Shown here: positions 1 to 35,956 of the stretch, piece after piece
Position numbering within the stretch: position 1 is the stretch's first letter
Layout of the letters: every line of letters begins with the position of its first letter
Assembly: GCA_947454705.1 (NCBI GenBank)
Contig: CANGKZ010000049.1
Coordinates: 1 to 35,956, forward strand
DNA: 35,956 nucleotides
Direction of reading: 5' to 3'
Source of the DNA: Verrucomicrobiota bacterium
GTDB taxonomy: Bacteria > Verrucomicrobiota > Verrucomicrobiia > Limisphaerales > UBA9464
The notes under the pieces: model-generated
Told to the model about the DNA's origin: nothing
What the model saw: only the letters and a program-made list of their open reading frames with translations
Database searches by the model: none
Made by a program: the position numbers and the translations under genes

Positions 1-586
1 GCAAAAACGGAGAACCCCCAAAGGCCTCAACACCGTCGGGGGATAGTGTTTGCTACCGTTGCGAAGGGACCGGTCGGTTTATACTCCAGCCCGGCCCCGA
101 AAGCGGTGTCGACGCTCCGCTCTGCCACCGCACTCCAAAATCACGCCGCCCGTTGGACTTCTCCCGTATGGAGTACCGCATTCACGCGGCTCTCGGGGGA
201 ACCGTGACCTAATGCAGCAGCGAAACCGCGAACGGGGCGAAACAAAGGCCCCCGTCCTTTTGGAGTGCGGCGGGAAGCGCAGCGCCACGCCGCTTTGGTC
301 AACCTCGACCGAGGCGCGGAGCGAATGAATCCCAGCCGCGCAAAAACGGAGAACCCCCAAAGGCCTCAACACCGTCGGGGGATAGTGTTTGCTACCGTTG
401 CGAAGGGACCGGTCGGTTTATACTCCAGCCCGGCCCCGAAAGCGGTGTCGACGCTCCGCTCTGCCACCGCACTCCAAAATCCCGCCGCCCGTGTCCCGCC
501 GCCCGTTGGACTTTGGACTTTGGACCGCCGTCCTCTTCAACCCTTCAGCCTTTCAACCCTTCAACCGGCGCGCCAGCGCGCGCCTG
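1..586. repeat. Repeat-filled spacer with a ~150-bp direct repeat
   Basis: No credible gene. Bases 1-153 recur at 340-492 (offset 339) with a single mismatch at 143/482. Each copy contains a hairpin unit (GCGGTG at 103-108 pairs with CACCGC at 126-131; second copy 442-447 with 465-470). Between them, at 258-300, lies an inverted member of the same hairpin family (GCGGCG 267-272 with CGCCGC 288-293). At 168-190 there is a second kind of small hairpin around ACCGCATTCACGCGG, seen inverted at 13753-13766. 535-570 holds TTCAACCCTTCA-type simple repeats directly behind the carB stop codon. ORFs crossing this stretch are short and cover repeats. Confidence 0.85.
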
Positions 587-2098
<1,512 letters not shown>

Positions 2099-2381
2099 CG
2101 GATAAAAGTCGCGTTCGGGGCCGGATGAAACACGGGTGCCCCGGGAAAAGCAAAAGCCGAAAGTGAGAAGACGCGAGAATCCTCTCCCGTCCGCACCGCC
2201 GGCCCGGCATCGACGCAACCAATGTCGGACCGATTCTTTTCGATTCCCGCATCCCGACCGGAACCCGGCATAACCGACGCCATCGATTCCAGTTCCTCGG
2301 GATTCCCGCGGATTTGGGCCGGAAATGAACCAATTGCCCCGGCGCAACCGGTTCAACAAAAACAGCTAACGCAGTCAATTT
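2099..2381. promoter_or_regulatory. Divergent intergenic region carB / DUF2339
   Basis: These 283 bases separate the divergent starts of carB (2098, minus) and the DUF2339 gene (2382, plus), so both promoters should lie here. I saw no convincing -35/-10 pair, riboswitch or palindromic operator. Confidence 0.5.
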
Positions 2382-5300
2382 ATGGATTCCTTCGGATTTT
2401 TCAGCTTCGCCCTCCTGTGGCTCGGCCTCCCGGCCGCCCTGTTGCTGTTTTTTAACCGACTGCGACGGGTCGATCTCATGGAAAGCCGCGTTCGCGACCT
2501 CGAAGGCGGCCAACGCGAGACCAGCCTTCGCCTCGCCGTCCTCGAACGCGCCACCTCCTCCGCGCCGCGATCGGCCCAATCCACCCCCTCGGCCCGGGAG
2601 GAGGCATCAAAAACGGTACAACCTGCGGCGGCCCCGCCGGAACCGGAGCCGAATCCGGAGCCACAGCTGGAACGAGTCTCCGAAATGTCCGTGCCGCCCG
2701 AGCTCGGTTCGATCCCATCCCTCGAGGCATTCTCCTCCGCGCCCGCCCCTACTGCCGCGCCTGCCCCTGAACCCGAGCCCACGCCCGCCTTTGAGTCTGC
2801 GTCGGCCTTCGCATCCGCGCAGCAACCGGCGCCTGAGCGGCTCACCAAGCCCTGGGATCCCCAGCCGGCATCGATCGGAGCCCCCGCGGCCTTCGACTGG
2901 GAACGCTTCGTGGGAGTGAAGCTGTTCGCCTGGCTGGGCGGACTCGCGTTGTTCTTCGCCGCCGCCTTCGGACTGAACTACTCCATCGAGCACAACCTCT
3001 TCCCGCCCGCGCTCCGTGCCCTCGGGGGATTCGTTCTGGGATCCGGATTGGTCACCGCCGCCTGGCTGTGGCGACGGGAAGGGGACCGCATCGTGTCGCA
3101 ATCCCTCGGCGCCGCCGGGGTGCTGATCCTGTACTCGACCGTCTTCGCCTGCCGCGTGCTGTTCCACTTCGAAGCCTTCAGCCTCGGCCTCACCTTCCTG
3201 CTCATGTCGGCCGTCACCGCAGTGGCCTTCACCTTTGCCGTGCGCCGCTCCGCGCAGGTCATCGCCGTGCTCGGGATGCTCGGCGGATTCCTCACGCCGG
3301 TGATGCTCTCCAGCGGCGTCGATTCGCCGGGCGGCCTGTTTGGCTACATCGCGATTCTCAATGTCGGCCTGCTCGCCGTGGTGCGGACGCGTCGATGGAA
3401 CCACCTGCTGTCCCTCGCCGCCGTCGGCACCGCGGCCATGCAGATCGGCTGGTTCGCCCAATACTTCGAACCCGCCAAAATGGGCATCGCCCAGGCCGTG
3501 TTCCTCGGCTTCCCGGTGCTGTTCTTCGCCGGATGGACCCTGGCCCGACGCGAAGGCTGGCTGGTGAAGGATTCCGTCACCGCCCCCGCGCTGCTCGCGC
3601 TGGTCTCCATTTTGATCAGCTTCAATCTCGTGCTCAGCCGCGGCACGGCCGACCTGCCGGGACACGGCTTTGCGGTCGCATTCGGGGCCGATTTCCTCCT
3701 GCTGCTCCTCGCGATGAGCGCGCCCCTGCTGGCCAGCCTCGAAGTCGTGGGCGCCGTGCTGGTGTTCCTGCTCATCGGGTTCTGGAATCTCGATGGATTG
3801 CGACAGGATCAAATGCCGCTCGCGCTCGCGCTGCCCATCCTGTTCTCGGCGCTTCACTCCGTCGGACCGCTCGCCCTGCGTCGCCTCAGCTCCGGAGCCT
3901 CCTTCAGTGCCCGGATGCCCATGCACCGCCAGCTCATTCCCGCGGTGGGATTGTTGATGCTGCTCATCCCGATCCTTCGCGAACTCTCCGTGTCGTACCT
4001 GCTTTGGGGCTGCGTGCTGGTGGTGAACTGCTTCGCCATGGCCCTCGCCTGGGTCGCGGGCGCGGTGTTTGGGCTGCTCGCGGTGTTTGTGTTCTCCACG
4101 CTGCTCATCGGCACCTGGCTGGTGTCCACCCCCATGCAGGCCCTCGAATGGACCGAAAGCCTCGTGGTGGTGGGCGGGGCCGCGGTGGTGTTCCTCGCCT
4201 TCTCCGCGGTGTGGCTCCCCGGGCTCCGCACGATTGGAGGAATCGGCGCGGCGGCCGATGCCATGGAGGACCGGGTTCGACGCTGGATGCCCAGCCTCTC
4301 GGCCCTCATGCCCTTTGCCCTCCTGATTCTCCTCGTGCTGCGCTTCTCGCCGGAGAATCCCACGCCGGTGTTCGCCATCGCAGCCGCGCTGGTGGCGGTG
4401 ATGATGGCCCTGGTGCGCCTCCTGTACCGCACCACCCCGCCGCGACTCCTGCTCGCGGGGCTCATCGGCACCACGCTGCTCGAAGCCGCATGGATCGTGT
4501 CCGGAGTCGGCCGCGGCCCCGGATGGACCGTGCCCGTGGCGTGGTTCGCGGGATTCCATCTCGCCTTCCTCGTGTACCCATTTTGGTTCAGCAGCACGGT
4601 GGGGCAGAAGCGACTGCCCTGGGTCGTGGGCGCGATGTCGGGTCCGCTCGCATTCCTGTGGGTGTACGCGCGCATCCGCGCGGGCAACACCTACGAATAC
4701 CCGGGCTGGATTCCCGCGCTGTTTGCCATCCCGAGCGGACTCGCGCTCATCCGCGTCTGGCTGCGTCCGTCGGACAATGAGGACCTGCGCCTCACCCAGC
4801 GCGCCTGGATGGGCGGCGTCACGCTGCTGTTCCTGACCCTGATCTTCCCGGTCCAGTTCCATCGTCAATGGCTCACGCTGGGCTGGGCCTTGGAAGGCGC
4901 GGCGCTCTGCGCGCTGGTGCGCAAGGTGCCGCACGCGGGATTGCGTCGGGTGGGCCTCTCGCTGCTCGTCACCGCGTTTGTGCGCCTGATGCTCCATCCG
5001 GCGGTCTGGGACCTTGTTCCCCGCGCGGAAACGCGGATCTTCAATCCCTCGCTGTACACCTTTGGAACGGTGATCCTGGCGCTGTTCGGTGCCTCGCGCT
5101 GGCTGCCCAAGCAGGAAGGCCCGCAGCAGGGAAGGTTTTCCGACCGATCGGTCCTGGCGGGGCTGGGAACCGTGCTGCTGTTCGTGCTGGTGAACATCGA
5201 GATCGCCGACTGGTTCAGCCCGGGCGTCACCTCCACGTTCGAATTCTCGGCGAACCTTGGGCGCGACCTGGCCCACACCATCTGCTGGGGCCTGTTCGCC

Positions 5301-5522
5301 TTCGGCCTGATCGTGCTGGGGATCCTGCGCGGCGTGGGTGGCGCGCGCTACGCGGGCTTGGGCCTGCTGGTGGTGACCCTGGGGAAACTCTTCCTCCACG
5401 ACCTCGCCCAACTCGGCTCCCTGTACCGCATCGCCGCCTTCGCGGGGGTGGCGGTAATCGCCATGGTCGCCTCCTTCCTCTACCAGCGCTTCCTCGGCGC
5501 GGAGCGCCCGTTGAAGGGGTGA
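2382..5522 (+). CDS. DUF2339 family polytopic membrane protein
   Basis: A 1,046-aa integral membrane protein. Residues 1-25 form a hydrophobic anchor (FGFFSFALLWLGLPAALLLFF). A short helical segment with coiled-coil character follows (about 28-60), then a Pro/Glu/Ala-rich low-complexity linker (about 65-155), then WERFVGVKLFAWLGGLALFFAAAF, the typical entry to the DUF2339 membrane domain. From there to the C-terminus the protein is almost continuous hydrophobic helices, ending GVAVIAMVASFLYQRF. Length and layout fit DUF2339 proteins, which are common in Gram-negative bacteria; their function is unknown and I assign none. The start at 2382 is the first ATG before the anchor; the ribosome-binding site is weak. 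A full-length antisense ORF is a high-GC shadow. The gene is followed at once by TTGAAGGG-type simple repeats. Confidence 0.9.
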   Translation: MDSFGFFSFALLWLGLPAALLLFFNRLRRVDLMESRVRDLEGGQRETSLRLAVLERATSSAPRSAQSTPSAREEASKTVQPAAAPPEPEPNPEPQLERVSEMSVPPELGSIPSLEAFSSAPAPTAAPAPEPEPTPAFESASAFASAQQPAPERLTKPWDPQPASIGAPAAFDWERFVGVKLFAWLGGLALFFAAAFGLNYSIEHNLFPPALRALGGFVLGSGLVTAAWLWRREGDRIVSQSLGAAGVLILYSTVFACRVLFHFEAFSLGLTFLLMSAVTAVAFTFAVRRSAQVIAVLGMLGGFLTPVMLSSGVDSPGGLFGYIAILNVGLLAVVRTRRWNHLLSLAAVGTAAMQIGWFAQYFEPAKMGIAQAVFLGFPVLFFAGWTLARREGWLVKDSVTAPALLALVSILISFNLVLSRGTADLPGHGFAVAFGADFLLLLLAMSAPLLASLEVVGAVLVFLLIGFWNLDGLRQDQMPLALALPILFSALHSVGPLALRRLSSGASFSARMPMHRQLIPAVGLLMLLIPILRELSVSYLLWGCVLVVNCFAMALAWVAGAVFGLLAVFVFSTLLIGTWLVSTPMQALEWTESLVVVGGAAVVFLAFSAVWLPGLRTIGGIGAAADAMEDRVRRWMPSLSALMPFALLILLVLRFSPENPTPVFAIAAALVAVMMALVRLLYRTTPPRLLLAGLIGTTLLEAAWIVSGVGRGPGWTVPVAWFAGFHLAFLVYPFWFSSTVGQKRLPWVVGAMSGPLAFLWVYARIRAGNTYEYPGWIPALFAIPSGLALIRVWLRPSDNEDLRLTQRAWMGGVTLLFLTLIFPVQFHRQWLTLGWALEGAALCALVRKVPHAGLRRVGLSLLVTAFVRLMLHPAVWDLVPRAETRIFNPSLYTFGTVILALFGASRWLPKQEGPQQGRFSDRSVLAGLGTVLLFVLVNIEIADWFSPGVTSTFEFSANLGRDLAHTICWGLFAFGLIVLGILRGVGGARYAGLGLLVVTLGKLFLHDLAQLGSLYRIAAFAGVAVIAMVASFLYQRFLGAERPLKG

Positions 5523-6207
5523 ACCCAAAAACGGCAGTTGAAGAGTTAAAATAGTTGAAGGGTTGAAGGGGAAAGCGGCCCCGCGGCGTGTCAACGCCGC
5601 GGTTTCGTCGATCGATAGGGCGACGCTGCCGCGAGCCGATCCTCCATACCGACCATCCCTCGAACCCAGGTAGGGCCAGAGCTGCCGCTCTGCCCCATCT
5701 ACAAAACGACCAGCCCCCGCGCCGTCGTTGCCCCCATTCATCCCCAACTGCCAACTCCCATCTCCTCCGCGTTCCGATCATCCAGCATCCCGCAACCGCC
5801 ATCGGCTCCCCCTATCTGCCAACTCCCATCTCCGATCCCCTCCGCGTCCCCTTCATCCAGCATCCAGCATCTCTCCGGAATCTCCGCCCCAGACCTCCCC
5901 ATCCAGCATCCAGCAACCGCCATCGGCTCCCCCTATCTGCCATCTCCGCCGCCGTCCCCCAAACTCCCAGCTGCCAACTCCCATCTCCTCCGCGTCCCGA
6001 TCATCCAGCATCCAGCATCTCTCGGGAATCTCCGCCGTTCCGGCGGCATTCCCGCCCTACCGCGATTTGAAGCTTGCGACGGGAGCGTCGGCCCCCTAAA
6101 CAACCGCCTCGCTTGACTCGACTTCCCGCAGCGAGGAAGGGGAAACAGCAACGAGAAGCGAACTGAACTGAAGATCAGTGCAGTGCAGAGTAGAGCAGAA
6201 CAGTGAC
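5523..6207. repeat. Intergenic repeat island (simple repeats, hairpins, minisatellite)
   Basis: No gene seen. 5533-5572 holds TTGAAGGG-type repeats. 5581-5602 is a perfect 9-bp-arm hairpin (CCGCGGCGT, loop GTCA, ACGCCGCGG). 5674-5696 is another hairpin (GGGCCAGAGC with GCTCTGCCC). 5727-6033 is a minisatellite on the minus sense built from a few words such as CATCCAGCATCCAGCA, CCAACTCCCATCTCC and GCTCCCCCTATCTGCC. The longer phrase at 5778-5832 recurs at 5902-5948, and that at 5749-5790 recurs at 5976-6017. The same phrases occur inverted near 13456-13560. 6034-6207 is unremarkable upstream DNA of the tRNA gene. Confidence 0.8.
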
Positions 6208-6282
6208 GCCGGTGTAGCTCAGTGGCAGAGCAACGGTTTCGTAAACCGTAGGTCGTCGGTTCAATCCCGACCACCGGCTCCA
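6208..6282 (+). tRNA. tRNA-Thr (anticodon CGU)
   Basis: All cloverleaf parts can be read: acceptor GCCGGTG pairing with CACCGGC, D arm GCTC/GAGC, anticodon stem ACGGT/ACCGT enclosing the seven-base loop TTCGTAA (anticodon CGT, decoding ACG threonine), a five-base variable loop, and T arm GTCGG-TTCAATC-CCGAC. The discriminator is T and CCA is encoded at 6280-6282. The body is 72 nt plus CCA. It stands alone, with no neighbouring tRNA. Confidence 0.95.
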
Positions 6283-7039
6283 GTTCGGAGCGGAAAGAGG
6301 AGGGAATCTCAATCACTCGGTCGATCCATGGCCTAAATCCTCATACTTCAGCCAGGACGCATCGCCCTCCCGACTCTTCCCTCGTCGTGGGACCGGATTC
6401 CCTTCTGGCCATACATCCGAAATGTCAAAAATATAGATCTACCCCCAGATGCCTCTATGGGAGGGTATCTGGGGTCACCCATTAGTGCGCGGGGTCAACA
6501 GGCAAAAAGTTAGCGGCTCCGATTTTTTCCGTCGGCTTCTTCTCGCCGCGAATTCGATCTCGGCGGCTGGATCAAACCAGGTATTTCCCGGGTTTGATTT
6601 CGAACCACTTCCCTTTTCAGGGGTGATTCGGTCAGTCACCCATCAGGTTCTAGCGAAACGCAGACGCTGCTTCCAGCGCCCACCCCTTCGCCCAATCCGC
6701 CTCGGCGGATCCAGAAAACAATCTGTGCCGGCCCGTGTTCATTCAGTTCTGAAGATCTGTGGATTCATCGGCGATAGGCGCCGGTGCCCAACCTCGGATG
6801 GACTCACAGGACGGTCGAATCACCCCACGAAATCTGGGGACAGCTGGGTCAGGTCTATACATTTGACATTTGAGCGGAGGATTCCGGAATTCCTCCGCTT
6901 TTTCCCATGGCAGACAATGCGCTGGGGTTTCGAAGCCAAGGCGACTTTTTCCGGTGGCAGATCGCCCGCCAAGGTTTCACGAGGGAGCCGACGTATTCGG
7001 GGAGGTGAACCCAATCGCCGGGGCAGGTTGTCACGAATG
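6283..7039. other. Gene-free decayed region with REP/BIME-like remnants
   Basis: No convincing gene; a 256-codon frame at 6449-7219 has no recognisable motif and overlaps repeats. Visible structures: an inverted repeat CCCCAGAT (6443-6450) / ATCTGGGG (6467-6474), a hairpin ATCAAACC (6571-6578) / GGTTTGAT (6591-6598), and two oppositely oriented copies of a short end sequence. One is GGTCTATACATTTGACATTT at 6852-6871. Its diverged reverse complement lies at about 6417-6446. The region between looks like relic DNA. Confidence 0.6.
6850..6994 (+). repeat. REP-like dispersed element, copy A
   Basis: About 145 bp that align with 7653-7797. It begins with ATTTGACATTTGAG, followed by a hairpin (GCGGAGGA 6874-6881 with TCCTCCGC 6891-6898), then TTTTT and a conserved tract starting near TGGCAGACAATGCG and ending GAGGGAGCCGACG. 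This copy lies just past the 3' end of the PEP-CTERM gene, copy B just past its 5' end, in the same orientation. A short end sequence plus hairpin is typical of REP units mobilised by REP-associated tyrosine transposases; no transposase is visible here. Confidence 0.6.
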
Positions 7040-7576
7040 TCATTGGTACCGATCCGACTCTCGACGCCCCCTCATCGCAAAGAGAAGTCCAAGAAGCATG
7101 CTGCCCCAAAACAACGGCCGCTCACCAGGCTCGGGGACATTGGTCGGAATAACGACCGTCCCCGAGAAGTATGCTACGGAATGCACATCGCGGGAGATGT
7201 CCCACAAATAGTTCGTTGAGATTTCACTATGCACCTGGAATTGCGTAGACACGTCCGAAAGCTGCAATCCGTTTCGCGAATCCCATGCCACGAAACTTAC
7301 GTACCCTGTAGATCCTTCGGCTAAAAACGGGATTGGGACTAAATGACCGGGAATCTTACCGTTGCTGAATTCGTATTTGACATTCAGGTCAATCATTTGA
7401 TCCGGGCTGGCGCCCGCGAACAATTCACAATAAATCCCTGACGCCGCCAATGGACCATTTTCACTACCAACCCGCACCCCAGGCGGCCCAACGATAAATA
7501 GAACCGCTCCTTCACCATGCGCGTTGGACAGCAAACTCGATGCGATACAAACGTGCAGGAACCCCTGCCTAGTCAT
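7040..7576 (-). CDS. Small PEP-CTERM exported protein, unknown function
   Basis: A predicted 178-aa protein from the ATG at 7576. It has a short secretion-like N-terminus (MTRQGFLHVCIASSLLSNA) and ends with a recognisable PEP-CTERM tag: VPEPGERP, a hydrophobic stretch (LFWGSMLLGLLFAM) and a basic tail RGRRESDRYQ. In the known system such tags are cleaved by an exosortase at the cell envelope. The middle resembles no family I can name. The frame stays open upstream: another ATG at 7630 is possible, but the stretch before 7576 lacks a signal-peptide profile. The gene is bracketed by two same-direction copies of a REP-like element. GC is lower than in carB or DUF2339. Confidence 0.65.
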   Translation of the reverse strand: MTRQGFLHVCIASSLLSNAHGEGAVLFIVGPPGVRVGSENGPLAASGIYCELFAGASPDQMIDLNVKYEFSNGKIPGHLVPIPFLAEGSTGYVSFVAWDSRNGLQLSDVSTQFQVHSEISTNYLWDISRDVHSVAYFSGTVVIPTNVPEPGERPLFWGSMLLGLLFAMRGRRESDRYQ

Positions 7577-7944
7577 TCCAGATAGAACGCGGGGTGTGAG
7601 TGCCGATCGACTTGTTCGAAGAATTACCATGCGAAGGGGCGTCTGGGGGGGCAGATCCATCCATTTGATATTTGAGAGAAGAGCTCCGGGATAGCTGCTC
7701 CTTTTCGCTCGTGGCAGACTATGCGTTTTGGTTTCGAAAACAAGGCAACGTCTTCCGCTGGCAAATCGCCGGCTTCGCCTGCGCGAGGGGGCCGACGGTC
7801 TTGATTCAGCCGGTGCGCTCGAGGAGGTGGACCAAACTTGGGGCCTTGGCGGATTCGGGTGGAAGGTGCATAAAGTGCGCGATGGCTTTGCGCGACGTGG
7901 TTCCGGACCGGCTGGAGTCGTGGAAAAGGCCGTCCTTCGCCCCA
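7577..7944. promoter_or_regulatory. Divergent intergenic region containing a REP-like element
   Basis: 368 bases between the PEP-CTERM gene (minus) and the exported-protein gene (plus). Most of it is REP-like copy B (7653-7797). 7833-7859 carries a 27-base segment beginning CAAACTTGGGGCCT that matches 9563-9589, upstream of the MauE-like gene, at 24 of 27 positions. No clear promoter hexamers were recognised. Confidence 0.5.
7653..7797 (+). repeat. REP-like dispersed element, copy B
   Basis: Diverged partner of 6850-6994: CCATTTGATATTTGAG (7660-7675), a weaker hairpin (AAGAGC pairing with GCTCCTT), then GTGGCAGACTATGCG and a tract ending GAGGGGGCCGACG. The hairpin sequence differs from copy A while a paired structure persists. 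In one forward frame both copies read similarly (ADNALGFRSQGDFFRWQIA against ADYAFWFRKQGNVFRWQIA), so the tract may derive from a short coding remnant. Confidence 0.55.
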
Positions 7945-8904
7945 ATGAGAACGCTACGAACTTCACTCGGTCGCCGTGGGTGGATCGCATTCACGCGGAT
8001 GGTGTGCTGCCTGGGGGCTTTGGCGGTTTGTCTCGTGAGCAGAGCCGCTGCGCCGGAGCCAACGGATCCGCTGGAATGGGTGAGGTGGTTCGTGATGGAG
8101 CGGCCCGAGGTGCAGCGCGTGGAGTTTGAGAATACGCTGCTGTTGGACCCGAAACAGGTTCCTGCCCGATTCCGGCGGCTTCTTCCCCAGACGGTTGATC
8201 GAACCGCGACCACGTTTTCCGGGCGGCGTTCAGGTGGGGACTTCATCGTGGGACCGGGAAGCTTCCTCCGGACTCAGCAGGGCACCAATCTCTCGCCGAA
8301 GCCGGACATGCTGTTCGGACGTTTTGGCGGAACTCCGTGGCAGTTGAGCCGTGAGATGCTCTACCTCTGCGTGACCGACGACGAGAACGCCAGATCCACC
8401 CTCGTTCCCGGCGAGAACCTCTCGCAGGCCCTCAACCTCGGAATTCCCAAGGCAGCCGGTCCACTGGCCTGGACCAACTCGACGCTGACTTTTTCTTCGG
8501 ATAGCCGGAACTACGTCTGCACCTGGTCCTCCCGTGGAAACACCGTTTACGGGGAACTAAACTCCAAGGACATGGACTTCGGCCATGCGGTGGAGATTGA
8601 GTTTGAGAAGCGGTTGAATCGGCTTCGCCCGGTGGAAGCCCGGGTGTCGGTCACCTTTCCCGAAGCCCTTGCGGATTCGAGTTCCAAAACCAATTCGGTC
8701 TCCCGGACCCCGTTGCTTCGCATTCGCTACCTGGACCTCCAACTCGCGGACACGAAGCTTGCGAGCGCGTTTCTGGATCCCAAACAACTTTGGGAGGCAA
8801 GGGGAGCGTACGTTATCATCTCTTCGAACCGCCTCAACTACCATCCCGATGTAAACGGAACGCTCCTCCAGCTGGGCCAAATCAAGAGAGACCGTCCGAG
8901 GTAG
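7945..8904 (+). CDS. Exported protein of unknown function
   Basis: A 319-aa product from the ATG at 7945. An N-terminal hydrophobic stretch (about residues 19-36, MVCCLGALAVCLVSRAAA) looks like a signal peptide ending near RAAA-P. The mature part begins EPTDPLEWVRWFVMERPEVQ and contains a long mixed alpha/beta stretch without a motif I know. The frame is open 91 codons further upstream, but that part covers a REP-like element and is unlikely to be translated. A start at 7999 (MVCCLGAL) is equally possible. The gene is followed by a minisatellite island. Function not assigned. Confidence 0.65.
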   Translation: MRTLRTSLGRRGWIAFTRMVCCLGALAVCLVSRAAAPEPTDPLEWVRWFVMERPEVQRVEFENTLLLDPKQVPARFRRLLPQTVDRTATTFSGRRSGGDFIVGPGSFLRTQQGTNLSPKPDMLFGRFGGTPWQLSREMLYLCVTDDENARSTLVPGENLSQALNLGIPKAAGPLAWTNSTLTFSSDSRNYVCTWSSRGNTVYGELNSKDMDFGHAVEIEFEKRLNRLRPVEARVSVTFPEALADSSSKTNSVSRTPLLRIRYLDLQLADTKLASAFLDPKQLWEARGAYVIISSNRLNYHPDVNGTLLQLGQIKRDRPR

Positions 8905-9640
8905 AAAACGGCGATCCGGAGGGGAAAGCCATTTGAACCGCTGATGGGGCGGGGAGTGGGGAGGAGATGGCAGATGGGAGATGGGAGATGGGGGGGATTT
9001 CGAAGATCGGAGATCGGAGATCGGAGATGGGAGATCGGGCTGAGGGGGCAGCGGGGAGATGGCGGTTGCTGGATGGGGATCTTCGGAGATCGAAGATCGG
9101 AGATGGGAGATCGTTCGGAAGGGGGCAGCGGGGAGGTGGCAGTTGCTGGGTGCTGGATGGGGATCTTCGGAGATCGAAGATCGCAGATGGGAGATCGATC
9201 CGCGGGAGGGCAATGCCCAATGTGGGCGCGGGTGACTTTTTACGTTCGGGTGATCCGCCTTCTTCCGGCGGCGGCTACGGGGAGGCAGATGCGGAGGCGA
9301 TGGCAGATGGGGGGCGATGGCAGATGGGGGGCGATGGCAGATGGGGGGCGATGGCAGATGGGGGGCGATGGCAGATGGGGGGCGATGGCAGATGGGGGGC
9401 GGGGATAGGACTCTGCCGTCCCAGCGGGACTCGATGGAATTGGCGTCCGTTAAACCCAGGCCTGAAGGCCTGGGCTAGTCTCGTTTGGAAAGGCGCTGAA
9501 AGGCCCGAAATACGCGGATTCTGTGAGCGGAGGTGTCTCCGGATCGCTCCCGAAAAACGCATCAAACTTGGGGCCTAGGCGAAATCGGGCCGATGCGGTA
9601 AACAATTGGGGAAGTACTCCATTCGCAACCGCTGCTAACG
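8905..9640. repeat. Minisatellite and hairpin island
   Basis: No gene seen. 8965-9030 is built from GGAGATGG/GGAGATCG words. Two imperfect copies of about 75 bp follow (around 9047-9112 and 9121-9190), each containing TTGCTGG.., GGGGATCTTCGGAGATCG and GAAGATCG. 9298-9399 is six exact tandem copies of a 17-bp unit, CGATGGCAGATGGGGGG. 9418-9430 is a hairpin GTCCC-AGC-GGGAC. 9455-9474 is a perfect hairpin, CCCAGGCCT-GA-AGGCCTGGG. 9563-9589 repeats the segment at 7833-7859. ORFs here merely read through the repeats. Confidence 0.85.
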
Positions 9641-10189
9641 ATGTCCCTTCTCGAAGCGAAACCGCTACCGAAGATTTCTGATCGGCTGGACCCGATTCAA
9701 AAGGGCGCGACTGCAGTTACCGCACTCGATGGGGGATGGGCGCTTCAGCTGTTCCTCCGGATCTCTGTGTGCCTTCTGCTTGCCACTGCGGCGGGCAAAT
9801 TCGGATCTGCGACGGGAAACTCCCGGATTCTCGATGAGAAGGATCCAATTCTTTGGTTTCTGTCCAATAGGAACCTCCTCCTCGTGACCGGAATCGCTGA
9901 ACTGTTGGTTGTATTCTCACTCTTATCGCTTCAGTCGATCTCGGCCCGGCTCTCGGTTCTATTGATGCTCTGCCTGGCATTCATCGGCTATCGGCTTTCG
10001 CTCTACTTGGGAGGATTCCCGGGCTCGTGCAAATGCCTCGGAATGATCACCGCGGCCATCGGGCTGAGTGACGAGACTTCAAACCGAATCTCACTTGGTA
10101 TTCTCGCATTTCTGTCACTGGGAACCGGATTCGGAATGATCGCGCTCAGAAAAAATGCAAGCAGCCACCCCAAAGCGGGTGATCTCTAA
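9641..10189 (+). CDS. MauE/DoxX-like redox-associated membrane protein
   Basis: A 182-aa protein with four predicted membrane helices (about 33-51, 78-98, 101-122, 149-168). A Cys-x-Cys pair (GSCKCLG, Cys130 and Cys132) lies just after helix 3. Size, helix count and cysteine pair fit the MauE/DoxX-like family. In methylamine dehydrogenase systems MauE helps form disulfides in an exported subunit. That role is known for MauE; for this protein it is inference. It heads a group with two cysteine-rich exported proteins (44-base gap to the next gene), which supports a thiol/disulfide role. No mau structural genes are present. GC is visibly lower than in flanking blocks. Confidence 0.6.
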   Translation: MSLLEAKPLPKISDRLDPIQKGATAVTALDGGWALQLFLRISVCLLLATAAGKFGSATGNSRILDEKDPILWFLSNRNLLLVTGIAELLVVFSLLSLQSISARLSVLLMLCLAFIGYRLSLYLGGFPGSCKCLGMITAAIGLSDETSNRISLGILAFLSLGTGFGMIALRKNASSHPKAGDL

Positions 10190-10233
10190 AAAGGGCACGA
10201 GTAAAGTTTCTCCGAAACCATCTTCAAGATTAG

Positions 10234-11292
10234 ATGACCACCCCAAGTCTCTCGAAGAGGAAGCGCGTCTGGTTTCTGATTCTCTCCCTATTCGGCATCG
10301 GATATTCGATGTCACTTCTTACCGCAGAGACTGTGGTGATCGAAGGAGTCTGTCGAAGGGTGCTCGTTAACACGAATCTACTACCCCATTTCAATGGCGC
10401 CACGCTCTCACCCGACGCGTTGGAGTGTCTGGTAAAATTCAGGTTGGAACTCGAAAAATGCAGTTGGATTTTGCGCAGTCGACACAGCGCGAATCGGTTC
10501 CAAACCGAGGAGACTTTCTTCTCGGATGGAGTGGACTGCTTCACGCTCATGACCGTCTCAACCAACCAGGCGGCAAGCATCACCAAAGGTCCAATTCCAG
10601 CGGGTGGAACCGGAAATCTTCAGACCATTTGGATGGCGCTTTGCCGTCCGATGTGCAAGCGACTTGACTGGCAAAGCTTTCGAGAACTTCCCGATCTGGT
10701 AGCGCTCCAGGAATTGAATCAAAGGCAATACGCCCAGGTTATCGCGACAACCAATTCCCTTGGGTACCTGACTCAACTCGAGCTGTTTAGGAGCGTTCGG
10801 ACAAATCTAGTGCTTGTTGAACGGTTTGAGTTTTCGGACTCGCAGGCAAAGATGGGTAGGTTCAGCGATTTGATAACCCGACAAAGCTTCGCTGTGGACC
10901 CGATTAAGGCCACGAATGTGGTTGCCTATCGATACGAAGTCGAAGTTTCGAACATCGTAACCAATTCGGGCCCATTGAAGCTGCCGGAATTAACATCAAT
11001 GGCCAGAATTGTTGATTTCCGCCTGAACCGGAGGGGATCTGAACGCTGGTATGTGGAATATGCTTCGAAAAAGTGGCGTTCGGAGTCCTATTTAAGGGCG
11101 GATCCCGAGATCGCTCTAAAAATCGAAGCAATGGAGAAAGATCAGGTCAGCTATGATCAGGTCATCGAGGGTAGAACCCGTCGGCAACGATTTGGCAGAT
11201 GGTTTTTCATTGGAGTACTGATCGTTCTGCCCGTGGCAATCTATAAGGTTAGGGATACACACAAAAATCAAAACAATACAAAGAATGCATAA
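10234..11292 (+). CDS. Exported, C-terminally membrane-anchored cysteine-containing protein
   Basis: A 352-aa protein not recognised from any family. Residues 11-30 (RVWFLILSLFGIGYSMSLLT) look like a signal sequence and residues about 322-341 (RWFFIGVLIVLPVAIYKV) like a C-terminal anchor followed by a basic/Asn-rich tail, so most of the protein would lie outside the cytoplasm. All six cysteines are in the N-terminal half (40, 65, 76, 102, 137, 141), the last two as CRPMC. The gene follows the MauE-like gene by 44 bases, and its stop overlaps the next start by 8 bases (ATGCATAA), suggesting translational coupling. Confidence 0.6.
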   Translation: MTTPSLSKRKRVWFLILSLFGIGYSMSLLTAETVVIEGVCRRVLVNTNLLPHFNGATLSPDALECLVKFRLELEKCSWILRSRHSANRFQTEETFFSDGVDCFTLMTVSTNQAASITKGPIPAGGTGNLQTIWMALCRPMCKRLDWQSFRELPDLVALQELNQRQYAQVIATTNSLGYLTQLELFRSVRTNLVLVERFEFSDSQAKMGRFSDLITRQSFAVDPIKATNVVAYRYEVEVSNIVTNSGPLKLPELTSMARIVDFRLNRRGSERWYVEYASKKWRSESYLRADPEIALKIEAMEKDQVSYDQVIEGRTRRQRFGRWFFIGVLIVLPVAIYKVRDTHKNQNNTKNA

Positions 11293-11755
11293 AAACATGA
11301 AGTCGGTCAAAAGAGTCAATGGAGCATTACTGAGTCTCGCCAAGTGCGCCGCGATCATTGGAACAGTGATTGTTTCAATTCATCCTCAGCAATTGGCTGC
11401 TGGGCTTGCATCATGTGGCTGGAAAGCCTCGTCGGTCACTAGAAGCATGAAGCCGTCGTGTGCCACGGGTTCGTACGATGATTGTTGGATCATGTACGCC
11501 TATTCAAATCCGGAGAGGACCATTCCAGTGACAATCTTTTCCGTCCTATCCAATCCTCTTGATTGGGTTGATTCGATCAAGGACGACAACAAGGATAGAT
11601 ACACGAAAGTTCGGGGATACACTTGTGACTGGGGGATTTTCTACAACACCTGCAACTGGAACTCACCTGATCCAACAGGAGCCCACGACGGAATTGAACC
11701 ATCACGGGCGAGACTTGTGACGCTCGGCAATTGCCAAAACAACGTTACCAAGTAG
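11285..11755 (+). CDS. Small secreted six-cysteine protein
   Basis: A 156-aa product from the ATG at 11285; a second ATG at 11297 would remove four residues. An N-terminal hydrophobic stretch (about 12-42) with Ala-rich end LAAGLAS suggests secretion. The mature part has exactly six cysteines (44, 59, 67, 114, 123, 150), many aromatic residues (CDWGIFYNTCNW) and several Gly/Pro/Asp turns, as expected of a small disulfide-stabilised domain. I do not recognise the fold. It overlaps the preceding gene by 8 bases and is followed by a terminator-like hairpin, so it is probably the last gene of the first transcript. It could be the client of the MauE-like protein two genes upstream. Confidence 0.6.
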   Translation: MHKNMKSVKRVNGALLSLAKCAAIIGTVIVSIHPQQLAAGLASCGWKASSVTRSMKPSCATGSYDDCWIMYAYSNPERTIPVTIFSVLSNPLDWVDSIKDDNKDRYTKVRGYTCDWGIFYNTCNWNSPDPTGAHDGIEPSRARLVTLGNCQNNVTK

Positions 11756-11776
11756 TCGAGCAAAGTTCAAAGCAAC

Positions 11777-11803
11777 CAGGGGCCTTCGATGAGAGGGCCC
11801 CTG
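11777..11803 (+). terminator. Hairpin terminator after the cysteine-rich gene
   Basis: CAGGGGCC (11777-11784) pairs perfectly with GGCCCCTG (11796-11803) around an 11-base loop. The following ATTGTTG is only moderately T-rich, so it may terminate incompletely. It lies 22 bases behind the stop of the cysteine-rich gene and 8 bases before the glycosyltransferase start, and could attenuate or separate the downstream gene. Confidence 0.6.
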
Positions 11804-11811
11804 ATTGTTGA

Positions 11812-13317
11812 ATGGACTTAAAAGCGACGATGGTTTTTGCCTCAAGAAGAAGTATTGGGTTGGGAGTGCTGGTGGCTTTGCTCAGCGCGATAGTTGGATG
11901 GAAATTCGACATCTTCCATGTTTACGAGTTTGGTGGAGATGAAGGGTATGAAGTCTACAAGGCCTTTTTGATCACCAAGGGGTATTTGCTGTACCGAGAC
12001 ATCTGGAATGACCAGCCGCCAATTCACACGTATCTGTTGGCGGGATTGTTTCGACTGTTTGGGCCATCAATTGGAGTTGCTCGGTGCGTTAGTATTTTTT
12101 CTGCCGGGGGAACTGCGCTATGTCTTTGGATGATTTCGCGACGCACTGTAGGACGATGCGCGGCGACGTTTGTCGTGCTCGGGTTCCTCGCGTGGCCAGA
12201 AGTCCTGATGCTTTCCGGATCGGCAATGTTGGAGATTCCGATGCTGTTTTTGACGACAGCAAGCCTTTGGCTTCTTGATCGAAGCGGTTCCCAGCAGCGG
12301 TTTCGAATCTTTGCAGCTGCGTCTGTCTTTGCGATAGCGGTGAACGTTAAATTCACTGCACTTCTTTTTGCTCCGTATCTGTTGTTTGAGTTGCGTCCCA
12401 CGTCCCAGTTTAAGCCTCGGCTAGGTGAAGGCTTTTCAATTCGCACTGATTTGTCCGAGTGGTTTCTACGGTGTGCGTTCTTCGGAGTATTCTTCCTGGG
12501 CGCTTGCGCTGTAATTTCGGTGTGTTGTTTCGAGAGAGAAGCGTGGGATGCGATTTTCAAATCACATTTCGCTCCGGTTTTTCCAGAGTTTCGAATTCAG
12601 GCAGAGCGATATCGTTTTTCGTGGGATTTGTTCGCTCCGGTTTGTGAGGTTGTCGCGATTGCCTGCGTTGGGGTTGTCTACGGGGGTGGCGAAAGAAGAG
12701 CGGCCAGTTTTTCGGCGGTTTTAGCCTTGGTTGCGTTGATTGCAGTGCACTCAACCCATCAGCCATTCTGGCAATACTATACGATTCATTTTTCAATTCC
12801 AACATGCCTGATCGCGGGAGTTGGCGTCGACTGGGCGGTTCATTGGATGTTCGCCAATTGTTGCCAGGGCCTTTCAAGGCTGACAGCCATTCGAGCGATT
12901 GGACTTTTGGTGGGGCTTTTGTGGGTTTCTGGTATTACCGCTTTCAATGTGGTTGAATTGATTCGGGAGGTTTCCTCGAGGCCCTTAGTTTCAACGGTGG
13001 CACTGGTTAAAAAGCTTCGGTCGGAAAGTGTCCCGGGGGAGGTTGTCTTTTCAGATCAACCGATTGTCTGTTTTTATGCCGGCTCGCTCATGCCGCCGGC
13101 GATTGCGGTGCTTCCGGCTAAGCGCTTTTGGTCAAAGCAGATATCTGTTCAGGAAATCCTGTCGGTCTTGCACAAGATCGATCCCAAGCGAATAGCAGTG
13201 TTCGGTCCGGATCTTCGGGAGGCGTTGCGGAAGAATCCTCCTCTGGGGATGCAACGAGACCAAAGTGAGATCAACATTGATTATTGGATTAGAGGGGAGA
13301 GCAACGTACGGAACTGA
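11812..13317 (+). CDS. GT-C (PMT_2 / family 39-like) membrane glycosyltransferase
   Basis: A 501-aa polytopic membrane protein. The N-terminal helix is followed by an extracytoplasmic loop with the acidic pair typical of GT-C enzymes (GGDEGYEVYKA, Asp43-Glu44), then GYLLYRDIWNDQPPIHTYLLAG, a common signature of ArnT/PMT-type transferases using polyprenyl-phosphate sugars. About ten hydrophobic segments are visible. The C-terminal 120 residues form a soluble domain (VPGEVVFSDQPIVCFYAGS...). The sugar donor and acceptor cannot be read from sequence. It directly follows the cysteine-rich exported genes in the same direction, so an exported protein or envelope glycan could be the acceptor (inference). 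An alternative start at 11830 is possible. GC is lower than in the flanking blocks. Confidence 0.75.
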   Translation: MDLKATMVFASRRSIGLGVLVALLSAIVGWKFDIFHVYEFGGDEGYEVYKAFLITKGYLLYRDIWNDQPPIHTYLLAGLFRLFGPSIGVARCVSIFSAGGTALCLWMISRRTVGRCAATFVVLGFLAWPEVLMLSGSAMLEIPMLFLTTASLWLLDRSGSQQRFRIFAAASVFAIAVNVKFTALLFAPYLLFELRPTSQFKPRLGEGFSIRTDLSEWFLRCAFFGVFFLGACAVISVCCFEREAWDAIFKSHFAPVFPEFRIQAERYRFSWDLFAPVCEVVAIACVGVVYGGGERRAASFSAVLALVALIAVHSTHQPFWQYYTIHFSIPTCLIAGVGVDWAVHWMFANCCQGLSRLTAIRAIGLLVGLLWVSGITAFNVVELIREVSSRPLVSTVALVKKLRSESVPGEVVFSDQPIVCFYAGSLMPPAIAVLPAKRFWSKQISVQEILSVLHKIDPKRIAVFGPDLREALRKNPPLGMQRDQSEINIDYWIRGESNVRN

Positions 13318-13844
13318 GGCATTTGGCCTCTTGGCGATGGCGACCTTGGGGGCTGAATCGAGGACGCTTTCTAAAGCGGTGGCGGTGTTCCGTTTTGGAG
13401 CGAGCGATTTTGATTCACGCCCTGTTGCGGGGGGAAGTGGACGGGGATGGGAAGGGGAACGCGGAGGAGATGGGAGATGGGAGTTGGCAGATCGGAGATC
13501 GATCGGAAGGGGGCAGATGCTGGATGGGAAAGGCGGGGATTCCGGAGAGATGGAGGATGCTGGATACAGGAATTCCGGGGGAGTTCGGAGGGCGGGAGGC
13601 ACCAGTGCTGGGGACGGTCGGTTTTTCCTCGAGGACGGTTTCGAAAGCGGTGTCGACGCTCCGCTCTGCCACCGCACTCCAAAAGGGGTGGCGATTTGTT
13701 TTGGCGCGGGTTTTTCCCCCGCCCAGTTGTGAGGGTTGGCGTGCTCCCGGAGCCGCGTGAACGCGGTACTACATACGAGCGAGGCGCTTTGATTCCCCTT
13801 CAACGCTTCAACTTTTTAACCCTTCAACGTCTTCGGCGGGCTAT
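13318..13844. repeat. Intergenic repeat island
   Basis: No gene seen. 13456-13560 is a minisatellite of GGAGATGGGAGTTGGCAG and GATGCTGGAT words; it repeats, in the opposite sense, phrases from 5727-6033. 13641-13684 is a hairpin unit (GCGGTG 13647-13652, CACCGC 13670-13675) nearly identical to those at 97-140 and 436-479. 13753-13766 is a small hairpin CCGCGT-GA-ACGCGG. 13797-13832 carries TTCAACCCTTCA-type simple repeats just behind the phosphatase stop. Confidence 0.8.
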
Positions 13845-15362
13845 TTACTTCGCGACGTCCACGTTGATGACCTTCACCCGCCAGTCAGCAATGTTCTTGG
13901 CGGTCTTCAGCAGGGCGAAGGTGTCGTAGTCGAATCCGTTGGCTTCGCCGTAGAGGCTGTCGGGCGAGATGTTGAGGGTCCACACGGATCCCGGAGGAAC
14001 GCTTCGCTCCGGGGCGGTTTCGAGGATGGATTCCAGCTCGCGCGTCGTTGCAGCGAATCGCGCGGTGGAATCGTCCTTTTGCCAGTGGCGAAATACACCG
14101 CGACCCGCCATGAGGCGTCGCATCATGGGATTCGGTGCGGAGGATTGCTGGTGTCCCCGGAACACGGCCTGGACCACGTTGGATCCGGTGCGCGTTTGCT
14201 CGAGGAGGTAGCGGGTCGTGGATTGGCCGTACACAAACGCCCGGCCTGGATCGATGGCGAAGCCGGGTTCATCGGAGACAAGCGTGAAGTCGTTCCACAT
14301 GAATCCCAGGGTGACGGGGTTGATAGGATCGACGGGCCGGAAATCCTGAGCGGTCCGGGTGTAGTCGGCACGGGCTTTGGTGTCGCCGGGGGCAAACCAG
14401 TCGGGATGCGTGGTGAGAAACTGACGTTGCGTGAGGGTGTCGATGAATTGATAGGCAGTGGGTCCGGTTGCCGTGAGCAGCGGGCGGGGATCGAATCCGG
14501 GTTCCATGCCGCCGTGGTTGCACTGAATATAATTCCCGCCGGTTCCAAGCCAGATCGCAACGGGCAGAAAATCATAGATCCGCAGCACCTTCACGGGATC
14601 GAAGTCGGCGCCATACTTCAGCCGGCCTTCGCTGAGAAAGCCGTAGCGGGCGGCGATCGACACTTCTTCGTGATTCCCGCGGGCGAGGTGGACGCGGTCG
14701 GGGTTGGCGAGCTTGAGTCGGAGCAGGGTGTAAAGGACTTCCACGCCGTAGGCTCCGCGGTCGGTGTAGTCGCCGAAAAACACGAGGTGGAACCGGGGCT
14801 TGAGGATGTCGAATCCGCGCAGGTATCCGTTGCCGTTCAACCACGCGAGGTCGGCGAGGAGGGATCGGATGTCGCCGTGGAAATCGGCGTGCATGTAAAT
14901 CTCGGCATTCTCCGGGAGTTCCACTTTTGCGGCGAAAGGTTGAAAGGGAATGGTCGGCGCGGTGCGCGGACCCCGGGCGGAGGCGAGGAAGTTTTCCAGA
15001 AGCGCGGACGATGGGGCATCGGGCGCGAGGAAATACGCGGTGCTGGTGTTGAAGAAGGCCTGGGCGGTGGGGGGAGTGCCGATCCAGCGGTTGGTCTGAC
15101 CGAGGGCTCCGGTGCGGCTTTGATCGGCGAAGGCGGAAAGCACGGTTCCGAATTCAGCGAAACGTGCAATGGGCAGCGTGCCAGCGGGCGGGACCGCGCC
15201 GCGGAGGCGACGGTTGGAGGGCATGCGTTGACAGGCCGCAACCCAGTCGTCGTACGAACGCATCGCGGGCGCGGGCGCCGGCGCGGGTTCGTTCTCCGCT
15301 GCAACGGCAACCGTGATTAACAGCAATGCGACCCAAAGCGGGATGAATCTCCACCGTGACAT
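13845..15362 (-). CDS. Exported PPP-type metallophosphatase
   Basis: A 505-aa protein with an N-terminal signal sequence (WRFIPLWVALLLITVAVAA) followed by a short Pro/Ala spacer. The calcineurin-like core shows the full PPP motif series: ADFHGDIR (about 159-166), GDYTDRG (about 197-203), GNHEE (about 228-232), CNHGGMEPG (about 280-288) and FRGHQQS near residue 400. These residues bind two metal ions and phosphate in PPP Ser/Thr phosphatases. A region of about 130 residues before the core (MRSYDDWVAACQRMPSNRR...) is unfamiliar. The protein should act in the periplasm or outside, so it is more likely a general or extracellular phosphatase than a signalling enzyme. It appears to be transcribed alone, between two repeat islands. 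Confidence 0.85.
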   Translation of the reverse strand: MSRWRFIPLWVALLLITVAVAAENEPAPAPAPAMRSYDDWVAACQRMPSNRRLRGAVPPAGTLPIARFAEFGTVLSAFADQSRTGALGQTNRWIGTPPTAQAFFNTSTAYFLAPDAPSSALLENFLASARGPRTAPTIPFQPFAAKVELPENAEIYMHADFHGDIRSLLADLAWLNGNGYLRGFDILKPRFHLVFFGDYTDRGAYGVEVLYTLLRLKLANPDRVHLARGNHEEVSIAARYGFLSEGRLKYGADFDPVKVLRIYDFLPVAIWLGTGGNYIQCNHGGMEPGFDPRPLLTATGPTAYQFIDTLTQRQFLTTHPDWFAPGDTKARADYTRTAQDFRPVDPINPVTLGFMWNDFTLVSDEPGFAIDPGRAFVYGQSTTRYLLEQTRTGSNVVQAVFRGHQQSSAPNPMMRRLMAGRGVFRHWQKDDSTARFAATTRELESILETAPERSVPPGSVWTLNISPDSLYGEANGFDYDTFALLKTAKNIADWRVKVINVDVAK

Positions 15363-15688
15363 GTGGGGGCAGTGTCGCCCGGGGCGGCGGGGTGGGGAAG
15401 GGGGAAGAGTGGGCGAGTGGGTGAGTGGGTGAGTGGGTGAGTGGGTGAGTGGGTGAGTGGGTGAGTGGGCGAGTGGGCGAGTGGGCGAGTGGGCGAGTGG
15501 GCGAGTGGGCGAGTGGGCGAGTGGGCGAGTGGAGGGGCGCGGCAGCGTCTTGGAGTGCGCCAGTCCTCTGGCGCTTTTGTTTGCCGGACGGGCGCTAAGG
15601 CCGACGCTGGCGTGTAAGGTTCGCTTCGGTTCGAAAGCGGTAGGGGACTACCGCAGTCCAAGACCTGGCGGACAGGGGGATGCCAGGG
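15363..15688. repeat. Octamer satellite plus hairpin units
   Basis: No gene. 15407-15532 is about 16 tandem copies of an 8-bp unit, GAGTGGGT or GAGTGGGC, with T-type copies first and C-type copies after. 15557-15574 is a hairpin (GCGCCAG, loop TCCT, CTGGCGC). 15637-15654 is another (GCGGTAG, loop GGGA, CTACCGC) inside a conserved frame running from TTCGAAA to CAGTCCAAGACCTGGCGGAC. The same order, octamer then hairpin, recurs at 17447-17560. Confidence 0.9.
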
Positions 15689-17371
15689 TTACTTCGAGAG
15701 CGGGGCCATGAGCTTGCGGTTCATGACGAGGGCCGAACGACTGTTGTTGAGCGCGGCGGTTCGGAACGCTTCGAACTTGGTGAGTTCTTCCGCGCTCAAA
15801 AATGAGGCACCCCGTGCCGCGACATTGGCGTAGATGCTGTCGAGCAGATGGAGGCTTTGCTCGGCCATCGATTCGGAGGCGATGTTGGCGAAGTTGAGCA
15901 TGGGGACGACCTGGTAATCCGCAGGGAGCCCAGCCGCCTTGAGTGCAGCGGCAGTCTCGGCCTGCATCGCTTCGCGGAGTTGACGCTGCTTCTCCTGTCG
16001 GGCCGGGCCTTCGCCCGAGAGGGAGGGCGCAAATTGGGCGGCGCTCAGGGTGCTGAGGAGATTCTGCGAGTAGTCGTTGTATTGCGCGAGGGCTTCGTCC
16101 CCCAGCAGCGCTTTGATTTTGCCCTGCAACTCCGCGTCGGCAGAGGCGAACAGTTGGGCCACCTCGGACTGCGATTTGCCGTCGCGCAGCGCCTGGGTGA
16201 TGAGGTCGATGTTGTCCATGACCGAGTCGGCAAGCAGGTCGTTGAACTTGCCAGTGACCTCCGGCTTGAGATTCAGCCGCTTGGCGAGTTCGCCGTACAC
16301 CGCGCTCATGCCCAGCTTTTGGGTTTCGCGCATGGCGTTGCGGGACGCTGGATCGGAGGTGATTTTGTTGAGGGCGCTCTTTTCTCCAGCCGCCCGGTTT
16401 TCCCGGATCAGCGAACCGACTTCGCCCCGCAGTTTCAGCAGTTCGGCCGGATTCCGCTTCGATTTGGCCACTTCCTCGGTGAGTGCGGCCACCCGATTGG
16501 TCGCGTGGTCGCGTTCCGCTTTCAATTGCTGCAGCTGTTCGGTCAGCGGGATGTGTTCCTGTTCCAGTGTGAGATTGCGGGCACGCAGCGCGGCGTTTTG
16601 ACGGACTTCATAAACGCTCACGCCGACGGCGGCGACCAGGGTGAGGACGACGAGTGCTTTCTGGGTGGTGGTCATGGCGAGGGTCTGAGTGGTGGCAGAA
16701 AGGGTGGCGGAGGAGGCTGTTGCGGATGCTGCGGTGCCGGCGAAGGCGGAGGTGAACACGGTGGACGCTAGGCCCGCGGGGGCGGCCTGGACGGCGTGGG
16801 AGGAGAGGACAATTCCGAGTCCTCCAGCGCCCACCATGACCCCGCGTTGGGCAAGAAACTCCCGCAGGCGTTCGATGGCCCGGCTGACGCGCTTTTGCGC
16901 CGCATCGTCCGAGGTGCCCAGAGTTTCACCGACTTCGCGCAGGGATTTGTTGGCGAAAAAGCGGAGAAGAATTGCCGAGCGGTCGGTTTCTTCGAGTGCC
17001 TGCATGGCTTCGTCGAGCAGCGGCTCGATTTGTTCCCACCCGGCTTCGGCGGAGTCTGTCGCATTCATCTTGGTGGCGATTTGCTCGCGCAGGTGGCGTC
17101 GGGCTTCTTGACGAACCACGTCGATGGCATGACGGCGTGTCACTTGATAGAGCCAGGCGGGAACGACGGTGGAGGGGGAGAATTCCTGCGCGTGCTGGGC
17201 GAGTTTCAGAAACACCGATTGAGCGACCTCTTCGGCGAGGTGGGACGAGCGGACCTGTCGGAGCGCGGCGGAATAGACGAGATCAAGGTGCCGACGGACG
17301 ACCTCCGCAAAGGCGTCCTCGGCTTCGTGCCGGGTGTAGCGCGCGAGCAGTTCCAGGTCGGTTTCGCTCAT
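15689..17371 (-). CDS. ECF sigma factor with membrane-anchored C-terminal extension
   Basis: A 560-aa protein. Residues 1-175 are a sigma-70-family ECF factor: region 2 (LLARYTRHEAEDAFAEVVRRHLDLVYSAALR, HLAEEVAQSVFLKL, VPAWLYQVTRRHAIDVVR) and region 4 helix-turn-helix (SLREVGETLGTSDDAAQKRVSRAIERL, about 143-170). Ordinary ECF factors stop near 190 residues. Here an Ala/Ser/Thr-rich linker (about 195-235) leads to a membrane helix (238-254, KALVVLTLVAAVGVSVY), a coiled-coil-like stretch (256-305) and about 250 residues of helical, Leu/Ala-rich sequence ending ALVMNRKLMAPLSK. No anti-sigma gene is adjacent, so the tail may take that role (inference). The start at 17371 precedes MSETDLELL; upstream frame extension runs into repeats. 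A palindrome (TCGGAATTCCGA) lies 26 bases upstream. Confidence 0.85.
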   Translation of the reverse strand: MSETDLELLARYTRHEAEDAFAEVVRRHLDLVYSAALRQVRSSHLAEEVAQSVFLKLAQHAQEFSPSTVVPAWLYQVTRRHAIDVVRQEARRHLREQIATKMNATDSAEAGWEQIEPLLDEAMQALEETDRSAILLRFFANKSLREVGETLGTSDDAAQKRVSRAIERLREFLAQRGVMVGAGGLGIVLSSHAVQAAPAGLASTVFTSAFAGTAASATASSATLSATTQTLAMTTTQKALVVLTLVAAVGVSVYEVRQNAALRARNLTLEQEHIPLTEQLQQLKAERDHATNRVAALTEEVAKSKRNPAELLKLRGEVGSLIRENRAAGEKSALNKITSDPASRNAMRETQKLGMSAVYGELAKRLNLKPEVTGKFNDLLADSVMDNIDLITQALRDGKSQSEVAQLFASADAELQGKIKALLGDEALAQYNDYSQNLLSTLSAAQFAPSLSGEGPARQEKQRQLREAMQAETAAALKAAGLPADYQVVPMLNFANIASESMAEQSLHLLDSIYANVAARGASFLSAEELTKFEAFRTAALNNSRSALVMNRKLMAPLSK

Positions 17372-17590
17372 GTTCAGAGAGGTGACGTCAGTGCTCTCGG
17401 AATTCCGACAGGAAATGTTTGGGAATGTTTGAAGGGGTGAAGGGGCGAGTGGGCGAGTGGGTGAGTGGGTGAGTGGGTGAGTGGGTGACGCCGGCGCGAA
17501 CGGGGCGCGTCGGTTCGAAAGCGGTAGGGGACTACCGCAGTCCAAGACCTGGCGGACAGGGTCGGACCTGGGTGCGGATCGAGACCTCGG
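17372..17590. repeat. Octamer satellite plus hairpin unit upstream of the sigma gene
   Basis: 17397-17408 is a perfect 12-bp palindrome TCGGAATTCCGA, a possible operator of the sigma gene. 17447-17488 holds about five to six copies of the GAGTGGGT/C octamer. 17521-17538 is a hairpin unit (GCGGTAG, loop GGGA, CTACCGC) with the same flanks as 15637-15654. Confidence 0.75.
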
Positions 17591-18853
17591 CTACTTGGTT
17601 GCGGATGGGGCGGAGGATGATGGGACCCTGCGGAGTTCGAAGTGGTAGGGGTAGGGCTTGGCCATCGTGCGCGCGAGTGTGAGCAAGGCTTCGTCCGCGG
17701 CTTTGGCCTGGTGTTGGATTTTGGCGGCGGCGGGATTGTTGGCGTTGAATTGCTGGCGGAAGTGTTCGCCTCCCCAGGCCTTGTCCCGCGCATCCACGAT
17801 TTCCTTCACGGCGTCCGATTGCGCATCCCACGGACCGCCCGGTTCCCAGCCATTGGAGGTGGCCGAGGCAATGTTCTCCCCGCGCGCGAGACGTTCCGCG
17901 CTGTATTTGCCCAACAGGCGTCCCTCGACGCGCAGTTCGTAGTCGCCGGGTTCGAGTCCGGTCACTTGGAGACGATACCCGTTCAGCGTATCAGGAATGG
18001 GAATCCATCGATGGTTCAGTGCGCTGAAGATCCCGAGGTTGAGAGGCAGTCCGCGGTCGCGTCGGACGAATTGGACGCCGTGGGGAAGCGATTGGATTCC
18101 GGTGATGCTGCAGTTGGTGCTGGAGAGGGTGCGTCCGGAGGCGGCGTCGATGCTGGCGAAGGAGACGTCGGCGGGGGCCCCGAGTCCGCGAAGCATGGCG
18201 TATCCCATGGCGAGTTGGCCGAGGTCGTTCAGGTGAACTCCATCGCTGACGTGGAGATGGGTGTGGTTCTTGGAATCTTTCTCGCCCTTGTTGGCGGCCA
18301 CGACTCGACGCTGGATTTCACGCATGCCGCGGGTGAGATCGATGGTGTCGGCTCCGAGCGATCGGGCGAGGGCGAGGCCGTCGGCGGTCATTTTCTGGAG
18401 GTATCCGATCTCCGCGGTGTCGGGGGATTCGGCGGTGATGGCGGGCGAGCAAATAAAAACCCGAATGCCGCGCTTCTGGCTGCGGGTGACGATCTCGCGG
18501 ATTCCATCGAGGTACTTTTGCCGATGCTCGTCATCGGCCTTGGTACCCCAGCCAATGTCATTGATGCCGAAGGCCACGGTGAGGACGGTTGTTCCTTTGG
18601 AGAGCACATCGCGCTCGAGCCGTTGCAAGCTGCCGAAGGCGGTGTCGCCGCCCTGGCCAGCGTTGATGAAACGGACACGACGCTCGGGAAAGCGCATGAG
18701 CGTGTAGTGCTCGACGATCTTGGTGTAGCCGCGGGCTGCGGTGATGCTGTCGCCGAGGAAGGTGAGGGTGTCCCCGTCGCGCAGCGCGAATTCGGCGGCG
18801 CGCAGGGGAAGGGCGGCAAGCAGGAGTGCGGAAAGAAGGTGTCGGAGGTGCAT
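17591..18853 (-). CDS. Secreted SGNH/GDSL-family hydrolase
   Basis: A 420-aa protein with a clear signal peptide (HLLSALLLAALPLRAA, cleavage near residue 20). All SGNH blocks are present: block I LGDSITAA (nucleophile Ser36), block II NAGQGGDT (Gly oxyanion), block III FGINDIGW (Asn98) and block V SDGVHLND (Asp204, His207). The family hydrolyses esters, often removing acetyl groups from polysaccharides. The C-terminal 200 residues (GYRLQVTGLEPGDYELRVEG...) form an extra beta-rich then helical region seen in some verrucomicrobial and planctomycete members. The substrate is unknown. It lies in the same direction as the sigma gene but is separated from it by repeats. Confidence 0.85.
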   Translation of the reverse strand: MHLRHLLSALLLAALPLRAAEFALRDGDTLTFLGDSITAARGYTKIVEHYTLMRFPERRVRFINAGQGGDTAFGSLQRLERDVLSKGTTVLTVAFGINDIGWGTKADDEHRQKYLDGIREIVTRSQKRGIRVFICSPAITAESPDTAEIGYLQKMTADGLALARSLGADTIDLTRGMREIQRRVVAANKGEKDSKNHTHLHVSDGVHLNDLGQLAMGYAMLRGLGAPADVSFASIDAASGRTLSSTNCSITGIQSLPHGVQFVRRDRGLPLNLGIFSALNHRWIPIPDTLNGYRLQVTGLEPGDYELRVEGRLLGKYSAERLARGENIASATSNGWEPGGPWDAQSDAVKEIVDARDKAWGGEHFRQQFNANNPAAAKIQHQAKAADEALLTLARTMAKPYPYHFELRRVPSSSAPSATK

Positions 18854-18991
18854 CGGCAGGGACCGGGGGCGGGAGTGGTAGCGCCAGTTGAAGGGTTGAG
18901 CCGGGAGACGCCAGTTGAAGGGTTAAAAAGTTGAAGCGTTGAAGAGGGAAAGCAGCGAAGTGTCAGATTAGATTCGCCTTAGAATCCGTGT
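18854..18991. repeat. Simple-repeat spacer between SGNH and desaturase genes
   Basis: 18891-18948 carries several GTTGAAGGG/TTGAAGCG units separated by GCCGGGAGACGCC. 18967-19015 reads ATTCGCCTTAGAATCCGTG, TTCATCCGTG, AAATCCGTG, a repeated-word string that extends into the 3' end of the desaturase-family gene. Confidence 0.7.
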
Positions 18992-19804
18992 TCATCCGTG
19001 AAATCCGTGTCCTTCCCTTGGACGGGAGGTGACCTGGTTGAAGCGGGATTCGTATTCGGGGTGGTTGGTTCCCATGAGACGGTCCCAGACGTTGAAATAG
19101 AGGCCGTAGTTCCCGCGCATTTTCTCGTGGTGCATCACGTGATTGGTCGGGGTGTTGAGCAGAAAACGGAGCGGGGTCTTCATGAGCCACCGGGGGTGAA
19201 ACTCAAACCCGGTGTGTCCGGCGACGTTGAAAACGATCTGCCACAGCATGACCAATCCGAAGGCCGCGGGATGAATCGGCATCACGAGAGCGACAACCGG
19301 GAAGATGCCCGCTTCAACCACGGCTTCCGCGGGCGCGAAGGAATACGCGGCCCAGGGGGATGGGTTGGTGGAGAGGTGATGCACCCGATGAAAGACGGCG
19401 AAGAGTCGGCGGTGGTGCATGAGCCGATGGGTCCAATAAAAGTAGGTGTCGTGAACCACGATGGCGCAGGCCACGCTGGCCAAGAACCAACCCTGACCGT
19501 AGTCGGAGATTTTCCAATACATCTGGGTGTAGCCGGCGCGGGAGGCGGCGATGGTGCCGGCGCCCATGACTCCAAAGATGACCAGCGTGAGGAGGGAGTA
19601 GCCGAGCTCACGGCGGACTTCGGAGGAGGAGGGGAATCGTTCGATGATCTTGCGGTGAACCCAACGATTGCGGAACAGGACGTAAGCGAGGAACCAGGCG
19701 ATCCCGGCAAAGAGGAAGTAGCGGATGCCGACTTCGACGGTGGTGAAAAAGGAACGCTCGGCGAAGGAGCGCTGGCTGCCAAAGAGGAGATCGAAGACGT
19801 GCAT
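18992..19804 (-). CDS. Sterol desaturase / fatty acid hydroxylase superfamily protein
   Basis: A 270-aa membrane protein with the three histidine clusters that bind the di-iron centre: HDTYFYWTHRLMHH (His118, 126, 130, 131), FHRVHHLS (His139, 142, 143) and NHVMHHEKMRGNYGLYFNVWDRLMGT (His222, 225, 226). About five hydrophobic segments are visible. The family inserts oxygen into or desaturates lipids; the substrate here is unknown. It lies 16 bases downstream of the TetR gene in the same direction, so it is probably co-transcribed with and controlled by it. The last residues (EGHGFHG) and the stop codon are read from a dispersed ATCCGTG-word repeat. Confidence 0.87.
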   Translation of the reverse strand: MHVFDLLFGSQRSFAERSFFTTVEVGIRYFLFAGIAWFLAYVLFRNRWVHRKIIERFPSSSEVRRELGYSLLTLVIFGVMGAGTIAASRAGYTQMYWKISDYGQGWFLASVACAIVVHDTYFYWTHRLMHHRRLFAVFHRVHHLSTNPSPWAAYSFAPAEAVVEAGIFPVVALVMPIHPAAFGLVMLWQIVFNVAGHTGFEFHPRWLMKTPLRFLLNTPTNHVMHHEKMRGNYGLYFNVWDRLMGTNHPEYESRFNQVTSRPREGHGFHG

Positions 19805-19820
19805 GCGGGAGATTTGGAAG

Positions 19821-20525
19821 TTAGATCAAGAGTCCGGAGACGATGAGGTCCACGGTGGAATCCTCGATGGTTTGCTCGGAGAACGCGTTGAGGCCGGGGT
19901 CGAAGGGGCGCTGAAGATTAGCCCAGGCGATGGTTTGGGTGAGGACCGCGGCGGTGGCATCCACGTCTGCAAGCGGACGCACTTGCCCAGATTTGATCCG
20001 TGCCCGGAGGTATTGCCCGAGGCAGTCGAGAAGCCGCTTGCGGAGGCCGAGCACGAACACTTCGGCCAAGCCGGGGAATTCGAGCGCGGAGCGGGTGAGG
20101 AGCACCAGGCCGGCGCGATGGCGCGTCATGAGCCGGTACTGTTCCCGCAGCACGTCATCGAGTTCGGATCGGATATCCGCCGCCTTTCGCGTGCTCAGGG
20201 CTTTCTCCAGCATGGGCCATTGCCCCTTGCGATCGAGCACTTCGCGGAGGAATGCGACCGTGGATCCGGGTTGAGGGGTTGGAACGGGGATTTCGAGGTC
20301 CTCCAGCCACGCGGAGTCCTCGGAAGCGTTGTGGCGAATGACGAGGTCGAACAGCGCCTCCTTGCCCTCCACGTAGAGGTAAATGGTGCCCGCGGAGACC
20401 CCCATGACCTTGGCCACATCGGCCACTTGGGAGCGCTCGAATCCGCGTCGGCAAAAGACTTCCAGCGCAGCAGCGACCAGTTCCTGCAGGCGCTTTCCCG
20501 AAATGTTGGCTCGAAGACGAGGCAC
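19821..20525 (-). CDS. TetR-family transcriptional regulator
   Basis: A 234-aa regulator. The N-terminal DNA-binding domain is typical: ALEVFCRRGFERSQVADVAKVMGVSAGTIYLYVEGKEALF, residues about 19-58, with the TetR-type recognition helix SAGTIYLYVEGKEALF. The C-terminal 170 residues form the variable ligand-binding and dimer region. A perfect inverted repeat 11 bases upstream of its start (20536-20554) is the likely operator, giving autoregulation together with the lipid-modifying enzyme immediately downstream. The ligand is unknown; a fatty-acyl compound is plausible from the neighbour and from the operator half-sites. Confidence 0.88.
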   Translation of the reverse strand: MPRLRANISGKRLQELVAAALEVFCRRGFERSQVADVAKVMGVSAGTIYLYVEGKEALFDLVIRHNASEDSAWLEDLEIPVPTPQPGSTVAFLREVLDRKGQWPMLEKALSTRKAADIRSELDDVLREQYRLMTRHRAGLVLLTRSALEFPGLAEVFVLGLRKRLLDCLGQYLRARIKSGQVRPLADVDATAAVLTQTIAWANLQRPFDPGLNAFSEQTIEDSTVDLIVSGLLI

Positions 20526-20535
20526 GGATTGAGCA

Positions 20536-20554
20536 TGAATGAATGGTTCATTCA
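20536..20554. promoter_or_regulatory. Probable TetR operator
   Basis: TGAATGAA (20536-20543), three-base centre TGG, TTCATTCA (20547-20554): perfect 8-bp arms 11 bases before the TetR start. Outer TTGA and TCAA extend the dyad. The half-sites TGAATGA/TCATTCA resemble those of the Bacillus TetR-type FadR operator as I recall it, with a one-base-longer centre. Confidence 0.7.
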
Positions 20555-20584
20555 GTCAAACGCGTTCTAGGTAAACTCGAAGGC

Positions 20585-20620
20585 GAGTGGGTGAGTGGGT
20601 GAGTGGGTGAGTGGGTGAGT
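20585..20620. repeat. Octamer satellite, third locus
   Basis: About five tandem GAGTGGGT units, the same 8-bp word as at 15407 and 17447, lying between the TetR operator and the OsmC-type gene. No hairpin unit follows here. Confidence 0.85.
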
Positions 20621-20718
20621 ACAGGTGAAGACCCCATGGGAGGGGGCGAGGGGAACGCTTAGGTTGGGGGGGCTGTCGAAGCGCCTGTGTTCGATGGCGC
20701 TTAGGATCCTCCCTCCCC

Positions 20719-21183
20719 ATGAAAACTCTTTTTACTGCTGAGGCCGCCTCCAAGGGGGGGCGTTCCGGAACAATTCATACCCCTGATGGGTTGTTGAACG
20801 TGGAACTTGGCAACCCGCTGGAGGCCGGGCTGGAGACGCGTGGGCCGAGTCCCGAGTTGCTGTTTGCCGGCGCGTATGCCGCCTGCTTTCACGGGGCGAT
20901 CCATAACGCCGCCCGACGCGCCGGGGCCGTGATTCAAGATTCTGAGGTGCGCGCGCTCGTGAGTCTCACCGAAGATGCCGAGGGTGGATTTCATCTGTCG
21001 GTGGCACTTCACGCGAGGCTTTCAGGCGTTGATTCGGCGTTGGCCCATCGCGTCATGGAAATGGCGCACCAGACCTGTCCCTACTCCAGAGCGTTGCGCG
21101 GAGATGCCCCGGTCACGCTGACGCTGGATCCCATCGCCCCCCACCTCCCTCCTTATGAAAGATCCGATCTACAAACTCGTTGA
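20719..21183 (+). CDS. OsmC/Ohr-family peroxiredoxin
   Basis: A 154-aa protein of the usual Ohr/OsmC length. The two catalytic cysteines are in the expected contexts: [10 protein letters not shown] (Cys56) and [10 protein letters not shown] (Cys120), with [13 protein letters not shown] and CPYSRA as family signatures. These enzymes reduce organic hydroperoxides using thiols in the cytoplasm. The last 29 bases overlap the dodecin gene, so the two are almost certainly co-transcribed and translationally coupled. No nearby OhrR-type regulator is present other than the divergent TetR. Confidence 0.9.
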
Positions 21184-21364
21184 ACTCACCGGCACTTCCA
21201 CCACCTCCATTGAGGATGCGGTGGAGAAGGCGATCAAGCGCGCGTCGAAGACGCTCAAGCATCTGTGCTGGTTCCAGATCGTGGAGACCCGCGGCAACAT
21301 TGAGAAGGGCCGGGTGCACCACTGGCAGGTGACTCTCAAAATCGGCTTCATGGTCGAGGAGTGA
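21155..21364 (+). CDS. Dodecin family flavin-binding protein
   Basis: A 69-aa protein matching dodecin over its full length: [22 protein letters not shown], then [19 protein letters not shown] (the Trp that stacks on the flavin) and the closing [13 protein letters not shown]. Dodecins assemble as dodecamers that store or buffer flavins. It overlaps the OsmC gene by 29 bases in another frame; pairing a flavin buffer with a peroxide-removing enzyme suggests a shared oxidative-stress role (inference). Confidence 0.95.
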
Positions 21365-21377
21365 ATCCCGGCCAATT

Positions 21378-21400
21378 GGATCCGAGGAAAGCCCGGATCC
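21378..21400. terminator. Possible bidirectional terminator hairpin
   Basis: GGATCCG (21378-21384) pairs with CGGATCC (21394-21400) in the 42-base gap between the convergent dodecin and PEP-CTERM genes. There is no T-run on either side, so the call is tentative. Confidence 0.4.
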
Positions 21401-21406
21401 GGACGA

Positions 21407-22162
21407 TCATACCGGGGGCCGGTCTCCAGCCGGTGCCCTGGGCTTCGTTCGGCGATGGTACCAAGTGACGCCGGCCATGCCGAGGATTTCAAAGCCGGCG
21501 GCCGTGGTTGAGGTCTCGGGAATGAGGATAAAGTCATCCCAGGCAATCGCATCGTCGCGCCCTGTTCCGGACGTGCCGTTGACGATGGACAGGGTGAAGG
21601 TCAGTGAGCTGCTCGTGCCGGTGTAGAGAAAGCTGCTCGAAAACGAGGTCCACGCTGTGCCGGAAAAGGAAAAAGTGTCGGTGTGGGTAAACGTGCCGTC
21701 GGTGCTGACCAGCCGGATGGTGGGATTCCGGCTGGAGGGCGTCAGGCTGGTCACGCTTGCCGCGAATCCCGAGAACATCATGGTCTGATTTTGGACCACC
21801 GAATTCAGGGTGGCGGACCAAACGGGAGTGACGGTGTTGTTTCCATTCGAACCGCGCGTGATGTACATCAGGCTGCCCGCACCCGGGGTGTGATCGGCGG
21901 TGGGGCGCCATCCGGCACCTGCGGTTGCGGCGGTGGACCGGAAATCATACGTCCCGTAGCTCATGGTCCCGGAAGCATCCAAGGTGAGTCCCGTGGAAAA
22001 ACCGGAGACTGTTCCGGCCTCGAAGTTGCCGTTGGTTAACAGCGTTTGTGCGCCGGCCTCTCCTGGAAGAAGCGCACAAAAAAGCGCCCAGCGACCGCGT
22101 GCGAAAGGAGAATGGAATGCCACATATCCACTTCGTCTCCGAGGAGGTCGGATACCAATCAA
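21407..22162 (-). CDS. PEP-CTERM-like exported protein with NGNFE start
   Basis: A 251-aa product. A long N-terminal region (RGRWALFCALLPGEAGAQT) resembles a signal peptide ending at AQT. The mature part starts LLTNGNFEAGTVSGF, common in exported PEP-CTERM proteins with a jelly-roll, carbohydrate-binding-like fold. It is Ser/Thr-rich, with several beta-strand-like runs. The C-terminus shows a sorting-type tag: IPETSTTA, a hydrophobic stretch GFEILGMAGVTWY and basic RRTK. PET-S replaces the usual PEP, and the tail continues 15 residues past the basic run, longer than normal. The only ATG before the signal region is at 22162. Confidence 0.65.
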   Translation of the reverse strand: MIGIRPPRRRSGYVAFHSPFARGRWALFCALLPGEAGAQTLLTNGNFEAGTVSGFSTGLTLDASGTMSYGTYDFRSTAATAGAGWRPTADHTPGAGSLMYITRGSNGNNTVTPVWSATLNSVVQNQTMMFSGFAASVTSLTPSSRNPTIRLVSTDGTFTHTDTFSFSGTAWTSFSSSFLYTGTSSSLTFTLSIVNGTSGTGRDDAIAWDDFILIPETSTTAAGFEILGMAGVTWYHRRTKPRAPAGDRPPV

Positions 22163-22653
22163 TCGGCGTCAGGTATTCACCCCAGAGGGTTGAATCTGGA
22201 AACGGCAGTTGAAGGGTTGAAGGGGCGACGGGGAATCCGACACCGTCGCGAGGGGTTTCTCATTCGTTCGGAATCCTGTCTTCAGAGGGTTCGAGGAGGC
22301 GTGTCTCGGGTCATGCGGGCGGTTGATTCCCAACCGTTCGATGGCCCCGCGTTCAACCTCAGCGCGGAGGCCATTGAGACTCACCCAACAGGTGAGCGAA
22401 CTGGATGCGCTTGATGCGCCATCGAACCCTTCATCCGGATTGGGGAGTTTCATCCTTGATCTTTTTTCAACGCATCCCTGGAACCGAAGTTGGGGCGTCA
22501 CGTGACGGAGGGGCAGGTGATCACCCCATGGATCAATGCATGAAGGCGGGGCAGGATGTCGGTTCACAGCTTGGATGGTCGGTCGATTTGGTTTTATCGA
22601 ACGGATCTTTGGACCGCCCCGGCTGGATCGAAAGTCCCCCACTTCCATTCCCC
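22163..22653. promoter_or_regulatory. Divergent intergenic region between two PEP-CTERM genes
   Basis: No gene seen; frames entering here run into the DUF3494 gene or are short. 22203-22226 is a short GTTGAAGGG repeat. 22380-22396 is a hairpin CTCACC-CAACA-GGTGAG. 22496-22507 is a perfect 12-bp palindrome, CGTCACGTGACG, 147 bases before the DUF3494 start and a candidate operator. No clear -35/-10 pair was found. Confidence 0.5.
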
Positions 22654-23415
22654 ATGAATTCCAACTACATCCCCCAGATTCTCCTCCTTGCCTCGCTCGC
22701 CTCACTCCAGGCGTCGGCCAGCATCTTTCTTGGAAGCGCTGATCCGTTCGGGGTCCTGGCCGGCACTTCAGTAACCAGTACTGGTACAACCGTGGTGAAC
22801 GGGGATCTGGGTGTTTATCCGGGGCTTTCCATCACCGGATTCCCGCCCGGAGTGGTCAATGGAACCGTGGTTGCCGGTGGAAGCGTCGCGCAGCAGGCGC
22901 TGGCGGATGCGCTGGCTGCGTATGTGTCCCTGGGAACGGAGATTCCCTCGCAGAATCTGACCGGAAGCGATCTGGGAGGGCTCACTCTGGGGTCCGGAGT
23001 GCGTAAGTTTGATGCGGCGGCGCAGTTGACCGGAATTCTGACTCTGGATGGCGGCGGCAACAGCGCCGCACGGTTTGATTTTCTCATTGGATCCACGCTC
23101 ACCACCTCCGTCGCGTCGTCGATTGTCCTGATCAACGGGGCGCGTGCTGACAATGTTTACTGGCGGGTGGGGACTTCCACGACGCTGGGGGTTGGTTCCG
23201 ATTTTGCCGGGACGGTTCTGGCGGATCAGTCCGTGACGGTGAATTCCGGAGCCCAGGTTCTCGGTCGCGTGTTCGCGATCCAGGGGACTGCAAGTTTGGA
23301 TGCAAGTTCGATCACGGTTCCCTCGGCCATTCCCGAGGTGGAGTCGATGTTGCCGATCGGGGGATTGTGCCTTGTTGCGGGCCTGATGGTTCGCAGGTCG
23401 TCCAAGAACCGATAG
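22654..23415 (+). CDS. DUF3494 ice-binding-like protein with PEP-CTERM-like tail
   Basis: A 253-aa exported protein. The signal peptide (YIPQILLLASLASLQASA) is followed by a DUF3494 (ice-binding-like) beta-solenoid: LGSADPFGVLAGTSVTSTG, TVVNGDLGVYPGLSITGFPPG, then ARFDFLIGSTLTT, NVYWRVGTSTTLG and FAGTVLADQSVTVNSGAQVLGRVFA, all family hallmarks. Members bind ice or act as adhesins; ice binding cannot be inferred from this alone. The C-terminus IPEVESMLPIGGLCLVAGLMVRRSSKNR resembles a sorting tag with a degenerate PEP motif (PEV). The ATG at 22654 is chosen because it starts the signal peptide; the frame is open upstream. Confidence 0.9.
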   Translation: MNSNYIPQILLLASLASLQASASIFLGSADPFGVLAGTSVTSTGTTVVNGDLGVYPGLSITGFPPGVVNGTVVAGGSVAQQALADALAAYVSLGTEIPSQNLTGSDLGGLTLGSGVRKFDAAAQLTGILTLDGGGNSAARFDFLIGSTLTTSVASSIVLINGARADNVYWRVGTSTTLGVGSDFAGTVLADQSVTVNSGAQVLGRVFAIQGTASLDASSITVPSAIPEVESMLPIGGLCLVAGLMVRRSSKNR

Positions 23416-23738
23416 AAGCGAGCGGTTGCCGTGCGGATCCCGAGAATGCCCGAGCGGGTGTTCTCCCCTGCAAATTCTCCGAGGGGGAAAACACCCCATG
23501 GAAGGATTCCTGTCGTGTCGCACAAGATCACGACACTACGCCGCAATGGAGTTCCACGTTTGAGGATTTCCATTGAGTCCCATGCCGGGGGGTGAAGCCA
23601 CCGGTGCTCTCCGAGTCAACCTGAGTTCCCTTACCCAAGCCTTTCTTGAAATCCTCAATTCAATCCGTTCCTCCGTCCGGCTTCGAACGCCAGCTGCGTC
23701 CGGTTCGGTCCGTCCGCAATTCTGCAGCTCAAACGAAG
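23416..23738. other. Intergenic region with strong hairpins
   Basis: No gene recognised. Besides the terminator-like hairpin at 23456-23496 there is an inverted repeat TGTCGTG / CACGACA around 23512-23536. The last 90 bases form an open frame joined to the giant gene but have no signal-peptide character. Confidence 0.5.
23456..23496 (+). terminator. Long hairpin after the DUF3494 gene
   Basis: GGGTGTTCTCCCC (23456-23468) pairs with GGGGGAAAACACCC (23483-23496) with one mismatch and a loop of about 14 bases. It starts 40 bases past the DUF3494 stop. The T-run expected of an intrinsic terminator is missing, so it may instead protect the mRNA end. Confidence 0.55.
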
Positions 23739-26700
23739 ATGCCTCTGCGCGTCGTTGAATGGCTTTTTCGGATGCTCTTGGTGACGGTGGCGTTGGTTTG
23801 GACGGATCGCACTCCCGCTCTGGCAGATCGTGTGCCTGCGAACTGCTCGGGGAGTGGCTTGGGGATCAACCTGTTCACCAGCATCCCGGACGTCCACGTG
23901 GGGGATCGGCTGTTCTACAGTGTCAACGTCTTCAACGGCATTCCTGGCAGCGGCCGGATTGTGTGTGATGCGACGGAGATCGATGCGTTCATCGTCACTC
24001 CGGACGGTAAGACCAACGTTGTTACGCTTCTGCGGCGCACGCTGCATCAGGGGGAATCTGACTTTTATCCCGACGTGGTCAGCTACGTGGTCCGCGCCCA
24101 GGACATTCAGGCGGATGGGACCATTCTCGCAACCGCGCGGGACATTGGCGTGATTCATCAAAACGATGTGAACAGCAGCGGCGGCGGATTCCAGGGAGTA
24201 AACACGCAAGTCAACGAGCCCTGCGTGCAAATATCAGCGCTGTGTGTGGGCGGAGTGGGGGAGACGGGTTTAATCACCTTCACCGGCAAGGTCACCAACT
24301 GCGGCAACACCACTTTGGTGGGGGTGACAGTCACCAATTTCGTGAACAACGGATCCTTCGTGGTTCTGTTTCCCACCAACCTGGCAGTGGGCCAGGTGGT
24401 GAGTTTTAGCGGCAGTTGGATTCCTGCCGTCTCCTGCATTCCCAGCGTGGCGGTGTTGACCGTTCGCGCGTCGGATGAATTCACCTCGACGCCCCGGCTG
24501 GTGACGAGCTCGGCAACCGTGGCCTGCCAGAATCTCATGACCCCGGGAATCCGCGTCACCAAGGAATGTCCTCCCGCGCCTGTTTCCCCGGGGCAGCTCC
24601 TCAGGTTTACCGGAAGTGTCAGCAACACGGGCAACATCACGTTGACCAACATTGTGGTTCTCAATGACCAACCGGTGGGCAACACGCCTGTGTTTACCCT
24701 CGCATCGCTCGCCCCGGGCGCGGTTGCCAAATTCTCCGGCAGCTATCCCGCGCCCACCAATTGCCTGGCCAGCGATACGCTGATCGCCCGTGCCTCTGGA
24801 TTGTGCGGCGGCGAGGTGTCCAGCACGGCATCGGCCACGTGCGCGGTTCTGACGACTCCCGCGATTGTGGTGACCCAGAATTGTCCGACCGGAAACGTCC
24901 TTCAGGGAAGCCTGGTGACTTACACCGGCTTGGTGAAAAACGTGGGCGATGTTCCGCTGACAAACGTGGTGGTGATGAGCGACCGGCCTGCGGTTGGTAC
25001 GGTGATCTTCACCCAGTTAAACCTCGCAGTGGGGGCATCCGCCGGTTTCACCGCAAGCTATTTGGTTCCGACGAATTGCTGCGTGGTTTCCGGTATAATT
25101 CGGGCAACCGCCCAGGGATGCGCCGGGGATTTGGTCTCCGATTCCGACACCCGGACGTGTCCGGTGATGACGACTCCGCGATTGATGATTTCAAAGATCT
25201 GCTCGCCCGCATCGGTGAAGCCGGGGGAAATTCTGAGTTACTCCGGCTCCATTACGAACGTCGGCAACATCACGCTCGTCCAGGTGGTGGTGAAGGATCC
25301 GATGGTTTCCAACGGAGTCCCAATTTTGGGGCCGATCACGCTCGCCCCGGGTGAATCAGCGGTGTTTGCGGCATCCATGCTGGTTCCGCAGGATTTCTGC
25401 GGGGACGCACCGCTGACGGTCAGCGGCCTCGACGTCTGCACCTTCCTGCCCGTGAGCAGTTCGGTGTCGAATCCGTGTCTGATCCAGACCAAGCCGCGGA
25501 TCGCTGTGACGAAGCACTGTCCGCTTTTGCCGACTGTACGGGGTGGGCTCTACACCTTTACGGGAACCGTCACCAATCCGGGCAATGTGACGCTGGTGAA
25601 CGTCTACGTGATGGACAACCAGCCCACCAACAACACCCCGGTTCTGGGACCGATCACCCTGGCTCCCGGTGCATCGATGGATTTCTCCGGCAGTTACGTG
25701 GCACCGGTTTGCTGCTGTCTGATCATCGATACCTTGACCGCGCGCGGACAGGACCGCTGCTCTGGATCAAACGTGGCATCCACGGCCACTGCAGTCTGTC
25801 CGCTGCTTTCCAATCCCGCGCTTACCCTGCTTCCGAACTGCCCGCCGAACCCGCTTGAGATGGGAAGTGTGTACTCGTTTAGCGGACGCGTGCTGAACTC
25901 GGGCGATGTGGTGCTGACCAACGTGTTTGTCTTCGGTCCCCAAGGCACCAACAGCCCGGTTCTCGGCCCGATTGAACTCGCACCTGGCGAATCTGAAGCC
26001 TACTCCGGGACCTACACCGTGCCGTTCAACGTGTGCTCCGTCGACGTCTCGGCTTCGGGTCGCGACACCTGCGGGGACAGCCTGGTCACTCGCGCCTCGG
26101 GATGTCCGGTGTCCACAACCCCCGGCTTGAGTCTGACGCAGATCTGCCCTCCCGGTCCGGTGTCACCGGGGATGCCGCTGATCTTCACCGGCACGCTCCG
26201 CAATTCCGGCAATATCACTCTCACCAATGTCGTGGTGCGAAACAGCATGACGGGAAGCGCCCCGCTTTTGGTGGTTCCGTCGCTGGATCCCGGATTCATC
26301 GTGAACTTTGGTGGAACGTTTTCCACGCCCACCAACTGTCAGGTCTTGAACGTCTCGACGGCGACGGCCCGCAGCCTTTGCGGAGTAGGCGTGACGAATT
26401 CCACCAGCACCGTGTGTCCGATCGTGACCACGCCCGGACTTTTAATCACGCAATCGTGCCCGATTGTGGCTACGTCGCCCGGCGGGTTGGTTCTTTTGAC
26501 CGGATCCGTTCGCAATACCGGTGACATCGCCCTGACCAACGTGGTGGTCGGCAACAGTCTGGCCGGAACCGCTCCAGTGCTGGTGGTCCCGACGTTGAAT
26601 CCCGGAGCGTCGATGAACTTCAGCGCGAGTTTCAGCGCTCCGACGAACTGTTCGGTGGTCAGCGTCTCGACGGCCACCGGCCAGAGTGTCTGCGGCGTGC

Positions 26701-29700
26701 CGGTGTCGAATCAGGCCATCTCGGTTTGCCCGATTCTCACCGCGCCGGCCCTCCTGATCACCCAAGCGTGCCCGGTGACTTCGCCGGCGCCCGGCGGCCT
26801 GCTTCAGCTGACCGGATCGGTTCGCAACACGGGCAATATCCCACTGACCAACGTGGTGGTGCTCAACAGCCAGACCGGAACCACACCGGTGTTGATCGTT
26901 CCCATGATGAATCCGGGAGTTTCGACGAACTTCTCCGTGAGTTTCAGCGCTCCCGTGAATTGCTCGTTGCTCGCCGTTTCAACGGTCACCGGCACGAGCA
27001 TCTGCGGAGCATCGATCACCAACTCAGCGACCTCCACGTGTCCGATTCTCACCGCGCCGGCACTGGTCATCACGCAGTTCTGCCCTCCAACGGCGACATC
27101 GCCGGGAGCCCCGCTGATCTTCAGTGGCACGGTGCTGAACTCGGGCAACATCGCGTTGAACAATGTGGTGGTGACCAATGACCACAGCGGCAACGCGCCC
27201 CTGGTTTCTATTGCCACGCTGCTTCCCGGAGCGAGTGCGCCGTTCAGCGGGAGTTATACCGCTCCGGCCAATGGTCCATCGGTGAGCACTTCGACGGTTC
27301 GTGCGACCAGCGCCTGCGGGGATTCGGTGCTGAAGTCGGCGAGCTCAACCTGTCCGATCGTTACCGCACCCGGGTTGGCCATCACCAAGCTCTGCCCCCC
27401 GACTCCGGTGGCACCCGGGGCAACCTTGGTGTTCACGGGAACACTGACCAACACGGGCAACGTCACGCTGACCAATGTGGTGGTGCGCAACAGCCAGCCG
27501 GTGCCGGGTACGCTGGTTCTCGGACCGGTCACGCTCGCGCCCGGCAGCGGGACCAACTTTAGCGGCAGCTATCTGACGCCGCTCAATGTGTGTACCGTTT
27601 CCGATACGCTCATCGTCACGGCGACCGATCAGAACAGTGGACTCTTCATCACCAATTCTGCGGCGGCGCAGTGCTCTCTGCTGGCGACGCCTTCGCTGGT
27701 CATCACCCAGCTCTGTCCTCCCACCTCGGCCACGCCTGGAAGCCTGCTGACCTTCAGCGGCACGGTGCTGAACTCGGGCAACATCACGCTGAACAACGTG
27801 GTGGTGACCAATGACCACAGCGGCAATGGACCGCTGGTTTCGATTGCCACACTGCTTCCCGGAGCGAGTGCCCCGTTCAGCGGGAGTTATACTGCTCCGG
27901 CCAGTGGTCCGTCGGTGAGCACTTCGACGGTTCATGCGACCAGCGCCTGCGGGGACTCGTTGGTGAAGTCGGCCAGTTCAAGCTGCCCGATCGTTGCCGC
28001 ACCCGGGCTGGCCATCACCAAGCTCTGCCCTCCGACGCCTGTGGCTCCTGGAGCGATTCTGGTGTTTACGGGAACGCTGACCAACACAGGCAACGTCATG
28101 CTGACCAATGTGGTGGTGCGCAACAGCCAGCCGGTGCCGGGCACGGTGGTTCTCGGCCCCATCACACTCGCGCCGGGCGCCGGGACCAACTTCAGCGGCA
28201 GTTACCTGACGTCGCTCAATGTGTGTACCGTTTCCGATACGCTCATCGTCACCGGGAATGACTCCAACACCGGGACCGTCTTGACCAACTCGGCGACGGC
28301 GCAGTGCCCTCTGTTGACGACGCCAGCCCTGGTGATCACCCAGCTCTGTCCTCCCACGTCCTCGACTCCCGGGAGCCTGTTGACCTTCAGCGGCACGGTG
28401 CTGAACTCGGGCAACATCACGCTGAACAACGTGGTGGTGACCAATGATCACAGCGGCAACGCGCCGTTGGTGTCGATTGCCACGCTGCTTCCCGGAGCGA
28501 GTGCCCCGTTCAGCGGGAGTTATATCGCTCCGGCGAGCGGTCCGTCGGTGAGCACTTCGACGGTTCATGCGACCAGCGCCTGCGGGGATTCGGTCGTGAA
28601 GTCGGCCAGTTCAAGCTGTCCGATTGTCACCGCACCTGGATTGGCCATCACCAAGCTCTGTCCTCCGACGCCAGTGGCACCCGGGGCGACCCTGGTGTTC
28701 ACGGGAACGCTGACCAACACGGGCAACGTCACGCTGACCAATGTGGTGGTGCGCAACAGCCAGCCGGTGCCGGGCACGGTGGTTCTCGGCCCCATCACGC
28801 TCGCGCCGGGCGCCGGGACCAACTTCAGCGGCAGTTACCTGACGTCGCTCAATGTGTGTACCGTTTCCGATACGCTCATCGTCACCGGGAATGACTCCAA
28901 CACCGGTACGGTCTTGACCAACTCGGTGACGGCGCAATGCCCTCTGTTGACGACGCCTTCGCTGGTCATCACCCAGCTCTGTCCTCCGACGTCCTCGACT
29001 CCCGGGAGTCTGTTGACCTTCAGCGGCACGGTGCTGAACTCTGGCAACATCACGCTGAACAACGTGGTGGTGACCAATGACCACAGTGGAAACCTGCCTC
29101 TCGTGTCGATCGCTACGCTGCTTCCCGGAGCGAGTGCGCCGTTCAGCGGGAGTTACACCGCTCCCGGAAGTGGTCCGTCGGTGAGCACCTCGACGGTTCA
29201 TGCGACCAGCGTCTGCGGGGATTCGTTGGTGAAGTCGGCCAGTTCGAGCTGCCCGATCGTTACCGCACCCGGGCTGGCCATTGCCAAGTTCTGTCCTCCG
29301 ACGCCAGTGGCACCCGGGGCAACCCTGGTGTTCACGGGAACGCTGACCAACACGGGCAACGTCACGCTGACCAATGTGGTGGTGCGCAACAGCCAGCCGG
29401 TGCCGGGCACGGTGGTCTTGGGCCCCATCACGCTCGCGCCCGGCGCGGGAACAAGTTTCAGCGGTGGATACGTGGTTCCTCCTGAGGCGTGTTCGATGGA
29501 AGACACGCTCTCCGTGGTGGGGAGTGACTCTTCTTCGGGAAGCCCGGTGACTGCATCCACCTCGGCAACCTGTGTGGTCAGCACGACTCCGGGGATATTG
29601 GTTACCGAAGTGTGTCCCGCCGGGACCGTGGTTGCGGGAACCACCGTGACCTTCACCGGAGAAGTGCGAAACACGGGCAACATCACCCTGAATCAGGTGT

Positions 29701-31121
29701 TCGTCTTCAGCAGCCAGCCCACCAACACCACCCCGTTGCTCGGGCCGATCGTTCTGGCTCCTGGGGCCTCTGCCTCCTTTGCAGGGAGCTACGTGGCGCA
29801 GGTCGGAACGGGCTATGTCACGAATCGGACGATCCTGACCAACCTGGTGACCATGCTGACCACCAATGTCACCTCGACCATCATCACCAACCAGAGCCCG
29901 GTGGTGACCACCATTCCTGCGACCCCGTATCAGTTGGGAACGATTGCCTCGGTTCCGCGGACGTTTACCGATCGCTTCGTGCTCTCCACGAACTTCAGCG
30001 GTCTGACCTACGCAGGGGAGGATCACGGGTACGCCGCGACCCAGTTGTACTCGATGCGAAACAACGGGGGATCGACCACGTTCTTCGACACCATCACGGC
30101 GAGCACGGCGTCGTCGGCGGACCGGTTCGATGCCGGAAATCGCGCGTTCGATGCGCTTACTTATGCCGCACCGGATCTGGGATACGGACCGTTGCTGTTC
30201 TACTACCTGCGTCATGATGCGAATGGGGTCTCCACCTTCGGCAGCATCACTCCGGGTGGGGTCGTGGGAGTCACGACCGATCACTTCGTCGTGGGAAGCC
30301 GGTTCGACGCCCTGACGTTCACCGCCACCGATGTCGGGTTTGGTGCCAATTTGTTCTACTACGTCCGGCACGATGCCTCGGGGTTGTCCACCTTCGGGAC
30401 GATTAACCCCGCGCTGCCCGGGACCATCACCGATCGCTTCACGATGGGCACCAATGTGGATGCGCTCGTGTTCACGGATCTGGCGGCGCCGGGATTTGGT
30501 CCCAACCAGTTCTACTATCTGCGCCACGATGCCGCCGGGGTCTCGACCTTTGGCACCCTCGCGGTCACCGGCCTGACGACCGGCACGGTAACCGACCGGT
30601 TCACCGTGGGCTCGAACGCCGCGGAGCTGACGTTTACCGCCACGGATCTGGGATTTGGTGCGAACCAATTCTACTACCTGCGCGGGCATGGGGTTCAGCT
30701 TTCCACCAATCAGGTGATCACGCTTTCGACCAACAACGTGATCACGATTCTCACCAACAGCGTGCAGAACTTTGTGACCAATTCGGTCGTCTTGTTCACC
30801 CCCACGCACTCGGTTCGGGCGAGTGGAGTCGATGCCTGTCAATCGAGGACGGTGGCTGCGGCCGCGGACTGTTTTGGTGCGGTAGCCACCTCGTCGCTGG
30901 TCAAGGTCTCTAGCCTGTCGCTCACCGCGGGTGGGGGCTTCAAGCTCTCGTTCCAGACCGAGGCCGGTAAAACCTATCGGGTGCAGCGCAACAGCACCTT
31001 GAACGAGTCCACCTGGACCGATCTGAAAACGGTCCTTGGCACCGGAGCGGATCTTCCCGTTCCTGATCCTTCGGTGAGTTCCGAGGCGAGCCAGTTCTAT
31101 CGGGTCATCGAACTGCAGTAG
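23739..31121 (+). CDS. Giant secreted protein of ~18 cysteine-bearing DUF11-like repeats
   Basis: About 2,460 codons. Signal peptide MLLVTVALVWTDRTPALA follows the ATG at 23739 by 11 codons; an earlier in-frame ATG (23646) precedes non-signal sequence. After an N-terminal domain (RVPANCSGSGLGINLF...) come about 18 tandem domains of roughly 104-107 residues. Each starts like TPGLVITQLCPP, continues GSLLTFSGTVLNSGNITLNNVVV and LAPGASAPFSGSY, and ends CPIV: the DUF11-like conserved-repeat (Ig-like) pattern of surface proteins. Domains 2-9 are diverse with four cysteines each. Domains 10-17 form four near-identical two-domain units (633 bp each). The eighteenth domain is interrupted by five copies of a different ~50-residue module (DRF...FYYLRHDA..VSTFG). 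The end (GGGFKLSFQTEAGKTYRVQRNS...FYRVIELQ) is a C-terminal domain common on verrucomicrobial secreted proteins. Probably a surface stalk or adhesin (inference). Confidence 0.88.
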   Translation: MPLRVVEWLFRMLLVTVALVWTDRTPALADRVPANCSGSGLGINLFTSIPDVHVGDRLFYSVNVFNGIPGSGRIVCDATEIDAFIVTPDGKTNVVTLLRRTLHQGESDFYPDVVSYVVRAQDIQADGTILATARDIGVIHQNDVNSSGGGFQGVNTQVNEPCVQISALCVGGVGETGLITFTGKVTNCGNTTLVGVTVTNFVNNGSFVVLFPTNLAVGQVVSFSGSWIPAVSCIPSVAVLTVRASDEFTSTPRLVTSSATVACQNLMTPGIRVTKECPPAPVSPGQLLRFTGSVSNTGNITLTNIVVLNDQPVGNTPVFTLASLAPGAVAKFSGSYPAPTNCLASDTLIARASGLCGGEVSSTASATCAVLTTPAIVVTQNCPTGNVLQGSLVTYTGLVKNVGDVPLTNVVVMSDRPAVGTVIFTQLNLAVGASAGFTASYLVPTNCCVVSGIIRATAQGCAGDLVSDSDTRTCPVMTTPRLMISKICSPASVKPGEILSYSGSITNVGNITLVQVVVKDPMVSNGVPILGPITLAPGESAVFAASMLVPQDFCGDAPLTVSGLDVCTFLPVSSSVSNPCLIQTKPRIAVTKHCPLLPTVRGGLYTFTGTVTNPGNVTLVNVYVMDNQPTNNTPVLGPITLAPGASMDFSGSYVAPVCCCLIIDTLTARGQDRCSGSNVASTATAVCPLLSNPALTLLPNCPPNPLEMGSVYSFSGRVLNSGDVVLTNVFVFGPQGTNSPVLGPIELAPGESEAYSGTYTVPFNVCSVDVSASGRDTCGDSLVTRASGCPVSTTPGLSLTQICPPGPVSPGMPLIFTGTLRNSGNITLTNVVVRNSMTGSAPLLVVPSLDPGFIVNFGGTFSTPTNCQVLNVSTATARSLCGVGVTNSTSTVCPIVTTPGLLITQSCPIVATSPGGLVLLTGSVRNTGDIALTNVVVGNSLAGTAPVLVVPTLNPGASMNFSASFSAPTNCSVVSVSTATGQSVCGVPVSNQAISVCPILTAPALLITQACPVTSPAPGGLLQLTGSVRNTGNIPLTNVVVLNSQTGTTPVLIVPMMNPGVSTNFSVSFSAPVNCSLLAVSTVTGTSICGASITNSATSTCPILTAPALVITQFCPPTATSPGAPLIFSGTVLNSGNIALNNVVVTNDHSGNAPLVSIATLLPGASAPFSGSYTAPANGPSVSTSTVRATSACGDSVLKSASSTCPIVTAPGLAITKLCPPTPVAPGATLVFTGTLTNTGNVTLTNVVVRNSQPVPGTLVLGPVTLAPGSGTNFSGSYLTPLNVCTVSDTLIVTATDQNSGLFITNSAAAQCSLLATPSLVITQLCPPTSATPGSLLTFSGTVLNSGNITLNNVVVTNDHSGNGPLVSIATLLPGASAPFSGSYTAPASGPSVSTSTVHATSACGDSLVKSASSSCPIVAAPGLAITKLCPPTPVAPGAILVFTGTLTNTGNVMLTNVVVRNSQPVPGTVVLGPITLAPGAGTNFSGSYLTSLNVCTVSDTLIVTGNDSNTGTVLTNSATAQCPLLTTPALVITQLCPPTSSTPGSLLTFSGTVLNSGNITLNNVVVTNDHSGNAPLVSIATLLPGASAPFSGSYIAPASGPSVSTSTVHATSACGDSVVKSASSSCPIVTAPGLAITKLCPPTPVAPGATLVFTGTLTNTGNVTLTNVVVRNSQPVPGTVVLGPITLAPGAGTNFSGSYLTSLNVCTVSDTLIVTGNDSNTGTVLTNSVTAQCPLLTTPSLVITQLCPPTSSTPGSLLTFSGTVLNSGNITLNNVVVTNDHSGNLPLVSIATLLPGASAPFSGSYTAPGSGPSVSTSTVHATSVCGDSLVKSASSSCPIVTAPGLAIAKFCPPTPVAPGATLVFTGTLTNTGNVTLTNVVVRNSQPVPGTVVLGPITLAPGAGTSFSGGYVVPPEACSMEDTLSVVGSDSSSGSPVTASTSATCVVSTTPGILVTEVCPAGTVVAGTTVTFTGEVRNTGNITLNQVFVFSSQPTNTTPLLGPIVLAPGASASFAGSYVAQVGTGYVTNRTILTNLVTMLTTNVTSTIITNQSPVVTTIPATPYQLGTIASVPRTFTDRFVLSTNFSGLTYAGEDHGYAATQLYSMRNNGGSTTFFDTITASTASSADRFDAGNRAFDALTYAAPDLGYGPLLFYYLRHDANGVSTFGSITPGGVVGVTTDHFVVGSRFDALTFTATDVGFGANLFYYVRHDASGLSTFGTINPALPGTITDRFTMGTNVDALVFTDLAAPGFGPNQFYYLRHDAAGVSTFGTLAVTGLTTGTVTDRFTVGSNAAELTFTATDLGFGANQFYYLRGHGVQLSTNQVITLSTNNVITILTNSVQNFVTNSVVLFTPTHSVRASGVDACQSRTVAAAADCFGAVATSSLVKVSSLSLTAGGGFKLSFQTEAGKTYRVQRNSTLNESTWTDLKTVLGTGADLPVPDPSVSSEASQFYRVIELQ
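27050..29581 (+). repeat. 633-bp higher-order tandem repeat, four copies
   Basis: Inside the giant gene. Landmarks recur with an exact 633-base spacing: the GCC of the (L)AITK/(L)AIAK codons lies at 27378, 28011, 28644 and 29277, and the CATCAC of the VIT codons at 27068 and 27701. Each unit encodes one type-A and one type-B domain (104 + 107 = 211 residues). Near-identity at the DNA level points to recent duplication or gene conversion. Confidence 0.92.
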
Positions 31122-31339
31122 GAGACGGTCCTTGGAAACCGGTGGGGGGCGGGGTCATGGGCTCCAGCCCCTCAGAATCGGTGTTTCCTGACATCGGTTT
31201 TCGGATCTGCAATGGCCGTCGGTGGTCGGTTCGCCTTTGGTTTGGCACACCTTCGTAGCGCGCCGAACTGATCGAAGTCAAATCCAGCCCTGGCTGACGA
31301 ATCGCCCGCTGGAACTTCAACGAATCGCCTCTCGATGAG
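31122..31339. other. Convergent intergenic region
   Basis: 218 bases between the giant gene and the convergent isomerase gene. A small GGGCT-CC-AGCCC stem occurs near 31160. No gene, clear terminator or repeat family was recognised. Confidence 0.4.
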
Positions 31340-32179
31340 TCAGCTCCGCCGAGGTTCCCGGGAGTGTTGCGCAAACGGCTGAAGCTTTTGGAATCCTTCC
31401 CGGGCGACTGACAACGGATCGCGTGACCAGAGGTCGGGGCGAAACAGTTCCAGGGACAGCCAGCCCGAGTAGCCGGTGCCCGCGAGGAGGTCGCAGTACC
31501 TCCGCAGATCCTGGGTGCCGTCGCCGGGGAAGACCCGGTCGGCATCCGTCTGTTGCTCCCGCGCCGGATGCGGCACCGTGTCGTTGAAATGGGAGATCGC
31601 GATCTGGTCCGCGTTCAAGCGCGCAATGGATTCCATCGATCCTCCGCCGCGGAACACGTGAAATGGATCTAGAACGGTACATCCGCCGCCGGCTAGGGAC
31701 ATCACTTCGATCGCCGACTCGATACTGCGGTACTGCTCGACGAACCCAAGGAATTCGAAGATCGGCACCACGCCGGTTCGTGAGCCGAGGTCGAGCAGTT
31801 CGCGGTATCGCCCGGCTCCCCGGGGTAGATCCGCTTCGCCCGCGGGCGGACTGCAAATCAAATGCCCCGCCCCGAGTTCCGCAGCCTGCTCCATCCGTCG
31901 CTGGCAGGCGTCGCGGATTTCCGGCCACTCCCCATCCGACGCTTTGAACCATCCCGCGAAATAGATCAATGTGGGTACAGCGAGTCCGGCGTCGTTCAGC
32001 GCCTGTCGGATTTCACGAAGACTTCCTCCGGCGGCGAGGTGGGCATCCGTGTCGGCAAACCACAGCTCAATCGCCCCGAACCCGGCGGCCGCAGCCACCT
32101 CGATCTGTCGCAGCACAGGCGTGCCACGAAGCGTGCTGGCGTTCAGGCAGCATCCGAAGCGGGCCGGGGCCGGGTTCAT
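31340..32179 (-). CDS. Hydroxypyruvate-isomerase-like sugar isomerase (xylose isomerase-like TIM barrel)
   Basis: A 279-aa TIM-barrel protein (AP-endonuclease-2 / Hyi-IolE superfamily). The four expected metal ligands can be placed: Glu142 (IFEFLGF), Asp171 (TVLDPFHVFRGG), His197 (ISHFND) and Glu244 (LSLELFRPD). Hydroxypyruvate isomerase converts tartronate semialdehyde and hydroxypyruvate into each other; other members epimerise ketoses or inositol intermediates, so the exact substrate is open. The start at 32179 overlaps the stop of the upstream dehydrogenase (ATGA), indicating coupling. It is the last gene of a four-gene operon. The frame is open for 39 codons upstream, but that part lies inside the neighbouring gene. 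Confidence 0.8.
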   Translation of the reverse strand: MNPAPARFGCCLNASTLRGTPVLRQIEVAAAAGFGAIELWFADTDAHLAAGGSLREIRQALNDAGLAVPTLIYFAGWFKASDGEWPEIRDACQRRMEQAAELGAGHLICSPPAGEADLPRGAGRYRELLDLGSRTGVVPIFEFLGFVEQYRSIESAIEVMSLAGGGCTVLDPFHVFRGGGSMESIARLNADQIAISHFNDTVPHPAREQQTDADRVFPGDGTQDLRRYCDLLAGTGYSGWLSLELFRPDLWSRDPLSVAREGFQKLQPFAQHSREPRRS

Positions 32180-33126
32180 GAGACGACGTTCTGCGGGGAG
32201 CCGTTCAGGAAGTCGCGGACGTTTTCCACCGTCACGGCCATGAGTCGCGCCCGCGCCGCGCGCGTGGCCCACGCGAGGTGCGGGGTGATGATGCAATTCC
32301 GTGCGGTGAGCAGGGGATTGTCGGCCGAGGGTGGCTCGGTGGAGAGGACATCGAGTCCTGCCCCGGCGATGCGGCCGCTGTTCAGCGCGCGGGCCAGCGC
32401 GGGCTCGTCGATCAAGGGGCCGCGGGCGGTGTTGATGAGAAACGCGGTGGACTTCATGCGGTTCAACCGGGATTCGTTCACCAGTCCGCGCGTCTCGGGA
32501 GTCAACGCGCAGTGCAGGCTGATCACATCGCTCCGCTCGAAGAGTTCATCGACCGTCGCTGCGTCGACTCCAGCGGGCAGGGGACGCGTCCGTGGCGGGG
32601 TGGCCAAAAGCCGCATGCCCATCGCCGCGCCGATCGCTCCCACGGCGGCTCCAATGCGCCCGTATCCCACGATGCCCAGCGTGAGCCCGTCGAGTTCCAG
32701 CAGCGGATGCTCCTGGTAGGACCAATCCTGGGCGCCGGCCCAGCGTCCCGCCCGAACGCCCTCGGAATGGCTGCCGGTGTGGTGGGTGAATTCGAGCAGC
32801 AGTGCGAAGACGTGTTGGGCGACGGACTTGGTGCTGTAGGCGGGGACGTTGGTGACCAAGATTCCGCGTTCCCGGGCGGCCGCCACGTCCACGTTGTTAT
32901 AGCCGGTGGCCGTGACGCCGATGTAGCGGAGCTTCGGAAGCGCGGCGATGTGTTCCCGGGTGAGCAGGACCTTGTTGCTGATCAATACCTCGGCGTCGGC
33001 GGAAACGTGAATTGTGTCGGATGCGGGAATCCGAGGATGCACGACGCAATCACCCAAGGCTTGGAGCGCGCTCCAGTCGAGATCACCGGGGTTGAGCGTG
33101 TGGCCGTCGAGGACAACAATCTTCAT
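32176..33126 (-). CDS. D-2-hydroxyacid dehydrogenase (hydroxypyruvate/glycerate dehydrogenase-like)
   Basis: A 316-aa NAD(P)-dependent dehydrogenase. The Rossmann motif is GIVGYGRIGAAVG (Gly-x-Gly-x-x-Gly, residues 154-159). The catalytic triad residues are Arg235 (NTARGPLID), Glu264 (LSTEPP) and His283 (TPHLAWAT). The N-terminal half (MKIVVLDGHTLNPGDLDW, VTATGYNNVDVAAARERG, YSTKSVAQHVFALLL) is most like glycerate dehydrogenase / hydroxypyruvate reductase, which interconverts hydroxypyruvate and D-glycerate. It lies 41 bases after the aldolase gene and overlaps the isomerase gene by 4 bases. The operon supports a role in glycerate formation from sugar acids. Confidence 0.87.
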   Translation of the reverse strand: MKIVVLDGHTLNPGDLDWSALQALGDCVVHPRIPASDTIHVSADAEVLISNKVLLTREHIAALPKLRYIGVTATGYNNVDVAAARERGILVTNVPAYSTKSVAQHVFALLLEFTHHTGSHSEGVRAGRWAGAQDWSYQEHPLLELDGLTLGIVGYGRIGAAVGAIGAAMGMRLLATPPRTRPLPAGVDAATVDELFERSDVISLHCALTPETRGLVNESRLNRMKSTAFLINTARGPLIDEPALARALNSGRIAGAGLDVLSTEPPSADNPLLTARNCIITPHLAWATRAARARLMAVTVENVRDFLNGSPQNVVS

Positions 33127-33167
33127 CTTCTTGGAAGTGGGGTTCGGAATGGCGATGACGGCAACGG

Positions 33168-33962
33168 TCAGTACTTCACTGCAGCGGCGCGGGATCCGAG
33201 GCCCAGGTCTTTGACGATCTCGGCGGTTTTGCTGAGCATGAGTCCGGCCTCGCTTGAGACGGCGACGAACTGCCAGCCCTCGGCGATTCGGCGTCGGGCC
33301 TGGGCGGCATCGGGCACGTGGATGCCGGGGGCGACGCCGTGCCGTTTCGCGCTGGCGAGGATTTTGGCGAGTGCATCGTTGAACGCGGGCAATGCGCTGT
33401 CGAACGCCGGCGCTGCGCCGAGCGAGGCGTGCAGGTCGTTCGGGCCGACGAACACCACGTCGATCCCGGGCACGCTCAGGATGTCGTCGATGTTGGTCAC
33501 AGCCTCTGCGGTTTCAGCCATCACCACGACGAGGAGTTCGTCATTGGCCCGGGCGAAATAGGTGGCGGAGTCGGTGGCGAAATTCACCGGACCGAGCTGT
33601 CCCCCGATGGTGCGCTGGCCCAGGGGACGGTAGCGCGAGGCGTTGACCACGGCTTCGCATTCCGCACGCGTGTTCACGAGCGGGACCACCACGCCCCAGG
33701 CTCCGTTGTCGAGAACGCGCTTGATGTTCTCGGTGGTGTTGAAGGGAACGCGCGCGAGCGGGACGCATCCGCTGGCCGCAATGATGGCAAAGGCGCGGGC
33801 GGCTTGGTCGATGGTGAGGTGCGAGTGCTCCAGCTCGACGTTGAGCCAGTCGAGACCGGTGCCGGCCATGAGCTGGGCCGAGACGGTGTCAGAAAAGGTA
33901 AGCCAGGTGCCCACGGCGGGTTCACCACGCTTGAGCTTGGCGCGAACGGGATTGGTTTTCAT
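33168..33962 (-). CDS. HpcH/HpaI (GarL/RhmA-type) 2-keto-3-deoxy acid aldolase
   Basis: A 264-aa class II pyruvate aldolase. Active-site residues align by eye with the family: His46 (ELEHSHL), Arg71 (LARVPF), Glu150 (VMAETAEAV) and Asp176 (FVGPNDLHASLG), the last two binding the divalent metal. The family cleaves 2-keto-3-deoxy (or 5-keto-4-deoxy) sugar acids to pyruvate and an aldehyde; GarL gives tartronate semialdehyde, RhmA lactaldehyde, HpaI succinate semialdehyde. The neighbouring hydroxypyruvate-isomerase-like and dehydrogenase genes fit GarL-type chemistry best (inference). Its ATG overlaps the stop of the upstream dehydrogenase (ATGA). Confidence 0.88.
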   Translation of the reverse strand: MKTNPVRAKLKRGEPAVGTWLTFSDTVSAQLMAGTGLDWLNVELEHSHLTIDQAARAFAIIAASGCVPLARVPFNTTENIKRVLDNGAWGVVVPLVNTRAECEAVVNASRYRPLGQRTIGGQLGPVNFATDSATYFARANDELLVVVMAETAEAVTNIDDILSVPGIDVVFVGPNDLHASLGAAPAFDSALPAFNDALAKILASAKRHGVAPGIHVPDAAQARRRIAEGWQFVAVSSEAGLMLSKTAEIVKDLGLGSRAAAVKY

Positions 33963-34960
33963 CGGTGGAGACGGAGGGCGGGGGAATCAAACACTTCGGG
34001 ATTCACCACCCAGCGCGGTCGTCGGCCGGCATGGCAATCGACGATGGCCTGGGCGGCGGCCTCGCTGACCCGGGATCCGGTGTCGAATCCAAACGAGGCC
34101 TGATGAGGCGTGAGCAGCAGGTTTGGGGCGGTGAGGAGAGGGTGCTCTGCCGGGAGCGGTTCGGTGACAAAGGCATCGATGGCCGCACCTGCGATCCATC
34201 CCGCGCTAAGGGCACGTACCAAGGCTGGTTCATCCACCACCGCCCCGCGTGCGGTGTTGACGAGGTAGGCGGTGGGTTTCATCCGACGGAACTGCGCTTC
34301 CCCCATGAGGCCGCGCGTGTCCGGGGTGAGGGCCGCGTGGAGGGAGACGAAGTCCGACTCGGCGAGCAGGGTGTCGAGGGAAACGAATTCGATGCCGAGA
34401 GCCCGGGCCTCGGTGCTGGGTTGGGGATCGAAGGCCAGCAGGCGCATTCCGAATCCAGCAGCGCGCCGCGCCACTGCCTGCCCGATGCGTCCGCAGCCCA
34501 CGAGGCCGAGGGTTTTTCCTGCGATGTCGTGTCCCCAGGTCGGAGCCCAGCGTCCCTCGCGCATGGAGAGATGCCCCTCGTGCACGCGCCGCGCGACGGC
34601 GAACAGCAGGGCCATGGCGTAGTCTGCCACCGCTTCGTTGAGCAGTCCGGGAGTGTAGGCGATCACGATGCCCGCGCGTGTCGCCGCGGCCACATCGATT
34701 GAATCGTAGCCCACGCCCCAGCGGGAAATGACCTTCAGCCGCGCGGCCTCCGGGGAGGAGAGCACCGCGGCCGTGTAGCGATCGACGCTCGAGTACACCG
34801 CGTCCATGTCTTGGAGCAGCGGGCGGAGTTCGGTTTCGGACAATGGGCCGTACTTGGGGGGATGAACGAGATTGAAGCGTGAATCGTCGAGAAGGGTGCG
34901 GGCAGTGGCCCCGACGGGATCAGCCAGAGGCGAGGCAGTGATGAGGACGTTCCAATTCAT
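33959..34960 (-). CDS. D-2-hydroxyacid dehydrogenase (phosphoglycerate dehydrogenase-like)
   Basis: A 333-aa NAD-dependent dehydrogenase, first gene of the operon. Nucleotide-binding motif LGLVGCGRIGQAV (155-160); catalytic Arg238 (NTARGAVVDEP), Glu267 (VTEPLP) and His286 (TPHQASF). The substrate-domain motif SRWGVGYDSIDVAAATRAG resembles SerA-like and glyoxylate/hydroxypyruvate reductases; the regulatory domain of true SerA is absent. The ATG at 34960 (MNWNVLITASP) is preferred; a TTG at 35002 would add 14 residues without similarity. It shares 34961-35046 with the divergent SDR gene. Two dehydrogenases of the same superfamily in one operon suggest two substrates or cofactors. Confidence 0.87.
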   Translation of the reverse strand: MNWNVLITASPLADPVGATARTLLDDSRFNLVHPPKYGPLSETELRPLLQDMDAVYSSVDRYTAAVLSSPEAARLKVISRWGVGYDSIDVAAATRAGIVIAYTPGLLNEAVADYAMALLFAVARRVHEGHLSMREGRWAPTWGHDIAGKTLGLVGCGRIGQAVARRAAGFGMRLLAFDPQPSTEARALGIEFVSLDTLLAESDFVSLHAALTPDTRGLMGEAQFRRMKPTAYLVNTARGAVVDEPALVRALSAGWIAGAAIDAFVTEPLPAEHPLLTAPNLLLTPHQASFGFDTGSRVSEAAAQAIVDCHAGRRPRWVVNPEVFDSPALRLHR

Positions 34961-35046
34961 CGGGGACGCAACGAGCGTAGGGAGTGGCGTTGGGTGGAAC
35001 AAGCGTCGTGATGGACACCCGAAGGCGTCCGGATACGCTGCCTCGC
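34961..35046. promoter_or_regulatory. Divergent promoter region of the sugar-acid operon
   Basis: Only 86 bases separate the operon start from the SDR start, so the two transcripts probably share control. I recognised no clear operator palindrome or promoter hexamers. Confidence 0.45.
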
Positions 35047-35775
35047 ATGAGTCAGACGGTTCTCGTCACTGGATCTTCCGGGAAGATTGGCCGCGCGGTG
35101 GTCGCGGAGTTGCAGCGTCGCGGGCACGAGGTGCGGGGCTTTGATCGCGTGGCCTCCCCGGCGTTTCCCTCGACCCTGATCGGCAACCTCGGAGATCGCG
35201 TCGCGCTCGAGCACGCGATGGCGGGAGTGCGGTGTTTGGTGCATCTCGCGGCGACTCCGGACGACGCGGATTTCATGACCGAATTGCTGCCGAACAACGT
35301 GGTGGGTCTTTATCACATTCTTGAGGCCGCGCGCGTTGCTGGTGTCCGTCGAATCGTGCTCGCGAGCAGCGGTCAGGTGAATTGGTGGCAGCAGTTGGGC
35401 GGGGACCTGCCGGTGTTCGAGCATCAGCCGGTGAGTCCGCGCGGATGGTATGCGGCCACCAAGATGTTTCTTGAAGCGGCCGGCCGTGGGTACAGCGAGC
35501 AGCATGGCATCAGTGTCATCGCGACCCGCCTGGGATGGTGTCCGCGTCCGGGACAGGAGGAGGAGATCCGCGCCCTGGAATGGGCTCATGATGTCTATCT
35601 GAGCCCGAACGATGCGGGGCGTTTCTTCGCCTGCTGCGTTGAGGCGCCGGACACGGTGAAGTTCCTGATCGTGAACGGCACCAGCAAGCCCGCCCGTCAG
35701 ACCCGCCTTGACATGACCGTCGCCCGCACCGTCCTCGGCTACGAACCCGCCGAACAATGGCCGCAGGGGATGTGA
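35047..35775 (+). CDS. Uronate-dehydrogenase-like extended SDR
   Basis: A 242-aa NAD-dependent SDR. Rossmann motif VTGSSGKIGRAV (Gly-x-x-Gly-x-x-Gly, residues 9-15), LVHLAA (cofactor), LASSGQV (Ser) and WYAATK with Tyr135 and Lys139 as catalytic residues. The stretch NNVVGLYHILEAARVAGVRRIVLASS and the LGWCPRPG motif resemble uronate dehydrogenases (D-glucuronate/galacturonate to aldaro-lactone); other sugar epimerases share the frame, so specificity is not certain. The start at 35047 is chosen from the conserved MSQTVLVTG; a GTG at 34984 would add 21 unsupported residues. It is divergent from the four-gene operon and fits a shared uronate pathway. Confidence 0.8.
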   Translation: MSQTVLVTGSSGKIGRAVVAELQRRGHEVRGFDRVASPAFPSTLIGNLGDRVALEHAMAGVRCLVHLAATPDDADFMTELLPNNVVGLYHILEAARVAGVRRIVLASSGQVNWWQQLGGDLPVFEHQPVSPRGWYAATKMFLEAAGRGYSEQHGISVIATRLGWCPRPGQEEEIRALEWAHDVYLSPNDAGRFFACCVEAPDTVKFLIVNGTSKPARQTRLDMTVARTVLGYEPAEQWPQGM

Positions 35776-35830
35776 AGTCGAAGATCGGAGATCGGAGATC
35801 GAAGATGGGAGATGGGAGATGGGAGATGGG
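35776..35830. repeat. GGAGATCG/GGAGATGG minisatellite
   Basis: Starts directly behind the SDR stop codon with words GAAGATCGGAGATCGG, then GATGGGAGATGGGAGATGGG. It belongs to the same family as 8965-9200, 13456-13560 and (inverted) 5727-6033. The insertion sequence begins inside or at the end of it. Confidence 0.85.
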
Positions 35831-35956
35831 TGTCCCGTCCTGAAATAGGTTGTCAGGATGGCGATTGAAAAACGGGCTGGGAAAGCGGTGATCCGCTACA
35901 GTGAGGCGTTCAAACTTCAGGTGGTGCGGGAGTTTGAAAGTGGGGCGTACGCGAGC
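35831..35956 (+). mobile_element. Left end of an IS3-like insertion sequence (cut by window end)
   Basis: The sequence changes abruptly from the minisatellite to TGTCCCGTCCTGAAATAGGT, which has the TG terminus and layout of an IS3-family end, followed 7 bases later by a transposase start codon. The right end lies beyond the window, so target duplication and inverted repeats cannot be checked. Confidence 0.7.
35858..35956 (+). CDS. IS3-family transposase OrfA, N-terminal part
   Basis: The 33 codons before the window ends read MAIEKRAGKAVIRY, SEAFKLQVVREFESG, AYAS. The pattern 'YSEAFKLQVVREFESG' is the start of the helix-turn-helix of IS3/IS911-type OrfA proteins. The gene continues out of the window; integrity cannot be judged. 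Confidence 0.75.
   Translation, partial: MAIEKRAGKAVIRYSEAFKLQVVREFESGAYAS

Follow-up and report, generated by a model that had tools for sequence, protein, structure and literature searches.

A recurrent gene cassette combining a MauE-like protein, the exported family ExpA and small cysteine-rich proteins in Limisphaerales

The mau locus encodes a larger exported protein, a cysteine-rich small subunit and MauE, and MauE and MauD mature methylamine dehydrogenase. MauE (PF07291) is a membrane protein with four helices and a CxC motif. Periplasmic O-glycosylation of proteins is carried out by enzymes of the PMT/GT39 and PglL/Wzy_C types, and Wzy_C also includes polysaccharide ligases and polymerases. 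In the case of glycocin-type RiPPs, a soluble glycosyltransferase modifies the precursor in the cytoplasm. To our knowledge, no system has the gene combination described here, and a search of open-access literature (titles and abstract openings) returned no paper describing such a cassette. We therefore regard the cassette as new as a combination, while each enzyme activity within it is of a known kind. MauE homologues of Streptomyces occur in candidate RiPP clusters whose presumed task is to modify a small peptide, and their speculated role there is disulfide formation (PMC7794033).

The locus lies in a window of 35,956 nucleotides, the whole stretch of DNA that was analysed. It consists of the following features:

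9641..10189, + strand: membrane protein of 182 aa, MauE-like (Pfam MauE E 2.9e-5, short of the curated cut-off)
10234..11292, + strand: ExpA, 352 aa, exported and with a membrane helix at the C-terminus (leave-one-out profile E 4.1e-9)
11285..11755 (or from the ATG at 11297), + strand: small secreted protein, 156 aa, six mature cysteines
11777..11803, + strand: strong RNA hairpin without a T run, between the small-protein gene and the glycosyltransferase gene
11812..13317, + strand: GT-C membrane glycosyltransferase of the PMT_2 type, 501 aa (Pfam PMT_2 E 4.3e-12)

As in the mau operon, a MauE-like protein stands beside a cysteine-rich small protein and a larger exported protein. Unlike that operon, the cassette has glycan enzymes and a hypervariable small protein, and Pfam matches to MauA and MauB were found in 0 of 44 small proteins and 0 of 28 ExpA proteins, respectively. 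The Streptomyces clusters differ from it in that the cassette has a Sec-type leader, an anchored ExpA and membrane glycan enzymes, and belongs to another phylum. PMT_2 and Wzy_C proteins are found in the glycan-enzyme position of cassettes, which resembles periplasmic O-glycosylation; here, however, the enzyme goes together with a redox protein and a single small gene, and the acceptor is putative. With its hydrophobic Sec-type leader and multi-helix membrane glycosyltransferase, the cassette is not of the glycocin type.

Gene layout and recurrence of the association

The gene positions and intergenic spacing (44, -8 and 56 bases) reported by the first-pass annotation were reproduced at the same coordinates when the ORFs were re-checked. 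The alternative in-frame ATG at 11297 shifts the gap between ExpA and the small gene from -8 to +4. Folding of 11753-11815 gave -29.8 kcal/mol (z -5.66), and 0 of 200 shuffles were equally stable; the hairpin is absent from the terminator-like list. This strong hairpin parts the small gene from the glycosyltransferase gene, which speaks against a one-unit cassette.

The lack of a conserved neighbourhood in relatives had been named beforehand as a refuting outcome; the result favoured the first-pass annotation, as the neighbourhood recurs in the genome itself and in relatives, gene fusions included. Besides the window copy, the genome carries three further MauE-like genes. An exported protein and a GT-C enzyme adjoin 4/4 of its MauE-like genes, and a small cysteine-rich protein adjoins 3/4. 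For 41 MauE-like ORFs from this genome and its relatives, partners were sought within 3.5 kb on the same and on the opposite strand. An exported protein with a C-terminal helix was found near 30/41 on the same strand (5 on the opposite strand), a small secreted cysteine-rich protein near 25/41 (opposite 0) and a GT-C enzyme near 21/41 (opposite 0). The complete set of exported, small cysteine-rich and GT-C proteins was found near 13/41, and components are often missing or swapped.

Among ExpA ORFs outside the training loci, a small cysteine-rich ORF lay at most 300 bp away in 16/44 (opposite strand 0/44). In 27 of 33 pairs, ExpA and the small gene were separated by -4 to 35 bases; in 13 the value was exactly -4, a stop/start overlap. 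Where ExpA had MauE within 3 kb, a protein of at least 350 aa with at least five helices was encoded within 3 kb in 33/52 (opposite 0/52). ExpA was without MauE within 3 kb in 20/72 cases, and such a large membrane neighbour was then seen in 2/20 (opposite 1). Eight ORFs are MauE-ExpA fusions, seven of them without a near-copy, and one is a MauE-glycosyltransferase fusion. Because the partners are strand-specific, fusions occur and GC3 is lowered in 31/31 loci, the neighbourhood in the window is more than chance. The gene association across loci is well shown. MauE, ExpA and the small protein seem to form the core of the cassette, with an exchangeable glycan enzyme.

ExpA is present in 83/293 genomes of the order (the window's own genome counted) and in 1/287 genomes drawn from the phylum outside it. 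This shows that the spread of the ExpA-bearing cassette is nearly confined to one order.

Properties of the component proteins

The window MauE-like protein has four predicted hydrophobic segments and a CKCLG sequence (CxC) at residues 130-134, so that it has both the four helices and the CxC motif of MauE. It scored 24.8 bits against Pfam MauE, whose curated cut-off is 27. Two paralogues in the same genome scored 19.8 and 19.5 bits, and a third, fused one gave no Pfam MauE match at E 0.1. Since these scores fall under the cut-off, we use the name MauE-like. In 23 homologues from cassettes, C132 and G134 are invariant, K53, E87, Y117, R118 and C130 are conserved at 90% or more, and the first CxC cysteine is missing in 2/23. 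The closest relatives of the window protein adjoin prepilin, GtrA-like and GT-C genes, and neither ExpA nor the small protein was seen beside them.

The window ExpA has hydrophobic segments beginning near residues 12 and 321 and matches no Pfam or NCBIfam family; likewise, none of the 28 ExpA members had an NCBIfam match, or a Pfam match below E 0.05. The six cysteines noted for this protein in the first-pass annotation are present, but they are not conserved across the family, where other ExpA ORFs contain 1 to 12. An ExpA relative was modelled at pLDDT 60.7, and the window protein's own model reached only 44.1. The LolA/LolB superfamily has an open beta-barrel with a helical lid. Via the model of the relative, the top structural match was LolB (Z 10.3, 3.8 A, 148 residues), followed by LolA (Z 10.2, 3.7 A, 148 residues). 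Foldseek gave a best E of 0.021, with other folds heading the list. This low-confidence model perhaps has a LolA/LolB-like fold. ExpA differs from these carriers in its C-terminal membrane helix, its gene neighbourhood and its sequence, for which a search against the PDB returned no match.

The small window protein has seven cysteines, and counting beyond the hydrophobic leader gave the six mature ones claimed earlier. A search of 194 other genomes of the order found no homologue; the slot beside ExpA in relatives often holds other cysteine-rich secreted proteins. The small-protein set consists of 44 disulfide-rich exported candidates that were collected, and the search of these against Pfam gave a single weak EGF-like match and nothing else. 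The number of mature cysteines is even in 34/44 (p 1.9e-4). Together with the hydrophobic leader and the conserved CxC of the MauE-like protein, this even count gives indirect support to export and disulfide maturation of the small protein. An alignment of the set had 4 cysteine columns at 90% or more under control settings vs 3-5 in 20 shuffles, and 6 such columns under the aligner's own settings. A common six-cysteine scaffold was dropped as evidence, because shuffled sequences align equally well.

The acidic motif of GT-C enzymes sits in the first outer loop. The window GT-C carries DE and WNDQPP motifs, and D43, E44 and W65-P69 are invariant in 8 aligned cassette enzymes. It scored 47 bits against PMT_2, above the cut-off of 26.1, and thus has both the score and the acidic motif of a PMT_2-type enzyme. 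The first-pass annotation had made a GT-C enzyme part of the set, and an obligatory role did not hold, as two GT-C profiles matched only 1/36 loci selected by ExpA and other glycan enzymes can substitute. The slot is occupied by PMT_2, PIG-V type, GT87, Wzy_C and OpgC proteins, with GT2 and GtrA as neighbours. Among ten membrane or neighbouring enzymes from ExpA-selected loci, 4 were without a Pfam family, and ten more included several TPR, DUF4015 or unannotated proteins. The Ser+Thr content of the small product is 19.5%, vs 13.8% in ExpA. This Ser/Thr-rich product and the recurring membrane glycan-enzyme slot are the only indications that the small protein is probably glycosylated.

Possible role of the cassette

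We give about an even chance to the proposal that the cassette is modular, has apparently moved between genomes and serves to make and mature a single exported protein that is hypervariable and rich in disulfides. On the best reading, its products would form a complex in the membrane that folds this secreted protein oxidatively and probably also glycosylates it, a chemistry that we infer. The small protein would exit through its Sec-type leader. ExpA, held by its C-terminal helix and perhaps shaped as a LolA/LolB-like cup, would stand on the outer side of the inner membrane and hold either the product before it folds or a lipid-linked sugar. Disulfides would be set by the MauE-like protein via CxC. 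A membrane enzyme using lipid-linked sugars (GT-C here, others elsewhere) may glycosylate the product or an associated pseudopilin, and the finished product would act at or beyond the cell surface.

The genes could instead serve to decorate a pseudopilus, the product being a prepilin-type (DUF1559) protein, the small protein its partner or tip, and the pilin the target of the glycosyltransferase. A prepilin-like ORF lies on the same strand within 2.5 kb of 18/80 MauE ORFs (opposite strand 1/80; near-copies counted), N_methyl and DUF1559 were confirmed by Pfam in 3/3 tested prepilin-like proteins, and the prepilin genes beside the nearest MauE relatives point the same way. We consider this unlikely, as 62/80 MauE ORFs have no same-strand prepilin within 2.5 kb and a prepilin motif is lacking within 4.5 kb of the window cassette on its strand. 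Slightly less probable still is an antagonism or bacteriocin-like module, in which the cysteine-rich protein would be a secreted antimicrobial and ExpA or the MauE-like protein would take part in immunity or export. Its hypervariable product, several divergent copies per genome and patchy spread would suit this role, as would the mauE homologues in candidate RiPP families of Streptomyces (PMC7794033). Against it, a PADLOC defence search gave no match for 10 cassette proteins, the 44 small proteins yielded only the weak EGF-like match, and a dedicated exporter was not recognised among the four window genes.

It is improbable that the genes are unrelated cargo, functionally unconnected and alike only in tending to lie in low-GC surface-glycan islands. 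Their composition departs from the surroundings in 31/31 loci and parts are frequently absent or exchanged, but the fusions, the 4-base overlaps and the strand-specific partners (opposite 0/44 and 0/52) argue against this reading. A redox enzyme of the Mau kind is very unlikely: the small protein and ExpA would be periplasmic oxidoreductase subunits with a protein-derived cofactor, matured by MauE, and the glycosyltransferase would be incidental. The trio is formally that of the mau locus. However, MauA and MauB are missing from the Pfam matches of both protein sets, the low-confidence model of the ExpA relative is LolA/LolB-like and not a propeller, and hypervariability is untypical of an enzyme subunit.

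The maturation cassette, our preferred reading, may be taken further, though doubtfully, to a serotype-like surface system. Each exchangeable cassette would then supply a hypervariable protein knit by disulfides, the ExpA carrier that belongs to it, a redox protein of the MauE type and a lipid-linked glycan enzyme that can be swapped. Trading one cassette would change the protein of the surface coat together with its sugar, whereas exchange of O-antigen or capsule loci alters polysaccharides alone. If borne out, the maturation cassette would provide a protein-maturation module with an unannotated family found in over a quarter of the genomes sampled from one order, a testable role for MauE-like proteins beyond methylamine metabolism, and a natural set of disulfide-rich exported proteins, 44 of them collected here, each with factors dedicated to its folding and perhaps to its glycosylation.

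Base composition and flanking regions

The GC content of the four-gene block is 0.48-0.53, compared with 0.60-0.61 on the left (7501-9500) and 0.61-0.66 on the right (13501-16500). GC3 was below that of neighbouring ORFs in 31/31 cassette loci. Acquisition as a unit, suggested earlier from low GC and flanking repeats, fits the lower GC3, the recurrence and the gene fusions. The repeats lend it no weight: those flanking the block recur at 44 genomic positions and are therefore no marker of this unit, so they were rejected as a mobile-element mark. A plasmid search for the cassette gave no match. In two sister genomes, other genes follow the phosphatase, and in a third the contig ends there; neither a cassette nor a clean empty-site junction was seen at this site in the sisters.

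tRNA genes lie near 3/4 of the genome's own cassettes and near only 5/77 other loci. By a rough guess the latter is near the chance level, and tRNA proximity was rejected as a rule. The ORF at 7672-8904 was tried as a second exported part ("ExpB") and rejected; with a leave-one-out E of 230, the label was circular and was dropped. Nor was "ExpB" kept as a single family, since among ten members only L061c clearly passed leave-one-out (E 8e-8), with L058 at 0.14. Further left than the flank given above, a second GC dip (0.545-0.567) is present at 6001-8000.

The window cassette and its further copies

The genome spans 5.45 Mb in 80 contigs, and the window is complete contig C49 (35,956 bases). 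Throughout the analysis, the longest open reading frames (ORFs) were taken as genes, and helices were called by a hydropathy threshold with no trained predictor. The first-pass annotation had described four consecutive genes, and our ORFs agree with it in strand and in gaps (44, -8 and 56 bases):

9641-10189, + strand, MauE-like four-helix membrane protein with a CxC motif
10234-11292, + strand, ExpA, a member of an unannotated family of exported proteins with a C-terminal membrane helix
11285-11755, + strand, small secreted cysteine-rich protein
11812-13317, + strand, GT-C membrane glycosyltransferase (PMT_2 type)

With an alternative start of the small gene (ATG 11297), its gap to ExpA is 4 bases. 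In a domain-family search, the fourth protein clearly matched PMT_2 (47 bits, cut-off 26.1) and the first weakly matched Pfam MauE (24.8 bits, cut-off 27). The same search gave zero family matches for the ExpA protein and only E 0.15 as the best match of the small protein. A highly stable hairpin that lacks a T run lies between the small gene and the glycosyltransferase gene (11777-11803); it could attenuate or stabilise the transcript. An ORF of 2491 codons with 69 cysteines is located at 23646-31121.

Three additional MauE-like genes were found in the genome with the window MauE-like protein as the query. On contig C11 the order is exported protein, small cysteine-rich protein, MauE-like protein and GT-C. 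Contig C5 carries a 602-aa ORF with a MauE start and an exported domain after it, and downstream a small cysteine-rich protein and two GT-C enzymes with a prepilin-type protein between them. On contig C23 an exported protein, a MauE-like protein, a PIG-V-type GT-C and an acyltransferase were present, and no small protein was seen in this cassette. Among the GT-C enzymes of these three contigs, only that of C23 passed a Pfam cut-off, and the C5 and C11 enzymes share 31-36% identity with it when aligned. When 75 MauE-like domains were placed in a tree, the genome's own four did not group (four changes), and the well-supported branches force at least two changes among them, with bootstrap values that had not settled. 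Thus, judged by the tree, the copies look separately acquired or retained, not freshly duplicated. A third own-genome ExpA gene lies on C5 (L176:5917-7290); neither MauE nor a small protein was found beside it, and its match in the genome search contains one TAG.

Neighbourhoods in relatives and the probable cassette core

A profile of the four own MauE-like proteins was run on 58 genomes, own included, and matched at 41 places in 18 of them. The 37 places in other genomes were all retrieved, in 35 stretches; a place with three stops (L051) yielded no MauE ORF, and L061 added one weak ORF. The total scored was 41 MauE-like ORFs, with the own four included and partnerless ORFs kept. Within 3.5 kb on the same strand, an exported protein with a C-terminal helix was found at 30 of the 41 (opposite strand, 5), a protein of at least 350 aa with at least five helices at 30 (opposite, 3), a small secreted cysteine-rich protein at 25 and a GT-C at 21 (opposite, 0 for both); the GT-C profiles were partly trained on the scored loci, whereas the criteria for small proteins and for helices did not draw on them, though they were written after the loci had been seen. 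The exported protein, the small protein and GT-C occur together at 13 of the 41 ORFs, own genome and relatives combined. A conserved neighbourhood in relatives, the lack of which would have counted against the first-pass annotation, is present. A separate scan by glycosyltransferase gave 30 named loci, with MauE in seven and ExpA in six (L076, L080, L085, L089, L093, L096); near these seven MauE ORFs, five had a small cysteine-rich ORF and five had ExpA.

As an independent test, 40 neighbourhoods were fetched by ExpA (the best-scoring place in each of 39 further genomes, which were taken by rank of score, and the third own copy). After removal of L137-L140, contigs already in the profile, 36 loci were left. 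In 21 of them MauE lies no more than 4.5 kb away on the same strand, in 15 a small cysteine-rich ORF no more than 3 kb away, and in five a prepilin was found; when L141 and L151, close to training loci, are excluded, the counts are 19/34 for MauE and 14/34 for the small ORF. The two GT-C profiles matched one of the 36. Outside the training loci, with L141 counted, a small cysteine-rich ORF lies within 300 bp of ExpA on the same strand in 16 of 44 cases and on the other strand in none. Since MauE and the small protein are frequent at ExpA-chosen loci and GT-C is rare, the cassette appears to have a core of MauE, ExpA and the small protein, with GT-C as one choice for an additional slot. Where MauE lies within 3 kb of ExpA, the same strand carried a multi-helix protein of at least 350 aa within that distance in 33/52 cases (other strand, 0/52); for ExpA without MauE the figure is 2/20 (other strand, 1). 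Among ten enzymes from ExpA-chosen loci, Pfam gave Wzy_C for three (two of them also with a transglutaminase core), OpgC, GT87 and GT2 for one each, and no family for four. In a second ten, one passes PMT_2, three had no match, and the others gave TPR, DUF4015 or weak matches.

Fusions and gene spacing were also examined. MauE is fused to ExpA in eight ORFs (L007, L067, L069, L071, L080, L141, L142, L158), of which L141 and L069 are near copies of each other; the ExpA halves of L007, L067, L069 and L071 gave leave-one-out E values of at most 1e-12. Between the two halves of the L007 fusion a hydrophobic segment resembling a leader is retained, which fits a topology with both MauE termini inside and ExpA outside. 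In L049, MauE (E 2.7e-6) is fused to a membrane enzyme with DE and WNDQP motifs as in PMT_2-type enzymes, in an alignment that included L049 itself. Of 33 pairs of ExpA with a small gene, 27 place the small gene -4 to 35 bases after ExpA and 13 show an overlap of exactly 4 bases, the start nearest +5 being chosen where several were possible; without four duplicates (L137, L138, L140, L141) the counts are 23/29 and 11/29.

Several other arrangements were observed. Three cassettes stand in tandem in L061:3501-18170, each with a different small protein. A sister arrangement (L040, L045, L048, L050, L053) combines a small cysteine-rich gene, not adjacent in every locus, with a different exported protein (284-321 aa, CxxCW in 4/5), a MauE-like protein and other enzymes; L040 has a weak match to GT1 together with a prepilin, and L045 a protein of 710 aa that combines O-antigen ligase and transglycosylase. 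In L143 and L154 an O-antigen-ligase-type protein with a transglutaminase core adjoins the MauE and ExpA genes. A locus with MauE, small cysteine-rich, prepilin and GT-C genes (L074) lies on a metagenome-assembled contig under the label Akkermansia muciniphila; the bin may have been mislabelled.

ExpA, the small proteins and their possible role

The ExpA profile was built from 22 exported proteins. The window protein was recovered at E 4.1e-9 when left out; among the 22 members, L061b was weak (9.8e-4) and L049 failed (E 9.7). In 28 members no Pfam match below E 0.05 and no NCBIfam match at 0.01 was found. At E ≤1e-5, ExpA occurs in 83 of 293 genomes of the order, own included, with copy numbers being lower bounds, since scoring covered about six candidates in each genome. 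In a phylum sample of 288 genomes it was found in the own genome and one other only (E 6.7e-10). Shorter relatives (L159, L163, L173; open frames of 320-329 aa) match up to a point before the C-terminal helix, and no MauE was found near them. The structure model of the window protein was poor (pLDDT 44.1, six sequences); that of the L089 relative reached 60.7. Foldseek of the latter against the PDB gave a best E of 0.021 with unrelated folds on top. VIA-align on the Foldseek candidates placed LolB first (Z 10.3, 3.8 Å, 148 residues), followed by LolA (Z 10.2, 3.7 Å, 148 residues), a DUF1329 protein (10.1), and apoB (9.0); barrels of designed proteins or porins came next, with scores of about 8 or less. 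On this low-confidence model, ExpA may well fold as a LolA/LolB-like open barrel.

From the cassettes, 44 small proteins were gathered by hand. One weakly matched an EGF-like Pfam family (E 0.006), and the others gave no match at 0.01. The mature cysteine count is even in 34 of the 44 (p 1.9e-4, with some homologous pairs in the set and a minimum of six that slightly favours even counts), and in 42 the final cysteine is at most 7 residues away from the C-terminus. Ser plus Thr make up 19.5% of the small proteins versus 13.8% of ExpA. Shared cysteine columns were rejected as evidence: four columns reached 90% at the control's settings versus three to five in 20 shuffles.

Enzymes of families that use lipid-linked sugars are found in the cassette slot. 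Taken together, a Sec-type leader, a MauE-like CxC protein, an anchored carrier and such enzymes suggest that the small protein would be oxidatively folded and glycosylated in the periplasm. A serious rival is a link of the cassettes to a pseudopilus, since prepilin-type genes accompany many of them: one lies within 2.5 kb of 18 of 80 MauE ORFs (opposite strand, 1). The literature on MauE is thin among the open-access papers searched; one 2020 paper states that a role of MauE in disulfide formation has been speculated on, and it reports homologues of mauE from three candidate families of RiPPs (PMC7794033).

Possibly foreign base composition and flanking features

GC is 0.48-0.53 across the window block versus 0.60-0.61 to its left (7501-9500) and 0.61-0.66 to its right (13501-16500); a second dip (0.545-0.567) lies at 6001-8000. 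The mean GC3 of MauE and ExpA was below that of outer ORFs (≥200 aa) in 31 of 31 measurable loci, by 0.165 on average, with a single outer ORF in 12 loci and L141 and L151 not independent; the difference was at most 0.03 in L057, L064 and L071. The phosphatase gene neighbouring the window cassette is present in three sister genomes (80-82% protein identity), where the cassette position holds other genes in two and a contig end in the third. A tRNA gene precedes three of the genome's own four cassettes:

window:6208-6282, tRNA gene on the 5' side of the cassette
L006:10706-10780, tRNA gene on the 5' side of an own cassette
L008:5942-6027, tRNA gene on the 5' side of an own cassette

As a rule in relatives, tRNA-adjacent siting was dropped, since a tRNA gene was found in just 5 of 77 other loci. 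To the left of the window cassette (8963-9401) lies a purine-rich GGAGAT-type repeat with 44 matching places genome-wide; these repeats are intergenic, both dispersed and tandem.
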